64,000 nucleotides of DNA, from assembly GCF_029392895.1 (NCBI RefSeq), contig NZ_CP114200.1:248001-312000 (forward strand), in the 5' to 3' direction. The notes under the pieces are model-generated. The model saw nothing but the letters and a program-made list of their open reading frames with translations, searched no databases and was not told the origin of the DNA. Positions 1 to 64,000 of the stretch are shown piece by piece. Numbering within the stretch: the stretch's first letter is position 1; every line of letters begins with the position of its first letter. Origin of the DNA: Streptomyces sp. 71268. GTDB taxonomy: Bacteria; Actinomycetota; Actinomycetes; Streptomycetales; Streptomycetaceae. A program made the position numbers and the translations under genes.

Positions 1-3000
1 CCCGTCCCGTCGTCGCCCGCGCCGGGTGGACTGACGAGCAGGAGGTGCTTGGCCTGTCCCGTACGTGCCAGGTGCTCGGCGATCAGCTCGCCCAGCGGCC
101 CGTCGCCGCCGGTGACCAGGACGGTGCCGTCCGAGTCGAGCGCGTCGGTCCCGTCGGTGGCTGGTTCGGCGGGGGCGGTGGCCCGGGTGAGGCGCGGTGC
201 CAGCACCCGGCCGGCCCGTACCGCGAGCCGAGGCTCGTCGAACTCGCCGGCCCGCAGCGCCACCGAGGGCAGTACGGCGGTGTCCTCGTCGGTGTCGAGC
301 AGCAGCAGCCGCCCCGGGTGCGCGGCCTGGAGGGCGCCGACCAGCCCCCATGCGGTGGCGCCGGCCAGGTCGCGGACGGGTTCGCCGTCGTCGGTGGCCA
401 CGGCGCCACGGGTGATGACGACGAGCCGGCTGTCGGCCAGGGTGGGGCGGGCCAGCCAGTCGCGCACCTGGCGCGACAGGTTCTCGGCGAGGCGCAGCGC
501 GTCGGCCTGGGTGTCGGTCGGTGTGTCGCTACCGAGTGCCTGGGTCAGCACGGTCGCGGGTACGGGCGCGCCGTCGGCGGCCGATGCCACCAGCGTCGCC
601 ACGTCGGGGTGGCGGGTGGGGCCGTGCGGGCCGCCGGTGCCGGGCTCGGTCAGGCCGAGCCGGTCGTCGCCGAGCAGTGCCCAGTCCGCGTCGGCGGGCG
701 TGTCGGTCCCGCGCGCCGTGGCGAGTTGGGCCCAGTCCAGCGTGAACAGGCCCTCCACGCCCCGGCTGGCCACGGCGCGCAGGTGGTTCCCGTCGGCGGG
801 GCGGGTCACCAGCGCGTCGGCGGTAAGCACGGGCGCGCCGGTTCCGTCGGTGACCGTGACGCGCAGCGCCCGCTCCCCCTCCGCCACGTCCTGACGCGGG
901 CTGAGCCGGACCCGGACGCTGCGCGCCTCACCGGCCCACAGCGTCACCCCGGTCCAACTGAACGGCATCCACACCCGCCCGTCGATGTCCTCGTCCGCCG
1001 TGGGGGTGGGGACCAGGCGCGCGGGCTGGAGCGCCGCGTCCAGCAGGGCCGGGTGGATGCCGTAACCCTCGTGGTCGCCCGCCGCCTTGGGCAGCGCGAC
1101 CTCGGCGAGCACCTCGTCCCCGTGTCGCCACAGGGCGCGCAGGCCCTGGAAGGCGGGCCCGTAGCCGTAGCCGTCGGCGGTGTTGTGGGCGGTGAACTCG
1201 GCCAGGTCCACGGGCTCGGCGGCGGGCGGCGGCCAGGCTCCGATCGGCTGGTCGGGCTCGGTGGCCTCGGTCCGCGGCGGAGCCAGTACGCCTTCCGCGT
1301 GGCACAGCCAGGGCAGGCTGGACGGTTGGGGCTCGTCGGCGCGTGAGTAGATCCGTACGTCGCGGCGGCCGTCGGCGGTGGCCTCGCCCACCACGACCTG
1401 GACGCGCAGCGCGCCCGTGGCGGGAAGCACCAGGGGCACCTGGAGGGCCAGTTCGTCCACGCCCGCGCCGCCCACCTCGTCGGCGGCGCGCAGCGCCCAC
1501 TCCAGCAGCACCGTGCCCGGCACCAGGGTGACGCCGGCCACCTCGTGCTCCGCGAGCCAGGCGTGGGTCCGCGTCGACAGCCGTCCGGTGAGCACGTGGG
1601 TGGTGCCGTCGGCGACCTCGACGGCGGCGCCGAGCAGCGGGTGTCCGGAGGTGGTGAGCCCGAGGTCGGCCGGGTTGCCGGCGCCTCCGCCGGCCGGGGC
1701 GAGCCAGTACCGCTCGCGTTGGAAGGCGTACGTCGGCAGGTCCACGACGCGGGGCGCGGGTTCGGCGGCGAACCACCGGGACCAGTCCACCGCGACTCCG
1801 GCGGCGAACGCCTGCGCCACCGACTGCGCCAACTGTGCCGGGCCGCCCTGCTCGCGCCGGAGCGTGGGCACGGTCACGGCCGCCACCGCCGCCTCGTCGA
1901 AGGACTCCTGCAATCCCACGGTGAGCACGGGGTGGGTGCTGGCCTCGATGAACACCCGGTGGCCCGCTTCGAGCAGCCGACGCACGGCGTCGGCGAAGCG
2001 TACGCGCTCCCGCAGGTTGGTCACCCAGTACGCGGCGGTCAGCTCTCTCGTGTCCAGCCGCTCGGCGGTGACGGTCGAGTAGAAGGCGACGTCGGAACCG
2101 GTCGGCTCGACGCCCGCGAGGAGTTCGGTCAACTCGTCGGCGATCACGTCGACCTGGGGGCTGTGCGAGGCGTAGTCCACGTCGATCAGGCGGGCCCGGC
2201 CGCCGGTGCGCTGCCAGCCTTCCACCGCGTGCCGTACCTGCTCGGGCGGGCCGGAGACGACCACGGAGCCCGGGCCGTTGACGGCCGCCACGACGACCGC
2301 CGACGCCGCCTCACCCAACCCGGCCAGCCACGGCGTCGCCTCAGCCTGGCTCATGCCGAGCGAGGCCATGGCACCGCCACCGGCGAGGCGGCGCAGTGCC
2401 CTGCTCCGCAGCGCCACCACCTTCGCGCCGTCCTCCAACGACAGCGCACCGGCGACGACAGCGGCCGCGATCTCACCCTGACTGTGACCCACCACAGCGG
2501 CAGGCTTCACACCCTGATCAGCCCACACCGCGGCCAACGACACCATCACCGCCCACAACACCGGCTGCACCACATCAACCCGACCCAGATCAGCCGCGCC
2601 CACACCACCGCGCAGCACCTCGGTCAACGACCATTCCACGTACGGCGCCAGCGCCCGCTCACACTCACCCACCCGCGCCGCGAACACCGACGAGGACTCC
2701 AACAACCCCGCGCCCATCCCCACCCACTGCGAACCCTGACCCGGGAAGACGAGGACGGGGCCGCGCGCGCTGTTGCCGGTCGGGGGCGCGGCGGGGCCCA
2801 CCACGCCGGGATAGGTCTCGCCGGCCGCGAGCGCCTCCAGGCCGACCAGCAGTTCGTCCCGGTCCTGGCCGAGCACCACGGCCCGGTGCTCGAACACCGT
2901 CCGTCGGGTCGCCAGCGAGAAGCCGATATCGGCGAGCGTGGCGCCGGCCTCCAGGGCGGCCGGCAGCCGCTCGACCAGCGCCTTGGCCTGGCCGCGCAGC

Positions 3001-6000
3001 GCCTGCGGGCCACGCGCCGAGAGCACCCAGGGCACGACGCCGCCGACGGTGACGGCGGCCGGCGTCGGCGCGTCCTGGCCGCCCTGGTTCGGGCGTTCCG
3101 CGTCTTGTGCGGCGGGGGCCTGCTCCACGATGAGGTGGGCGTTGGTGCCGCTGATGCCGAACGAGGAGACGGCGGCCCGGCGCGGGCGCTCGCCCGCCTG
3201 CCACGGCACGGGCTCGGTCAGCAGGCGTACGCCGCCGGCGGCCCAGTTCACGTGCGGGCTGGGCTCGTTGGCGTGCAGCGACGGCGGCAGCTCCGCGTGG
3301 CGCAGCGCCATCACCATCTTGATCACGCCGGCGACGCCGGCGGCTGCCTGGGTGTGCCCGATGTTGGACTTGACCGAGCCCAGCCACAGGGGCTGGTCGT
3401 CGGGCCGGCCCTGGCCGTAGGTGGCGAGCAGGGCCTGTGCCTCGATCGGGTCGCCGAGGGTGGTGCCGGTGCCGTGGGCCTCCACGGCGTCCACCTCGGT
3501 CGCGGCGATCCCGGCGTTGACCAGTGCCTGGCGGATGACGCGCTGCTGGGCGGGGCCGTTGGGCGCGGCCAGGCCGTTGCTGGCACCGTCCTGGTTGATG
3601 GCCGAGCCACGGACGACGGCGAGCACCTCGTGCCCGTTGCGCCGGGCGTCCGAGAGCCGCTCCAGGAGGACCAGCCCCACGCCTTCGGCCCAGCCGGTCC
3701 CGTCGGCCGCGGCGGCGAACGGCTTGCACCGGCCGTCGGGGGCCAAGCCGCGCTGGCGGGAGAAGCCGGTGAACATGCCGGGTGAGGCCATCAGCGTGAC
3801 GCCGCCCGCCAGCGCCAGCGCGCACTCGCCCTGTCGCAGCGACTGGGCCGCCAGGTGCAGGGCTACCAGGGACGATGAGCAGGCCGTGTCGATGGTGACG
3901 GCGGGCCCTTCGAGGCCGAAGGTGAAGGCCACCCGGCCGGAGGCCACGCTGGGCGTGACGCCGGTGAGCAGGTGGGCATCGATGCCGCCGGCGGCCTGGT
4001 GCAGTCGCGGGCCGTAGTCCTGCGCGGTGGCGCCCACGAACACGCCGGTGTCGCTGCCGCGCAGCGCCGGGCCGTCGATGCCGGCGCGCTCGAACGCCTC
4101 CCAGGCGGCCTCCAGGAGCAGGCGCTGCTGCGGTTCGATCGCCAGTGCCTCGCGCGGGCTGATCCCGAAGAAGGCGGCGTCGAACTCGGCCGCGTCGTAG
4201 AGGAAGCCGCCCTCGCGGGCGTAGCTGGTGCCGGGGTGGTCGGCGTCGGGGTGGTAGAGGCCCGCCAGGTCCCAGCCCCGGTCGGTGGGGAAGGGGCCCA
4301 CGGCGTCGACCTGTCCGGCCACCAGGCGCCACAGCTCCTCGGGGGTGCTGGCGCCTCCCGGGTAGCGGCAGCTCATGGCGACGATGGCGATGGGCTCGTC
4401 GGTGCCGGCCACGGCGGGCGCCGACCGGTGCGGCTCGGACGAGGCGCCGGGACCGTCGCCGGTCTGGGCGCGCAGTTCGGCCGCCACGGCCGTGGGCGTG
4501 GGGTGGTCGAACGTCAGCGTGGCGGGCAGTGGCAGCCCGGCCGCGTCGCTGAGCTGTTCGCTCAGCTCGGCCGCGGCCATCGAGTCGAAGCCGAGTTCCT
4601 TGAACGTCAGGTGCGGGTCGACGGCGCTGCCCGTCGCGTGGCCGAGGACCAGCGCCGCCTTGGCCCGTACCAGGTCCAGCAGTACCTGGTCGCGCTCGGC
4701 GTCGGTCAGCCCGCCCAGCCTGCTCCGCAGGGGTGAGGCGGCGGGTTCGGGCGGGGTGGGCGCGTCGGGGGCGGGTCCGGGCAGGGCCGTGCCGTTGACG
4801 CGGGCCGGGATGTGGGTGCCACCGTGTCCGGTTCGCCGCGCGCCCGCCGGCCCGGGCTCGGCCGCCGGCCAGAAGCGCTGCCGTTGGAAGGCGTAGGTCG
4901 GCAGGGTCACCCGAGGGTGGCCGGCCCCGTCGAAGGTCCGCTCCCAGCGCAGCGGCACGCCCCGTACGTACGCCTGGGCCACGGCGGAGGTGAGGGTGGT
5001 GGCCTCGGGGCGCTGGCGGCGGAGGGTGGCCAGGGCGGCGGGCCGAGGTCGGTCGGCGCCGCCTCGTCCGGCCTCGGGCATGGAGGTGAAGCACTCGCGG
5101 GCCATGACGGTCAGCGGGGCGTCGGGGCCGATTTCGAGGAACGTGTCGACGCCGGCCGCGTGCAGGGTGTGCACGCCGGTCATGAACCGGACGGCGCCGC
5201 GGGCGTGTTCGGCCCAGTAGTCGGGCGAGCCGAGTTGCCGCGCGGTGGCCACCTCGCCGGTCACGTTCGAGATGACGTCGATGGTCGGCGTGGCGAACGT
5301 CAGGCCGGCGGCGACGGCCCGTAGCGCGTCGAGCATGCCGTCCATGTGGTGGGAGTGGAAGGCGTGGCTGACGCGCAGCCGGGACGCCTTGCGCCCACGG
5401 GCGCGCCAGGCGGCGGTCGCCTCGTCCACGGCGTCCGCGTCGCCGGAGACCACGAGCGACGCGGGTCCGTTGACGGCGGCGACGCCGAGCCGACCCGCGT
5501 ACCGCGCGAGGAGTTCGGCCGCCTCGTCCTCGCCGGCCTGCCAGGCGGCCATCGCGCCCGGTTCCGTGACGGCCTGCATCAGCCGCCCGCGGGCCGCGAC
5601 GAGCGCGGCGGCGTCGGCGAGCGAGAACACCCCGGCGACGTGGGCGGCGGCGATCTCGCCCACCGAGTGACCCAGCAGGTAGTCCGGCCTCAGGCCCCAG
5701 GACTCGACCAGCCGGTAGAGGGCGACCTCGATAGCGAACAGGGCGGCCTGGGTGTACGCGGTCTGGTCGAGCGCGCTGGGCGACGCGGCTGGCGCATCGG
5801 GTACGTGCGGAGCCTCTGGCGCGGCCGGGACGGCTGGCGCGTCCGGTGTGGTGAACAGGACCTCGCGCAGCGGCCGGTCCAGGTGGCGGTCGAGGTGGTC
5901 GATGGCCGCGTCCAGGGCGGCGGCGAAGACCGGGTAGGTGTCGTACAGCTCGCGGCCCATGTCCAGCCGCTGGCTGCCCTGGCCGCTGAAGAGCAGCGCG

Positions 6001-7655
6001 ACCTTTCCGCCGGTGGCCCGGCCACGGGCCAGCCCCGGGGCGTCCGCGCCCCGCTCGGCCGCGTCCAACAGGGCCAGCAGCTCGTCCCGCCCGTGTCCGT
6101 GCAACACGGCGCGGTGAGCGAAGGCCGTCCGGCGAGTGGCGAGCGCGTACCCGACGGCCGCCGGGTCCGCGTCGGGCTCCTCGGCCAGGTGTGCGCGCAG
6201 CCGCGCGGCCTGGGCGCGCAGCGCCTGCTCGGTCTTGGCCGACAGCGTCCAGGCGACGGGGGCGGGGCTCGGGTGGGCGCGGCGCGCCGGGGCGGACTCG
6301 GCGGTGGGTGACGACGGGGTCGGCTCGAGGTCGGGTGCCTCGGTGAGCACCAGGTGGGCGTTGGTGCCGCCCATGCCGAAGGCGCTGACGCCGGCGACCA
6401 GGGGTTGGTCGGGCCTCGGCCACTGGCCCAGTTCCCGCTGCACCTCAAGTCCCAGGGTGGCCAGCGGGATGCGCGGGTTGGGTGTGGCGTAGTTCAGGCT
6501 CGGCGGCAGCGCGCGGTGCGTGAGGGAGAGCGCCACCTTGAGCAGCCCGACGATTCCGGCGGCTGACTCCAGGTGACCGACGTTCGTCTTCGCGGAGCCC
6601 ACCCGCAACGGCGCCCCGGCCGACCGGTCCCGGCCCAGCGCGGCCCCGAGGGCCGCGGCCTCGATCGGGTCGCCGACGGGTGTGCCGGTGCCGTGCAGCT
6701 CCACGTACTGGACGTCGGCGGCGGCCACCTCGGCCTGCTCGTAGGCGCGGCGCAGCACCTCTTCCTGGGCGCCCTGGCTGGGTGCGGTGAGCCCGTCGGT
6801 GGCGCCGTCGTTGTTGACGGCGCTGGCCCGGATGACGCAGTAGACCGGGTCGCCGTCGCGCAGCGCCGCCTCCAGGGGCCGCAGCAGCACCGCGCCGCCG
6901 CCTTCGCCCCGTACGAACCCGTTCGCCCGGGCGTCGAAGGTGTGGCACCTGCCGTCCGGGGAGAGCCCGCCGAACTGGGCGGTGGCCGCGTCCATGCTGT
7001 CCTCGCCGAGGATCAGGTTGACGCCGGCCGCCAGTGCCCGGGTGCACTCGCCACGGCGCAGGCTCTCGCAGGCCAGGTGTACGGCCACCAGCGCGGAGGA
7101 CTGGGCCGCGTCGACGGCCAGGCTGGGACCGCGCAGTCCGAGTCCGTAGGAGACGCGGTTGGCGATGGCGCTGCGGTGCAGGCCGGTCATCGGGTACCGG
7201 TTGTCCGCGAGCGCGCCGTGCCGGCGCAGCAGGGCGGCGTACTCGTCCCACATGGCGCCCACGAAGACGCCGGTGCGGCTGCCCGCCAGGGTCTCGGGGA
7301 GGGTGCCAGCGTCCTCCAGCGCCTCCCAGGCCAGCTCCAGCATCAGTCGCTGCTGGGGGTCCATGGCGAGCGCCTCGCGCGGCGCGATGCCGAAGAATTC
7401 GGCGTCGAATGTGTCCACGCGGTCCAGGAATCCGCCCCAGTGAATGGAACGGGCCTCGTCGGTCGCTCCGCTCGCCGCGTCGACGCTTTCCGCGCGTCGG
7501 CGGTCGTCGGGCATCGCGGAAATGGCGCTTTCACCATCGCGTAACAGTCGCCAGAATTCACGGGGACTCGCCGCCCGCGGAAATCGGCAGGCAAGGCCCA
7601 CGACGGCGATGGGAGTTACGGACCGGGGTGACCGGGTGGGATCGGTGCTAGCCAT
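1..7655 (-). CDS. Type I modular PKS A (KSQ loading module plus first module), cut by the left edge
   Basis: Modular polyketide synthase reading leftwards off the window, so only about 2,550 residues are seen. ATG at 7655 has GAGG just upstream. Approximate domain order by residue: KSQ 17-440, AT 550-860, ACP with GFDS near 1023; then KS 1085-1510 (TACSS, Cys1259), AT 1620-1930, DH 1990-2260 (H-x3-G-x4-P and D-x3-Q motifs) and the start of a KR whose TGGxGxxG lies at the edge. No ER sits between DH and KR. The first KS has Gln185 in place of the catalytic Cys, the mark of a decarboxylating loading KS. The loading AT has GHSVGE and HAFH (malonyl signature, so an acetyl starter is inferred). 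The module AT has GHSQGE and YASH (methylmalonyl signature). Codon 38 is a rare TTA. No N-terminal docking segment, as expected for a chain-initiating protein. Confidence 0.95.
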
Positions 7656-7908
7656 CACGCCTCGTACGGAGCTCAGCAGGAAAAGACTTCCGGTCGTCAT
7701 GGGTCATTGGCGGCACTCCGCTCCGGACTTGAGTGATCGGTGCGAGCACGTCGCCAGCGTGGTCTGCCTCTCTAAAGGCACGCCAAACAGGTCGCGGCCG
7801 GTGACTTTAGCCCGGTGTTATCGCGCCACTGGACCATCAGTTCACGAGTGGGCCCCGTGGTGGCCCCTTGACGGCCAGCCCGGTCGCCGAGCACACAGGA
7901 GGAGAGTC

Positions 7909-8718
7909 ATGCCCCAAGCGTCCGTTCCGCCGAGCGGCCAGGTGTCCGACTACTACAGCTCGTTGGGCCCGCTGCTCCAGATGGCGTGGGACGACAACTT
8001 CCACTTCGGGTACTGGGAGAACGCCGAGGACACGGCCACCGTCGAGGAGGCCACCGACCGGTTCACCGACCTGCTCATCGAACGGCTCCGCGTGGGGCCG
8101 GGCGACCGGGTGCTCGACGTGGGCTGCGGGATCGGCAAGCCGGCGATGCGCGTGGCGACCTCGACCGGGGCCGACGTACTGGGCATCACCATCAGCGAGC
8201 AGCAGGTCAAGCAGGGCCTTGAACGGGCGGCGGCCGCGGGCAGGTCGGAGCAGGTGAAGTTCCAGTTCGCGGACGCCATGGCGATGCCCTTCGACGCGGA
8301 GTCCTTCGAGGCCGTGCTGGCCTTCGAGTCGATCAACCACATGGAACGGCTGACGGCGCTGCGCGAGATGACGCGGGTGCTGGTGCCGGGCGGTCGGGTG
8401 GTACTGACCGACGTGACCCCGCCCGAGGACGGCAGCTACCAGGAGCCCACCGACCCGTCCGTCGTCTCCTCGCTGGTCAGGCTGGAGGACTGGCCGGAGC
8501 TGATCGCCGCCGCCGGGCTGGTCCTCGACGAGGTCAAGGACGTCACCGAGAACACCAAGGACACGGCCAACCGGATGATCGACGGCATCCTGCGCTGCCG
8601 CAAGGACTTCGAGGCCACGCACGGGATCTCGGTCCAGGAGGTGTTCGACGCGGCCAAGGAGGCGCTGCCGACGGTGCCGAGCGCCGGATGTGTGATCGTG
8701 GTCGCGCACAAGCCCTGA
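7909..8718 (+). CDS. SAM-dependent methyltransferase, probable polyketide or sugar O-methyltransferase
   Basis: Class I methyltransferase of 269 residues. ATG at 7909 follows a very strong ribosome site (AGGAGG). The SAM-binding motif VGCGIG lies near residue 70, and the DAMAMPF stretch that binds the adenine side follows near 125. The N-terminal DYYSSLG...FHFGYW pattern resembles small-molecule O-methyltransferases that act on rifamycin-type and sugar-bearing antibiotics; that is family knowledge, and the substrate is not shown by the sequence. It is divergent from PKS A across 253 bp and lies between two PKS genes, so a tailoring role in the polyketide made there is the simplest inference. 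A strong hairpin closes the gene. A C-methyltransferase role cannot be excluded. Confidence 0.85.
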   Translation: MPQASVPPSGQVSDYYSSLGPLLQMAWDDNFHFGYWENAEDTATVEEATDRFTDLLIERLRVGPGDRVLDVGCGIGKPAMRVATSTGADVLGITISEQQVKQGLERAAAAGRSEQVKFQFADAMAMPFDAESFEAVLAFESINHMERLTALREMTRVLVPGGRVVLTDVTPPEDGSYQEPTDPSVVSSLVRLEDWPELIAAAGLVLDEVKDVTENTKDTANRMIDGILRCRKDFEATHGISVQEVFDAAKEALPTVPSAGCVIVVAHKP

Positions 8719-8782
8719 GACACCCCTACCAGGCCGCACCGCCGCCCCACCGGCCCCGAGTGCGGCGCGGCCAGGGACCCGA

Positions 8783-8819
8783 CCTTCGGCGCCGGCACCC
8801 GACGTGTCGGCGCCGAAGG
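8783..8819 (+). terminator. Rho-independent-like hairpin after the methyltransferase
   Basis: Inverted repeat with 16-bp arms (8783-8798 and 8804-8819), one G-T pair and a 5-nt loop, 64 bp past the stop codon. No T-tract follows, as is usual for Streptomyces terminators. Confidence 0.75.
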
Positions 8820-9444
8820 CCACCCCCCTAGCGCCCCCAACAGCCGGCCCGAGTCCGGGCTGACCAGGCATCACGCGCGGCACCACACGCGTCGCACCAG
8901 CACCCGCGGTGGCACCAGCACCCCCGGCCGCCGACCACCCCCACCAGGCCCGCGGCCCGGACCACCCGTCGGTCGCGCAGGGTGCCCGGCACTCCCGCGA
9001 ACACCCCGTTCCGCCCCTAGGGGGTGCGGAGTTGGCAACTGGGGCAGGGGTCTGACGGAACAGGGGTGCATTAACCTGTCCGGCGTAGGCGAGCGGCGTA
9101 TCGTCATTCCTGGAGACAGCGCCCGACGGGTGCGGTTTTCCGATTCTCAGCAAGCGAACGGAATAACTCGCAGAGGCGTTTCAGTAACCTGCGAGAACCC
9201 GCTTCGCATTGCCGCCCGGTCCGTCGAGGGAACCGCCATAGAGACGGGGGATATGTGGCCTCGGTGTCGCACGACGTAAACCAACGGAAACGGCCCTGTG
9301 AGGCCAAAAGGGCCGACTTGCGGGCAGGTGCCCGTTACGGTCCCACGATCCGTACGTCAACCAGGGTTGGCACCCGCTCGCACACCGCAAAGAGTCCGTC
9401 TACGGAATACGACAATTCACCGCTTTCAGCGACTGGGACACGCC
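8820..9444. other. Gene-free leader region before the SARP
   Basis: About 625 bp with no convincing coding sequence; short open frames here lack ribosome sites and typical codon bias. It should carry the promoter of the SARP gene at 9445 and contains the nested palindromes at 9004-9065. Confidence 0.6.
9004..9065. promoter_or_regulatory. Nested palindromes upstream of the SARP gene
   Basis: Outer arms CCCCGTTCCG (9004-9013) and CGGAACAGGG (9056-9065) pair at 9 of 10 positions. Inside are the perfect palindrome CCCCTAGGGG (9014-9023) and AGTTGGCAACT (9030-9040). They lie about 380 bp before the SARP start. A regulator site is inferred; no family consensus was recognised. Confidence 0.4.
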
Positions 9445-10221
9445 GTGCGATATGAAATCATGGGGCCTCTCCGCGTGGTCGATGGAGAGGAAAAGTCTTC
9501 CATCAGGGCGCGGAAGATAGAGGTGTTACTCACCGTTCTCCTCGTCCGCTCGGACCAGGTGGTCCCCGTCGACCACCTCATCACGGAGATCTGGGGCGAG
9601 GAGCCCCCGCGCCGTGTCATCGCCGGGCTCCACGTGTACGTCTCGCAGATCCGCAAGTTCCTCAACCGCCCCGACCGCGACGAGAGCCCGGTGCTCACGC
9701 GCCCGCCCGGCTACGTCCTGCGCCTGGGCTCCGACGAGTTGGACATCCGACACTTCGAGCGCCTGGTGAACGACGGGCGCCACCACTCCCGAGCGCACCG
9801 CTACGGACAGGCGGCCCACAGCTTCGAGAGCGCCCTCGCCCTGTGGCGCGGACCGCTGCTCGACGACGTGTGTTGCGGACCGATCCTGGAGGGTTTCCAG
9901 ACCTGGCTGTACGAGGCCAGGTTGGAGTGCGTCGAGATGCTGATGGACGCCCGACTCATGCTGGGACGACACCGCGAACTCGTCAGCGACCTCTACCAGT
10001 TGGCAACGGAGCACCCGCTCAGGGAGGCCCTGCACCGCCAACTGATGCTGGCGCTCTACCGCTCCGGGCGGCGCGCCGACGCGCTGCACGTCTACCAGTC
10101 GGCCCGCAAGACGCTCAACGAGGAGCTGGGCCTCGAACCATGCCGCGACCTCCAGGCACTCCAACAGGCCATCCTCACCTCGGACGACCGCCTGGAACTC
10201 CCGATCCCGCTGCCCGCCTGA
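9445..10221 (+). CDS. SARP-family transcriptional activator (first)
   Basis: Streptomyces antibiotic regulatory protein of 258 residues, the small single-unit form: an OmpR-type winged helix (about 1-95, with the EIWG and YVSQIRKFL signatures) and then a bacterial transcriptional activation domain (about 100-250) ending in the typical LNEELGLEPC segment. GTG at 9445 gives the usual MRYEI start. Codon 28 (9526-9528) is TTA, so translation should depend on the bldA tRNA, a common developmental brake on pathway activators. It lies between PKS B and PKS A and is the best candidate for their activator. It shares much sequence with the second SARP at 45.6 kb, so the two are probably paralogues. Direct targets are not shown. 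Confidence 0.95.
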   Translation: MRYEIMGPLRVVDGEEKSSIRARKIEVLLTVLLVRSDQVVPVDHLITEIWGEEPPRRVIAGLHVYVSQIRKFLNRPDRDESPVLTRPPGYVLRLGSDELDIRHFERLVNDGRHHSRAHRYGQAAHSFESALALWRGPLLDDVCCGPILEGFQTWLYEARLECVEMLMDARLMLGRHRELVSDLYQLATEHPLREALHRQLMLALYRSGRRADALHVYQSARKTLNEELGLEPCRDLQALQQAILTSDDRLELPIPLPA

Positions 10222-10320
10222 TCGCCTGCTCGTCTGCCCGCCTGGCTGTCTGTCTGCCTGCCTGGCTGTCTGCCTGATTGAGCGTCTGCCCCCTTGAGCA
10301 CCTGACCGCCTGACCACAGT
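10222..10320. repeat. Low-complexity CTGCC/CTGTC repeat tract
   Basis: Right after the SARP stop codon is a run of degenerate 4-5 base units (variants of CTGCC, CTGTC and CTGAC) for roughly 90 bp. It is non-coding, and slippage-type repeat growth is the likely origin. Confidence 0.6.
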
Positions 10321-10446
10321 CGTACACCTCGCCGACGCGCCCGCCGCCGGCGGCGCCGGCCCGACGTCATCCCGGCGCGGTACCCGGCGGGCGCGGCAGA
10401 CCCGGCGCCGCCCCTTCGGCAACCAGCGCGTCGCCGCTCCTCCCCC

Positions 10447-10483
10447 GGCCGGCGGCCACCGATCCCACCGGTGGCCGCCGGCC
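10447..10483. terminator. Bidirectional hairpin between the SARP and PKS B
   Basis: Perfect 15-bp arms (10447-10461 and 10469-10483) with a 7-nt loop, between the converging ends of the SARP gene and PKS B. Together with the repeat tract it accounts for most of the 381-bp gap. Confidence 0.75.
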
Positions 10484-10602
10484 CCACGTTGTCCGGGCCC
10501 CTGACCCACGCAGCCGAGGCGCGCCCGCCGGGGTGCCGTACGGGGGGCCGGCCTCCGTGGCGTGCCGTCGCTGCAGATGGGGCAGTCTCAAGCGCATGTC
10601 GC

Positions 10603-13600
10603 TCATTCGCGCTGGTCGAACAGCGCGAACAACTCCTCGTCCGTCACGGTCTCGCCGCTCGCCCAGGCGGCAGCCGTGTCCATCCCCGCCGTATGGGCAG
10701 TGGACAGCAGCGCGCGGAGCTGGGCCGTGACCCGCTCGTACCCCTCCGGCTCCGAGGCCGCCGCCGCGACCGCCGGCCGCAGCGCGGCGAGCCGCTCCGC
10801 GATGGGGTCCGGTGTCGCGGTGTCCTCGGTGTGGGTGCTGAGCGCGCGCAGGAGGTGGGAGGCGAGCGCCGCCGGCGTGGGGTGCTCGAAGGTGGCCGTG
10901 GCGGGCAGCCGTACGCCGGTGGCGATGTGCAGTTGGTTACGCAGCTCCACCCCGGCCAGTGAGTCGAACCCGATCTCCTTGAAGCCGTGCTCGGGATCGA
11001 TGGCGGCCGAGTCGGTGTGGCCGAGAACGGCGGCGGTCACGTCGCGCACCAACGCGCGGGCGGCCTCCGCCCGTTGTTCCTCGGGTAGCGCGGCGAACCG
11101 GTCGGCCCAGGCCTCGGGCGCTCGGCCCTCGCGCGCGCCGCCCGGGCCGGGCCGTCGCGCCGGGGTGCCGACCAGACCGCGCAGCATGGCGGGCGCCTCC
11201 TCGGGGTGGGCCCGGAACCTGGCGAGGTGGAGCGCCGCCGGGACGAGGAGGGCTCGCGGGTTGGCGAGCGCCGCGTCGAGGAGGGCGAGGCCGCGCTCCG
11301 CCGCGAGCGGGGCGACCCCGGCGCGGGCCCATCGCGTGCGGTCGGCGTTGGTGAGCGCGCCGCCCATGCCGCGCGGCGCGTCCCACAGGCCCCAGGCGAG
11401 GGATGTCGCGGGGAGCCCCCGGGCCGCGCGGTGTGCGGCCAGCGCGTCGAGGAAGGTGTTGCCCGCCGCGTAGTTGGCCTGTCCCGCGCCCCCGGTCAGG
11501 CCCGACAGCGAGGAGAAGAGTACGAACGCGGCCAGCGGACAGTTCTCGGTCAGCCGGTGCAGGTTCCAGGCGGCGTCCGTTTTGGGCCGCAGCACCGCCG
11601 CGAGTCGCTCGGGGGTGAGCGCGTCGAGGGTGCCGTCGTCGACGACACCGGCCGCGTGCACCACGGCGGTCAGCGGGTGGGCGCTCGGAAGGGTGGCCAG
11701 CAGCCGGGCGAGCGCCTCTTCGTCCGCGGCGTCCACGGACGAGACGGTCACCCGCGCGCCGTGCGCGGCGAGTTCGGCCGTGAGCCCGCGCGCGCCGGGC
11801 GCCTCCGGGCCGCGACGGCTGAGCAACAACAGGTGCCGCACCCCGTGCGCGGCCACCAGATGGCGGGCCACCAGCGAACCCAACCCGCCGGTCCCGCCCG
11901 TGACGAGGACGGTCCCGTGCGGATCGAGCGCGACCGCGACACCGCCGGCGGCCACCGCGCCCGCCGGGGCCGCGCCGGCGACACGTGCCGCGCTGCCCGC
12001 CACCGCCTCGTCACCCGCTCGGAGGTCGGCGTCGTCGCCGGCGGCACCGCGCGGGGGCGGAGGCGCGGCGACCGGCGGCCCCGCCGCGACCCCCGCCTGC
12101 GGCAGGTGTGCCAGGCGCGGTACGAGGAGGTGGCCGGCCCGCACCGCGAGCTGCGGTTCGCCGCTTGCGATGGCCACGGACAGGAGGGAGTCGTCGCCGG
12201 CCGGGTCGAGGTCGACCAGGGTGACACGGCCCGGGTGTTCGGTCTGCGCGCTACGGAGGAGGCCCCACAGCGGGGCGGCGGCGAGCGCCGGCACGTCCTC
12301 GCCCGGGCGGGTCGCGACGGCCCCCCGGGTCGCGACCACCAGCCGCGCCTGCACGAGGCGGTCGTCGCTCAGGAACCCCTGGACGAGTTCCAACACGCGC
12401 TCCGCCGTGCGGTGCGCCGCCTGCACCGGGTCGGCTTCGCCGGGCGCGGCCACCACCCTGGCAAGCACCACCTCGACGTTCGGCGTGACGTCCGGAGCCG
12501 ACGCTTCGCCCGACACCGTGAGCTCCACCATCGCGGGTGCGGGTGCGTCGGCGGCGGGGGCGGGCAGCGGCTCCCAGGCGACGGTGTACAGCGGCAGCGG
12601 ACCGCTCCCCTGGTCGCGCCCGGCGGCGGCGAGCTTGGCGATGCGTACGGGCCGCAGGGTGAGGGATCGTACGGAGACCACCGGCGCTCCGGTCAGGTCC
12701 GTGACCGTCAGGGCCACGGCGTCCGGGCCGGTGGGGTGGAGGCGGGCGCGGAGTTCGGTCGCTCCGGTGGCGTGCACCGTGACGCCGGCCCAGGCGAACG
12801 GGAGCCAGACCTCGTCGGGGTCTCCCCCGCGCGTGGCGTCCGCGGCCAGCGGGTGAAGTACGGCGTCCAGCAGCGCGGGGTGGATCGCGCACCGTTCGGC
12901 GACCGCGGACTGTTCCGCCGGGAGCCGCACCTCGACGTAGCGGTCCTCACCGTGTCGCCAGCAGGCCGTGAGGTTACGGAAGGCCGGGCCGTAGTCGTAC
13001 CCCCGCTCGGCCAGTTGGGCGTACACGTCGGGCACCGCGTCGGGCGTGGCATCGGCGGGCGGCCAGGCGGCCGGCTGGTCGGCACTGTTCTGGTCCCGGG
13101 GCTCCGGGGCCTGGGGGCCGAGCGCGCCCGAGGCGTGGCGCGTCCACGGGCCCGGCTCGCCGTCGGGCGGGTCCGCGCGGGCGTGCAGGGTCAGCGAGCG
13201 CTGGTCGCAGGCGTCCGGGGCGCCGACGGTGACCTGGATCTGGAGCGCGCCGTTGGCCGGCAGCGGCAACGGGGTCTCCAAGCTGAGGTCGACGACCTGC
13301 CCGGCCCCGACGTGCCGGGCCGTGGCCTGGGCCAGCTCCAGGAAGGCGGCGCCGGGGACGATGGCGGACTCGCCGACGGTGTGGTCGGCCAGCCAGGGGT
13401 GGGCGGCGAGCGAGATGCGGCCGGTGAGCACGGCCTCGTTCCGGTCGGCGAGCGGCACCGCGGCCGACAGCCAGAGGTGCTCCGCGCTCTCCAACCCGAG
13501 GCCGCGCGGGTCCGTGCGGGGCTGCTGGGCGAGCCAGTAGTGGTCGCGCTGGAACGCGTAGGTGGGCAACTCCACCCGCCGCGCGCCGGGGAAGAACGCG

Positions 13601-16600
13601 GTCAGGTCCAGCGGCGCGCCGTGCGCGTGCGCGCGCCCGAGGCCGGCGACGAGCGTTTCGGCCTCCGGCCGCCCGGCGCGCAGCAGGGCGTGGGCGGTGG
13701 ACGACTGGTTACGGAACGACTCGGCTGCCATGGCCGTGAGGGCCGCGTCGGGGCCCACCTCGACGAAGACGGTGGTGCCGCGCCCTTCGAGGGTGCGGAT
13801 GGCGTCGAGGAACCGTACGGGCTCGCGCACCTGGCGTACCCAGTAGTCGGGCGAGGTCAGTTCCGCCGCCGTCGCGAGTCGCCCAGTGAGCGTGGAGACG
13901 AGGGGGCGGCTCGGCGGACGCAGGTCGAGGCGGGTGAGCACGTCACGGAAGGGGGCGAGTGCCGGGTCCATGTGTGGGGAGTGGAAGGCGTGGCTGACGC
14001 GCAGGCGGCGGGTCTTGCGGCCCCGCGCGCGCCAGCGGTCGGCGACCTCGGTGGCGGTCTCCGCGTCTCCGGAGATCACCACGGCGTCGGGCCCGTTGAC
14101 GGCGGCCAGGGACACCCGGTCGGCGTGCTCGGCCAGCGACCGCACCACCTCCTCCTCGGTCGCCTGCACGGCGATCATCGCGCCCCCCGGGCGGGCCGCC
14201 TGCATGAGTCGGCCCCGGGCCGCGACCAGCGTCGCGGCGTCGGCGAGCGAGAGGACGCCGGCGAGGTGAGCGGCGGCGAGTTCGCCGACGGAGTGCCCGG
14301 CGAGCGCGTCGGGCACGAGCCCGTACCGCTCAAGGAGGTGGAAGAGGGCCACCTCGTGCGCGAAGAGGGCCGGCTGAGCGTACGCCGTCTGGTGCAGTTC
14401 GGTTGCGGGCCCGGCGCCGGGCGTCGCCCCGGGTGGGTGGTCGCGGGCGAACATGACCTCGCGCAGTGGGCGCTCCAGGTGCTCGTCGAACGCGTCGCAT
14501 ACGGTGTCCAGGGCCCGCGCGAACACCGGATGGGCTGCCGCCAGCTCCCGTCCCATCCCGGGATGTTGGGCTCCCTGGCCGGTGAACAGGAAGGCGGTGG
14601 CGCCGGCGTGGGAGGCGTCGCCGCGCACCAGGTTCGGCGCGCTCTCGCCACGGGCCAAGGCTTCGAGGCCGGTGTGGAACTCCTCGGGTGCCGCGCCGAA
14701 CACGATCGCGCGCCGTTCGAAGGCGGTACGGGTCGTGGCCAGCGAGTAGCCCACGTCGGACGGGGTCGCGGCGGGGTGGTCGGCGTGGAACTTGCGCAGT
14801 CGCGCCGCCTGTTCGCGCAGGGCGCGGTCGTCGCGGGCCGAGATCAGCCAGGGCAGCGGGACGGCCTCGCGCCCGGGGGCGTCGGCCGGGGTGGGTGGCG
14901 CCGCGCTGGTCCCGGTGTCGGGGGCGGCATGCGGTGGTTCTTCGAGCACCACGTGGGCGTTGGTACCGCTGATGCCGAACGACGAGACGGCCGCCCGGCG
15001 CGGCCGGTCGGTCTGTGGCCACGCGCGTGCCTCGGTGAGCAGGGCCACGCTTCCGGTGTCCCAGTCGACGTGGGGCGTGGGCTGGCGGGCGTGCAGGGTC
15101 CTGGGCAGCAGGCCGTGCCGCATGGCCTCGACCATCTTGATGATGCCGCCGACGCCGGCGGCCGACTGGGTGTGGCCGAGGTTGGACTTGAGGGAGCCCA
15201 GGTAGACGGGTTCCGCGTCGCGCCGGTCGCGGCCGTAGGTGGCGAGCACGGCCTCGGCCTCGATGGGGTCGCCCAGCGCGGTGCCGGTGCCGTGGGCCTC
15301 GACCACGTCGACGTCGCCCGTGCCCAGGCCGGCGTCGGCGAGTGCCTGGTGGATGACGCGCTGCTGGGCCGGCCCGTGGGGCGCGGTGAGGCCGTTGGAC
15401 GCCCCGTCCTGGTTGACCGCGGTGCCGCGCACGACGGCGAGCACGCGGTGGCCGTTGCGGTGCGCGTCCCGTACGCGTTCGAGCATGAGGAGTCCGACGC
15501 CCTCGGCCCATCCGGTGCCGTCGGCATCGGCCCCGAAGGGTTTGCAGCGCCCGTCGGGCGACAGGCCGCGCTGTCGGGAGAACTCCAGGAACATGCCCGG
15601 CGTCGCCATCACGGTCACGCCGCCGGCCAGGGCGAGTTCCGTCTCGCCCTGGCGCAGTGAGCGCACCGCCAGGTGGAGGGCGACCAACGAGGAGGAACAG
15701 GCGGTGTCCACCGTGACGGCGGGGCCGGTCAGGCCCAGGTGGTAGGCGATGCGCCCGGACAGGACGCTGGTGTGGCCGCCGGTGAGCAGGTGCCCCTCGA
15801 CGCCCCGCGGGGCGTCGTGCATGCGCGGTCCGTAGTCGAGTGCGGTGCCGCCGACGAAGACGCCGGTGGCGCTGGAGCGCAGTGCGGTCGGGTCGATGCC
15901 GGTGCGTTCGGCCGCCTCCCAGGCCACTTCGAGCAGCAGCCGCTGCTGGGGGTCCATGCCGCGCGCCTCACGCGGCGAGATGCCGAAGAAGGCCGCGTCG
16001 AAGCTGCCGGCGTCGTGCAGGAATCCGCCCTGCCTGGCGTAGCTCTTGCCCGGCCGCTCCGGGTCCGGGTCGTACAGCCCCTCATCCCAGCCGCGCCCGG
16101 TGGGGAAACCCGTGATCGCGTCCCGTCCATCGGCGACCAGCCGCCACAGGTCGGCGGGCGAGGCGACGTCGCCGGGGTAGCGGCAGGCCATGCCGACGAT
16201 GGCGATGTCGTCGCGGTCCACGGCGGCCGGGGCGGTTCGGTCGCGGGAGGTGGCCGGGGCGGTTGGGGTGGCGCGCGTGGCGGGGGCCAGGGCGGCGCTG
16301 AGGTGGCGCTCCAGGTGCTCGATGGTGGGGTGGTCGAACAGCAGCGAGGAGGGCAGCCGGAGTCCGGTGGCCCGGCCGAGCCGGTTGCGCAGGTCGATGG
16401 CGCCCAGCGAGTCGAAGCCCAGGTCCTTGAAGGTCCGCCGGGCGTCGACGTCGTCCGGTTCGTACGCCAGGACCTGGGCGACCTGGGTGCGGATGAGGGC
16501 GGCCACGGCGCGGCGTCGGTCGTCCGCGGCTGGCGCGGTGAGCTGGGCGCGCGGCGGGGCGTCGGCGTCTTCCGGTTCGGGCGTCTCGTACGCTTCGTGG

Positions 16601-19344
16601 CTGTGCCCGCCGGGCCAGTAGCGCTGCCGCTGGAAGGGGTAGGTGGGCAGGTCAGTACGGGTGGCGTCGGTGTCGCGGAAGGCAGCGGTCCAGTCGACGG
16701 TGACGCCGTGCACGTACGCCTCGGCCAGCGAGGTCAGGAAGCGGTGCTGGCCGCTTTCGCCCCGGCGCAGGGAGCCGATGGCCGCCGTGTGTTCGGCGCC
16801 GCGTGCCTCGATGCTCTGCTCGATGCCGTGCACGAGCACGGGGTGCGGTGACAGTTCGACGAACACGGCGTCGCCCGCGTCGAGCACCGCGTCGATGGTC
16901 TGCGCGAAGTGGACGGTTCCGCGCAGGTTCTCGTACCAGTACCGGGGGTCCAGTTCGGTGCCGCGCAGGAGCCGTGCCGTGACAGTGGAGTAGAGCGGGA
17001 TCGTCGTCGGGCGCGGTGCGATGTCGGCCAGCGCCCTCACCAACCGCGCGCGTACGGGTTCGACCTGGGCCGAGTGGGACGCGTAGTCCACCGGGACGCA
17101 GCGGGCGCGCACGCCGTCGGCGACGCACCTGGCCACGAGTTCGGTGGCCGCGTCGGCCTCGCCGGAGACGACGACGGACGCGGGGCCGTTGACGGCGGCC
17201 AGCGACAGCCGACCGTCCCAGGCGGCGATCCGCTCGGTGGCCTCGTCGGGGCTCAACGCCAGGGAGACCATGGCGCCACCGCCGGCGATGGCGCCGACGA
17301 CCTGCGAGCGCAGCGCCACCACGCGCGCCGCGTCCCGCAGCGAGAGGGCGCCGGCCACGCAGGCGGCGGCCGCCTCGCCCTGGGAGGCACCGATGACGGC
17401 CGACGGGACCACGCCGTGGTCCTGCCACAGGGAGGCCAGGGAGACCATCACGGCGAACAGCGCGGGCTGTACGACGTCCACGCGCGTCAGCGGGGGCGCG
17501 CCAGGCGCCTGGCGCAGCACGGCTTCCAGGTCCCAGTCCACGAACTCGGCGAGGGCCTCGGCGCACTCGGCCATCCGACGGGCGAAGGTCGGTGCCTGGT
17601 CCCAGAGTTCGGTGGCCATGCCGGCCCACTGCGAGCCCTGGCCGGGAAAGACGAAGACCACCCGCTGGCCGGCCGGTCCGGCGCCGCCCACCGGGGGCTC
17701 GACCAGGTCCGGCGCCGACTCGCCGCGTGCCAGCCCGGCGAGGGCGGCGGCGCGGCGCGCGGGGTCGGCGGCGACGATGACCGCCCGGTGTTCGAAGGGG
17801 GTGCGCCCGGTGGCGAGGGACCAGCCGATGTCGCACGGGCGCGGCGCCGGATCCTCCGCGACGCGGTCGGCCAGCCGCCGGGCCTGCGCGCGCAGGGCGC
17901 GCGGGTCGCGGCCGGAGAGCACCCAGGGCAGCCAGGCCGGCGCCGTCGGCGCCGCGTCCGTCTCGCGCACCGCGTCCGTCTCGCGCGCCACGCGGGAGCG
18001 GGCGGCCGAGGCTGCCGCCGGGCGGGCGGTCGCGGGCGGCGGCGCGGTGCGGGCGATGGCGGTTGGCGCGTCGCCGAGCACCACGTGGCAGTTGGTGCCG
18101 CCCATGCCGAAGGCGCTCACCCCGGCCACCAGTTGGCCGTCCGGCGCGGGCCACGGCTCCGCCTCGCGCTGGACGGCGATGCCGAGTTCGGCCAGCGGGA
18201 TGTCCGGGTGCGGGGTGCGGAAGTTGAGGCTGGGCGTGAGACGTCGGTGGTGGAGGCTGAGCAGCGTCTTCACCAGCCCGACGATTCCCGCGGAGCCTTC
18301 CAGGTGGCCCACGTTGGTCTTGGCCGAGCCGACGCGCAGCGGCGCCCGCGCGGAGGGCCCGTCGGCGCGGGCGGCGCCGAGGGCCGCGGCCTCGATCGGG
18401 TCGCCGACGGGGGTCCCCGTGCCGTGCAGCTCGACGTACTGGGCGTCGGCCGGGGTCAGCCCCGCGCGGGCGTAGGCCAGGCGGAGCACCTGCTCCTGGG
18501 CGGCTCGGCTGGGCACGGTCAGACCGGTGGAGGTGCCGTCGTTGTTGACGGCGCTGCCACGGATGACGCCGTAGACGCGGTCGCCGTCGGCGACGGCGCG
18601 GCGCAGTGGTTTGAGGACCGCGACGCAACCACCCTCGCCGCGCACGTAACCGTTGGCCCGGGCGTCGAAGACGTAGCAGCGGCCGTCGGGTGAGAGGGCG
18701 CCGAGTCGCTCGGACGTCGCCGTGCTGTCGCTGGTGAGGATGAGGTTGACGCCGCCGACGAGCGCGAGTTCCGACTCGCCGGTGCGCAGGCTGGTGACGG
18801 CCAGGTGGGCGGCGACCAGGGAGGAGGACTGGCCTGCGTCGAGGGTGAGGCTCGGACCGCGCAGGCCGAGGAGGTAGGACACCCGGTTGGCGAGGAGGCT
18901 GCGGTGGGTGCCGGTCATGGAGTGGCGGGAGACGGCCTCGGGGTCGCCGTGGTGCAGCACGCTGGCGTAGTCGCTCCACATGGCGCCGACGTACACCCCG
19001 GTCGGGCTGCCGCGGAGCGTGCCGGCGACGATCGCGGCGTCCTCCAAAGCCTCCCAGGCCAGTTCGAGGACGAGACGCTGCTGGGGGTCCATGGCCACGG
19101 CCTCGCGCGGTGAGATGCCGAAGAAGGCCGGGTCGAAGGCGTCCACCTGGTCCAGGTAGCCGCCGAGTGGCCCGCGCTGGCCGGGCGCGACGGCGAGGCT
19201 GGGCCGCCGCCGTACGGGGGGCTCGCCGATCGCGTGTCGCCCCTCGGTGAGCAATCGCCAGAAGGCCGCGGGCCCCGGCGCCCCGGGCAGCCTGCATGCC
19301 AGTCCGACGACGGCGACTGGTTCTTCCTGCGCTCCGCCCGTCAC
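10603..19344 (-). CDS. Type I modular PKS B (KSQ-AT-ACP loading module, KS-AT-DH-KR-ACP module)
   Basis: Complete two-module synthase of 2,913 residues. Order by approximate residue: KSQ 10-425, AT 560-870, ACP (GFDS near 977), KS 1043-1470 (TACSS, Cys1216), AT 1575-1890, DH about 1920-2190, KR about 2480-2680, ACP (GFDS near 2794), short acidic C-terminal tail typical of a docking element. Gln172 replaces the first KS cysteine (DAGQSS), so this is another chain-initiating protein. The loading AT has YASH (methylmalonyl signature, propionyl starter inferred) but GASQGE where GHSQGE is usual. The extension AT has GHSVGE and HAFH (malonyl). The KR keeps Ser, Tyr and Asn catalytic residues and a VDD motif (B-type). 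The DH motif has Glu where Gly is usual. The partner downstream synthase is not in the window; PKS A cannot accept this chain because it too starts with KSQ. Confidence 0.96.
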
Positions 19345-19454
19345 TGAACGTCCCTCCCCCGCCGTGCTTTGAGTGGAGGCTGACGAGCCCGGGCCCGTGG
19401 CACACGCGCCGTGGCGCGCCGGGTGGTTCCTGGGGTCGGCTGCCAGCTCTCCGC

Positions 19455-19479
19455 GATCACCCCACCCTTCAGGGTGATC
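19455..19479. promoter_or_regulatory. Inverted repeat upstream of PKS B
   Basis: GATCACCC (19455-19462) and GGGTGATC (19472-19479) form perfect 8-bp arms 110 bp before the PKS B start. A third copy of GATCACCC lies at 19573-19580. This fits an operator in the PKS B promoter; the regulator is unknown. The rest of the 402-bp gap (19345-19746) holds only degenerate short GCGACG/GCGATG repeats near 19625-19715 and no gene. Confidence 0.45.
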
Positions 19480-19746
19480 ACTCTCTGCCTTCAGATGCTC
19501 ACACGGAGGCAGGGAAAAAATCGCCTCCCTGGCCGGATATCTACGTCAAGTTGACCAACACGCCGACCAGTTGATCACCCACAGGAGGTAGCTCAGGGAT
19601 GAGCGTGTCGGGACGGTCAACGCGCGGCGCCCCGCGCGACGCGACGGGCGACGCCCCGCGATGTGCCGTGTTGCCCAGCGATGCACGCGAGGCGACGCGA
19701 TGTACCGCGAGGTGGCGAAAGTGCCGTGCTCCGAAGGGAGTTCGAC

Positions 19747-20823
19747 TCACCGGCGTACGCCGGTGCTTGGCGGGGGCGGTGCGGCGCGGGCGAGGCCGAG
19801 GCGTTCGAGGATGGGCGCGTCGCTGAAGCGGAAGAGGTCCAGGCTCCCTCCCGCCTCCCCCGACTCGCGGGGGTCGGCCACCTCGATCGCCAGCTCGGTC
19901 CAGGAGGGCACGGCCACCAGGTCGCCGCGCGCGACGGAGTGGGGTCGACCGTTCAGGGTGAGGGTGCCGGAGCCCGCGAAGACCTGCCAGACGCTGGAGC
20001 CCGCCTCGCGGGTGGGCGCGCCGCGCGCTCCGGCGGCGAACCGGTGCGCCTCCAGTCGGATGGTGGCCAGGGCGTCGCCGCCGGTGGCGGGATTGGTGAA
20101 GCGGACCGCGGCGTGCCCTGGTTCCACGCCGGCGGCCAGGTCGAGTTGGGCGGCGAGCGCGGCGTCGGTGTGCGCCCAGCGGTAGGCGGTCAGCGGCGAG
20201 TGCGCGGGTGCCGGGACGCCCAGGGGGCGCAGTCCGGGGTGTGCCCACAGCCGCTCGGCCCGGGACCGCTCGGGTGTGGAGCAGTCGTCCAGGCCGTCCG
20301 GCCCGTACTCGAAGAACCCGGCGTCCAGGTGGTGCACGAAGGGGATGTCGAGCCCGTCCAGCCAGGTCATGGGGGTGGAGCGGGGGTTGTGATGGGCGTG
20401 GAAGCACATGCCGGGCGTCAGCAGCAGGTCGCCCCTGCGCATGGCGACCGGGTCACCGTCCACGACGGTCCACACGCCCTCACCCTCCAGGACGAAGCGG
20501 AACGCGCTCTGGCTGTGTCGGTGCGGCGGTGCCACCTCGCGCGGCCCCAGGTACTGGACGGCCGCCCACAGGGTCGGCGTGGCGAAGGGCTGCCCGGCCA
20601 GGCCGGGGTTGGCCAGGGCGATGGCGCGGCGTTCACCGCCTCGGCCGACCGGGACCAGGTCGCCGGCGCGTGCCGCCAGGGGGTGCAGCCGCGCCCAGCG
20701 CCACAGGTGGGGGACGGCGCGCGGGGTGGGTGTCGGCGGCATCAGCCCCTCACGGACCCTCCACAGCGGGACCAGGTCGGCCTGTTCGAAGTCCTGGTAG
20801 AGGCGTTGCTCCTCGGGTGTCAT
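19747..20823 (-). CDS. Gentisate 1,2-dioxygenase-like bicupin protein
   Basis: Two-cupin ring-cleavage dioxygenase of 358 residues, the usual length for gentisate 1,2-dioxygenase, which opens gentisate to maleylpyruvate with Fe(II). ATG at 20823 follows AGGAGG. The N-terminal cupin has the metal-binding PPHRHSQ stretch (HxH) near residue 100 and a later HAHHN; the second cupin (about 235-340) ends in a proline-rich tail. The gene lies 129 bp downstream of an aromatic-ring hydroxylase on the same strand, which matches the 3-hydroxybenzoate to gentisate route. Maleylpyruvate isomerase and hydrolase genes are not in the window, so the route is incomplete here. A 1-hydroxy-2-naphthoate or salicylate dioxygenase of the same family is possible. 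Confidence 0.85.
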   Translation of the reverse strand: MTPEEQRLYQDFEQADLVPLWRVREGLMPPTPTPRAVPHLWRWARLHPLAARAGDLVPVGRGGERRAIALANPGLAGQPFATPTLWAAVQYLGPREVAPPHRHSQSAFRFVLEGEGVWTVVDGDPVAMRRGDLLLTPGMCFHAHHNPRSTPMTWLDGLDIPFVHHLDAGFFEYGPDGLDDCSTPERSRAERLWAHPGLRPLGVPAPAHSPLTAYRWAHTDAALAAQLDLAAGVEPGHAAVRFTNPATGGDALATIRLEAHRFAAGARGAPTREAGSSVWQVFAGSGTLTLNGRPHSVARGDLVAVPSWTELAIEVADPRESGEAGGSLDLFRFSDAPILERLGLARAAPPPPSTGVRR

Positions 20824-20952
20824 AGGGCCTCCTGCGCTGGGTGGGCGGGGGCGGTGCTCGGCGGCCGGCGCTGGTGGCGCGCCGTCGGTGCCGGCGGGGA
20901 ACACGGCGGGGTCGCCCGCTGGATCGCCTGGTCCGGTGGCGTGGGCGGGCGC

Positions 20953-22140
20953 TCAGCGGGCGGTGGGTTGGTAGAGCCAGTCCAGGTCGGTGTAGTCGTC
21001 GGGGGCGCGGCGAGCGAAGAGGCGGTCGCGCAAGGCCGGGATGACCGGGCCGTCGTCGTGCCACACCTCGCCCCAGGCGCGGGCCAGCCGTTGTACGGTC
21101 GCGGTTCTGGGGATGCGCTCGGCCTGGTAGGCGGCGAACGCGGCGGGGGCCTTCCCGTCGTGCGCCACCAGGTGGCGGGCCAGGCACTCGGCGTCCTCGA
21201 TGGCCTGGCAGGCGCCCTGGGCGAGGTACTGGAGCATGGGGTGGGCCGCGTCGCCGAGCAGGGTGACGCGGCCCGTGGTCCAGTTGTCGATCGGGGCGCG
21301 GTCGTACATCGGCCAGCGGCGGTGGGTGCCGAGCAGGGCGACCGCCGCGCGGACCTGCTCGGCACCGTCGGCGAAGTGCTCCCACAGTTCGTCGGCGGTG
21401 CCCCAGTCGTCGCTGGCCGCGATCTCGGGCCGGTAGCGGCGGCTGCGGAAGACGGCCACCTGGTTGTGCAACTCGCCGCGTCGTATGGGGTACTGCACCA
21501 GGTGCTTGCCTGGTCCGATCCAGACGAGTTCGTCGTCGGGCCGCACGCTGTCGGGCAGGTCGTCGGCCGGGACGGTGCCGCGATAGGCGACGTACCCCGA
21601 GCACAGCGGCGCGTCGTCGGCCACCAGCGCGCGGGTGCGCGACCACAGGCCGTCGGCGCCGATCACCGCCTCGCACGCGTACGTCTCACCGTCGGCGAAC
21701 CGGACGGTCGCCGACTCGCCCTCGGCGTCGCGCACCTCGACGACCTCCCGCCCCGACTCCAGGGTGACGCGCCCGTGGGCGCGGCAGGCGGCGAGCAGGA
21801 TGTCGAGGAGGTCGCCCCGGTGCAGCACGGTGTACGGCTGGCCGTAGCGCGCCCGGAAGGCGTCACCGAGGTCGACGGTGGTCAGCCGGCGGCCGGAGTC
21901 GGCGTGGAGGAAGACCAGGTTGCGGGGGTAGACGGCCACGGCGGCGAGGTCGGGGCCGAGGTCCAGCGCGGTGAGCACGCGCAGCGCGTTCGGGGCGAGT
22001 TGGATGCCGGCGCCCAACTCGCCGAACGCCGGGGCCTGTTCCACGATGTGGACGTCGAAGCCCGCCCGGGCCAGGCAGAGGCCGGCGGTCATGCCGCCGA
22101 TGCCGCCGCCGATGATCAGAAAGGGCACACGTACGCCCAC
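20953..22140 (-). CDS. FAD-dependent aromatic hydroxylase, 3-hydroxybenzoate 6-hydroxylase or salicylate hydroxylase type
   Basis: Group A flavin monooxygenase of 395 residues. The GTG at 22140 follows GGGAGG at good distance. The dinucleotide-binding GGGIGG is at the very N terminus, the DG motif (GADGLWS) near residue 165, and the second FAD motif GDAAHPM near residue 290. The C-terminal stretch with the DYTDLDWLY ending resembles 3-hydroxybenzoate 6-hydroxylases. It would make gentisate using NAD(P)H and oxygen, feeding the dioxygenase encoded next. It is divergent from the IclR gene at 22567, a classical layout for aromatic catabolism. A salicylate 1- or 5-hydroxylase cannot be ruled out from sequence alone. 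Confidence 0.85.
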   Translation of the reverse strand: MGVRVPFLIIGGGIGGMTAGLCLARAGFDVHIVEQAPAFGELGAGIQLAPNALRVLTALDLGPDLAAVAVYPRNLVFLHADSGRRLTTVDLGDAFRARYGQPYTVLHRGDLLDILLAACRAHGRVTLESGREVVEVRDAEGESATVRFADGETYACEAVIGADGLWSRTRALVADDAPLCSGYVAYRGTVPADDLPDSVRPDDELVWIGPGKHLVQYPIRRGELHNQVAVFRSRRYRPEIAASDDWGTADELWEHFADGAEQVRAAVALLGTHRRWPMYDRAPIDNWTTGRVTLLGDAAHPMLQYLAQGACQAIEDAECLARHLVAHDGKAPAAFAAYQAERIPRTATVQRLARAWGEVWHDDGPVIPALRDRLFARRAPDDYTDLDWLYQPTAR

Positions 22141-22566
22141 TCCCACCTCCCGTTGGCCGTCCCGGGACGCCGTCCGGCGCCGTTGCCGGGGGTTCGCGCG
22201 GAGGACGAGCCGGCGTGCGGCCGGGCGCGCGTCCATCCCCCGCGTGGGCGCGCACCCGGCACGTGGGTGGCGCCGCCACCGTCCGCCCCGTGTCGGACGC
22301 CGGGCACACCACCGCTCCTGGCGGTCCGCGTCGCGACCGGCGCCGGCCCGCGCCGGCTCGTCGCCTTTGACCCGGTCGGCCCGGTGGCTGTCGACCGGGG
22401 TCCGCGAGGCGACGAGGACTCAACTGCTCGGACAGATCGGCGCGTTACGTGTCACGATGAGGAACACCGACCCGGATACTGCTACATGTTGACGGCTGTC
22501 GCAAGAGCGCCTTCGGCCGTCCACAGCCCTACGGAACCAGGGGTCCCCTGCGCTACGGTGCAGTCC
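22141..22566. promoter_or_regulatory. Divergent promoter region between the hydroxylase and IclR genes
   Basis: A 426-bp gap between divergently read genes, with no coding sequence. It should hold both promoters and the IclR-type operator; I could not pick out a convincing palindrome. Confidence 0.45.
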
Positions 22567-23385
22567 ATGAGCGCGGAGGAGGCGGAGACCCTGGAGCCGG
22601 CCGGCGAGCGGGGGTCGGAGTCGGCGGCGAGCCGTCCGGCGGGGTTGATCGGGGCCGTCGACAACGTGCTGCGCCTGCTGCGCCTGTTCGAGGAGCACCA
22701 GGTGATCCGCGTCAACCAGATCAGCCGCGACATGGGGCTCTCCCGGTCCACCGTGCACCGCCTGCTCTCGACGCTCGGTTACCACGAGTTCGTCGAGCAG
22801 GACACGCACTCGCGCGCGTACCGCCCGGGGCCCGCGCTCGTGGACATCGGCCTGTCCGTGGTGCGGAACATGGACATCCGCACGATGGCGCGCAGCTCGC
22901 TCGTGCGACTGCGGGACGAGACGGACGAGACGGTGCACCTGGCGACGCGGCGCGGCACGCAGATGCTGTACATCGACAGCGTCGAGAGCGAACAGACCGT
23001 GCGGGTCAGCAGTCGGATCGGCTGGAGCCTGCCGGCGCACGCCACGGCGGCGGGCAAGGTGATGCTGGCCGAGCTGAGCGAGGAGCAGTTGGTCGCGCTC
23101 TACCCGTGCGAGCAGCTCGACGCCCCCACCGAACGCGCCCCCGCCACCCGCACGGCGCTGCGCGACCACCTCGACGCGGTGCGCGGGTGCGGGTACGCGG
23201 TCAACCACGCCGAGAGCGAGGACGACGTGAGCGCGGTGGGCGCGGCCATTCGCGACCGCGCCGGCCGGGCCATCGCCGCCCTGGTGGCCACGGCGCCCAA
23301 GTCCCGCGCCGACGAGGAGTGGCTCGCGGCGACGGCGCGGGCCACGCTCCGCGTGGCGTCGGAGCTGACCGCGCGGACGGGGTAG
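22567..23385 (+). CDS. IclR-family transcriptional regulator
   Basis: Regulator of 272 residues. A winged helix-turn-helix at about 28-90 (with the SRDMGLSRSTVHRLLSTL helix pair) is followed by the IclR effector-binding domain (about 105-265), including the usual SLPAHATAAGKVMLA segment. ATG at 22567. A longer open frame extends upstream but has no coding character. The protein is divergent from the aromatic hydroxylase and gentisate dioxygenase genes, and IclR proteins commonly control such operons in response to an aromatic acid. That ligand is inferred. Confidence 0.93.
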   Translation: MSAEEAETLEPAGERGSESAASRPAGLIGAVDNVLRLLRLFEEHQVIRVNQISRDMGLSRSTVHRLLSTLGYHEFVEQDTHSRAYRPGPALVDIGLSVVRNMDIRTMARSSLVRLRDETDETVHLATRRGTQMLYIDSVESEQTVRVSSRIGWSLPAHATAAGKVMLAELSEEQLVALYPCEQLDAPTERAPATRTALRDHLDAVRGCGYAVNHAESEDDVSAVGAAIRDRAGRAIAALVATAPKSRADEEWLAATARATLRVASELTARTG

Positions 23386-23428
23386 CCACACCCGCCCCGC
23401 GCGGCGACGGCGGGCCCGTCGTCGCGGG

Positions 23429-23674
23429 TCAGATAAGGTGCTGAAGGGTCCAGGTGAACTGGTCGCCGCCGACCCACCGGATGACGTCCGGGTCCTCCAG
23501 GTCGAGATGGCGTACGCCAAGTTGCTGGGCGATCTCGATCACGTCCACCACCGACCTGGCCGTTCCGGCCACCTCCCCGCCGACCTCCACCAACCGGAAC
23601 GGTGGGCTGCCCGGCTGCACGGGCAGCACGACGAAACGGGGGGCCGAGATGTGCGGGCTATCACGTTCGGTCAT
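23429..23674 (-). CDS. Small conserved-looking protein of 81 residues, unknown function
   Basis: Short acidic protein, ATG at 23674. It has no membrane segment or signal peptide. The C-terminal half reads DLEDPDVIRWVGGDQFTW, which closely parallels LDDPAVVEWHGGGPDAW in the 78-residue protein encoded about 200 bp away, so the two look like members of one family. Coding bias and the shared motif support it being real. Function not recognised. Confidence 0.6.
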   Translation of the reverse strand: MTERDSPHISAPRFVVLPVQPGSPPFRLVEVGGEVAGTARSVVDVIEIAQQLGVRHLDLEDPDVIRWVGGDQFTWTLQHLI

Positions 23675-23870
23675 GCCTCCACGGTGCCGCCTCTTCGCCA
23701 CTCGCGCACACCGACGAGCGGGCCCCGCGACCAGCCCGTCCCCACGAAGCCGAACCGGCAGGCGCCGACGACCGGCCCCCAGCCGCGCCAGCGACAACCA
23801 AGCGATCACGTGAACCGACCACTACCGCACACCGTGCCCGGCGGGCACGGGCCGGCGGGCGGCGCCGGCC

Positions 23871-24107
23871 TCAGCGCGGGGGCGCGTCCAGCCACGCGTC
23901 GGGGCCCCCGCCGTGCCACTCGACGACCGCGGGGTCGTCCAGCGCGACGCGGTCCTCGGGCAGGCCGGCGCGGCGCATCATCCGCACCACCTCGTCGGGC
24001 TCGACCGCCACCCCCACGTCGCGCCCGTCGATCGTCACCCGGCGCCGCCCGTCCAGCGGCGCGTCCACGACCACGCGCGGCGCCCCGCGCCCATTCGTCT
24101 CGTTCAT
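23871..24107 (-). CDS. Small protein of 78 residues, paralogue of the preceding small gene
   Basis: ATG at 24107. The body holds a VTIDGRDVGVAVEPDEVVRMM segment-like region (about 24-45) and a C-terminal DDPAVVEW-GGGPDAW motif (about 57-73). The same Asp-Asp/Glu-Asp, Trp and Gly-Gly pattern occurs in the 81-residue neighbour on the same strand. No catalytic motif is visible. Function unknown; a small regulatory or binding protein is possible. Confidence 0.55.
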   Translation of the reverse strand: MNETNGRGAPRVVVDAPLDGRRRVTIDGRDVGVAVEPDEVVRMMRRAGLPEDRVALDDPAVVEWHGGGPDAWLDAPPR

Positions 24108-24335
24108 GCCTCCAGCCTGCGATGTCGCGCCAGCACCCGCATCCCGGCGGGCGGCCGGGCCCCACGCGTGCGCGTGCCACCCGCGAGGGCCGTGGCCCGG
24201 GCGCCCAGAGCCGCGCCTTCACGAGTGGCTGGAAAGGCCCGGCCCGCTGATTCACGGCATCCCTCTGGCGGGATTGTCTCCCCTGCTCGGCGCGGCTCGC
24301 GTCGATCACATTCGAACAGTCGTATCATTCTCGAC

Positions 24336-24680
24336 ATGGCCGAAACGTTTGAGTTTCCTCACGATCTTCTGGCAGCCCAGGAGGAGCTGCATCAGGTCCG
24401 TGCCCGGCTGCGGGCGCTCTACGAGCGGTTGCCCTGGTCCGTGGAGCCGGCGCCCGGTTTCAAGGACCAGGACCTGTGGCGCCCCCGCGAACGGCCGGAC
24501 TCCCCGGGCTGGCCCGAGCAGGAGCGTGCCGAGGTGGCCGAGTTGCGCGAGCGCGAGCTCGCGCTGGCCACGACGGTGAGCCAGCATCCGTTCTGGGCCA
24601 CGCTCAGCGGCCCGCGGGTACCGGCCGGGCGCATGGCGCTCAAGCACGCGCACGAGCGGCCGGCGGGCGAGAGCGCCTGA
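24336..24680 (+). CDS. Hypothetical protein of 114 residues, helical and charged
   Basis: ATG at 24336, preceded by an unusually A/T-rich stretch that may hold its promoter. The protein is soluble and charged. Two helical segments (about 10-35 and 62-82) are rich in Leu, Arg and Glu, suggesting a helical hairpin or short coiled coil. A Trp/Pro-rich link joins them. The family was not recognised; similar short proteins are common in Streptomyces near regulatory genes. Confidence 0.55.
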   Translation: MAETFEFPHDLLAAQEELHQVRARLRALYERLPWSVEPAPGFKDQDLWRPRERPDSPGWPEQERAEVAELRERELALATTVSQHPFWATLSGPRVPAGRMALKHAHERPAGESA

Positions 24681-24989
24681 GCCGGCCGCGAAGCTGACCG
24701 CCCCCGCGTCCGGCGCGTGATCGCGGCTGGCGCCGACCCGGGGGCGGTCGGGCGCGAGCGCGCCGTGCCCGGCGATGGGCCGGCAAGCGCGCGTCGCGCG
24801 GGAGGGGGCGAGGGCCGACGCGTCGGCGAGGCCCGGGGGCGGCCCCGTGGGAGGCCGCCACTCAGGGCGGGCCGGGTCGCGGCGCCGGGCGCCCGCCCCC
24901 TGGCGGAGCCCGCGGCAATCGCTCACGCCGCGCGCCGCTGGCCGGCCGTCGGTCCGGCCAGCGGCTGGTGGGCGCTGGACGCGCCCGGG
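24681..24989. other. Gene-free GC-rich spacer
   Basis: Very GC-rich stretch between the 114-residue gene and the LPMO terminator. No supported gene or clear site is visible. Confidence 0.5.
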
Positions 24990-25025
24990 CGGGGCCGGCG
25001 CGCAGGAGGTGACGCGCCGGCCCCG
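24990..25025 (-). terminator. Hairpin after the LPMO gene
   Basis: Perfect 13-bp arms (24990-25002 and 25013-25025) with a 10-nt loop, 20 bp past the LPMO stop codon at 25046. Confidence 0.75.
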
Positions 25026-25045
25026 GGCCCGACGGGCCGGTGGGA

Positions 25046-25963
25046 TCAGGCCGCCGTCTTGCGGCGGCGGAACATGAGGAAGCAGGCCGCCGTGATGCCC
25101 ACGGCCGCCGCGCCCGCGATGGTCTGCGGGACCGCGCTGTCGTCGCCGGCCGCGGCGGCGGTGTTCTCGGCGTTCAGGGCGACCTTGCCGTCCTGGGCGG
25201 CGAGCTTGTTGGACGCGGCCTGCTCGCCGGGCAGGTCGCCGCCGTGGCCGTGGTGGGTCACGGTCGACTTGTCGGCACCCGCGTCGATCTCCTTCTGGGT
25301 CGGCGCCTGGGCCGCGACCTGCGCGGCCTTGCCGAAGACGACGTCGGAGCAGCTGTAGAAGGCCTCGGCGCTGTCGTTGCGCTGCCAGACCTTGTAGAGC
25401 ATGTGCCGGCCGCTGCGCTCGGGCAGGGTGCCGGAGAACTCGTACCAGCCACTGGGCGCGGTCCGGGCGGTGCCGGCCTTGGCGACCGGAGCGGTCTCCA
25501 GGTCAGACCACTTGAGGGGCTTGGTGGGGTCGTAGCCCGGCTTGGTGATGTACACGGTCATGGTGCCGGGGTGGGCGGCGGTGACGCGGTAGCGGAAGTT
25601 GATCGCCCCGGAGGAGACCTGGGTCGCGGGCCAGTCGGTACGGGCCCAGTCGAGCGCCTTGTACTTCTCACGGTTGGCCGAGCACAACTTGCCATCCGGG
25701 ATCAGCTTCTGGTGCTGGCCGTTGGCGTTGGCGATGTTCACCTCGTTCCAGTCGTAGAGCGGCTGGGTGCCGCTCGTCGCGACGAGGTCCTTGCACACCT
25801 GCGTCTTCGGGTTTTCCGGGCCCTCGGCGTAGCAGGTGGCGACGCGGCTGACCGGGCCGAACATCGTGCCGTGGGCACTGGCCTGACCGGGCGTGAAGGT
25901 CACGAGCAGCGCGGAGGCGGCACCGACCGCGCCCAGGGAGGCGGCCTTGCGTCGAGCGGACAT
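25046..25963 (-). CDS. AA10 lytic polysaccharide monooxygenase with C-terminal membrane anchor
   Basis: Copper enzyme that cleaves chitin or cellulose oxidatively outside the cell. The protein has 305 residues from ATG 25963, chosen because GGAG lies 6 bases before it (an ATG 12 bases upstream is possible). The signal peptide (1-30) ends in ASA just before His31, the N-terminal histidine brace residue; His131 in the AAHPG stretch fits the second copper ligand. Cysteines at the expected AA10 positions and SCSDVVFG near the domain end agree. No carbohydrate-binding module follows. Instead there is a low-complexity linker, a hydrophobic helix (about 275-297) and an RRRK tail, so the enzyme is probably held at the cell surface. 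A DasR-like operator lies upstream. Substrate is not certain. Confidence 0.9.
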   Translation of the reverse strand: MSARRKAASLGAVGAASALLVTFTPGQASAHGTMFGPVSRVATCYAEGPENPKTQVCKDLVATSGTQPLYDWNEVNIANANGQHQKLIPDGKLCSANREKYKALDWARTDWPATQVSSGAINFRYRVTAAHPGTMTVYITKPGYDPTKPLKWSDLETAPVAKAGTARTAPSGWYEFSGTLPERSGRHMLYKVWQRNDSAEAFYSCSDVVFGKAAQVAAQAPTQKEIDAGADKSTVTHHGHGGDLPGEQAASNKLAAQDGKVALNAENTAAAAGDDSAVPQTIAGAAAVGITAACFLMFRRRKTAA

Positions 25964-25975
25964 CGGGGGCTCCAT

Positions 25976-26599
25976 TCTCCAACTTGGGGGGAACACAAGT
26001 GAAAAACGATCTAAGGCAGGGGACATCGCACAGCCCCCGGGGGCGCGGCGCGCTGGGACGCAGCACGTCGCGGCTTCCCGGAGGTCACTCAGAGGCAGGG
26101 TCGCATTGGCCTAGACCATCCACAAGAGTCGTGCACATGGCAATCCGGATGGGTCCTCCGGCGGCTGAATCTTTGCGCCCGCTTCACGGCCGACGCGAAG
26201 ACCGTGCCCACCACACCGACTTCGCGGAGATTTCCGCACGCCAACCGGTACGCCCCGGTCCGCTCCCGACCTCCGGGGCCAGCCCCACGACGGCGACTGA
26301 TCGTTCGTTAGGTGACGCACGGGTCGCCTCATGTTGACGCATAAACGACGTGCCCCGGGCCCGTACCGACCCCCTCGCGCCGCCCACTTCCCGAACCCGC
26401 CCACGCCGCTGGCCAGGCGCACAACGCTCGGGCGCCGCGCCGACCGGGCCGCGCCAACGCGCTCGGGCAAGCCGGGCCGTGCGAGGCTACGCGAAGGGAC
26501 CGGCCCGACCCCCGCGCGGCGCCAGGCGCGGGCTCGCGCTTCGAGTCACCCGCGCCGGGCCGGAGGCGGGCGGGGCGACGGGGCGGCGACAATGGGGGG
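25976..26599. other. Gene-free region between the divergent LPMO and ychJ-like genes
   Basis: More than 600 bp with no supported gene. It contains the DasR-like site at 26105-26120 and must carry both promoters. The remaining open frames are Arg/Pro-rich artefacts of GC content. Confidence 0.5.
26105..26120. promoter_or_regulatory. DasR-like operator (dre) upstream of the LPMO gene
   Basis: ATTGGCCTAGACCATC matches 12 of 16 positions of the Streptomyces dre consensus as I remember it (ACTGGTCTAGACCAGT) and keeps the CTAGACCA core. It lies 142 bp before the LPMO start. DasR links chitin and N-acetylglucosamine use to antibiotic production. Confidence 0.6.
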
Positions 26600-27046
26600 A
26601 TGGCCAAGAAGAGCGCGCGCCGGCGACCGGCGACCGGACCGAACACCGAGCCCCGGGTGGGACCCGCGTCCCCGTGCCCCTGCGGGCTGGCCGCCTCCTA
26701 CGACGCGTGCTGCGGCAGCCTGCACACCGGGCGCACCACGGCCGCCACCGCGGAGCGGCTGATGCGCTCGCGCTACAGCGCGTTCGTCGTGCGCGACGCC
26801 GCGTACCTGTTGCGGAGCTGGCACTCCAGCACCCGTCCCGACGACATCAGCTTCGAGCCGGCCCAACGGTGGACCGGCCTGGAGGTCCTGCACACCACGG
26901 GGGGCACCGCCTTCCACACCGACGGCACCGTCGAGTTCCGGGCACACTTCACGGTGCGCGGCCACGACCACAGCCAGCACGAGCTGAGCCACTTCGTACG
27001 CGAGGACGGGCACTGGGTGTATCTGAGCGCCGCCGAAGACCGCTGA
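26600..27046 (+). CDS. YchJ/UPF0225 family protein with SEC-C-type zinc motif
   Basis: Protein of 148 residues from ATG 26600. The N-terminal CPCG...CC cluster (about 26-39) is the SEC-C-like zinc-binding motif, followed by the family signature TAERLMRSRYSAFV and a NTF2-like alpha/beta domain to the end. The basic N-terminal tail is usual. Biochemical function is not established for the family. It converges on the methyltransferase gene at 27094. Confidence 0.9.
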   Translation: MAKKSARRRPATGPNTEPRVGPASPCPCGLAASYDACCGSLHTGRTTAATAERLMRSRYSAFVVRDAAYLLRSWHSSTRPDDISFEPAQRWTGLEVLHTTGGTAFHTDGTVEFRAHFTVRGHDHSQHELSHFVREDGHWVYLSAAEDR

Positions 27047-27093
27047 CGGCCCACCTCGCCGGCGGGGAGGCCCCGCGAGCGGCCCCCGCGCCG

Positions 27094-28044
27094 TCAGGGC
27101 TTGCGGGCCACCGCGCCGTACATCGACACGTCGGCGTCCGGGACCCGGGCGCCGGCGCCCGGGTCGGGGCGCCAGCGGTGGATCGGCGCCACGCCGGGGT
27201 CGACCAGTTCGAGCCCGTCGAAGAAGCGCTCGGCATCGGCTTTGGTGCCCTGCCGCAGGGCGACGCCCGACTGGCGGTAGACCTCGGCCGCGCGGGCCAT
27301 CCGCGCGGGATCGAAGTCCGTGGTCGCGTAGGACAGCGCCAGGTACGAACCGGCGGGCAGGGGCCGCAGCAGCTCGCGCACGATCGCGTACGGGTCGTGC
27401 CCCGGCGGCAGGAAGTGCAGCACGGAGATCAGCGTCAGCGCCACCGGCCGGGTCAGGTCGAGCGTCTCGCGCACCTCCTGGGAGGCCATGATGGCCGCGG
27501 GGTCGCGCAGGTCGCCGTGGAGGTAGCTGGTGCGTCCCTGCGGGGTGCTGCGCAGCAGGGCGTGCGCGTGGGCCAGCACGATGGGGTCGTTGTCCACGTA
27601 GACGACCCGTGCCTCGGGCACCGCCCCCTGGGCGACCTGGTGCAGGTTGGGCTCGGTGGGGATGCCGGTGCCGATGTCGAGGAACTGGGTGACGCCGGCC
27701 GTCCGGGTGAGGTGTTCGACGGCCCGGTGCAGGAAGGCCCGGTTGGTGCGGGCGATCGTACGGGCCGTCGGCAGGACCTCCAGGACGCGCTCGGCCGCTT
27801 CCCAGTCGGCCGGGTAGTTGTCCTTGCCGCCGAGGAAGTAGTCGTACATCCGCGCCGCGTGGGCCCGCCCGTAGGTGGCGCCGGGGCCCTGGGGGGCGGG
27901 GGCCTTGGGGGGTGGCAGCGGCGCCTGTTCGGTGGCGAGCGCCGACTCCGCCGCGGCGACCGGCGTGGCCTGGTGGCCGGGTGGGGCGGCAGCGGGCGGG
28001 GCGTCCTGCTCGGTGGTCCGCGGCGGCTCGTGCGTCACCGTCAT
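27094..28044 (-). CDS. DUF574-family SAM-dependent methyltransferase
   Basis: Protein of 316 residues: a Pro/Ala-rich tail of about 55 residues and then the DUF574 methyltransferase fold, recognised by RMYDYFLGGKDNYPAD near 66-81, FLDIGTGIPT near 122 (SAM site), VYVDNDPIVLAHA near 148 and ISVLHFLPP near 207. ATG at 28044 overlaps the stop of the XRE regulator by 4 bases (ATGA), so the two are translationally coupled. This pairing is frequent in Streptomyces, where many copies of both families occur. Substrate unknown. Confidence 0.92.
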   Translation of the reverse strand: MTVTHEPPRTTEQDAPPAAAPPGHQATPVAAAESALATEQAPLPPPKAPAPQGPGATYGRAHAARMYDYFLGGKDNYPADWEAAERVLEVLPTARTIARTNRAFLHRAVEHLTRTAGVTQFLDIGTGIPTEPNLHQVAQGAVPEARVVYVDNDPIVLAHAHALLRSTPQGRTSYLHGDLRDPAAIMASQEVRETLDLTRPVALTLISVLHFLPPGHDPYAIVRELLRPLPAGSYLALSYATTDFDPARMARAAEVYRQSGVALRQGTKADAERFFDGLELVDPGVAPIHRWRPDPGAGARVPDADVSMYGAVARKP

Positions 28045-28940
28045 CCTCCAGGGCCGTGGGGGGCGTCGCTCCAGTGTGCGTGAAGCTCCCCCAGCCGGTC
28101 GCGCGAGGCACTCGCCTGGAGGGCCTGGGCACACAGGTGGTCCAAGGCCGCCTGGTAGCGCGCGACGTGCTCGCGCTTGGTGTCGATGCTCGGCGCGGTG
28201 AGCCCGTTCTCGCTGGAGACGATGTCGGGCAGCTCGCGCGCCCGGACCCGGAAGACGGTGAAGGCCCCGGCCCCGGCGGCGACGTGCGGGCCGAGTTCGT
28301 ACGGCATGAGCTGCAGGGTCACGTGGGGTAGCGCGGAGAGTTCGAGGAGGCGCGCGACCTGGTCGCCCATGACCTTGGGGCCGCCGACCGGCCAGCGCAG
28401 CACGGTCTCGTCGAGCACGATCCACAGCCGTGGGGGTTCCGCGCGGCGCAGCAGCGCCTGCCGTCGCATGCGCAGCTCCACGCGGCGCTCGGTGCGCTCC
28501 GGGTCGGGCGCGGTGAGCGGGTCGTCGGCGTGCAGCAGGGCCCGGGCGTACTCCTCGGTCTGGAGCAGGTCGGGCACGTGTTGCGGAGCGTAGCCGCGTA
28601 TGAGCTGGGCGGCCTCGTCGAGCCCGATGCGAGTGCGCAGCCACTCGGGGGCCACGTCCCGGTAGGGGTGCCACCAGCTCGGCTGGCTGGCCTCGTCCGC
28701 GAGGCGCTGGACGGCCTCGGCCTTCTCGCGCGCGGTCACGCCGTAGCAGTCGAGGAGCGCCATCAGGGACGCGCGCAGATAGCGCGTGGCCTGGCCGGCC
28801 TCCATGCGCCGGATCGTCGCCTCGCTGACTCCCACCGCCTTGGCCGCTTCCAGGTACGACCTGCCCGCGCTCTCGCGGAGCTCCTTGAGCTGGGCTCCCA
28901 GGATCTGTCGAAGCACCTCTGGGGGATCGCCGGCGGCCAA
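28041..28940 (-). CDS. XRE-family regulator with DUF5753 sensor domain
   Basis: DNA-binding protein of 299 residues: helix-turn-helix at about 8-65 (LKELRESAGRSYLEAAKAV...SEATIRRME), then a DUF5753 domain to the C terminus. I chose TTG at 28940 because GAGGAGG lies 6 bases upstream; an ATG at 28988 would place an operator-like repeat inside the gene. In Streptomyces this family (for example BldB/WhiJ-linked systems) works with small partners encoded nearby; here the partner is the overlapping DUF574 methyltransferase. Autoregulation through the TTGCA repeats at 28961-28984 is inferred. Confidence 0.88.
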   Translation of the reverse strand: MAAGDPPEVLRQILGAQLKELRESAGRSYLEAAKAVGVSEATIRRMEAGQATRYLRASLMALLDCYGVTAREKAEAVQRLADEASQPSWWHPYRDVAPEWLRTRIGLDEAAQLIRGYAPQHVPDLLQTEEYARALLHADDPLTAPDPERTERRVELRMRRQALLRRAEPPRLWIVLDETVLRWPVGGPKVMGDQVARLLELSALPHVTLQLMPYELGPHVAAGAGAFTVFRVRARELPDIVSSENGLTAPSIDTKREHVARYQAALDHLCAQALQASASRDRLGELHAHWSDAPHGPGG

Positions 28941-28960
28941 TCCGTCCCTCCTCGCTGAAC

Positions 28961-28984
28961 TGCAATTTGCAAACTGGACTTGCA
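28961..28984. promoter_or_regulatory. TTGCA-repeat operator before the XRE gene
   Basis: TGCAATTTGCA (28961-28971) is a near-perfect palindrome, followed by TTTGCAAA overlap and another TTGCA at 28980-28984. It is AT-rich in a GC-rich setting and sits 20-45 bp before the proposed TTG start. An autoregulatory site is inferred. Confidence 0.5.
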
Positions 28985-29151
28985 TTCTGACTTTTTCCCT
29001 CACCATAGTGGGTGGTGGTCTGGAGCACACGAGATGGAGACGCACGCACCCGCCAGGCCCCGCGCCCGCCGTTCCGGACGGGCTCACCCACTCACGCGCC
29101 TTCCCCCAGCGGCAGTGACCACCCGCCTACGGGAAGGCTCCCGGAGGACAC

Positions 29152-29781
29152 ATGGCCCGCTATCCCGCCCGAGAGCGGCTGGCGCATTGGTTCTCGCAGG
29201 GCGGCCACCCGCGCCGACCAGCGCTGACCCCCGAACGGGCCGACGCAGCCGAACGGTGGATCAGCGCTTCGCATCCACGCCCCGAACGGCTCGCGGCCGA
29301 ATGGCAGCGCCCGCCGCGGAACACCGCGCTGGTGCCCGCCGGCTGCGGCTGGGACGCCGTCGCCGTGCCCTGCACGCTGGCCGCGGCGGCCGCCGACGAG
29401 CTGACCGCGGAGCAGCGCGCCGACCTGGAGGGCGTACCGCTGCTGTGCGATCTGGACTGCCAGCTCGTCTACATCCCCGTCGCCCTCGGCAGCGCCGACC
29501 GCTGGGGCGACCCGGCCGTCACGGTGCTCAGCCACGACGACTGGCTGGTGATGCCCCACCCGCGCCATCCGCCGGCCGGGCACCGTGCCCTGTGGCTCTC
29601 GCTGCCGGACGGCAGTGGGCGGCTGGCCGACGTGCGCGTGCTGCGCCTGGCCGTCGCGCAGGCCCGCGCCCGGCAGCGCGCCGCACGCCCGCTGGTACAC
29701 ACGGCCCCCCGCGCCTACGTGCCGCGGGGACCGGTTCCGCCGCAGCGCACCGCCGGCTGCGGCGAACTGGGCTACCGCTAG
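29152..29781 (+). CDS. Hypothetical protein of 209 residues
   Basis: ATG at 29152 has GGAGG 9 bases before it. The protein is soluble. A central segment (ALVPAGCGWDAVAVP, about 58-72) resembles the N-terminal domain of phage-like bifunctional primase/polymerase proteins found in Streptomyces, but this is weak. A basic C-terminal part (about 165-195) could bind nucleic acid. It stands alone between the XRE operon and a LysR gene. Function not assigned. Confidence 0.65.
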   Translation: MARYPARERLAHWFSQGGHPRRPALTPERADAAERWISASHPRPERLAAEWQRPPRNTALVPAGCGWDAVAVPCTLAAAAADELTAEQRADLEGVPLLCDLDCQLVYIPVALGSADRWGDPAVTVLSHDDWLVMPHPRHPPAGHRALWLSLPDGSGRLADVRVLRLAVAQARARQRAARPLVHTAPRAYVPRGPVPPQRTAGCGELGYR

Positions 29782-29801
29782 CGTCCGCGTCCTCGGGGCG
29801 C

Positions 29802-30713
29802 TCACCGGTTGACCAGGGGCCCCAGCTCCTGGGCCAGGGCGATGGTGAGGGCACGGAAGACGCGTACCTCCGGGTTGGTGTCGTTGGACCGGACAGCGAG
29901 GCAACTGTTCTCCCACGGCGCGTCGAGTACCGGCACGTACACCGCGCCCGGCCATCCGTAGTACCGCGCGAACGACTTGAGCCCCGAGCCGGCCGCGCGC
30001 CCGGTGATGACGCCGGTCAGCACCTCCTGTGGGGTGAGCGCGAAGTCCCTGCTGCGGCGCTGCGCCTCGTCGTTGAAGTAGAGGTAGTCGGCGAAGGGGC
30101 GCGGGGTGTGCGACGGCAGCCGGAAGAAGGGCAGGTCCGCGATGTCCGCCACGCGCACGCCGCTGGTGCGGGCGTCCGCCAGCGGTGACGCCTCGGGGAC
30201 GACCACGATCCGCTGCTCGGTGGTCAGGACGTCGGCCGTGACCCGCTCGTCGTCCGGCATGGGGCGTACGAACGCCACGTCCACGCTGTCCTCGACCAGC
30301 GCCGTGACGTGCTCGGTGAAGTCGAGTTGCCGCAGTTCGACGGGGACTTCGGGCCGGGCGCGCCGGTAGGCGTTGATCGCGGCCGGCGTCAGCTCCGCCG
30401 AGCCGTGCCCCATGATCCCCACCCGGAGCGGGCGGACGACGTCGGCCTCCTTCTTGTCCTGGACCAGTTCGGCCATGTCGTCCATGGCGGCGTTCGCCGC
30501 GGCGAGCAGCCCGCGGGCGTGGCCGACCAGCCGGGCGCCGGCCGGGGTCAGGGAGACCGGGTTGCGGTGCAGCAGCCGGGTGCCCACCTCGCTCTCCAGG
30601 CGCCGCACGTGCTGGGTGACGGCGGGTGGGGAGAGAAAGAGCCGAGCCGCGGCCCGCCCGAAATGTCCCTCCTCGACAACCGCCAGGAACGACGACAGCA
30701 GGCGAAGGTCCAT
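29802..30713 (-). CDS. LysR-family transcriptional regulator
   Basis: LysR-type regulator of 303 residues. The N-terminal winged helix (1-60) has the usual HFGRAAARLFLSPPAVTQHVRRLE pattern in family form, and the C-terminal periplasmic-binding-protein-like sensor starts near residue 90 (PLRVGIMG). ATG at 30713 is chosen as the standard family start; ATG 30725 is possible. It is divergent from an MFS exporter gene across 100 bp holding a clear LysR-type palindrome, so it most likely controls that exporter and itself. Ligand unknown. Confidence 0.93.
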   Translation of the reverse strand: MDLRLLSSFLAVVEEGHFGRAAARLFLSPPAVTQHVRRLESEVGTRLLHRNPVSLTPAGARLVGHARGLLAAANAAMDDMAELVQDKKEADVVRPLRVGIMGHGSAELTPAAINAYRRARPEVPVELRQLDFTEHVTALVEDSVDVAFVRPMPDDERVTADVLTTEQRIVVVPEASPLADARTSGVRVADIADLPFFRLPSHTPRPFADYLYFNDEAQRRSRDFALTPQEVLTGVITGRAAGSGLKSFARYYGWPGAVYVPVLDAPWENSCLAVRSNDTNPEVRVFRALTIALAQELGPLVNR

Positions 30714-30750
30714 ACCGGCAACCATAGAGAGGTCCCGGTCCGTGCGACGA

Positions 30751-30777
30751 CCCGCCTTCACCATTCGTGAAGGCGGG
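30751..30777. promoter_or_regulatory. LysR-type operator between lysR and mfs genes
   Basis: Perfect 11-bp arms (30751-30761 and 30767-30777) with a 5-nt centre. The inner part TCACCATTCGTGA fits the T-N11-A LysR box. It lies 37 bp before the MFS start and 38 bp before the LysR start. Confidence 0.7.
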
Positions 30778-30813
30778 CGGCGCGAACGCACGCGCACCCG
30801 TACAACTGAGCGC

Positions 30814-32103
30814 ATGAGCGCCACCACACATCACGACAAGACGCGCGGCCGATGGCGGTCGCCGCGTCCCGCGCGGCCGGGCCGGGCGCCGCGCTATGGG
30901 CTGCGTACGGCCTGGGTCATGATGGCCTCGGGCTGGAGCGCCAACCAGTTCTCCGCGCTGCTCGGCGCCTACCGCTCCAACCTGGGACTGTCCGAGTCCA
31001 CCGTGACGGGCCTGTTCGCCGTGTACGTCGTCGGCCTGGTGCCGGGGCTGCTCGTCGGCGGGCCGCTCGCCGACCGCCACGGACGCCGTCCGGTGGCGCT
31101 GGTCGCGCTGGGGGTGAACCTGGCCTCGTCCGTCTTCCTCATGGTCGGCAGCACCGCGCACTGGCTGTTGTTGCCGGGCCGGTTCCTCACCGGTGTGGGT
31201 GCCGGGGCGCTCCTCGCGGCGGGCAGCGCGTGGGTCAAGGAGTTGTCGTCCCCGCCGTTCGTCGCCGACGCGGCGCCGGCCGCTGCGGCCAAACGCGCGG
31301 GCCTGTTCGTCTCGGCGGGCTTCGCCTCCGGCGGCCTGGTCGCCTCCGTGATCGCGCAGTGGGCGCCACACCCGCTGGTGACCGCCTACCTGCCGCACCT
31401 GGTGCTGGCCAGCGCGGCCGGCCTCGCCGCGCTGCCCGTCCCCGAGTCACGGCAGCCGCGCCCCACGGCCACCGAGCGCGTGCGCCCCTCCGCGACCGCC
31501 CCGACCTCCGCCAGCGGGCCAAACGCCCCCGCGCCGTCCGCGTACGGGCGCCGGTTCCTGCGCGCCGTGGTGCCGCTGGCGCCCTGGGTGTTCGCGGCAC
31601 CCGCCATCGGCTTCGCCACGCTGCCCGGCCTGGTGGACGACGGGCTGTCGGGCTGGCAGACGGTGTACGCGGGCATCATGACGGCCGTCGTACCGGGCGC
31701 CGGGCTCGTCGTGCAGCCGCTGGCCCGGCGGTTGGCCGCCCGCAGTCGGCTGGCCACCGCCGCCATCGGGATGCTGGTCACGACGGTGGGCCTGGCGCTG
31801 GCGGCGCCGGCCGCCGCCCTGGAGCAACCCGCGCTCGCGCTGGTCTCGGGCGCGCTGCTCGGCGCCGGGTACGGGCTCGCGCTCACCTACGCCCTGACGG
31901 AGGTCGCGGCCCTGGCCCCGCCCGACCGGCTGGCGCGGCTCACGGCGTATTTCTGGACCACGGCCTACGTCGGGATGTTCACGCCGTACGTGATCGCGCT
32001 GCTGTCCGGCGCGTTCGGGATGACCACGCTGCTGCTGACGGGCGCGGTGCTGGCGGTGGCGACGTGTGTGGGGCTGCTGTGGCTCAACCGCGACGAGGAG
32101 TGA
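30814..32103 (+). CDS. Major facilitator superfamily transporter
   Basis: Membrane transporter of 429 residues from ATG 30814. About 12 hydrophobic segments are visible. The GGPLADRHGRRPVAL loop (about 86-100) between segments 2 and 3 is the MFS signature. A Pro/Ser/Thr-rich cytoplasmic loop separates the two six-helix halves near residue 215. Probably a proton-driven exporter of drugs or metabolites; the substrate is not visible. Control by the divergent LysR protein is likely. Confidence 0.92.
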   Translation: MSATTHHDKTRGRWRSPRPARPGRAPRYGLRTAWVMMASGWSANQFSALLGAYRSNLGLSESTVTGLFAVYVVGLVPGLLVGGPLADRHGRRPVALVALGVNLASSVFLMVGSTAHWLLLPGRFLTGVGAGALLAAGSAWVKELSSPPFVADAAPAAAAKRAGLFVSAGFASGGLVASVIAQWAPHPLVTAYLPHLVLASAAGLAALPVPESRQPRPTATERVRPSATAPTSASGPNAPAPSAYGRRFLRAVVPLAPWVFAAPAIGFATLPGLVDDGLSGWQTVYAGIMTAVVPGAGLVVQPLARRLAARSRLATAAIGMLVTTVGLALAAPAAALEQPALALVSGALLGAGYGLALTYALTEVAALAPPDRLARLTAYFWTTAYVGMFTPYVIALLSGAFGMTTLLLTGAVLAVATCVGLLWLNRDEE

Positions 32104-32151
32104 GGGGGCCTCAGCGGGCGCGCGGCGGGTGACACAGCCACCGCGGAGGTC

Positions 32152-32182
32152 GCGGGCGGCGGGACCGGGTCCCGGCGCCCGC
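32152..32182 (+). terminator. Hairpin after the MFS gene
   Basis: Arms 32152-32166 and 32168-32182 pair at 14 of 15 positions. They are almost adjacent, so a few central pairs must open to form the loop. Confidence 0.5.
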
Positions 32183-32268
32183 GTCGCGTGTGCGGACGGG
32201 GGCTAACCCGTGGGCGGTCGGGCCGGCGGCGGTAGTCTTGGCCGGTCCACACACAGAGGAGCCCGCCG

Positions 32269-33207
32269 ATGACCCAGCCTCCCAACGAGCCACCGCACGG
32301 CGGCTTCGGCGCGCCCCCTCCCCCGCCACCGGACCCCCGGCAAACCCCTCAACAACCCACCGCGCGACCGCCGCAGCCGGACCCCGCCCACGGCCAACCG
32401 CCGGGCGCCCCCGCCTACGGCCAGCCGCCCGGCTACGGCCAGCCACCACAGGGCGGCCCAGCCTCACCGTACGGGCAGCAGCAGCCGGGGCCCTACGGAG
32501 CGCCACAGCAGCCGGGCCCGTACGGGCAGCCCCAGCAGGTCCCCGGCCCCTACCAACAGGCGGGCCCCTACGGCGCGCAGCAGCCCACTCCGTACGGGCA
32601 ACCGCAGCAGCCGTACGGCGGTTATCCGGCGCCGCCGGGTGGTGGGCGCGGCCGGCGCGGGACGGCGCTGGTCGTCGGCGGGGTGGTCGCCGCGCTGCTG
32701 GTGATATCCGGTGGCGTCTACCTCGCCACCCGTGATGACGACGGCGACGGGAAGAAGCCGGTCGCGCAGCACAGTACGGGCGCCACGGCGACCGCGACGC
32801 CCAGCACGGAGGCGTCCGACACCCCGACCGACGCGCGGCCAAGCGACGACGCCTACCCGAGCCCGAGCGCGTCGGACGTCCCTGACCTCAGCCCGGCGGG
32901 CACGGGGATCGAGGGCGTCTGGCGCTCGTCCAGGGACGGCCGGATGCTCGCCATGGCCAAGAGCACCCAGAGCGGTGCGAACCGGGGCGGTGCCGCGCTG
33001 GTCAAGGGTGACCTGTCGTGCAAGGGGTTGCGCGAGGAGCGCACGCCGGGGAAGACCTGGCGACTCGCGCTGCTGTGTGAGCGCGGCGGCAAGCAGGACA
33101 AGAGCCTCGGCGGCGATGTCACGCTCAACGGCGACACGGTCACGGTGGACTGGGACAGCGAGGCGACCGAGACCTTCGACCGTTTCCAGGACTTGACCGG
33201 AAGCTGA
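32269..33207 (+). CDS. Membrane-anchored protein with Pro/Gln/Tyr-rich N-terminal repeats
   Basis: Protein of 312 residues from ATG 32269. The first 128 residues are low complexity with repeated PYGQ, GPYG and PQQ units, likely disordered and cytoplasmic. One transmembrane helix spans about 132-155, followed by a Ser/Thr/Asp-rich linker and an extracytoplasmic domain (about 215-312) with a GVWRS start and two cysteines that may pair. This layout is common in Streptomyces for surface proteins of unknown role. It stands as a single gene. Confidence 0.8.
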
Positions 33208-33777
33208 CGCAACCCGTGGCCACGGCCCGTCGGCGCCCCGTGCGTCGGCGGGCCGTTCCGCTGCCGGTGGCACCGCCACCGCCCCGCCCGGACGCGGCGC
33301 CGCGCGGCCTGTTCCCGGGTGTCGCGCCCGGCCCCGGAGGTGGCGGCGCGCGCCGCCCGTTCCCGGCCCGACCTCGCACGGCGGGGGCCGGTCGCGGTTT
33401 CCGGCCGCGTCTCCCGGGGCTCGCGACCGTCGGGAACCGGGTATGTGTGGGGGTCCCGGGCGAATGACGGGGCCGTGGCGGTCAAGAGCGCGTAAGACGT
33501 GTGGCCTTCAACAAAGCCACACCGTGTCGCATATGCCAAACACATAATTCGCGTCAGCTTATGACGGCTAAGCCGGATCGGCCCATACCAACTGCCCCTC
33601 ACCGGCCCGTGACTGGCGGGAAACCAGCCCATTCCGGTGACCCGTTTCCGTCCGTTGTGATGCTGAGTAAGGTGTGGCCTCTGTCGCCCACCGAACCGGT
33701 GCGATTTCGGGTCCGAATTCGGCGCGAGCGGCGGGGAGCGGGTGGGTGGCGTCGTCGATGAGGAACGGCAGGGGAGC
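33208..33777. other. Gene-free region
   Basis: About 570 bp with no supported gene. CGGCCCG (33223-33229) and CGGGCCG (33249-33255) may form a weak terminator for the preceding gene. An AT-richer patch at 33500-33570 is a likely promoter zone for the gene at 33778. Confidence 0.5.
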
Positions 33778-34734
33778 ATGTCCGCGGGCGCGTTCGAGGG
33801 GCAGTACGTGTGGCATCCGGCGGCCGACGACCGCGAACTCGCCAGCGCCTGTGTGGATGTTCGGGCGGGGCGCTACTGGAGCGCGCGCGAGGTGCTCAGG
33901 GACGCCCGTGACGACTTCGGGCTGCGCGCCCACCGCTCGCTCGTCCTGGCCTCCGAGGCGGCCGACTCCGACCTGACGGAGCGCTGGCTGGCCGAGGAGC
34001 CCGGGCCCGAGGCGGCGTTACTGTGGGCCCGGGTGGCGGTCTTACGCGCCGCGCGGGCCGCCGTCGGCAACGATCGCAGGGCCATCGCACTGGACCACAT
34101 CGCCACCGCCGCGTGCGAGCGGGCCGCCGAGATGGCCCCGCACGACCCCACGCCCTGGACCGCCCTCCTGGGCCTCGCCCACCTGCACCGGGCGCGCGAC
34201 CCGGCACCCCGTGGCCTGCTCACCGCTCCCCCGGGCCCCTGGTACCTGTTCGCCCGCATCCTGCGGCTCGACCCCTGGCACCGCGAGGCCCACCACCGGT
34301 TCCTGGCCTTCTTCTTCACCCGCAACGGCGGCTCGGCCAACGCTGCCTGGGACGTGGCGGCCTTCCTCGGGCAACGCGCGCCCGCCTCGTCGGCGCTGCG
34401 CCTGTTGCCGCTGGTCACCCTGGCGGAGGGGCACGACCCGGCCTCCCCGCTGGCAGACCGGATCTGGGAGGAACCGCAGTGGCGGACCACCGCCCTCAGC
34501 GTCTACCAGTACTGGTTCCCGCACGCGGCGACCTACCGCTTCACGCCCGTCCTCGATCTGGCCTACCTGGCCCACGCGCTCTTCATGGCCGGGCGCGCGT
34601 TCGAGGCCCGGGCCGTCTTCACGGCGATGGGGCCCTACGCCTCGCGCCTGCCGTGGAGCCTGTTCGGCGATCCGGAAGCACACCTCACCCGGGCCCGGCG
34701 GCACTGTGGCCTGCCGGTGCCCGGCGCGCCCTGA
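33778..34734 (+). CDS. Hypothetical protein of 318 residues with two TTA codons
   Basis: ATG at 33778 follows GGGGAG. The protein is mostly helical and soluble, with repeated Ala/Leu/Arg helices that suggest a TPR-like or alpha-solenoid fold (about 25-315). No catalytic motif is visible. Codons 81 (34018-34020) and 89 (34042-34044) are TTA, so translation probably needs the bldA tRNA and may be limited to late growth. It lies 82 bp before an amino-acid permease but does not obviously share an operon. Function unknown. Confidence 0.75.
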   Translation: MSAGAFEGQYVWHPAADDRELASACVDVRAGRYWSAREVLRDARDDFGLRAHRSLVLASEAADSDLTERWLAEEPGPEAALLWARVAVLRAARAAVGNDRRAIALDHIATAACERAAEMAPHDPTPWTALLGLAHLHRARDPAPRGLLTAPPGPWYLFARILRLDPWHREAHHRFLAFFFTRNGGSANAAWDVAAFLGQRAPASSALRLLPLVTLAEGHDPASPLADRIWEEPQWRTTALSVYQYWFPHAATYRFTPVLDLAYLAHALFMAGRAFEARAVFTAMGPYASRLPWSLFGDPEAHLTRARRHCGLPVPGAP

Positions 34735-34816
34735 GCGACCCTGGCGCATTCGCCGCGCGGCGCACCACCCACCTTGCGGCGAGGTATTTCTCCTCTCCCC
34801 CAGAAAGGTCGCTGTT

Positions 34817-36355
34817 GTGTCAGAACCCGCGTTTCCCGCTCGTACGAAAACGCACCGCCCGGCACCTTCACAACCCTTTGACGACGATGCGACGTTGCAC
34901 GCGATGGGATATCCGCGCAAACTGACTCGCCGCTTTCGGGCCTTCGACAACTTCGCTATATCGTTCACCATCATCAACATCATCTCGGGCATCTTCTCGT
35001 CATTCGGTTTCGGCATGGCCGCCGGTGGTCCGCGCGTTCTCGTGTTCGGCTGGATCGCGGTTTCCGTCATGGTGCTCTTCGTGGGTGCCTCGATGGCCGA
35101 GATCGCCTCCGCCTATCCGACGAGCGGCGCGCTCTACTTCTCCGCGGGGAAGCTCGCCAAGCGCCACCGCGGGGCCTGGTCCTGGTACACGGGCTGGTTG
35201 AACTTCGTCGGCCAGGTGGGCGGGACCGCGGCGACCGGGTACGCGGCGGCCACCTTCATCCAGGCGTTCCTGGCGATGCAGTGGCCCTCGTACGAGGTGA
35301 CGGAGCAGCGCACGGTGTTGATCACCGCCGTCATCCTGTTGGTGCAGGCGCTGGCCAACACGTACACGGTGCACCTCGTGGCCGTCATGAACCGGATCTC
35401 GGTGTGGTGGCTGCTGATCGGGATGGTCGTGATCGTCGTCGTCCTCGCGGTGGAGCCCTCGCACCACCAGTCGGCCTCGTTCGTCACGCATTTCGTCAAC
35501 GACACGGGATTCACCAACGCGCTGTACGGCGGAATGCTCGGCCTGCTGGTGACCAGTTGGACCTTCACCGGATTCGACGGCAGTTTCCACATGTCCGAGG
35601 AGACGGTGCAGGCGACCGTCAATGCGCCGCGGGGCATCATGCGGGCCATCGGCTACTCCGCGGTGACCGGCCTGATCCTCATGCTCGCGCTGGTGTACGC
35701 GATCCGTGACTACGACAAGGAGGCGGGGGCCGCGGCGCCGCCGGTGCAGATTCTCGTGGACGCGTTGGGCACCGGCACGGCCAAGGTGTTGTTGCTCATC
35801 GTGATCGGGGCGATGCTCTTCTGTGGCCTGGCCAACATGACCAGTAACACCCGTCAGATCTTCGCGTTCTCCCGGGACGGCGCGATGCCCGGCTCCCGGT
35901 GGTGGCACTCGGTATCGCCGCGCACCCGCACCCCCGTCAAGGCCGTGTGGCTGGCCGCCGCCTGCTCACTGGTCCTCGTCATCCCCGGCTGGTGGTCGCA
36001 CACCGCCTTCACGGCGGTCGTCAGCGTCAACGTGGTCGGGCTCTTTCTCTCCTACGCGGTGCCGATCTTCCTGCGGCTGCGGCTCGACGACTTCCAGCCC
36101 GGGCCCTGGCACCTGGGCCGGTGGGGCAAGGTCGTCGGGCGGGTCGCGGTGACCTGGATCGTGATCAGCAGCGTGCTCTTCATGCTGCCGCACGCCTCCC
36201 CCATCACGGCGACTTCCTTCAACTACGCCCCCATCGCCCTCGCCGTGGTGCTACTGATCGCTACGGTGTGGTGGTTCGCCAGTGCCCGCCGCCGCTTCCA
36301 GGGCCCGGTCAGCTACGGCCGCCCCGACGAGGTCGCCGCCATGGACCTGATCTGA
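34817..36355 (+). CDS. APC-superfamily amino-acid/GABA-type permease
   Basis: Membrane transporter of 512 residues. GTG at 34817 follows AAAGG. About 12 hydrophobic segments, starting with the RAFDNFAISFTIINIISG segment typical of the amino acid-choline transporter subfamily. The FTGFDGSFHMSEET stretch near residue 255 and the SRDGAMPGSRWW loop near 355 are further family marks. Likely imports an amino acid, GABA or choline-like solute. A GNAT gene follows after 61 bp on the same strand and may be co-transcribed. Confidence 0.93.
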   Translation: MSEPAFPARTKTHRPAPSQPFDDDATLHAMGYPRKLTRRFRAFDNFAISFTIINIISGIFSSFGFGMAAGGPRVLVFGWIAVSVMVLFVGASMAEIASAYPTSGALYFSAGKLAKRHRGAWSWYTGWLNFVGQVGGTAATGYAAATFIQAFLAMQWPSYEVTEQRTVLITAVILLVQALANTYTVHLVAVMNRISVWWLLIGMVVIVVVLAVEPSHHQSASFVTHFVNDTGFTNALYGGMLGLLVTSWTFTGFDGSFHMSEETVQATVNAPRGIMRAIGYSAVTGLILMLALVYAIRDYDKEAGAAAPPVQILVDALGTGTAKVLLLIVIGAMLFCGLANMTSNTRQIFAFSRDGAMPGSRWWHSVSPRTRTPVKAVWLAAACSLVLVIPGWWSHTAFTAVVSVNVVGLFLSYAVPIFLRLRLDDFQPGPWHLGRWGKVVGRVAVTWIVISSVLFMLPHASPITATSFNYAPIALAVVLLIATVWWFASARRRFQGPVSYGRPDEVAAMDLI

Positions 36356-36416
36356 CCCGCCTGACCACCGACCGCCCAGCACGGCCGACTCTCCACGGGA
36401 AGGGACACCCAGCACG

Positions 36417-37343
36417 ATGGACCCGCTCAACACAGCATCCCCCGAAGACGCCCAGGGCCCTGGCCAGGTGGGCGCGGCCGCGCCGGCCTCGCCCGACGTC
36501 GCCCGACTGAGCGTGGCCAGCGCCTCGTTGGCGGACTGGTACCAGGTGGCCGAGTGGGCGGCGGCCGAGGGGTGGAACCCGGGGCATCGGGACGCGGACT
36601 GCTTCCACGCCACCGACCCGGCCGGCTTCTTCATCGGGCGCCTGGCCGGAGAGCTCGTGTCGGCGGTCTCGGTCGTCAACTACTCCGACGCCTACGCCTT
36701 CCTCGGCTTCTACCTGGTCCACCCCGACCACCGGGGCCGCGGGCTCGGCCTGGCCACCTGGCGCGCCGCGATGCCGCACGCCGGGAACCGGCTGGTCGGC
36801 CTGGACGCGGTGCCCGCGCAGGAGGCCACCTACCAGCGCTCGGGGTTCACCGCCGTGTACCGAACGACCCGCTACGCGGGCGTGCCCGAGCGCGCGGAGG
36901 TGCCCGGCGCCGGGGTCGTGCCGGTCGGCCGCGAACACCTCGCGGCGATCACCGGCTACGACCGCAAGTGCTTCCCCACCGAGCGCGGCGCCTTCGTGGA
37001 GCGCTGGTTGACCGCCGAAGGGCACGCCGCGTACGTCTGGCTGGACGGCGGGCACGTCGCCGGTTACGGGGTGATCCGGCCCGCCCGCGACGGGTGGCGC
37101 GTCGGGCCGCTGTTCGCCGACGGCCGGCGGGGCGCCGAGGCGTTGTTCGACGCGCTCACCTCCCACCTCGCCCCGGGCGAGACGGTCCACGTGGACGTGC
37201 CGGACCCGCGGTCGGAGGCCGGCGCGCTGGTTGCCGCCCGTGGCCTGCGGCCGGACTCGACGACCGCCCGGATGTACACCGGGCCGGCGCCACAGACCGC
37301 GATGGCCGCTACGTACGCGGTCACCAGCCTCGAACTCGGCTGA
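36417..37343 (+). CDS. GNAT-family N-acetyltransferase (tandem GNAT)
   Basis: Protein of 308 residues from ATG 36417. The first acetyltransferase domain (about 30-165) has the acetyl-CoA loop HPDHRGRGLGLATW near 102-115. A second, divergent GNAT-like half (about 175-300) lacks the loop, matching the double-domain acetyltransferases with a C-terminal DUF1248-type half. It probably transfers an acetyl group to a small amine. Location right after the permease suggests a metabolic link, which is inferred. Confidence 0.88.
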   Translation: MDPLNTASPEDAQGPGQVGAAAPASPDVARLSVASASLADWYQVAEWAAAEGWNPGHRDADCFHATDPAGFFIGRLAGELVSAVSVVNYSDAYAFLGFYLVHPDHRGRGLGLATWRAAMPHAGNRLVGLDAVPAQEATYQRSGFTAVYRTTRYAGVPERAEVPGAGVVPVGREHLAAITGYDRKCFPTERGAFVERWLTAEGHAAYVWLDGGHVAGYGVIRPARDGWRVGPLFADGRRGAEALFDALTSHLAPGETVHVDVPDPRSEAGALVAARGLRPDSTTARMYTGPAPQTAMAATYAVTSLELG

Positions 37344-37362
37344 CCCGCGCCACCACGCGCGA

Positions 37363-37389
37363 GGCGCCCCGACCGGTGGCCGGGGCGCC
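37363..37389. terminator. Bidirectional hairpin between GNAT and endonuclease genes
   Basis: Perfect 9-bp arms (37363-37371 and 37381-37389) with a 9-nt loop, between two converging genes. Confidence 0.7.
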
Positions 37390-37424
37390 CGCCCGCGAAG
37401 GGTGCCTGCGCCGGTGCTACCCGG

Positions 37425-38267
37425 TCACTTCCAGATCTCGTTCACCCACTCGGGGTGGTCGATGAACGGGTTCCGGTTGTGCTGGTACTCGTCGAATATG
37501 ACCTGGTTGCGCCGCTTCTCGAAGTCGCTCGGGGCGTCCTCGGCGCTCCACTTCCTGAGCACGGAGAGCCGGCCCAGGAACGGGTTGGAGCCGTTGCCCA
37601 CCTGGTCGTTGACCTCCAGGTCGGCGAAGCCGTCGTCACCCTCGTAGCGCACGGCCATGTAGAAGATCATGCGGGCCACGTCGCCCTTGACCTCGTCGCG
37701 CGGCTCGAAGGAGTCCCCGTCGGTGAAGTTGCCCGGCGCCTCGTCGACCTCGCTGCCGCCGAGGTCGAAGTCCTTGTTGCCACGGGTGCTGTTGACCGAC
37801 ACGTCGGTCGGGCGCAGGTGGTGGATGTCGGTGCCAGGGCCGGTGGCGGTACCGAAGTCGCCGTGCGACTTGGCCCACACGTGCTCGCGGTTCCACTGGT
37901 CGGCACCGCCGCCGTTGGAGTCCTTGCTCTGCGAGCGACCGGTGTAGAGCAGGATGACGTTGGAGGGGTTGGCCGGGTCCTCGTCGGTGGCCTTGAGCGC
38001 GTCCCAGACCTGGCTGTAGGAGAGCTTCTGGGTGTCGCTGCTGATGATCTGGTGCAGCGCCGCCTTGAGGGATTCGCCGGTCTTGCCTATGGCGTCCTCG
38101 TAGTACGTGTCGTCGTACGCCCCGTACGCCGTCGTGACCTGCGTGGACTGGCGGTCACCGCGCGTAGAGTCCGCAGCGAGGGCCGGGCTCTGTGCGACGA
38201 GGGCCGCGAGGGCCACACCGGTCAGCAGGGGCAGCGTCTGCCAGCGGGTGACTCGGCGGTAGCGCAT
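37425..38267 (-). CDS. Secreted endonuclease I family nuclease (EndA/NucM-like)
   Basis: Secreted nuclease of 280 residues. Signal peptide 1-31 ends in ALA. The His-Me finger core is visible as WNREHVW (catalytic His129) and DIHHLRP (147-153), followed by the NSTRGNKDF segment with the metal-binding Asn typical of EndA and NucM. ATG at 38267. Degrades extracellular DNA or RNA, probably for phosphate and nucleoside supply or during development. Confidence 0.92.
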   Translation of the reverse strand: MRYRRVTRWQTLPLLTGVALAALVAQSPALAADSTRGDRQSTQVTTAYGAYDDTYYEDAIGKTGESLKAALHQIISSDTQKLSYSQVWDALKATDEDPANPSNVILLYTGRSQSKDSNGGGADQWNREHVWAKSHGDFGTATGPGTDIHHLRPTDVSVNSTRGNKDFDLGGSEVDEAPGNFTDGDSFEPRDEVKGDVARMIFYMAVRYEGDDGFADLEVNDQVGNGSNPFLGRLSVLRKWSAEDAPSDFEKRRNQVIFDEYQHNRNPFIDHPEWVNEIWK

Positions 38268-38494
38268 GGTCGGTGTCCTCTCCCCGGTGCCGGGGCGGCC
38301 GCCGCGTCAATCCCGTACGCCGCGTCCACCCAGGCGAACTGTCGTTCGGCCGAGGGCAGCGTGGCACGGGAACGGTCGGGAGAGGTGAACGCCGTGAACC
38401 GGTTCGGTGGAGCCCCGCGGGCGGCTCGCTCCGTATGGGGACCTTTGGCGCGACTCGCCTGCCACGCCGCGGACCGCCGACCGTCCGCGACGCA

Positions 38495-38531
38495 CGGCCG
38501 CCGCCCGGGCGGGCGACCCGGGCGGCGGCCG
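38495..38531 (-). terminator. Hairpin closing the MATE/metallophore operon
   Basis: Perfect 15-bp arms (38495-38509 and 38517-38531) with a 7-nt loop, 50 bp past the MATE stop codon. The rest of the 313-bp gap (38268-38580) holds the endonuclease promoter region and no gene. Confidence 0.75.
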
Positions 38532-38580
38532 CGCGAGGCGGGGACGGCCGGCGACGCGCGGCCCCGAAGTCGGTCGCGGT

Positions 38581-40044
38581 CTACGTCACTTCGGCCTGGT
38601 TGTCAGGAAGGAGCGGTCGCTCGCGGGTGTCCAGGGCGCGGCGGTAGCGGGCCAGCAGCAGGACGGCCGTCGTCGCCAGGCCGACGAGCAGGCCGAGCCA
38701 GATGCCGAGGGTCTCCGCGCCGGCTACGTACCCGAGCAGTGCCGCCGCGGGCAGACCCACGAACCAGTAGCCGACGACGGTGATCCGAAAGCCGCTCCTG
38801 GTGTCGTCGAGGCCGCGCAGCAGGCCGACCCCGATGTTCTGGGCGCAGTCGAAGAACTGCAGCACCGCGATCACGAACAGCAGGTCGCGCGCGGTGTCCA
38901 GGGCCGCGTCGTCGTCGGCCGACCCGGCGTCGAGGAAGGGGCTGAGCACCAGGTCGGGCAGGGTGAGGTAGACGAGCGCGACCACGGTCATCACCGCGCC
39001 CGCGCAGCCCAGGGCGGTGTTCTTGAGCCGGCGGGCGGCGGGCGTGTGGCCGAGTGCCAGCTCCCGGCTGACGTTGATGGACGCGGCGTGCGAGAGGCCG
39101 ACGGCGATCTGGAAGACGATGTAGACGAGTTGGTTGATCGCGGTGTGGGCGGCGAGCGCCGCGCTGCCGAAGCTGCCGGCCATCAGGGTGGTGACGGAGA
39201 AGAAGCCCGCCTCGGAGCCGTAGGTCGCCGCGATCGGCACGCCGAGTCCGGTCAGGGTGCGCAGCGTCGCGCGGTCGGCGCCGCGCGTCCGCCAGGTGAT
39301 CAGTGGGGCCAGTACGGGGTCCCGCTTGGCGGCGGCGAGCAGGGCGAGGCAGGACAGCAGGTGGACGAGGGAGGTGGCCACGCCCACGCCGGTCAGGCCG
39401 AGTTCGGGCAGGCCCCAGGTGCCGTGGATGAGCACCCAGTTGAGGCCCGCGTTGACGGCCACCGAGGCGAGGGTGATCCGCAACAGCGCCTGCGGCCTGC
39501 GCATCCCGACCGTGAACTGGCGGATGGCCTGGAACCACAGGCAGGGCAGCAGGCCGGGCGCGAGGGCCAGCAGCATGGACTGGGCCCGGTCCACGACCCG
39601 CGCGTCCTGCCCGACCCAGGTCAGGCCCTGCCCGATGAGGACCATCAGCAGGGCCCCGGCCACGCCGGCGAGCGTGGCCAGTACCAGGCTGGCCTGGACG
39701 ATGCGCCGCACCTCGGCCGCTTCGCGCGAGGGTCCCGTACGCGCGGCGCGCGGCGGCCCGGCCGCCTGGTCGCGCTCGCCTCCTGGCTCCCCGACGGCTT
39801 CGGCACGGGCCGCGGCGGCGGCGACCTGGTTGCCCACGGAGGTGACCAGGCCGACGCCCATGGTGCGGAGTTGGTTGAAGATCACGATGGCCAGGCCACC
39901 AGCGGCCAGGTCCGTCGTGCCGAGCAACCCCATCATCACGGTGTCGGTGGTGGTCAGGGCGACCTGGGCGAGTTGGGTGAGGGCCAGCGGGACGGCGAGC
40001 GTGGCCAGGGCCCGGCCGTCCCGGAGCGCGGTGGTCAGCGACAT
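38581..40044 (-). CDS. MATE-family multidrug/metabolite exporter
   Basis: Membrane protein of 487 residues with two six-helix halves, the MATE/DinF pattern: ALTQLAQVALTTTDTVMMG near residue 22 in helix 1 and the parallel IAATYGSEAGFFSVTTLMAG in helix 7. A hydrophilic loop near residue 85 is longer than usual. It is the last gene of the leftward operon and begins 6 bp after the SbnA-like stop codon, so it is very probably the exporter of the product of this operon. MATE exporters use proton or sodium gradients. Confidence 0.92.
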   Translation of the reverse strand: MSLTTALRDGRALATLAVPLALTQLAQVALTTTDTVMMGLLGTTDLAAGGLAIVIFNQLRTMGVGLVTSVGNQVAAAAARAEAVGEPGGERDQAAGPPRAARTGPSREAAEVRRIVQASLVLATLAGVAGALLMVLIGQGLTWVGQDARVVDRAQSMLLALAPGLLPCLWFQAIRQFTVGMRRPQALLRITLASVAVNAGLNWVLIHGTWGLPELGLTGVGVATSLVHLLSCLALLAAAKRDPVLAPLITWRTRGADRATLRTLTGLGVPIAATYGSEAGFFSVTTLMAGSFGSAALAAHTAINQLVYIVFQIAVGLSHAASINVSRELALGHTPAARRLKNTALGCAGAVMTVVALVYLTLPDLVLSPFLDAGSADDDAALDTARDLLFVIAVLQFFDCAQNIGVGLLRGLDDTRSGFRITVVGYWFVGLPAAALLGYVAGAETLGIWLGLLVGLATTAVLLLARYRRALDTRERPLLPDNQAEVT

Positions 40045-40050
40045 CGCGTA

Positions 40051-41079
40051 TCAGTTCCCGCGGAGCTTGGTGAGGGTGGCGTCGATCTCGTGCTCCACGG
40101 CGGGGTCGATGAGGTGTCGGGCGTGCATCCAGTCGTCGTCGAAGACGGTGTCCAGGTACTTCTCGCCGCCGTCGTTGACCAGGGCGACGATAGTCGTGCC
40201 GGGCGGTGCGCTGGCCAGATGACCCAGCGCCACGTGCACCACGCCGCCGGCCGAGCCGCCGATGAGCAGTCCGGTCGACCGGGCGACGACGCGCGCGGTG
40301 GCGAATGCCTCGACGTCGCCGACCTTGACCCCCTCGTCGATCAGGTCGTAGTCGACGAGCGCGCCGACCTCGGCGCCCTCGGGCGTACCGGTGCCCGACT
40401 GGTAGTAGGCGTGGGCCGGTCCGCCGAAGGCGATGGAGCCCTTGGGCTCCACGCCGACGGTGCGGCAGTCGGGCACGGCCGCGCGCAGTTCGCGGGCGGT
40501 GCCGCAGAGCGCGCCGCCGGTGCCGACGGCGCCGATCAGCACGTCGATCCTCTCGCCGAGCGCGGCGCGCAGTTCGTGGGCGAGCCGGTGGTAGCCCACC
40601 CCGTTGGCCGGGTTGTTGTGCTGTTCGGTGAAGACCGTGTTGTCCTGGCCACGGGCGAGCTCCGCGGCCAACTCCTCGCGGGCGGCGGTGGCGAGTTCCT
40701 CGTTCTCCTCGTCCATGACGTAGACGAGTTCGGCGCCCAGCGCCCGCATGCCGCGGAGCTTGTCGGCGCAGGCGTGGCGGTCGACCACCGCGGTGAAGGT
40801 GTAGCCGCGCTCCGCGGCCAGCACGGCGAGGCCGAGTCCAGTGTTGCCCGAGGTGGACTCGACGATCCGGCCGCCGGGGCGCAGTTGGCCGCTCTCCTCG
40901 GCGGCCAGCACCATCTGCCGCGCCATGCGGATCTTGGCTGTTCCGGTGGGGTTGTACATCTCCAGCTTGAGCAGCAGCCGGCTGTCGGACGCGGTGCGGC
41001 ACAGCTCGAACAGCGGCGTGTTCCCGATGAGGTCGGAGACGCGGGAGACCACGGCGGGGCGGACGAGTGCCTCGGTCAT
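40051..41079 (-). CDS. sbnA: SbnA-like PLP synthase for 2,3-diaminopropionate formation
   Basis: Cysteine-synthase-fold enzyme of 342 residues. PLP lysine is Lys49 (PTGTAKIR); the phosphate loop STSGNTG lies near 79-85, and the C-terminal GEKYLDTVFDDDW is shared with SbnA. ATG 41079 is chosen over an in-frame TTG upstream because AGGAG sits 6 bases before it. SbnA joins O-phosphoserine and glutamate to give N-(1-amino-1-carboxy-2-ethyl)glutamate, which SbnB splits oxidatively to L-2,3-diaminopropionate and 2-oxoglutarate. An SbnB homologue is encoded two genes upstream, so this role is likely. A variant using aspartate, as proposed for EDDS-type chelators, is possible. Confidence 0.85.
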   Translation of the reverse strand: MTEALVRPAVVSRVSDLIGNTPLFELCRTASDSRLLLKLEMYNPTGTAKIRMARQMVLAAEESGQLRPGGRIVESTSGNTGLGLAVLAAERGYTFTAVVDRHACADKLRGMRALGAELVYVMDEENEELATAAREELAAELARGQDNTVFTEQHNNPANGVGYHRLAHELRAALGERIDVLIGAVGTGGALCGTARELRAAVPDCRTVGVEPKGSIAFGGPAHAYYQSGTGTPEGAEVGALVDYDLIDEGVKVGDVEAFATARVVARSTGLLIGGSAGGVVHVALGHLASAPPGTTIVALVNDGGEKYLDTVFDDDWMHARHLIDPAVEHEIDATLTKLRGN

Positions 41080-41105
41080 GAGGGGCTCCTGGAGTTCGGG
41101 GTGGG

Positions 41106-42566
41106 TCAACCGGCCGGGCGGCGATCGAGGCGCCAGCGCGGCGGGCCGTCGGCCGGCTCGATGACGATCTTCGGGGGCAGTGCCAGGTCGTGGAACGGCG
41201 ACTCGTTGGAGTCCATCTGGTAGCCGGCCGTGTTGCGGTAGACCAGCAGGTCACCGATGGCGGGCCGGTCGGGGAAGACGATCTTGCGCCAGGTCAGCAC
41301 GTCGGACTCCAGACAGCTCGCGCCCGCGACGCAGGCCGGGTAGGGCCGGCCCCGCACGGCCCGCCCACGGGGGGTGACCAGCGTCGGGTCGGGGGCGAAC
41401 TCGCTGTTGAACCACTGCTCGGACAGGCTGAGGCTGGTGCCGTCCACGGTGAGGATGCCGTACGCGCCGGTGCTCGCGGACGCCCCGGAGACGTCGGACG
41501 GCGCGGGCTCGGTGCCGCCTGGTTCCCCGGTGCCGGCGCCTCGCGGCCCTCGGTCCTTGACGCCCTGGACCCGGAAGACGGTGCAGCCGGCCCGGTCGAG
41601 CAGGGCCCGGCCGGGCTCCAGGAGTACGGTGATGCCCGCCTCCCGCAGCAGGCTCGCCACCGTGCTCGGGTGCCCCGGCGGCACGGTGGACAGCAGCGCG
41701 CGCAGCGCTTGTGCCCCGGCGACCGGTGAGTGGTACGGGTAGAAGTCGGCCGCGGCGAAGGTCCGGCCGGCGTGGTAGTGCGCGGGTCGCTGGGTGGCGA
41801 GGAAGTCCTGCCAGTCGGCGTGCGACAGGTAGTCGACGGCGAAGCCGCCGCCGACGCTGATCCGGTCGGCGGGCAGCCCCAGGCCCCGGGCGCGCCGGCA
41901 CAGCCCGACCAGCCGGGCGGCCAGGACCGCGCGCGGGCGGATCGCGTAGCCCGACAGGTGGAAGCTGAACCCCTCCATCCGCACCCCGTCGCCCGCCCGG
42001 GCGCAGCGGACCAGCGCGGTGTCGAGCTCGGCCTCGGTCATGCCGAAGCGGCTGTCCGGCGCGTCGGGGGGCAGGACGCGCAGCAGGAGGCGGGGGGCGG
42101 TGCCGCGCCGCGCGTGGGCGAGCAGGCGGTCGAGCTCGTCCAGGGCGTCCACGGCGATCAGGCACCGGTGGGCGGTCGCCAGGCGGAGCAGCTCGTCAGC
42201 CTTGGCGGGCCCGGTGACCACGAGGTCGGGCCCGCGTACGCCGTGACCCAGCGCCTGGCTCAGCTCCCCGACGCTGGCCACGTCGACGCCGACGCCGCCG
42301 GCCGCGCAGCGTTCGATCCAGGCGGCGGCCTTGTTGGCCTTCTTCGCGTAGTAGATCGTGCCGCGCACGTCCAGCGCGTCGAGCACGGCGCGGAACGCGG
42401 CGACGTTCGCGTCGAACCGGTGCGGCAGCAGGAGGTGGAAGGGGCCGCCGAAGGCGTACGCCAACTCGTGCGGCAGGCCGCTGTCGCACAGCGCGTCGGT
42501 CTCGGGGTCGGCGTGGACGGGCAGGGCGGGCGCGTACGCGGCGGGCGTCGGGCGTATCGGGGTCAC
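41106..42566 (-). CDS. Fold-type III PLP decarboxylase, SbnH-like
   Basis: Decarboxylase of 486 residues of the ornithine/diaminopimelate family. GTG 42566 overlaps the SbnB stop (GTGA). PLP lysine lies in IYYAKKANKA (near 69); SFHLSGY near 201, VGGGF near 240, EPGR near 328 and the C-terminal CLESDVLT (active-site Cys and Asp from the partner subunit) are all present, as is the SbnH-like NTAGYQM ending. In staphyloferrin B assembly SbnH decarboxylates a diaminopropionate unit to an ethylenediamine unit. Here the substrate may be free diaminopropionate or a conjugate. A loop near 350-380 rich in Gly/Thr/Ser is an insertion compared with the usual family. Confidence 0.85.
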   Translation of the reverse strand: MTPIRPTPAAYAPALPVHADPETDALCDSGLPHELAYAFGGPFHLLLPHRFDANVAAFRAVLDALDVRGTIYYAKKANKAAAWIERCAAGGVGVDVASVGELSQALGHGVRGPDLVVTGPAKADELLRLATAHRCLIAVDALDELDRLLAHARRGTAPRLLLRVLPPDAPDSRFGMTEAELDTALVRCARAGDGVRMEGFSFHLSGYAIRPRAVLAARLVGLCRRARGLGLPADRISVGGGFAVDYLSHADWQDFLATQRPAHYHAGRTFAAADFYPYHSPVAGAQALRALLSTVPPGHPSTVASLLREAGITVLLEPGRALLDRAGCTVFRVQGVKDRGPRGAGTGEPGGTEPAPSDVSGASASTGAYGILTVDGTSLSLSEQWFNSEFAPDPTLVTPRGRAVRGRPYPACVAGASCLESDVLTWRKIVFPDRPAIGDLLVYRNTAGYQMDSNESPFHDLALPPKIVIEPADGPPRWRLDRRPAG

Positions 42567-43591
42567 CGCCACAGCGACACCCGCTCGCCACGGCCCTCGG
42601 CTATCGCGAGCTGCGCGAAGCGGTGTCCCAGCGCGATGTCGGTGACGACCAGGCCGCTGTTGTACGCGAAGATCCGCTCCTGCGGCGAGCGGCGGCCGGC
42701 CGTGATACCGGCGATGACCGCCGGTAACTCGGTGTCGACGGCGGGCAGGTGGCCCGCCGCGTCGGCCATGTCGGTGCCGGTGACGCGCATCTGGGCCTCG
42801 CTGGTGGCGACGATCCGGTCGGCGCGGTGCAGCGTGGAGGGCGCGAGGCCGTGGCCGACGAGGATGGTCAGGGCGCCGGGGCGCAGCCAGCCCGCCTCGA
42901 CGGCGGCCCGGGTGTGGCCGCCCGCGGTGGCCAGGATGATGTCGGCGTCGCCGGCGGCGGCCCGCAGGTCGGTGACCAACTCGACCTCTCGGCCCGGGAA
43001 GTGCGCCCGCAGCTCCTGCCGTACGGCGGCGATGCCCGCCGGGTGGCTGCCGGCCAGCAGCAGCCGGTCGAGCTGGGGCAGCGCGGTGAGCAGGAACGGC
43101 AGCGCGAGCCGCCCCTGGGTGCCGGTGCCGATGACCAGGGCGGTGCGCGCGCCGGGCGCGACGCACTCGCGGGCCAGCAGCGCCGAGACGGCCGGGGTGC
43201 GCAGCGAGCCGATGCGGGCGCAGTCCATCATCGCCACCGGCAGGCCGCTCACGTCGTCGTAGAGGGTGAGCGTGGTGTAGTAGTGCTGCTCCGCGCGGCC
43301 CTTGTCCAGGCCGTGTTTGTACGAGGTCTTGACGGCCACGACGTCGCGCGAGCCGTCGCGCCCGAGCATGGCGTAGGAGACCGAGTGCCCGTCCTCCGGC
43401 GTGACGCTGAGCTTGCGCGGGTTGACCGACGCGCCGGCGTGCAGGGTGCGGTAGGCGCCCTCGACGGTGGCTATGACGTCGGCGAGGGATATCTCCAGGC
43501 CCGCGAGGTCCGAGGTGCTGAGTACGCGCAGGGTGGTGTCGTCGCCGGCGGTACCGCCCGTGGTGGCGGAGGTCGTGGCGGAGTCGGTCAT
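42563..43591 (-). CDS. sbnB: SbnB-like ornithine cyclodeaminase-family dehydrogenase
   Basis: NAD-dependent enzyme of 342 residues, ornithine cyclodeaminase/mu-crystallin family. The Rossmann motif is VIGTGTQGR near 150, after the family segment MMDCARIGSLRTPAVSALLA. ATG 43591 follows AGGGGA. Downstream coupling to the decarboxylase (4-base overlap) and the presence of an SbnA homologue argue for the SbnB reaction, oxidative hydrolysis of the SbnA adduct to diaminopropionate plus 2-oxoglutarate. The 2-oxoglutarate released could serve the dioxygenase encoded just upstream. Confidence 0.85.
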   Translation of the reverse strand: MTDSATTSATTGGTAGDDTTLRVLSTSDLAGLEISLADVIATVEGAYRTLHAGASVNPRKLSVTPEDGHSVSYAMLGRDGSRDVVAVKTSYKHGLDKGRAEQHYYTTLTLYDDVSGLPVAMMDCARIGSLRTPAVSALLARECVAPGARTALVIGTGTQGRLALPFLLTALPQLDRLLLAGSHPAGIAAVRQELRAHFPGREVELVTDLRAAAGDADIILATAGGHTRAAVEAGWLRPGALTILVGHGLAPSTLHRADRIVATSEAQMRVTGTDMADAAGHLPAVDTELPAVIAGITAGRRSPQERIFAYNSGLVVTDIALGHRFAQLAIAEGRGERVSLWR

Positions 43592-43819
43592 CGGGTCCCC
43601 TGTCTGTTGGTCTGCCGTCCGTTCCGCCGGGGTGGCGGAAAGCATCCGTACGGGGGTTCGTACCCCGCCGGGCGCGGGGTGGCCCGTCACGTGCGCCTTG
43701 TCGCCGTTTACGCGCCGCGCGCGCGGGCGCACACCGAACGAGCCGCCCGACAAGTCGGGCGGCTCGGGCATTTGACGCGGTTCATGCGGGCGGGAACGCC
43801 CCACGGGGGCCACCGGACA

Positions 43820-44812
43820 CTAGACGGCATGCGCCTCGATGACGGACTGGCCGTACCCGTCCTCGCGATTCTCGGCCACCGGACGGGTACGACGCCCCGG
43901 TACGCGCACCGAGGCCCGCTTGAGCCAGCGGTCGGTGCCGTCGTAGCGGGCCCGGAACGGCACCCTGCCGTGCACGACGAGGTCGTTGTCGAGCACGAGC
44001 ACCTCGCCGGGGTCCAGGCTCACCGCCATCGACACCCGCTCCAACTCGGCCTCAAGGCGCGCATAAGCGGCGCGGTAGGCGTCCCCGGCGCGCTCCAGCG
44101 GGGTGTAGGCGGGGTCGAAGCGCAGGGTGAGGCCGCGCTCGCCGCGCCAGAGCGTGGGCACGGCGGGTTGGCTCCCGGAGACGTCGCGGGCCTGGGTGTA
44201 CGCGTCGTCGGGCAGGATGGGCAGTTCGGCCTCGCACAGGGTCGCGATGTCCGCCTCGGCGAGCCGTACGCGCCGGACGCTGGCCGCGGTGGTGGCGATG
44301 TGGTCGTGGTTACGCATGCAGCCGAGCAACAGCAGATGGGCCCGCCCCGGGTGGAACGCGTCCTCGGTGTGCGGGCTGAGCAGGACGTTGCTGCTGGCCC
44401 CGGTCTGCTTCTGCTCGTGGCCGGGCGCGGGAACGATGTTGTGGACGAAGCGGCCCTCCTGCTGCCCCTCCCAGGCGATGGGGTTGCCCATCGCGCTGGC
44501 GAGCAGGAGTAACACCAGGTCCCAGAGGGCGCCCGAGTCGCCGGCCTTGGCCCAGCTCTCGGGGGTCGCGCCGACCTCGACGTCGTCGACGGGCAGCCCG
44601 CGCAGGACGTAGAGCCCGTGATCGGTGTCGACCGGCCGACAGTGGTCCCGGGTGGCCTGGCTGAGGCGGGCCGCGGCACCGGCGACGCGGCGCAGCAGTT
44701 CGGGCGAGGTGGCGGAGGTTCCGCAGTCGGCGAGGATTCGCCGCGCGGCCTGGGTGAGTTCGGTGACGGCGGAGTCATCGAGCTGGCGAACGGGTGCGGG
44801 TCCCGTGGTCAT
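43820..44812 (-). CDS. Fe(II)/2-oxoglutarate amino-acid hydroxylase, VioC/AsnO type
   Basis: Dioxygenase of 330 residues from ATG 44812. Iron ligands appear as His148 and Glu150 (SPHTEDAFHP, the HxE form typical of the VioC/AsnO/OrfP clade) and His281 (VVHGRVPF); Arg299 fits the 2-oxoglutarate anchor. This clade beta-hydroxylates free amino acids such as arginine or asparagine. It is the first gene of the operon, 228 bp before the SbnB-like gene, and the iron-box palindrome lies 157 bp before its start. The likely job is hydroxylation of an amino acid building block of the chelator; the substrate is not known. Confidence 0.85.
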   Translation of the reverse strand: MTTGPAPVRQLDDSAVTELTQAARRILADCGTSATSPELLRRVAGAAARLSQATRDHCRPVDTDHGLYVLRGLPVDDVEVGATPESWAKAGDSGALWDLVLLLLASAMGNPIAWEGQQEGRFVHNIVPAPGHEQKQTGASSNVLLSPHTEDAFHPGRAHLLLLGCMRNHDHIATTAASVRRVRLAEADIATLCEAELPILPDDAYTQARDVSGSQPAVPTLWRGERGLTLRFDPAYTPLERAGDAYRAAYARLEAELERVSMAVSLDPGEVLVLDNDLVVHGRVPFRARYDGTDRWLKRASVRVPGRRTRPVAENREDGYGQSVIEAHAV

Positions 44813-44969
44813 GGGCAAGGTCGTCCGTTCCGGTGAAGGGATGGGAAGCGGCCCAGGCGTGACACGGCCACCCATGGGCGCACCGAGGCACGACGGCTCC
44901 CGACGGACGGGTGAACAGGCCACCAGCAGCCCGTCGTTGGCGTCGTGGAACGCCGAGAACTTACCACCC

Positions 44970-44994
44970 GACTAAGGTTAGCCAAACCTTAGTC
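44970..44994. promoter_or_regulatory. Iron-box palindrome (DmdR/IdeR type) before the diaminopropionate operon
   Basis: GACTAAGGTT and AACCTTAGTC form perfect 10-bp arms around AGCCA. The 19-base core TAAGGTTAGCCAAACCTTA resembles the actinobacterial iron box (TTAGGTTAGGCTNACCTAA) and is AT-rich in a GC-rich region. It lies 157 bp before the dioxygenase start. Repression under iron excess is inferred. Confidence 0.75.
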
Positions 44995-45598
44995 TTCCCT
45001 GTGTCACTACATCCCGCTCCACTGGCCTAAAAGCGGAAATCGTCGTGTTGACGTCTCGGCCAACGAGCGGCTATACGGGTGCTGTTGACGCCACGTCACT
45101 TGTCGGGCATTGAGCCGGTTGCTCCTCCCCTCCGCACGCGTCACGCCCCCGCCCCTGTCACATCGCGTCACCCACCAACTCGCCTCCCACCCAGGCCACA
45201 TGCGCCGGCTGGCCGAAAGCCCACGCCCACGGCGCCCGCCAACGACGACCTGTCGCACGCTGGCGCGGTGCACAGCAAGTCACCCCAACGCGCCAACCGG
45301 ACGCGGTACTTCGCGTTGCCCGAGGGCGCGCCGCCCGCGTTGCCACGCCCTCACGCCCCCCGAGCGCGCGGCGCGCCTGCCCGCGACCCGACGCCCCGAG
45401 CCCCGGCGCACGCCGGCGCGACGGGATGGCCACGGCATGCGAATCCGCCCGTGCCCACTCGCCGCGCCGCCCGGAACATATCGATCCGGCAACGATGATC
45501 ACCATGGGAGGTACCCCCGCGACGCGTCAGCGGTTATGCCACTGGGGCATGTTGCCGGCGCCCCCGATGACCGCGACGGAGGGCATACGGGGAGTCCT
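44995..45598. other. Gene-free region before the second SARP
   Basis: About 600 bp with no supported gene; the open frames are Pro/Arg/Ala-rich artefacts. It should contain the SARP promoter. Confidence 0.5.
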
Positions 45599-46366
45599 AT
45601 GCGATACGAACTACTGGGCCTTATCCGAGTCATCGGCCCCGAGGACACGTCGTACATCACCGCGCACAAGGCGGAGGTCCTGCTGGCCACGCTCCTCGCC
45701 AGGGCCGGCCAGGTGGTCACCGCCGAGCAACTCATCAACGAGATCTGGGGAGACCGAGCCCCCCGCCGCTCCCACGCGGCGCTGCACGTCTACGTCTCCC
45801 AGGTGCGCAAGTTCCTGCGCGCCGCCGGGGACAACGGCCAGTCCATCGTCACCCGGCCACTGGGCTACCTTCTGCGCCTTGGCTCCGACGAACTCGACAG
45901 CGCCGACTTCCAGCGACTCGTGGACGACGGTCGGGAGCGTGTCCGCCTCGGGCGGCACGAGCAGGCGCTGCGCTGCTTCGAGTCCGCGCTCGCGCTGTGG
46001 CGCGGGCCCGCCTTCGACGACGCCCGCGACGGGCCGATCGTCAACGCCTGCGCGACGTGGCTCGAGGAGACCCGGCTGCAGTGTCTGGAGCTGCTCATCG
46101 GGGAGTACCTCACGTTGGGGCGCCACCGCGAGATCGTGGGGCAGCTCTACGCGCTGATCAGCGACCATCCGCTACGGGAGACGTTCTACCGCTATCTGAT
46201 GATGGCGCTGTACCGCTCCGAGCGCCAGGCGGAGGCCCTGATGGTCTACCGGGCCGCCTGCGGGCGGCTGAACGAGGAGCTGGGCCTCGAACCCTGTCGC
46301 CCGCTGCGCGACCTCCACCAGGCCATCCTGGCCGGCGACGACCGCCTAAGCGGGCGGCCCATCTGA
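45599..46366 (+). CDS. SARP-family transcriptional activator (second)
   Basis: Small SARP of 255 residues from ATG 45599, with GGGGAG 4 bases upstream. Winged-helix DNA-binding part (1-95, EIWG and YVSQVRKFL) and activation domain (100-250, ending LNEELGLEPC). It parallels the first SARP along its whole length but has no TTA codon. Its gene ends head-on to the ferredoxin gene of the isonitrile operon and lies beside the iron-box operon, so either may be its target; proximity and the biosynthetic type favour the isonitrile operon. Confidence 0.95.
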   Translation: MRYELLGLIRVIGPEDTSYITAHKAEVLLATLLARAGQVVTAEQLINEIWGDRAPRRSHAALHVYVSQVRKFLRAAGDNGQSIVTRPLGYLLRLGSDELDSADFQRLVDDGRERVRLGRHEQALRCFESALALWRGPAFDDARDGPIVNACATWLEETRLQCLELLIGEYLTLGRHREIVGQLYALISDHPLRETFYRYLMMALYRSERQAEALMVYRAACGRLNEELGLEPCRPLRDLHQAILAGDDRLSGRPI

Positions 46367-46398
46367 CCGTCGCCGCCCATCGGACCGTTTCCGACCAG

Positions 46399-46421
46399 GG
46401 GCCGGCTGTCCGGGCCGGCCC
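46399..46421. terminator. Hairpin between the SARP and ferredoxin genes
   Basis: Perfect 8-bp GC arms (46399-46406 and 46414-46421) with a 7-nt loop between two converging genes. Confidence 0.55.
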
Positions 46422-46555
46422 GTGCGGCCCCACCCGGTACCTCCCGCCGTCGCCGAGCACGTCGCCGAGCGACGGCCCGGCCCGCCCGGCCAGCCACGCG
46501 ATCGGCGTGCGGGCGGCCGGCCCGCGCGGGTGCGCGAGCCAGCCGCCCACGGTCG

Positions 46556-46771
46556 TCATCCCTCCGTCGGGTCGTCCGCGTCCTCGACCGAGATCACCCG
46601 TGCCGGGCAGTTACGGACGGCGTCCTGCACCGCCTCGTACTGCCCTTCGTCCGGCACCTCGCGCAACACGACGACGACGCCGTCGTCCTCCCGCTGGTCG
46701 AACACGGCGGGCGCCAGGTAGGCGCACATGCCCGACGCCACGCACGCGTCCCCGTCGACCCGGACCTTCAT
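46556..46771 (-). CDS. 3Fe-4S ferredoxin, partner of the adjacent P450
   Basis: Protein of 71 residues. Only three cysteines lie in the cluster positions (Cys10, Cys16, Cys55), with Ala where a fourth ligand would be, which is the 3Fe-4S type used by Streptomyces P450s. ATG 46771 overlaps the last base of the P450 stop (TGATG), so the two are coupled. It delivers electrons to the P450; a ferredoxin reductase must come from elsewhere. Last gene of the operon. Confidence 0.94.
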   Translation of the reverse strand: MKVRVDGDACVASGMCAYLAPAVFDQREDDGVVVVLREVPDEGQYEAVQDAVRNCPARVISVEDADDPTEG

Positions 46772-48033
46772 CAGCCCCGCCCCCTCTCCCGCGGCAGAAC
46801 CTTGTCCCAGGTCACCGGCACGGCCGCGGGGCCGATCACCGGCGTGTTCTTCTTGAACGGCACTTCTTCCACGGCGCTGGCCAGGCGCAGGGACGGAATG
46901 CGACGGGTGAGTTTCTCCAGCACCACCGACAGCTCCAGGCGGGCGGTCTGCTGCCCGAAGCACTGGTGCGTTCCGTAGCCGAAGCCGAGGTGGCCACTCA
47001 TCCGGCGCCCCACGTCGATCCTGTCGGGGTCCTCGAACTCCGCGGGGTCCCGGTCGGCGGCCTGGATGGCCACCACCACGTAGTCGCCCGCGCGTACCGG
47101 CGTGCCACCGATCTCGGTGTCCCGCGTGACCTGACGCGCGATGCCGGCCGCGCCCCCGAAGCAGCGCACGATCTCCTCCACCGCGCTGGGGATGAGTGAA
47201 GGATCGGTCCGCAACCGTTCGTACTGCTCGCGGTAGGCGAGGAGCGCGAACATGCCGTGGGCCAGGGCGGTGGCGGTGGTGTCGAACCCCGCCACCAGCA
47301 TCACCGCGCACATCGACACCAACTCCGCCTCGGTGAAGGGTTCGTTGGCCGCCTCGCTGCGGGCGATGATCCGGCTGACCCCGTCGTCCTGCGGGTCCTC
47401 GCGGCGCGAGCGCACCAGTTGGTAGAGGTAGGTGTGCAGCGGCCGCATCGCCGCCGCCATCTCCGGCTCGGACGTGACGTCGCTGAAGACCGCGGCCGCC
47501 GCGTGGTGGAACAGGTGTCGGTCGGCGTACGGCACGCCGACCACGCCGCTGATCGCCGCGGTCGTGACGGGGACCGTGAAGTCCCCGTAGAAGTCGGCCC
47601 CCGGGCCGCCCGCGGCCAGCGCGTCGATCCGTTCGTCGACGATGGCCTCCACCCGCGGGCGCAGCTCCGCCAGCCGCTTGGGGGTGCCGACCTCGGGGCC
47701 GATGTGGCGGCGGAAGCGCTGGTACTCGGCCCCGTCCATGCGGGTGAACTCGCCCGGGCGCACCGGGCGTCCCGGGTCGGCGTGTCCCATCATGTGCGGC
47801 ACCTGCCCGGTGCGGCTGCTGAACCGCTCCGCGTCGCCGAGCACCTCGCGCACGTCCGCGTAGCGGCTGACCAGCCAGGCCCGCATGCCGGTGGGGCACC
47901 TGACCTGGACGACGGGCGCCTCGACGCGCAGCCGGGCGAAGTCGGGCGACGGCCCGAAGGGACACTCGCCGGGCCGGGGTAGCGGCAGGTCCATCAGGTC
48001 CCGCGGGTCGACGACGTCGGTACGTTGTTCCAT
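46771..48033 (-). CDS. Cytochrome P450 tailoring oxygenase
   Basis: Bacterial class I P450 of 420 residues from ATG 48033 with AGGGAGA upstream. The I-helix oxygen motif is VAGFDTTA (near 237-244), the K-helix ExxR is in AVEEIVR, and the heme-binding loop FGYGTHQCFG has Cys358. The C-helix carries YQRFRR where HTRLRR is usual. It is encoded between the acyl-CoA ligase and the ferredoxin in the isonitrile operon, so it probably oxidises the acyl chain (hydroxyl, epoxide, alkene or ketone). Known isonitrile fatty acids such as amycomicin and aerocyanidin carry an epoxide next to the isonitrile; a similar role is speculation. Confidence 0.94.
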   Translation of the reverse strand: MEQRTDVVDPRDLMDLPLPRPGECPFGPSPDFARLRVEAPVVQVRCPTGMRAWLVSRYADVREVLGDAERFSSRTGQVPHMMGHADPGRPVRPGEFTRMDGAEYQRFRRHIGPEVGTPKRLAELRPRVEAIVDERIDALAAGGPGADFYGDFTVPVTTAAISGVVGVPYADRHLFHHAAAAVFSDVTSEPEMAAAMRPLHTYLYQLVRSRREDPQDDGVSRIIARSEAANEPFTEAELVSMCAVMLVAGFDTTATALAHGMFALLAYREQYERLRTDPSLIPSAVEEIVRCFGGAAGIARQVTRDTEIGGTPVRAGDYVVVAIQAADRDPAEFEDPDRIDVGRRMSGHLGFGYGTHQCFGQQTARLELSVVLEKLTRRIPSLRLASAVEEVPFKKNTPVIGPAAVPVTWDKVLPRERGRG

Positions 48034-48042
48034 CGGTTCTCC

Positions 48043-49596
48043 CTAGGCCCTCTCGCGCAGCGCGCGCCGCAGGACCTTGCCGCCGGCGTTGCGGGGCAAC
48101 TCGTCCACGAACTCGTAACTGCTCGGCATCTTGTAGTCGGCGAGCCGCCCCTTGAGGAACAGCAACAGGTCCCGGGGGCTGGGCCGCTCCCCCTGGCGCG
48201 GCACCACACAGGCGTGCACCGCCTCGCCCCGCACCTGGTGCGGCACGCTGGTCACGGCGACGTCGGCGACCCCGGGGTGTCTGCTCAGGGCGTTCTCGAC
48301 CTCGGCCGGGTACACGTTCTCGCCGGCGACCAGGATCACGTCCTTGATCCGGTCGCAGACGTGCACGTAGCCATCCGCGTCGACGTAGCCCGCGTCGCCG
48401 GTGTAGAGCCACCCGTCGTTCAGGGTGCGCCGGCTCTCCTCGGGGCGCTGCCAGTAGCCCTCCATCACGGCCGGGGTGTCGATGCGCAGCTCGCCGATCT
48501 CGCCGGGCCCGAGGACGGCCCCGTCCGGGCCCACGGCCTGCACCGCGACCCCCGGGTAGGGGCGGCCGGCGGCGCCGAGCCGTGGACTGCCCGGGTAGTG
48601 GTCGGCCGGCGGCAGGCACACGGCCGAGGCGCAGGTCTCGGTGAGGCCGTAGATCTGCGCGAACTCGCAGCCCATGACCTCGATGCAGCGCGCGAGCACC
48701 GACTCGGGCATGGGTGAACCGCCGTAGACGACCTTGCGCAGCCCCGCGAAGTCGGCCGGTCCCACGTCCGGCTCAGCGAGCAGGATCTGCAGCATCGAGG
48801 GCACCATCAGCGCGGTGGTCAGCCCGCCGTCGCGGATCAGCTCCATAGTCCGCTTGGCGTCGAAGCCGGGCACGAGCACGTTGGTGCAGCCGGCCCGGTA
48901 GCCGTGCAGGAACCACCAGGGCCCGCCGATGTGGTGGCCCGGCAGCAGGCTCAGGCTACGGTCGTCCTCGCGCCAGTCGAGCCAGTCGAGTTCGTGGCGG
49001 GCCAGCAGGTCGCTGATCGCCCAGAAGCTGGCCTGGCTGAGCACGACGCCCTTGGGCGCGCCCGTGGTGCCGCTGGTGTACATCTGGGCCAGTGGGTGTC
49101 GCGGGCCGGCCGAGGTGTCCGGGTCGGTGTCGGGGTGCGCGGCCGTCCAGGCCGGGAACCCGTCGCCCGCCTCGCCCTTCTCCAGCGGCACGACCAGGCG
49201 CAGCCGGTCCAGGCCGGAGCGGACGCCCTCGATGGCCGGCAGGTGCTGCTCCTCGGTGAACAGCAGCTCGGCCTGGGCGTCCCGCAGCACGTGCTCGATC
49301 TCGCCCGCGGTCAGCCGCGGATCGGCCGGTACGAGGACGACGCCGGTCTTCGCGCAGGCCAGCAGCAGGTCGTACAGGTGCTCGCCGTCGTGGCCGAGGT
49401 AGCCGATCCGGGTGCCCTGGACGGCGCCGGCCGCGAGCAGCGCGTGGGCGGTGCGGTTGCTGCGCAGGTGCAGCTCCCGGTAGGTGACGGTGCGTCCCTC
49501 GCAGGCGATGGCGAGGTGGTCGGGCCGGATCTCGGCGTGTCGGGCCGAGGCCGCGGCGATGGTACGGGGGCGCTCGCCGGCGGCGGCTGTGCTCAT
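48043..49596 (-). CDS. Acyl-CoA/acyl-ACP ligase (FadD-like AMP-forming enzyme)
   Basis: ANL-superfamily adenylating enzyme of 517 residues. Motifs in order: MYTSGTTGAPKGV (P-loop, near 180), YGLTET (near 315), GWLYTGDAGY (near 397), and the C-terminal PRNAGGKVLRR with the catalytic lysine. ATG 49596 overlaps the PKS stop (ATGA). In mycobacterial isonitrile lipopeptide clusters a FadD10-type ligase loads a fatty acid onto an ACP. Here it may supply the starter to the PKS or reactivate the free acid product. It is an acyl ligase rather than a typical NRPS A domain. Substrate not resolved. Confidence 0.9.
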   Translation of the reverse strand: MSTAAAGERPRTIAAASARHAEIRPDHLAIACEGRTVTYRELHLRSNRTAHALLAAGAVQGTRIGYLGHDGEHLYDLLLACAKTGVVLVPADPRLTAGEIEHVLRDAQAELLFTEEQHLPAIEGVRSGLDRLRLVVPLEKGEAGDGFPAWTAAHPDTDPDTSAGPRHPLAQMYTSGTTGAPKGVVLSQASFWAISDLLARHELDWLDWREDDRSLSLLPGHHIGGPWWFLHGYRAGCTNVLVPGFDAKRTMELIRDGGLTTALMVPSMLQILLAEPDVGPADFAGLRKVVYGGSPMPESVLARCIEVMGCEFAQIYGLTETCASAVCLPPADHYPGSPRLGAAGRPYPGVAVQAVGPDGAVLGPGEIGELRIDTPAVMEGYWQRPEESRRTLNDGWLYTGDAGYVDADGYVHVCDRIKDVILVAGENVYPAEVENALSRHPGVADVAVTSVPHQVRGEAVHACVVPRQGERPSPRDLLLFLKGRLADYKMPSSYEFVDELPRNAGGKVLRRALRERA

Positions 49597-52500
49597 CGCC
49601 GTTCTCCTTCCGTGGCCGCGGTGAGCTGGCCGTCGATGAACTCGCCGAGGAGCGAGACCGAGGGGTGGTCGAAGACGCTGGAGGCGGAGAGGGGCAGCCG
49701 GAAGCACAGCTCCAGCGCGTTCTTGAGCTCCACGGCCGCCAGCGAGTCGAGGCCGACCTCGAAGAACCGGGCGTCGGGTGGCACGTCGTCGGCGCCGTCG
49801 AAGTGCAGCAGGTCGGCGATGACGCCGCGCACCACGAGCGACACCCCCTGGCGCCGCTCCGACCGGGAGAGCTGGAGCAGCGCGTCGAGGTCGACGCTGA
49901 CCGCGTTCTGCTTGGCGCGGCCCACCTGGTGGTAGAGGGCGTTGGGCAGCGGCCTGGTGGCCACGCACTGGTCCCAGTCGACCTCGGCGATGGTCACCTG
50001 GGCCGGCGGCCGGTCGAGCAGCCGGATCAGCGAGCGCATGCCGACGGTGGGCTTGAAGAAGCCGAAGCCCTGGTGTTCGACGTTGGCGATGTGCTGTTCG
50101 TCCATGGTGGCGGCGAGCCCGATCTCGCCCCAGGCGCCCCAGTTGACGCTCATGCCCACCTGGCCCGCCGCGCGGCGCCGCCACATCAGCGTGTCCAGGT
50201 AGGCGTTGCCCGCCGCGTAGTTGGCCTGTCCGCGCGAGCCGAGCACGGAGGTCAGCGACGAGTATCCGATGAAGAACCGCAGCTCGGGGTGTGAGGCCGC
50301 CTCCTGGTGCAGCAGGTGGGTGCCGTAGACCTTGGCGCCGAAGACGGTGTCGATGCTCTCCCAGGTCTGCGCGGTCACCGGCGCGTCGGCCAGCACCCCG
50401 GCGGCGTGCACGATGCCGCCGAGCGGCTGGGGCCGCTCGCGCAGGGCCGCGCTGACCCGTCGTACGTCGTCGGCGACGCTCACGTTGGCGGCGTAGGCGA
50501 CGACCTCGACGTCGGGGCCCAGCCGCCGCTGGAACTGGGCGAGCTCGGCCTCGGCGGGCGTGCGCCGTCCCATCAGGGAGATGTGGCGTGCGCCGAGGCT
50601 GACGAGCTTCTCCGCCGCGAGCTGTCCCAGGGAGCCGAAGCCGCCGGTGATCAGATAGGTGTGGTCGGGGCCGACCTCGGCCGGTGGGGGCTCGGGGAGT
50701 TGCTCGTCCTCGAAGGCGAGGACGGCCTTGCCGGTGAGGGCGCCACGACTGACGGCGCCCAGCGCCTCGTCGATCTCGTCGAGGGTGTAGACGGTGGTGG
50801 GCAGCGGCGCGAACTCCCCGCTGGCCACCAGCTCGGCCAGGGTGCCCAGCGCCTCCCTGGCCAGCTCAGCGGTGCGCTCGGCCGAGACGTCGGTGTAGTC
50901 GGTGTACGTCACGTCGGGCCTGGCCCGCGCGACCTCGTCCGCGCTGAGCAGGCCGACCTTGCCGAGTTCCACGAAGTGGCCGCCGGGCGCCAGGGCCCGC
51001 AGGCCCACCTGGGCGAAGTCCTTGTCCAGGTTGTTGATCAGCAGGTGTACGCCCTCGCCACCGGTGGCGCTGAGGACCTGGTCGGCGAAGTCGTGGCTGC
51101 GCGAGTTCATCACGTGCCGGACGCCCTGTTCGCGCAGGAGCGGCCACTTGTGCGGGCTCGCGGTGGCGTAGACCTCGGCCCCGGCGAGTTGCGCGAGCCG
51201 CACCGCGGCCTGTCCGACGCCGCCGGCCGCGGCGTGGATGAGGACGCGGTCGCCCTTCCTGACGCCGGCCAGGCGGTGCAGCACGTGGTGGGCGACGAGG
51301 AAGGCCGTGGGCAGCGCGGCCGCCTGGGCGTGGGTGAGGCCGACGGGCTTGCGGGTGGCCTGCGCCGATTCGACGGTCACCTGACGCCGCAGGCTACCGA
51401 GGTGGGCCACCATGACCTCGTCGCCGACCTCGAAGGAGGCCTCGGGCCCGGCCGCGACGACCTCGCCGGCGCACTCCTGGCCGAGCGGCAGCTCCAGTGG
51501 CCCGGTGCCGGCCTCCTCGGCGAAGACCCGGTGCAGCCCGAGCACGTTGAACACGTCCTTGAGCGAGAGCCCGGCCGCGCGCACCCGTACCCTGATCTCG
51601 CTGCCCCGGGGCTGCGGCTCCTCCTGGAGCGGGGCGGTGACGACCCCGGAGAACTGGCCGTACTCCTTGACGACCAGCTCGACGTCGTCGCTGGTCGGGC
51701 CGCCGACGCCGGTGTAGACGCGGCGCACGTGGCGCAGCCCGGAACGGTAGGCCACCTGGTACTCGGTGGAGTCCTTGGCGGCCCACTCGTCCAGCAGCGC
51801 CGCGTAGCCCCCGGCGGAGCGCGGTGGCAGGTCGACGAGGGTGACGCGCTGGGCGGGGTACTCGGTCCACATGACGTGGCCGAAGCCCCAGAGCGTGGCC
51901 GAGGCCCAGGTCTCGTGCTCCTGTCCCGGCTCCGGCCGGTCCCCCGGTACCCACTGTCCGCCCTCGGTGACCAGCCACAGCCGCTGGTCGCGGCCGAACC
52001 CGACCTCCTCCAGGGCGTCCCGCAGGGCGAGCAGGTCGCGGTAGTTGCGCTCGCACTCGGAGCGCAGCGACTCGTCCGGGTCCCGGCGCGGCTGCCAGAA
52101 CCAGCACACGTCGGTGGGGTGCCCCTCGCGCAGCGGCCTCCCGGCCTCGGCGGCGCTGGGCACGACCGTGAGGGTGACGTTGCGTTCCTTGGCGGGCTCG
52201 GCCAGCTCGGTGACACCGTCCGGGCCCGGGCCGATGAGCAGCGCGTGCCGGGGCTCGGGGTCCGCCGCGCGCAGCGAGCGCTTGACCCAGCGCACCTCGG
52301 AGTACATGCGGTCGCGGTCCGCCGTCGCGCCCGCGACCTGGCGCAGGGTCAGCCGCTCCATGACGAACACGGGGCGGTCGCCCTCCAGGACGAGCAGGTC
52401 GAGCACGGGCCCGGGCGGCTGCTCGGGCGCCGTGTCGCCGTCCGCCGTCGCGGCCGTCGCTTCGGGGTCCGGCGTCACCAGGCGCAGCACGCTGCGGAGC

Positions 52501-55500
52501 GTGGCCCCGCGCGGCTTCTTCAGCAGTCGGCAGCTCCTGATCCCCACCGGCATGGCGACCACGTCGCTGTCGCCGCGCAGGGCGGCCAGCGTCTGGAAGG
52601 CGCAGTCGAGGATGGCGGGCGGCAGGTACTCGGGGCTGGCCTCGTCCTGTCCGCGCAGCTCACCGATGGCCAGGTCGGGGCCGTGGGCGGTGGCCTGGGT
52701 GAGGCCCTGGAAGAGGGGCCCGTAGTCGACGCCGATCTCGGCGAAGTCGGCGTACAGCTCGTCGGCGGTGAGTCGCGTGTGGGGCTCGCCGTCCTGCTGG
52801 GCAAGCTCGCGCAGGTGCCGCTCGGTGCCGGCGAGGGTGTCGGTGGGCTCCGCGCCGAGGACGGCGGTGACGTGGCGGCGCTCGATGGCCTCGGTGTTCG
52901 GCTCCTCGCCGGGCAGCAGGCTGACGATCTCGACGTCGGCCGTGCCGTCGGGGCGCGGGGTCCACCGGGTGCGCATCTCGACGCTGCCCTCGTCGGCGAT
53001 GAGCAGCGCCTCGTGCAGGCTGACGCCGGTGATGGGCAGGTTGCTCTCGCCGAGTACGGCGTCCTGGAGGGCGATCAGCATCTCGACGTATCCGGCGCCG
53101 GGGAAGACGATCTTCCCCATCACCTTGTGGTCGGCGAGGTAGGCGGGCCGGTCGCCGCTGACGCGCGAGGTGAACTCGCGAACGCCCGCCGCGCGTTGCT
53201 CGGCCGTGGAGCTCTCCTTGCCGAGCAGCGGGTGACCGCCCGAGCCGCCGCCGGCCGTGGGCAGCGCGGCGGGGGCCGGCAGCCAGTGGCGGCGCCGGTC
53301 GAACGCGTAGGTGGGCAGGGTGATCCGGCGGCGCTCGCGCCCTCGGTGGTGTTCGGCCCAGGCCACGGGCGCGCCGGCGGTGTAGAGCTGGGCGAGCGCC
53401 TGGCGGGTGACGGTGGCGTCGGCGTCCTCGGCGTGCAGGCTGTTGAGCCAGGTGTGGCCGGCCGCGTCGTCGAGGCACTGCTTGCCCATGCCGATCAGTT
53501 CGGTGGCCGGGCCGCATTCGAGGAAGACGTGCCGGCCGCGTTCGGCGATGGCCCGCATGCCGTCGGCGAACCTGACGCCCTCGCGCAGGTGGCGGGCCCA
53601 GTAGTCGGGCGTTGAGATCTCCGCGGGGTTGGCCACCGTGCCGGTCAGGTTGGAGATCAGCGTGAACTCCGGCTCGTGGAACGTGAGTTGGGAGACGACC
53701 TCGCGCAGTTCGCGGGCCGCTTCGGCCATCAAAGGCGAGTGCGAGGCGCAGGAGACGGCGAGCCGGCGGTTCTTGATGCCCCGCTCGGTGAGCTGGCGCT
53801 CCACGAAGGCCAGCGACTCCTTGTCGCCGGACAGGACGAGTTGGCGGGTTCCGTTGACGGCGGCGATCGACAGCTCGGGGTGGCCTTCGAGGAGGCCGGA
53901 GACCTCGGCGACGGATGCCTCGACGGCGGCCATGGCACCCGGCGGTGAGGCGTCCATCAGGCGGGCCCGGGCGGCCATCAGGGTGACGGCGTCCTCCAGC
54001 GTGAACAGGCCGGCGACGGTGGCCGCGACGATCTCACCGATGCTGTGTCCCGCGAGCACGGCGGGCCGTACCCCCCACGAGAGCCACAGCTTGGCCACCG
54101 CGTACTCCAGCGCGAACAGGGCCGGCTGCATGTAGCTGATCTGGTGGATCAGCTCGGCGTCGTCGGTCTCGCCGAGAATCATGGCGCGGATCGAGCGGCC
54201 CAGGTGCGGGGCGAACAGCCGGTCGCACGCGTCCAGGTGGTCGCGGAAGACGGCGAAGCGTTCGTAGAGCGGCCGTCCCATGCCCACGTACTGTGTGCCG
54301 CCCCCGGAGAAGAGGAACGCCACCTGGGCCGCGCCGGCCGCGGGGCCGCTCTGGCCGGCCTTGGCCAGGGCGCGGTCGAGCAGCCGGGTGACGTCGTCGT
54401 GGTCGCGTACGACGCCGGCCACCCGCAGCGGGAAGTGCGCGCGGGCGACGTTGCTGGTGTAGCACAGGTCGCCGATGTCGGTGTCGGGCTGGTTGCGCAG
54501 CATCCGCTGGTAGCGCTGGATCTGCCCGGTCAGCGCGGGCGCGGACTTGGCGGACAGGGTCAGGACGTGGCCGCCTCCGTCGTCCTCGGCGACCTCGGGC
54601 TCCACGGGCTCGGGGGCCTCTTCGAGGACGACGGAGGCGATGGTGCCGGTCAGTCCGAAGGAGTTGACCAGGGCCCGCTTGGTCTCGGCCGTCCACGGGT
54701 GGGCCTTGGTGGGCACGGAGACGGGCGCCCGCTCCCAGGGGATGCGGGTGGAGGGCGTGGTGAAGTTGAGGTGCGGGAAGATGGTGGACTCGCGCATCTG
54801 GAGCGCGGTCTTGACGAGTCCCCCGATGCCCGCCGCCGATTCCATGTGCCCGATGTTGGTCTTCAGCGAACCGATGGTGACCGGGTCGCTGGGGCTGTGC
54901 GACTCGCTGAAGACCGAGGTGATCGCGCCGATCTCGATCGGGTCGCCGAGCGGGGTGCCGGTGCCGTGCGCCTCGATGTACGAGATGTCGTGCGGGCGCA
55001 TCCCGGCCGCCTCAAGGGCCCTGCGCATCAGCCCCTCCTGCGCGGTGCCGTTGGGCACCATCAGGGAGCTGCTCTCGCCGTCGGAGCCGACGGCGGAGCC
55101 GCGGACCAGGGCGTAGATCCGGTCGCCGGCGCGCTGCGCGTCGGAGAGTCGCTTGAGGACGAGCGCGCCGCCGCCCTCGCTGCGGCAGTAGCCGTTGGCC
55201 GACTCGTCGAAGGTCTTGCAGCGGCCGTCGGGGGCGAGCATGTTCGACTGGCTGGCCAGGATGTAGGGGCGCGGGTTCACGATGGCGTTGACGCCGACGC
55301 ACAGCGCCACGTCCGTCTCGTCCTGGCGCAGCCCCTGGGCCGCGAGGTGCACCGCGACCAGTGAGGCCGAGCAGGCGGTGTCGATGGTCATGCAGGGCCC
55401 GCGCCAGCCGAGGAAGTAGGACAGCCGGCCGGAGACGGCGCTGAGCGCCGCGCCGGTGGGCATGTAGCTGTTCAGCTCCTCGTGCGCGTACGCGCCCATC

Positions 55501-55961
55501 TCGCCCGCGTAGTCCGTGTTGCTGACGGCGACGTACACCCCGCCACGGCCGTGGCGCAGCGGGCTGGGGTCGATGCCGGCGTCCTCCAGGGCCTCCCAGG
55601 CGGTCTCCAGGGTGAGCCGCTGCTGGGGGTCGATGTAGTCGGCTTCCTTGGGCGAGACGTTGTAGAACTTCGCGTCGAACTGGTCGATGCGGTCCAGGAA
55701 CCCGCCGCGCTCGCAGCGGATGACGCCCTTGGCCTCCGGGTCGTCGGAGGTGAGGCCCTCCGGGTCCCACCGGTCGGTGGGCAGCTCGCGCAGTCCGGAC
55801 TGGCCGGTGCGCAGGAATTCGGCGAATTCGTCCGGCGCGTTGCTGCCGCCGGGAATGCGGAGTCCGATGCCGACGATGGCGATGGGTTCGGGTGCGGTGC
55901 CGGGCGCCGCGGGGTCGGAATTCGTGGCGCGTTCCCGCGTTTCGGTGTCGTGAGGTGACAT
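49593..55961 (-). CDS. PKS C: single-module fully reducing type I PKS (KS-AT-DH-ER-KR-ACP)
   Basis: Stand-alone highly reducing synthase of 2,122 residues. ATG 55961 is chosen because AGGAG lies just upstream; an ATG at 56000 lacks one. Approximate order by residue: KS 22-455 (TACSAS, Cys197; both catalytic His motifs present), AT 570-870 (GHSIGE near 639), DH 925-1190 (HKVMGKIVFP), ER about 1470-1730 (AAAGGVG near 1583), KR 1770-1990 (TGGFGSLG; Ser, Tyr and Asn present), ACP with GLDS near 2071. No thioesterase. The KS ends in GTIASVVL rather than GTNAHVVL, and the AT has SGGGTQ for GQGSQ and CASH where HAFH or YASH is usual. One full module suggests iterative chain building. It lies between the Rv0098-like gene and the ligase in one operon. 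Confidence 0.95.
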   Translation of the reverse strand: MSPHDTETRERATNSDPAAPGTAPEPIAIVGIGLRIPGGSNAPDEFAEFLRTGQSGLRELPTDRWDPEGLTSDDPEAKGVIRCERGGFLDRIDQFDAKFYNVSPKEADYIDPQQRLTLETAWEALEDAGIDPSPLRHGRGGVYVAVSNTDYAGEMGAYAHEELNSYMPTGAALSAVSGRLSYFLGWRGPCMTIDTACSASLVAVHLAAQGLRQDETDVALCVGVNAIVNPRPYILASQSNMLAPDGRCKTFDESANGYCRSEGGGALVLKRLSDAQRAGDRIYALVRGSAVGSDGESSSLMVPNGTAQEGLMRRALEAAGMRPHDISYIEAHGTGTPLGDPIEIGAITSVFSESHSPSDPVTIGSLKTNIGHMESAAGIGGLVKTALQMRESTIFPHLNFTTPSTRIPWERAPVSVPTKAHPWTAETKRALVNSFGLTGTIASVVLEEAPEPVEPEVAEDDGGGHVLTLSAKSAPALTGQIQRYQRMLRNQPDTDIGDLCYTSNVARAHFPLRVAGVVRDHDDVTRLLDRALAKAGQSGPAAGAAQVAFLFSGGGTQYVGMGRPLYERFAVFRDHLDACDRLFAPHLGRSIRAMILGETDDAELIHQISYMQPALFALEYAVAKLWLSWGVRPAVLAGHSIGEIVAATVAGLFTLEDAVTLMAARARLMDASPPGAMAAVEASVAEVSGLLEGHPELSIAAVNGTRQLVLSGDKESLAFVERQLTERGIKNRRLAVSCASHSPLMAEAARELREVVSQLTFHEPEFTLISNLTGTVANPAEISTPDYWARHLREGVRFADGMRAIAERGRHVFLECGPATELIGMGKQCLDDAAGHTWLNSLHAEDADATVTRQALAQLYTAGAPVAWAEHHRGRERRRITLPTYAFDRRRHWLPAPAALPTAGGGSGGHPLLGKESSTAEQRAAGVREFTSRVSGDRPAYLADHKVMGKIVFPGAGYVEMLIALQDAVLGESNLPITGVSLHEALLIADEGSVEMRTRWTPRPDGTADVEIVSLLPGEEPNTEAIERRHVTAVLGAEPTDTLAGTERHLRELAQQDGEPHTRLTADELYADFAEIGVDYGPLFQGLTQATAHGPDLAIGELRGQDEASPEYLPPAILDCAFQTLAALRGDSDVVAMPVGIRSCRLLKKPRGATLRSVLRLVTPDPEATAATADGDTAPEQPPGPVLDLLVLEGDRPVFVMERLTLRQVAGATADRDRMYSEVRWVKRSLRAADPEPRHALLIGPGPDGVTELAEPAKERNVTLTVVPSAAEAGRPLREGHPTDVCWFWQPRRDPDESLRSECERNYRDLLALRDALEEVGFGRDQRLWLVTEGGQWVPGDRPEPGQEHETWASATLWGFGHVMWTEYPAQRVTLVDLPPRSAGGYAALLDEWAAKDSTEYQVAYRSGLRHVRRVYTGVGGPTSDDVELVVKEYGQFSGVVTAPLQEEPQPRGSEIRVRVRAAGLSLKDVFNVLGLHRVFAEEAGTGPLELPLGQECAGEVVAAGPEASFEVGDEVMVAHLGSLRRQVTVESAQATRKPVGLTHAQAAALPTAFLVAHHVLHRLAGVRKGDRVLIHAAAGGVGQAAVRLAQLAGAEVYATASPHKWPLLREQGVRHVMNSRSHDFADQVLSATGGEGVHLLINNLDKDFAQVGLRALAPGGHFVELGKVGLLSADEVARARPDVTYTDYTDVSAERTAELAREALGTLAELVASGEFAPLPTTVYTLDEIDEALGAVSRGALTGKAVLAFEDEQLPEPPPAEVGPDHTYLITGGFGSLGQLAAEKLVSLGARHISLMGRRTPAEAELAQFQRRLGPDVEVVAYAANVSVADDVRRVSAALRERPQPLGGIVHAAGVLADAPVTAQTWESIDTVFGAKVYGTHLLHQEAASHPELRFFIGYSSLTSVLGSRGQANYAAGNAYLDTLMWRRRAAGQVGMSVNWGAWGEIGLAATMDEQHIANVEHQGFGFFKPTVGMRSLIRLLDRPPAQVTIAEVDWDQCVATRPLPNALYHQVGRAKQNAVSVDLDALLQLSRSERRQGVSLVVRGVIADLLHFDGADDVPPDARFFEVGLDSLAAVELKNALELCFRLPLSASSVFDHPSVSLLGEFIDGQLTAATEGERR

Positions 55962-56000
55962 GGCTCCTGCTCTGAAGTTCACACAGTCCGTGCCGGGCAT

Positions 56001-56564
56001 TTACGCGGCCCGAGTTCGCGTCGTCCGCACGGCGAGCCGCACGCCGCCGTGACAGGCGGGCATTTCCTCTTCGCCGTAGCGGCACAGCGTGCTGACGAGG
56101 GCGATCGAGCCGTCGTCGCCGTCGCGTTCGTCGATTCCGACGACGTCGATCTCTCCCCAGAAACCGCGCCCGCGCATGGCACGCCGAAAGGTGCTGCGGA
56201 AGTCGACGATGAGGATGTCGGGGAGTTGCCTGTCCCAGAACTCGTCGAGCGTCCAGGTGCTGAACGGCCACATGACGCGTTCTTTCACGGACTTCGCCAG
56301 CAGGTAGTAGACGAGCTGGTTGAAGCACAGGTTGAACTCGACCGAGTTGAAGTGACCGGTGTCGTCGATGTAGCACGACTCGGGAATGCTGAATTCCCCG
56401 CGCGCGCTGACCCGCCCACCGTCTCGGGGTTCGCCCTGGCGCGTGACGGTGGCACTCTTGAGGTATCGACAGTGGGGTTTGTACGGGGTGAGGACCCGCT
56501 CAAGCAGTCGCCCGTCGCTGCCGTACTCGACGGACCGCGGTGCGGCGGGGGTCATGAGATCCAC
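56001..56564 (-). CDS. Rv0098/FcoT-like hot-dog protein (glycine adduct-forming thioesterase homologue)
   Basis: Protein of 187 residues, the length of mycobacterial Rv0098 (FcoT). The central HFNSVEFNLCFNQLVYYLLAKSV region (about 68-90) and the FRSTFRRAMRGRGFWGEI strand resemble the FcoT hot-dog fold. GTG 56564 follows AGGGG and starts 9 bp after the oxidase stop. In isonitrile lipopeptide pathways the homologue (ScoD in my memory) promotes addition of glycine to an alpha,beta-unsaturated acyl-ACP, giving the N-carboxymethyl beta-amino acyl substrate of ScoE. Its position right beside the ScoE-type gene copies the Rv0097-Rv0098 order. A plain thioesterase role, releasing the PKS C chain, is the alternative, and both may apply. 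Confidence 0.82.
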   Translation of the reverse strand: MDLMTPAAPRSVEYGSDGRLLERVLTPYKPHCRYLKSATVTRQGEPRDGGRVSARGEFSIPESCYIDDTGHFNSVEFNLCFNQLVYYLLAKSVKERVMWPFSTWTLDEFWDRQLPDILIVDFRSTFRRAMRGRGFWGEIDVVGIDERDGDDGSIALVSTLCRYGEEEMPACHGGVRLAVRTTRTRAA

Positions 56565-56573
56565 TGCGTCCCC

Positions 56574-57479
56574 TCAGCGACCGTCGGCCGTCTGCTGGGC
56601 GCCGATGCCGGCGTAGAACTCGTACTCGTCGTGCACGGTGACCCGGTGCGAGACGGTGGGCTCGGGCTTGACCGTGTGGCGGGCGCAGTGCACGAGGCTA
56701 CGGTTGTCCCAGACGAGGAGGTCGCCCTTGTCAAAGGTCTGCAGGTGGATGTTCTCGTGCTGGAAGGTCGGGTCGGACTGGCCGACGGCGGCGAGCAGTT
56801 CCCGCAGCAGCCCGTCGGGCAGCGGCGTGCCGTCGGCCTGCTGGAGTTCGTAGGTGAACGCCTCGCTGATGTACAGCAGCGGCTCGCCGGTGACCGGGTG
56901 CGGGAAGACCGTGGGGTGGGTGACCGCCGGGGTCTGCTCCTCGATCTCGGCGAGCACCTCGGTGATCGGTCGGTACACGTCGTCGGGGCGGATCTTGAAG
57001 TACCGCCGGACGCTGTTGCGGCTGCGCGTCCCCGCGATGGCGTTCTTCATCTCCCGGGGCAGCTTCTGGTACGCCTTGCCCATGTCGATGAAGTAGGTGC
57101 CGCGGTTTTCCCGGGGTACCACCTGGGGGTAGATGAGCGTCAGCCCGAACGGCCGGGCCATGAACGAGTAGTCGTGGTGCCAGAACTTGCCGGTCTGCGG
57201 CACGCCGATTTGCTGGCCGGATTCCCGCACATTCGAGGAAACGAAGATTTCCTTGTGCTCCGGGTGGTGGTACATGGGCTGGTAGTAGGTCTCGACCTCA
57301 CCCAGCCGCCGCCCGAAGGTGACGAATTCGGCGGGCGAGAGGTGTTGCTCCTTCAAGACCACGATCTTGTTCCGGTAGACCTTTTCCTTGAGCGCGACGA
57401 GATCCTCGTCCGGAGCGTTCAGAACGTCGAGCTCCAGAGCCACGCCCATGGCGGCGTCCGTTTGTGGTGCGGTGGTCAT
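56574..57479 (-). CDS. scoE: ScoE/Rv0097-type isonitrile-forming Fe(II)/2-oxoglutarate oxidase-decarboxylase
   Basis: Non-heme iron enzyme of 301 residues. ScoE and Rv0097 convert a 3-(carboxymethylamino) fatty acid to the 3-isonitrile acid by two oxidations and loss of CO2. The residues I recall for ScoE (Tyr96, Tyr97, Tyr101, His132, Asp134, Arg157, Lys193, His295, Arg310) map to Tyr65, Tyr66, Tyr70, His101, Asp103, Arg126, Lys162, His264 and Arg279 here, all at the same offset of 31. They sit in [38 protein letters not shown] and SHRV. It is the first gene of the operon; ATG 57479 follows GGGGGAGA. A TauD-type oxygenase with another substrate is unlikely given this full conservation. Confidence 0.9.
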
Positions 57480-58081
57480 ATTCTCCCCCAGCGGCGAGCC
57501 GGTTGGTTTAACAATGCACTGGCTCTACCACCGTTCAGCAGCGGGCTTAGGGCAACCTTGCAGCTCGCTGAAACGGAGGGGTGATCTCACCAACAGGCGT
57601 TCGGGGGGCAGGTGAGCGGATGCCGCCTTTTGCCTTGGGCCGTATGGGCCGTGCCCCAGTCGGCGCACCCGGACGCGACCGGACTATATGTCACCCGTAC
57701 GAGTGGACCAGGGGTTCAGCGGCGCGACGCCGCGCCGACGCCTTGGGCAGGCCAATCACCTCGGAGTTCGGTGCGCCGGGGCGCGCGGGAGCGGAAGGGC
57801 GGGCGCGCAGCGGGCAGTGCGATCGGCGAATTCCCTGATACACCTGTCCCCTGCGCCGGATCAGCGCGCGACGTGTGGACGCGTGGGGCGTTGGGCAGTC
57901 AGTCCCCCAGCGCACGCCCGCCGCCATCCTCTTCACCCGCGATAGCCGCCCGATCCGCGTGCCACCCGCCACTGCGCCACCGGACCCCGGGGCGCGGGTG
58001 TGTCCCCCGGCCCGTTCCGCGCCGGCCCAGCGCCGTTCGCGCGTACGCCGCCCACCACCCAGCACAGATGAGGAACTCCCC
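57480..58081. promoter_or_regulatory. Divergent control region of the isonitrile operon and the methyltransferase gene
   Basis: A 602-bp gene-free gap. It should carry the promoter of the six-gene leftward operon and that of the rightward methyltransferase. GTTCAGC (near 57534) and GCTGAAAC (near 57576) form loose arms close to the oxidase gene. SARP-type heptamer repeats could not be identified with confidence. Confidence 0.45.
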
Positions 58082-59107
58082 GTGAAGATCCGAACGTTCA
58101 CCAAGCTGGTGCGCAGCAATCACCTCTCACTGGCCATGCGGATGCCGCGGGAGCTCGCCGGCCCCGCGTACCGCGCCTCGTTCCTGGCCGCGGCCGCCAA
58201 CAGTGGCGTGCTGCGCCATCTCGCGCGGCAACCGCTCGACGCGCCCGCGCTCGCCGACGAGCTGGGCATGCACGGTGAGGAGCAACTGCTCGGCGTCTGG
58301 CTCGACATGGGAGTGCGGCTCGGAGAACTCGGCTCGCGCGGCGGGCGCTACCGGCTGCGCGGCCGCCTGGCCAAGTCGCTGGCGCGGCCGGAGGCGGACG
58401 CCTACGTGGCGCTGCTCGAACAGCTCATGCGCTTCCACGCCCCACTGCTCCTGGACGCCCCCGACATGCTGCGCGAAGGGCGTCGGGTGTCGATCGCCGA
58501 CCAGGACGGCGCGCTCATCGCCCGCTCGTCCCGTGTCCTCGAACCCGCCGTGCAGGGCGTGGTGGAGCAGCAGGTCGACCGGAACTCACCGGTCCGGCTC
58601 CTGGAGGTGGGCTGCGGCAGCGGCACCTACGTACGGCACGCCGCCTCGCTCAACCCTCGGCTGACGGCCGTGGCGATCGACCTGCAGGACGAGGTGGTGG
58701 CGCAGGCGCAGGCGAACCTGGACAAGTGGAACCTGTCCGACCGGGTGGAGGTCGTCCGCAGCGACCTGCGGACGTACTCGACGGAGCAGAAGTTCGACCT
58801 GGTCACGCTGCACAACAACATCTACTACTTCCCCCACGGTGAGCGGACCAAGGTGCTGGAGCGGGCGCGCTCGTTTCTGATGCCCGGCGGCAAGCTGCTC
58901 CTGACGACGAGTTGCCAGGGTGGCGGCCCGGGCATGGAGATGCTGAACCTGTGGTGCGCGTACGCCGACTTCGCCGGCCCGCTGCCGCGCCCGGCCGAGC
59001 TGTTGGGGCAGATGCGGGACGCGGGCTTCACACAGGTGCGCTCCCGCCGCCTGGTGCCCGGCGAGGAGTTCCGGGCCTTCGTCGGCACCTGCCCCTTCGA
59101 CGACTAG
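58082..59107 (+). CDS. SAM-dependent methyltransferase next to the isonitrile operon
   Basis: Class I methyltransferase of 341 residues. GTG 58082 follows GAGGAA. An N-terminal helical, winged-helix-like part (about 20-110) precedes the SAM domain with EVGCGSGTY near 172-180, VAIDLQDEVV near 198 and DLVTLHNNIYYF near 239. The build resembles small-molecule O- or C-methyltransferases. It is divergent from the ScoE-type gene, and a tailoring role (methyl ester or methyl ether on the isonitrile product) is plausible but unproven. It may equally be a separate gene. Confidence 0.85.
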   Translation: MKIRTFTKLVRSNHLSLAMRMPRELAGPAYRASFLAAAANSGVLRHLARQPLDAPALADELGMHGEEQLLGVWLDMGVRLGELGSRGGRYRLRGRLAKSLARPEADAYVALLEQLMRFHAPLLLDAPDMLREGRRVSIADQDGALIARSSRVLEPAVQGVVEQQVDRNSPVRLLEVGCGSGTYVRHAASLNPRLTAVAIDLQDEVVAQAQANLDKWNLSDRVEVVRSDLRTYSTEQKFDLVTLHNNIYYFPHGERTKVLERARSFLMPGGKLLLTTSCQGGGPGMEMLNLWCAYADFAGPLPRPAELLGQMRDAGFTQVRSRRLVPGEEFRAFVGTCPFDD

Positions 59108-59621
59108 CCTCACGCGTTCGACGGCTTGCCCCAGACGCAGGCGGCGGGCCGGGAACGGCCGGCGGTGGCGGAGACACACGGTCATCGCCATCCCGCCGCC
59201 ACCGTGACACCACGCCACCGTCACCCCGCGCCTCCGGTGTCGCGCGGCGCCGGGTCGCCGACGGCCGGCCGTGCGCGCGGATTGACGTCGCGTCACGGCA
59301 CACCGCCGCGCGCGCCGCGAACCCGGGGGTGGTGGGCGGCTGCCTGGCCCACAGCCTGGTCACGCCCTGGAACCTCTGCGTCCGGTTCGGCGTTTTCGCA
59401 GTTCAGAGCGGGTTTGCGCGACTCGTATGGGGGATGAGACCGACCGCGGTTCTGTGTCACCAGCGAAGGTGAAGAAGTTCACATACGGCCCTTTCGGCTG
59501 CGAATTCGGGCCGTGGATGACGCAGTATCCCTATCCGACACCACCAAGCCCCCGTCACCACGGCGGGGCGGTCCGGGCGGACGCCGAGTCCTGCCGCCGC
59601 GCGGGCCCAGTGAGAAGAACA
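59108..59621. other. Gene-free region before the riboswitch
   Basis: About 510 bp with no supported gene. It should include the promoter of the riboswitch-controlled hydrolase gene; short open frames are GC artefacts. Confidence 0.45.
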
Positions 59622-59748
59622 CGAAATCGGCAGGAACGGGAGACCCAGGCACGACGGGCCACGAAGTCGGTGGCCCTTGGGGTGAAGCCACGCGAGTGGC
59701 CGGGCAACTTCGCCAGTCCGAACCCGACAGGTCATCTTTCGCAGGCGG
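59622..59748 (+). promoter_or_regulatory. c-di-AMP riboswitch (ydaO-yuaA type)
   Basis: The leader of the NlpC/P60 gene holds the conserved blocks of this class in order: ATCGGCAGGAACGGGAGACCC (split around 59626-59645), TTGGGGTGAA (59678-59687), GGGCAACTTCGCCAGTCCGAACCCGACAG-type core (59702-59730) and CGCAGGCGG (59740-59748). The same element controls cell-wall hydrolases such as rpfA in Streptomyces. Binding of c-di-AMP is expected to switch expression off. Confidence 0.85.
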
Positions 59749-59766
59749 ATGACGAAGGGCTTTCGT

Positions 59767-60240
59767 ATGTCCGCGCAGCCACGCATACCCTCGATCGCCA
59801 CGCGCATCGGCACCGCTTCGGCCCTCACCGCCACGGTGCTGGCCGGTTCCTCGTTCGTCCCCGCCCTGACGACCGATGCGCAGGCGGCGACGGCCTCCGG
59901 CAAGGCGCTCAAGATCGCCGCCGGCAAGAAGGGCGCACCCTACAAGTACGGGGCGGTCGGCCCGCACCGGTTCGACTGCTCGGGGTTGACGCTCTACTCG
60001 TTCAAGAAGGCGGGCAAGAAGCTGCCGCGCACGGCGGCGGCCCAGTACAACAAGACCCGCCACCTGTCCAAGAGCTCGCGCAAGGCGGGTGACCTGGTCT
60101 TCTTCCACTCCGGGCGGAACGTCTACCACGTGGGCATCTACGCCGGGAAGAACAAGATCTGGCACGCGCCCAAGCCTGGCAAGTCGGTGCGGCTGGAGAA
60201 GATCTGGACCAACAAGGTCTGGTACGGCCGCGTCCGCTGA
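59767..60240 (+). CDS. Secreted NlpC/P60-family peptidoglycan hydrolase
   Basis: Small secreted endopeptidase of 157 residues. Signal peptide about 1-41 ends in AQA. The catalytic domain has Cys71 in FDCSGLT, His121 in VYHVGIY and His133, the Cys-His-His triad of the family. It probably cleaves peptide stems in peptidoglycan. ATG 59767 follows GAAGGG; ATG 59749 lies 18 bp upstream but overlaps the end of the riboswitch. It is very short, a bare catalytic domain with no binding module. Confidence 0.94.
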   Translation: MSAQPRIPSIATRIGTASALTATVLAGSSFVPALTTDAQAATASGKALKIAAGKKGAPYKYGAVGPHRFDCSGLTLYSFKKAGKKLPRTAAAQYNKTRHLSKSSRKAGDLVFFHSGRNVYHVGIYAGKNKIWHAPKPGKSVRLEKIWTNKVWYGRVR

Positions 60241-60251
60241 CCATGACGGGT

Positions 60252-60295
60252 GGGTCGGGGCGCCGGGCGGGCGATGCCGCGCCGCGCCCCGACCC
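60252..60295 (+). terminator. Hairpin after the NlpC/P60 gene
   Basis: Perfect 12-bp arms (60252-60263 and 60284-60295) with a 20-nt loop, 12 bp past the stop codon. Confidence 0.65.
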
Positions 60296-60469
60296 CACGA
60301 CCCTGGGACGAGAGGGGTGTGGGGACGAGAGCCGCCCTACGGGCCGGTTCCGGGTCGATGTCACCAAGCCGAGTGATGTTGCCATCGAGTACGTCACCCG
60401 CAGGGAGCAATCCCCGTTGTCCTCACGTGCCGACCGAATCACGGTCAGCCTGATCCACGAGGACGAGTC

Positions 60470-61081
60470 ATGATGCGAGGAATGACGGGGGTTGCCGTCG
60501 TCGCAGCGGCGCTGGCGTGCGCGGTGACGCCGGCCCAGGCTGGTGAGGCAGCCAAGCCCATCAAGAACGGCAAGGCCGAGTTCTGCCTGAGCAAGCCCGC
60601 CGCCAAGCAGCTTGCCAAGGCGAAGGTCACGCTGGCCGCCACGGGGGCCGCTCGGATCACCGGCAAGCAGCGCCAGTGCGTGTCCCTCCCGCTGGTCGAG
60701 GGCACGAGGGACTACGCGAAGTTGCAGGGCGGTGTCACGTTTCGTGACAAGGACGACCGTCTCGACCTCACCAAGATCTACAACTACGTGAACAAGTCCT
60801 CGCGGACCCAGGCGCACGCCTCGGTCAACCGGGCCAAGGCGCAGCCGGTGCGGTTCCTGACCTACACCATCAAGCGGGAGAACGCGAAGGTCACGCAGAA
60901 GCAGGTCAAGGCGGTCAACGTGCGGACCGCGCTGACTCCCGAGGGCGAGAAGCTGCTCAAGAAGACCTTCGGCAAGTCGCCGGTGCGCAAGGGCGACCAC
61001 CTCTTCACGCTCAACGCGGTCGCCGACATGCCGAGGCTCGCCCCGGACACACTCGGTGACCTGCTCGACCTGCTGCGCTGA
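60470..61081 (+). CDS. Secreted protein of 203 residues, unknown function
   Basis: ATG 60470 follows GGACGAG. A signal peptide (about 1-24) ends in AQA. The mature part is lysine-rich, with two cysteines that may pair, and shows no known catalytic motif. Several short basic helices are predicted by eye. It lies after the NlpC/P60 gene but behind its terminator, so it is probably its own unit. Function not recognised. Confidence 0.75.
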   Translation: MMRGMTGVAVVAAALACAVTPAQAGEAAKPIKNGKAEFCLSKPAAKQLAKAKVTLAATGAARITGKQRQCVSLPLVEGTRDYAKLQGGVTFRDKDDRLDLTKIYNYVNKSSRTQAHASVNRAKAQPVRFLTYTIKRENAKVTQKQVKAVNVRTALTPEGEKLLKKTFGKSPVRKGDHLFTLNAVADMPRLAPDTLGDLLDLLR

Positions 61082-61151
61082 ACCGAGGGCTGAACCCGGG
61101 ACGCGGAGCGCCCCGGACCACGGCAGGTGAACCACGGCGGCCGATCGGCTC

Positions 61152-61197
61152 CACGGATGCCGCCGACACGCCACATGGCGTGTCGGCGGCATCCGTG
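61152..61197. terminator. Perfect long bidirectional terminator
   Basis: Perfect 21-bp arms (61152-61172 and 61177-61197) with a 4-nt ACAT loop, between the converging secreted-protein and FMN-reductase genes. This is the strongest hairpin in the window. Confidence 0.9.
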
Positions 61198-61225
61198 CGT
61201 ACGGCGCCCCGGCGCCTGCGCGCCG

Positions 61226-61852
61226 TCAGGCTCCGCGCACCGCGGCCAGTTGCTGGGCGAAGGGGACGACCTCGTCGTCGTCCTGGTGCGGCACGGACGG
61301 GGCGTCGACCAGCAGGCCGGCGAGTTGGCGTGCGGCGCGGTCGATTCGCTCGCTCAGCCCGTCGGTACGGCCGTCCCCGGCCGCGCCCCAGTCCTCGGAG
61401 GCGGCGTAGACGCCGGTGGGCACGGTGACGGCGCGCAGGTAACCGAAGAGCGGGCGCAGCGCGTGGTCGAGGACCAGGGAGTGGCGGGCCGTGCCGCCGG
61501 TCGCCGCGATCAGCACGGGCTTGTCGACCAGCGCCTCGTTGTCCAGCACGTCGAAGAACGACTTGAACAGGCCGCTGTAGGAGGCGGTGAACACGGGCGT
61601 GACCGCAATCAGCGCGTCGGCGCGGGTCACCGCGTCGAGGGCGGCGCGCAGCGCGGTGCCCGGGAAGCCGGTGACCATGTGCTGGGCGATGGCGGTGGCC
61701 AGCTCACGCAGTTCGACCACCTGGACCTCGACCGGCCGGCCGGCGTCCGCGAGCTGTCGCTGGGCGGCCGTGGCCAGCCGGTCGGCCAGCAGCCGGGTGG
61801 AGGACGGCTGGCTCAGCCCGGCGGTGACGGCCACCAGGTGCAGGGGCTTCAT
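61226..61852 (-). CDS. NADPH-dependent FMN reductase (CE1759-like)
   Basis: Flavodoxin-fold reductase of 208 residues from ATG 61852. The N-terminal VTAGLSQPSSTRLLADRL phosphate loop and TPVFTASYSGLFKSFFD near 84-100 mark the family. It supplies reduced FMN to a two-component flavin monooxygenase; the partner is encoded just upstream (130 bp gap) on the same strand. CE1758/CE1759-type pairs have this arrangement. Confidence 0.92.
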   Translation of the reverse strand: MKPLHLVAVTAGLSQPSSTRLLADRLATAAQRQLADAGRPVEVQVVELRELATAIAQHMVTGFPGTALRAALDAVTRADALIAVTPVFTASYSGLFKSFFDVLDNEALVDKPVLIAATGGTARHSLVLDHALRPLFGYLRAVTVPTGVYAASEDWGAAGDGRTDGLSERIDRAARQLAGLLVDAPSVPHQDDDEVVPFAQQLAAVRGA

Positions 61853-61982
61853 GTGGTGTCTCCTGGGGTGGGGTTGCGGGGTGGTGTGGGGCCGGAGGGC
61901 GTACGGGACCGGCGGGTGCCGGGGGCGGCGCCGCAGGCGGGCTGTGGGTGAGCCCGCCGGCGGGCGCCGCGTCCGGTGGTGG

Positions 61983-63122
61983 TCAGGCCGGGGTGTCCGT
62001 GCCGGGCCGCCCGGTGTGCTCGCCGGCCTTGGCCGCGCCGTCGGCCTCGGCGGTGGCCCGGGCGACCAGGGCCGCGTGCGTCGGGCCGTCCGGCACCTCG
62101 GCGGGGCGGCCGGCGGCGAACTCGCGGCGCAGCACCGGGACCACTTCCTCGCCGAGCAGGTCGAGCTGTTCCAGGACGGTCTTCAGCGGCAGGCCGGCGT
62201 GGTCCATCAGGAACAGCTGGCGCTGGTAGTCGCCGAAGGACTCGCGGAAGGTCAGCGTCTTGTCGATGACCTCCTGCGGGCTGCCCACGGTCAGCGGCGT
62301 CTGCTCGGTGAACTCCTCCAGCGAGGGACCGTGCCCGTACACCGGCGCGTTGTCGAAGTAGGGCCGGAACTCGCGCACGGCGTCCTGCGAGTTCTTGCGC
62401 ATGAACACCTGCCCGCCGAGCCCGACGACGGCCTGTTCCGGGGTGCCGTGACCGTAGTGGGCGAAGCGCCGCCGGTAGAGGTCGATCAGCCGGATGAAGT
62501 GCTCCTTGGGCCAGAAGATGTTGTTGGCGAAGAAGCCGTCTCCGTAGTACGCGGCCTGCTCGGCGATCTCCGGGCTGCGGATCGAGCCGTGCCAGACGAA
62601 CGGCGCGACGCCGTCCAGCGGGCGGGGCGTGGAGGTGAAGCCCTGCAAGGGGGTACGGAACTTGCCCTCCCAGTCGACCACGTCCTCGCGCCAGAGCTGG
62701 TGCAGCAGCGCGTAGTTCTCGATGGCCAGCGGGATGCCCTGCCGGATGTCCTGGCCGAACCAGGGGTAGACCGGGCCGGTGTTGCCGCGGCCGAGCATGA
62801 GGTCGACCCGGCCGTCCGCCAGGTGCTGGAGCATCGCGAAGTCCTCGGCGATCTTCACCGGGTCGTTCGTGGTGATCAGCGTGGTGGAGGTGGACAGGAT
62901 CAGCCGCTCGGTCTGGGCGGCGATGTAGCCGAGCATGGTGGTCGGCGAGGACGGGACGAAGGGCGGGTTGTGGTGCTCGCCGGTCGCGAAGACGTCGAGG
63001 CCGACCTCCTCGGCCTTGCGCGCGATGGCGACCATCGCCTTGATCCGCTCGTACTCGCTCGGCGTGCTCCCGTTCGTCGGGTCCGTGGTGACGTCGCCGA
63101 CCGTGAAGATCCCGAACTGCAT
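61983..63122 (-). CDS. LLM-class (luciferase-like) flavin-dependent monooxygenase, CE1758-like
   Basis: TIM-barrel flavin monooxygenase of 379 residues from ATG 63122. The start MQFGIFTVGD, the GLDVFATGEHH segment near 41-51 and the GRGNTGPVYPWF loop are typical of the CE1758 subgroup. It uses reduced FMN from the reductase encoded next. The substrate is unknown; such pairs act on sulfonates, alkanes or xenobiotics. An AT-rich near-palindrome lies 47 bp before the start and probably controls the operon. Gene order is monooxygenase, then reductase. Confidence 0.92.
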   Translation of the reverse strand: MQFGIFTVGDVTTDPTNGSTPSEYERIKAMVAIARKAEEVGLDVFATGEHHNPPFVPSSPTTMLGYIAAQTERLILSTSTTLITTNDPVKIAEDFAMLQHLADGRVDLMLGRGNTGPVYPWFGQDIRQGIPLAIENYALLHQLWREDVVDWEGKFRTPLQGFTSTPRPLDGVAPFVWHGSIRSPEIAEQAAYYGDGFFANNIFWPKEHFIRLIDLYRRRFAHYGHGTPEQAVVGLGGQVFMRKNSQDAVREFRPYFDNAPVYGHGPSLEEFTEQTPLTVGSPQEVIDKTLTFRESFGDYQRQLFLMDHAGLPLKTVLEQLDLLGEEVVPVLRREFAAGRPAEVPDGPTHAALVARATAEADGAAKAGEHTGRPGTDTPA

Positions 63123-63167
63123 GTCGCTCCACCTCTTCCGTTGCCCGGGGGCCATCCTCCGAGCCGT

Positions 63168-63185
63168 TGGTTCAATATTCAACCA
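63168..63185. promoter_or_regulatory. AT-rich near-palindrome upstream of the flavin monooxygenase
   Basis: TGGTTCAATATTCAACCA has perfect TGGTT/AACCA arms and an AATATT core, with one mismatched pair. Its base composition contrasts with the surroundings. A redox- or substrate-sensing repressor of the MarR/HxlR kind is inferred. The rest of 63123-63431 shows no gene. Confidence 0.6.
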
Positions 63186-63431
63186 TCCCCGTCAACCAGG
63201 TGCCCCACCGCCCTATTCCCCCACTCCTCAGCCGTGCCCGCCAGGGCGGACGGCCGCCCGCTCGACACCGGCGCGACGCCCCGGCGGGGGCGCTGCCGGG
63301 GGTCTCGCCGCCGCGTACGTACGCCGCCCGCACCCGCTGCGACCGGCGCCGCGTACGGTGTGGGATGACGGCCGATGGCGCCGTGGCCGGGCGGCCACCA
63401 CGGCCGGACGAGCTGGGACGTGGAGAGGGTG

Positions 63432-63818
63432 ATGGGCAGGATGCGGGTGGGTCTGCTACGGACGGTGGGCGCGGCCACCGCGCTCTACGGCCTCGCGGTC
63501 ACGGCGCGGCCCGATCTGTTGGCCAAGCCCTCCGGGCTGACCGGGCCCGACGGGACGGTGGCCCCCGACACGCGGGTCTCGCTGCGGCCACTGGCGTGGC
63601 GGGACGCGGTCAGCGGGCTGGCCATGGTGGTGGCCCCGGAGGGCCCCGCCCTGCGAGCGGCCACCGCCGTGCGCATCGCCGCCGACTTCGGTGACGCCGC
63701 GCTGCTCGGCCTGACCCTGCCGGAGCGCGACCGGCGCCTTGCGGCCGTGGCCGTCTCGGTGGGCTGGGGCGCGCTCTCCGTGGCGGGGCTGCTCGGCGGG
63801 GGCCGGGGGAGGCCGTGA
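63432..63818 (+). CDS. Small membrane protein of 128 residues
   Basis: ATG 63432 with GGAGAGGG upstream (ATG 63441 is also possible). Hydrophobic segments at about 8-24, 58-72, 80-95 and 104-122 suggest four membrane helices, similar in build to DUF4267-type small integral proteins. The stop overlaps the next start by one base (TGATG), so translation is coupled to the hydrolase gene. Function unknown. Confidence 0.75.
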   Translation: MGRMRVGLLRTVGAATALYGLAVTARPDLLAKPSGLTGPDGTVAPDTRVSLRPLAWRDAVSGLAMVVAPEGPALRAATAVRIAADFGDAALLGLTLPERDRRLAAVAVSVGWGALSVAGLLGGGRGRP

Positions 63819-64000
63819 TGTCGCGTTCGTTCCTCAGCCGCGAGACCGGGGCGGCGCTGGTGCTGCGCCCGTCGCCCACGCCGCCGCGAGCGGCGGTCGT
63901 GCTGCTGCACGGCGGGCGCGAGGAGGGCCTTGAGCCGCCGCCCGCGCTCAACCTGCCCGGCGCGCGCATGCTGCCCTTCGCCCGGTCCATCGCGCGGGCG
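63818..64000 (+). CDS. Alpha/beta hydrolase, N-terminal part only
   Basis: Starts at ATG 63818 and runs off the right edge after 61 residues. The AVVLLHGGREEG segment near residues 26-37 is the oxyanion-loop HGG motif of alpha/beta hydrolases. Coupled to the upstream small membrane protein. The catalytic serine lies outside the window, so substrate class cannot be judged. Confidence 0.7.
   Translation, partial: MSRSFLSRETGAALVLRPSPTPPRAAVVLLHGGREEGLEPPPALNLPGARMLPFARSIARA

What the first reader, a model, noticed from the sequence alone, without database searches (positions are those of the whole stretch)
46556..57479. Isonitrile-forming enzymes fused genetically to a reducing PKS: a likely isonitrile polyketide pathway
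A ScoE/Rv0097-type oxidase and an Rv0098-type protein are adjacent and lead a six-gene operon. In known isonitrile lipopeptide clusters they sit beside a ligase, a free ACP and an NRPS. Here the NRPS and free ACP are absent and a stand-alone KS-AT-DH-ER-KR-ACP, a ligase, a P450 and a ferredoxin take their place. Gaps are 9, 39, -4, 9 and -1 bp, so it is one transcript. Model (inference): PKS C builds an enoyl chain on its own ACP, the Rv0098-like protein adds glycine at the beta carbon, ScoE makes the isonitrile, and the P450 adds an oxygen. The product would be a free isonitrile fatty acid or polyketide, related in kind to amycomicin or aerocyanidin.
Basis: partly seen in the sequence, partly recalled or inferred. 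Interest (0 to 1): 0.95.

Follow-up and report, generated by a model that had tools for sequence, protein, structure and literature searches.

The report
Isonitrile-making polyketide operon in Streptomyces
Six co-directional genes in a Streptomyces chromosome very probably build a polyketide or fatty-acid chain and put a rare, reactive isonitrile group on it; the set is conserved in several species and looks like an unstudied sister of the cluster that makes the antibiotic amycomicin.

Summary
On the minus strand, 57479-46556, lie a ScoE-type oxidase, ScoD/FcoT-type protein, KS-AT-DH-ER-KR-ACP, ligase, P450 and ferredoxin, tightly spaced. The oxidase passes NCBI's ScoE cut-off and keeps nine of nine ScoE residues checked, so isonitrile formation is well supported. 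The same six genes, in order, occur in six other genomes. The genome also has a separate NRPS-type isonitrile cluster.

The arrangement is not unprecedented: PMC9967187 lists a predicted amycomicin cluster with one KS-AT-DH-ER-KR-ACP, and 12 of 51 FcoT loci among 394 Streptomycetaceae genomes have ScoE, ScoD and a PKS gene together. The window's PKS is sister to those of amycomicin-like loci (44-51% identity). New here: no free ACP beside ScoD, one P450 of another subfamily with a ferredoxin, and an AT motif CASH (CAAH in one of seven) instead of HAFH, predicting a branched extender. Product, chain length and P450 chemistry are unknown. New variant of a known kind.

The parts
56574..57479 (-). 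ScoE-type Fe(II)/2-oxoglutarate oxidase/decarboxylase, 301 aa, first gene of the operon
   Evidence: NF049937 466.9 bits vs cut-off 400; PF02668; best PDB hit ScoE 6dch, 62% identical over 286 aa; Y96, Y97, H132, D134, R157, K193, H295, H299, R310 of ScoE all conserved
56001..56564 (-). ScoD/CmiS1/SAV606-type FcoT protein, 187 aa (GTG start): predicted glycine Michael addition and thioester release
   Evidence: PF10862 186.7 bits; NF049938 195.6 bits, below its cut-off of 250; nearest PDB 5wsy/5wsx (SAV606 by recall; the file says uncharacterized protein), then Rv0098; YIDDTGHFNSVE region kept
49593..56000 (-). Stand-alone PKS KS-AT-DH-ER-KR-ACP, 2135 aa (a second possible start at 55961), no TE
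   Evidence: Pfam domains; motifs intact in all six domains, AT GHSIG...CASH
48043..49596 (-). Acyl-activating ligase, ScoC-type homologue, 517 aa
   Evidence: PF00501/PF13193; 48-55% identity to lipopeptide-cluster ligases and 51-59% to amycomicin-like ones; six-type ligases on one side of a branch, SH-aLRT 100
46771..48033 (-). Cytochrome P450, 420 aa
   Evidence: PF00067; nearest NCBIfam pentalenolactone synthase 207.7 bits, far below cut-off 700; heme motif FGYGTHQCFG; orthologues 62-96% in the six sister loci
46556..46771 (-). Ferredoxin, 71 aa, likely P450 partner
   Evidence: PF13370/PF13459; three cysteines; orthologues 54-97% in all six sister loci
45110..46366 (+). SARP-type regulator (domains at residues 190-407, so the true start is probably later); convergent with the operon; a possible regulator, not part of the conserved core
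   Evidence: PF03704 + PF00486; 86-99% over 115-285 aa in S. zagrosensis and S. buecherae, 41% near the S. boncukensis locus, not found in L056, L063, L064

Best explanation
The operon makes an isonitrile-bearing polyketide or branched fatty acid. Steps: (1) the single PKS works iteratively, its KR and DH giving an enoyl chain on its own ACP, its ER saturating the earlier rounds; (2) the ScoD-type protein takes the enoyl chain off the PKS before ER acts, adding glycine at the beta carbon and hydrolysing the thioester, which also explains why the PKS has no thioesterase; (3) the ScoE-type oxidase turns the N-carboxymethyl group into an isonitrile; (4) the P450 with its ferredoxin oxidises the chain; (5) the ScoC-type ligase activates either the starter acid or the isonitrile acid. 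Because the AT carries CASH instead of HAFH, the chain is probably alkyl-branched. Shown by sequence: gene content, order, conservation, intact catalytic motifs, family membership of ScoE. Inferred: every reaction on the real substrate, iteration, ER bypass, extender identity, ligase and P450 roles.
For: ScoE is above the equivalog cut-off, and nine ScoE residues are kept in 43 of 43 rows aligned, the window included; Y96, K193, R310, R157 and H299 have roles in ScoE (passages of PMC7949033). A ScoD homologue acting on a PKS-made enoyl chain with no TE has a precedent in cremimycin: CmiS1 adds glycine and hydrolyses (passage of PMC11284099). Six genes, same order and strand, in six further genomes. 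Six-type rows are on one side of a branch in the KS (100/97), ligase (SH-aLRT 100) and ScoD (SH-aLRT 84) trees, and in the ScoE tree with 98/92 or, without TauD rows, 92/61. Catalytic motifs of KS, AT, DH, ER, KR and ACP intact. AT CASH in 6 of 7 six-type PKSs and CAAH in 1, against HAFH in 6 of 6 amycomicin-like PKSs; CASH in the iterative PKS TueB was read as ethylmalonyl (passage of PMC5518548).
Against: No product or expression data. ScoD scores below the NCBI equivalog cut-off (195.6 vs 250). The ER motif looks active, so nothing in the sequence shows how an enoyl is spared. The AT serine motif is GHSIG: the YASH ATs all have GHSQG and the HAFH ATs GHS(I/V/L)G, so the extender call is uncertain. 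No free ACP is seen for the ligase. The ScoD tree puts six-type with some PKS-linked ScoDs (SH-aLRT 87) but leaves three amycomicin-like ones (L047, L048, L052) and L017, L024, L034 elsewhere. Crotonyl-CoA carboxylase/reductase is in 10 of 10 genomes tested, amycomicin-like ones included, so it says nothing. One relative, G373 (L058), keeps ScoE, ScoD and ligase but has a shortened 498-aa PKS and no P450 or ferredoxin in the 20 kb held.
Confidence: 0.72

Rival explanations
1. It is simply an amycomicin/aerocyanidin-type cluster: same PKS, same chemistry, same sort of straight-chain isonitrile product, with fewer tailoring genes.
For: Same domain order as the PKS of the predicted amycomicin cluster in PMC9967187; PKS 44-51% identical to amycomicin-like PKSs (over 1,412-2,292 columns), KS clades are sisters with 100/100 support.
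Against: All 6 amycomicin-like loci have a separate ACP-like match next to ScoD (41-100% to that of L030), whereas matches at six-type loci are weak (30-35%) and coincide with the PKS's own ACP; an extra ketosynthase of the L030 kind is in 2 of 6 amycomicin-like loci (L030, L048) and in no six-type locus. P450 only 31-34% identical to P450s of L030, L034 and L048; AT CASH/CAAH against HAFH; separate groups in KS and ligase trees, less firmly in the ScoE tree. The amycomicin sequence itself was not available here.
Confidence: 0.3
2. The ligase, not the PKS, supplies the acyl chain: an alpha,beta-unsaturated fatty acid is activated and loaded on the PKS ACP, ScoD and ScoE act as in the lipopeptide pathway, and the PKS extends afterwards.
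For: The ligase is a ScoC-type homologue. L058 keeps ScoE, ScoD and ligase while its PKS is shortened.
Against: No free ACP for loading in the operon; ScoD of this type releases its product from the carrier (PMC11284099), which would leave nothing bound to extend; the PKS motifs are kept in all seven complete loci.
Confidence: 0.15
3. Beta-amino acid starter pathway as in cremimycin: ScoD makes the N-carboxymethyl beta-amino acid, which is then converted to a beta-amino acid for a larger polyketide.
For: ScoD groups with ScoDs of PKS loci that lack ScoE (weakly); a modular PKS lies near the left end of the window.
Against: An intact ScoE gene leads the operon, and the operon has no CmiS2-like FAD enzyme; the five PKS loci of this other kind have no ScoE in the 20 kb held. 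The nearest other PKS is 27 kb away.
Confidence: 0.04
4. Metal-binding isonitrile lipopeptide (chalkophore) relative with a peptide part made elsewhere in the genome.
For: Such clusters share ScoE, ScoD and ligase; this genome has one of its own about 6.1 Mb away, with a C-A-PCP-reductase NRPS (L014).
Against: No NRPS or metal transporter among the window genes that were scanned, which were not all genes; lipopeptide ScoEs and ligases group apart.
Confidence: 0.05

Closest known systems
Amycomicin biosynthetic cluster (and the related antibiotic aerocyanidin, recalled)
   Same: ScoE-type isonitrile chemistry with one KS-AT-DH-ER-KR-ACP (domain order of a cluster predicted as amycomicin in PMC9967187, passages) and P450 tailoring (PMC13273461 cites Zheng et al. 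for AmcQ, AmcB and P450s AmcC/D/B, passages). Amycomicin-like loci L030, L048, L052, L070, L071 (and L047, which has no ER) share ScoE, ScoD, ligase and a PKS in the sister KS clade.
   Different: Six-type: one P450 of another subfamily plus ferredoxin; no separate ACP by ScoD; AT CASH/CAAH, not HAFH. That L030 and kin are amycomicin clusters is inferred from layout and from 67% ScoD identity to an S. virginiae protein.
Isonitrile lipopeptide clusters (ScoA-E type)
   Same: ScoE, ScoD and ligase homologues; ScoE 62% identical to S. coeruleorubidus ScoE and 60% to the copy in the same genome's lipopeptide-type cluster (L014).
   Different: No NRPS, no free ACP, no KASIII; a PKS, P450 and ferredoxin instead.
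Cremimycin beta-amino acid starter pathway (CmiS1/CmiS2)
   Same: A ScoD-family protein that takes a PKS-made enoyl chain, adds glycine and releases it (PMC11284099, passages).
   Different: There the next enzyme is an FAD dehydrogenase giving a beta-amino acid; here it is a ScoE-type oxidase.
Iterative PKS TueB of the thiotetronate Tu 3010
   Same: Single iterative module with AT motif CASH (PMC5518548, passages).
   Different: No ER, has a cyclisation domain, makes a thiotetronate; no isonitrile enzymes mentioned in the passages seen.

Membership tests
ScoE family (isonitrile-forming oxidase/decarboxylase) | Score over the curated NCBIfam cut-off | tested here: met
   466.9 bits vs 400
ScoE family (isonitrile-forming oxidase/decarboxylase) | 2-His-1-Asp metal site and substrate/2OG residues Y96, Y97, R157, K193, H299, R310 | tested here: met
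   All nine positions kept in the window protein and in all 43 rows; Y101 and R195, also named in PMC7949033, were not checked
ScoE family (isonitrile-forming oxidase/decarboxylase) | Makes an isonitrile from an N-carboxymethyl beta-amino acid | not testable with these tools
   Needs enzyme assay
ScoD/CmiS1 (enoyl-ACP glycyltransferase) | FcoT family | tested here: met
   PF10862 186.7 bits, cut-off 27
ScoD/CmiS1 (enoyl-ACP glycyltransferase) | Score over NF049938 cut-off | tested here: not met
   195.6 vs 250 bits; it is therefore called ScoD-type, not ScoD
ScoD/CmiS1 (enoyl-ACP glycyltransferase) | Conserved core shared with 5wsy (SAV606 by recall) and P0114 (of the cremimycin strain by recall) | tested here: met
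   YIDDTG-H-N-VE-N-C-NQ core kept; the catalytic residue list of SAV606 was not available
Isonitrile lipopeptide (ScoA-E) cluster | NRPS beside ScoC-D-E and free ACP | tested here: not met
   No NRPS or free ACP in the operon
Amycomicin-type cluster | ScoE-type enzyme with one KS-AT-DH-ER-KR-ACP | tested here: met
   amycomicin domain order from PMC9967187
Amycomicin-type cluster | Malonyl-type AT ('ATm' in PMC9967187; HAFH in amycomicin-like loci) | tested here: not met
   CASH
Amycomicin-type cluster | Several P450s, as in AmcB/C/D | tested here: not met
   One P450 in the operon, 33-34% identical to the two of L030
Amycomicin-type cluster | Direct sequence comparison with amc genes | not tested

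The most novel reading that the evidence does not exclude
A separate family of isonitrile-forming iterative polyketide synthases in which ScoD acts as the chain-length gate, pulling a 2-alkyl-2-enoyl chain off a fully reducing PKS before its ER acts, so that the product is an alpha-alkyl-beta-isocyano, alkyl-branched acid: a branched isonitrile polyketide class not met in the paper searches.
Probability: 0.27. Interest if true: 0.65.

Novelty: new variant of a known kind. Interest (0 to 1): 0.48.

Why it matters
Isonitriles are rare, strongly metal-binding and often strongly antibacterial (recalled); amycomicin, from a related kind of cluster, inhibits FabH with an MIC of 30 nM (PMC13273461, passage). 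A conserved six-gene set with its own PKS clade and a changed extender motif is a compact, testable source of a new isonitrile chemotype, and tests how a reducing PKS hands an enoyl chain to a glycine-adding releasing enzyme. It also suggests that ScoE-ScoD pairs were joined to PKS genes more than once: L017 and L024 carry ScoEs that fall among lipopeptide ones, with modular-type KSs.

Tried and rejected
Rejected: the neighbouring minus-strand operon 44923-38581 (2OG hydroxylase, SbnB-like, decarboxylase, SbnA-like, MATE) as part of the pathway. Of the six-type genomes, S. zagrosensis has only a 24.7-bit hydroxylase match, AJS327 and S. boncukensis none, NP-1717 matches of 41% and 35% identity elsewhere, and in G340 the homologue lies 263 kb from the isonitrile genes; only S. 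buecherae has it beside them. Rejected: the divergent methyltransferase at 57875-59107 and the flavin genes beyond as core, because the methyltransferase is found only in S. buecherae and S. zagrosensis among the loci held, which share the region by synteny. Led nowhere: crotonyl-CoA carboxylase/reductase search (10 of 10 genomes); P450 search over 394 class genomes, which at E 1e-100 found only the window's own, with 4 candidates scored per genome in the rows shown; plasmid search, three hits, two of them opened and both NRPS-type. No structure prediction was run, since 62% identity to solved ScoE made it redundant. The TauD outgroup (three of the genome's eight TauD-family places) had branches of 8-10 changes per column and one row fell among the ScoE rows; without them the support for the six-type side fell from 98/92 to 92/61, though the six-type rows stood apart from the other labelled groups in 200 of 200 bootstrap trees. 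Seven unlabelled database rows, all on the six-type side of that branch, were in that tree.

The gene caller used for neighbourhoods (GC-frame based) missed some true genes, such as the ligases of L056 and L065, which tblastn then found; class counts rest on tblastn. L044 ends at a contig edge and was counted as unclassified. L058 meets the PKS criterion through a separate KS several kb away; its own operon PKS is the remnant. The label 'macrolactam' in my scripts (L045, L049, L050, L051, L053) is a guess from PKS plus FcoT without ScoE. The small ACP of the lipopeptide cluster L014 gave no Pfam match at 1e-5; it is called ACP by its place, as annotated in a plasmid relative. Of the class-level FcoT genomes (10 of 394), G000, G052 and G086 were already held, five (G580, G586, G675, G698, G710) were fetched, and G536 and G696 were not. 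In L072, L073 and L075 my cut-offs found nothing.
Full report
Setting. The window is bases 248001-312000 of an 8.38 Mb single-contig genome. Its closest named relatives at this locus are Streptomyces buecherae AC541 (94% ScoD identity) and S. zagrosensis (88%).

The six genes. Boundaries and gaps were read from the sequence and domains assigned with Pfam and NCBIfam. The lead gene is a ScoE by NCBI's curated model (466.9 bits, cut-off 400). ScoE's structural paper gives roles to Y96, K193, R310, H299 and R157 (passages of PMC7949033); together with Y97 and the H132/D134/H295 site, all nine are kept in all 43 aligned rows, the window included. The eight six-type ScoEs differ from 23 lipopeptide and amycomicin-like rows at eight positions by my criterion (uniform in six-type, another letter in at least 85% of the 23), among them A133H between two metal ligands, E98Q next to Y97, G238A and I294V. 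Their effect is unknown.

The second gene is an FcoT protein below the curated ScoD line (195.6 vs 250 bits). It keeps the core shared by 5wsy (SAV606 by recall) and by P0114, from a strain that I recall as the cremimycin producer. A review states that CmiS1 adds glycine to a PKS-made enoyl chain and hydrolyses the thioester, that the cremimycin starter PKS has no TE, and that CmiS1/SAV606-type enzymes also serve isonitrile pathways (passages of PMC11284099). The window's PKS also has no TE.

Conservation. Searching FcoT in 394 Streptomycetaceae genomes gave 51 places in 44 genomes. The window and 50 fetched loci were classified by tblastn: 31 with NRPS (lipopeptide type); 1 at a contig edge (L044); 12 with ScoE, ScoD and a PKS ketosynthase (window, L054, L056 complete six-type; L058 with a shortened operon PKS; L030, L048, L052, L047 amycomicin-like; L017, L024, L034, L036 other); 5 with PKS but no ScoE (L045, L049, L050, L051, L053); 2 with neither (L059, L060). 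A scan of named genomes with the window's ScoD gave 7 loci, 5 six-type and 2 lipopeptide type. Complete six-gene sets besides the window: S. buecherae (L054 and L061 are the same genome), S. zagrosensis L062, Streptomyces sp. AJS327 L063, sp. NP-1717 L064, S. boncukensis L065 and G340 (L056; its contig length equals that listed for Streptomyces sp. LX-29). Order and strand are the same in 6 of 6. The capped hit lists share further contig lengths, for example a Catenulispora contig of 14,935 bases, so the set may reach other families; this was not opened.

Phylogeny. In the KS tree the seven six-type rows form one group (100/97), sister to the six PKS ketosynthases of amycomicin-like loci (94/87; union 100/100), away from modular KSs, including those near the left end of this window. 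The ligase and ScoD trees, made by the quick method without an outgroup, put the eight six-type rows on one side of a branch (SH-aLRT 100 and 84). In the ScoE tree the branch has 98/92 with TauD rows and 92/61 without. Identity of the window's PKS is 44-51% to six amycomicin-like PKSs over 1,412-2,292 columns (the 1,412 are L047, which has no ER) and 35% to the window's modular PKS over 923 columns. In contrast, ScoEs of L017 and L024 fall among the lipopeptide ones while their KSs lie with modular ones, which suggests a second pairing of ScoE with PKS genes.

Is it new? A published table lists a cluster predicted as amycomicin with a single KS-ATm-DH-ER-KR-ACP (PMC9967187, passages), and PMC13273461 (passages) places amycomicin clusters among type I PKS clusters and cites three P450s. 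What differs: one P450 of another subfamily plus ferredoxin; no separate ACP, whereas 6 of 6 amycomicin-like loci have an ACP-like match beside ScoD, and 2 of 6 an extra ketosynthase of the L030 kind; and the AT motif. Six of seven six-type ATs read CASH and one CAAH; six of six amycomicin-like ATs read HAFH. In the iterative PKS TueB, CASH was judged unlike malonyl (HAFH) or methylmalonyl (YASH) and consistent with ethylmalonyl, and that PKS is said to use one propionate and two butyrate units (PMC5518548, passages). The serine motif GHSIG is malonyl-like, so I rate a branched extender likely but not shown. Searches of the paper library (listings, of which searches showed 30 of 1,447, 20 of 24 and 20 of 28 papers) returned nothing that I recognised as describing this six-gene set; the library lacks most subscription papers, and the amycomicin paper was not held.

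Mechanism. The ER motif is intact, so an enoyl chain must be spared. The simplest reading is that ScoD intercepts the enoyl-ACP before reduction once the chain fits ScoD, setting chain length and release together. This is inference. The ligase branch leading to the six-type rows is long (0.68), in keeping with a changed partner, since no free ACP is present; starter loading and product activation cannot be told apart here.

Neighbours. The same genome has a lipopeptide-type cluster at about 6.45 Mb (L014), with its own ScoE, ScoD, ligase, KASIII, MFS exporter and a C-A-PCP-reductase NRPS. The SARP gene between the isonitrile operon and the next operon persists in S. buecherae and S. zagrosensis and may regulate it; the next operon is not conserved with it.

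Noticed in passing
window 38581-44923 (minus strand): A second small operon: VioC/GntD-like 2OG hydroxylase (GntD model 241 bits, cut-off 345), SbnB-like dehydrogenase, PLP decarboxylase of the lysA/ornithine type, SbnA-like PLP enzyme (233 bits, cut-off 350) and a MATE exporter, beside the SARP gene. It looks like a diaminopropionate-type pathway; homologous hydroxylases are 68% in G339 and 61% in G340.
   Followed up: partly
window about 1026-19344 (minus strand): A modular type I PKS near the left end, with four KS domains, ATs of YASH and HAFH type, and a SARP gene at 9298-10221.
   Followed up: no
L058:6683-11203 (G373): Relative with open ScoE, ScoD and ligase frames, but the PKS is a 498-aa open frame: DH and part of ER match, a 32-aa piece of KS, no AT or KR match; no P450 or ferredoxin found. 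Apparently a decayed copy.
   Followed up: partly
L017, L024: ScoE and ScoD with a KASIII gene beside modular-type PKSs; their ScoEs fall among lipopeptide ones, which suggests a second pairing of ScoE with PKS.
   Followed up: partly
L065:5590-7040 (S. boncukensis): An ACP and a ketosynthase gene in tandem upstream of a six-type operon, with a SARP gene between: a possible starter-supply pair; whether other six-type loci have one was not searched specially.
   Followed up: no
L083 and L084 (Streptomyces clavifer and Halotia branconii plasmids): NRPS-type isonitrile clusters on plasmids, one in a cyanobacterium; the Streptomyces one has a heavy-metal ATPase and a copper chaperone gene upstream.
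   Followed up: no
window 25046-26026 (minus strand): A lytic polysaccharide mono-oxygenase gene (LPMO_10) between the two gene-cluster regions.
   Followed up: no
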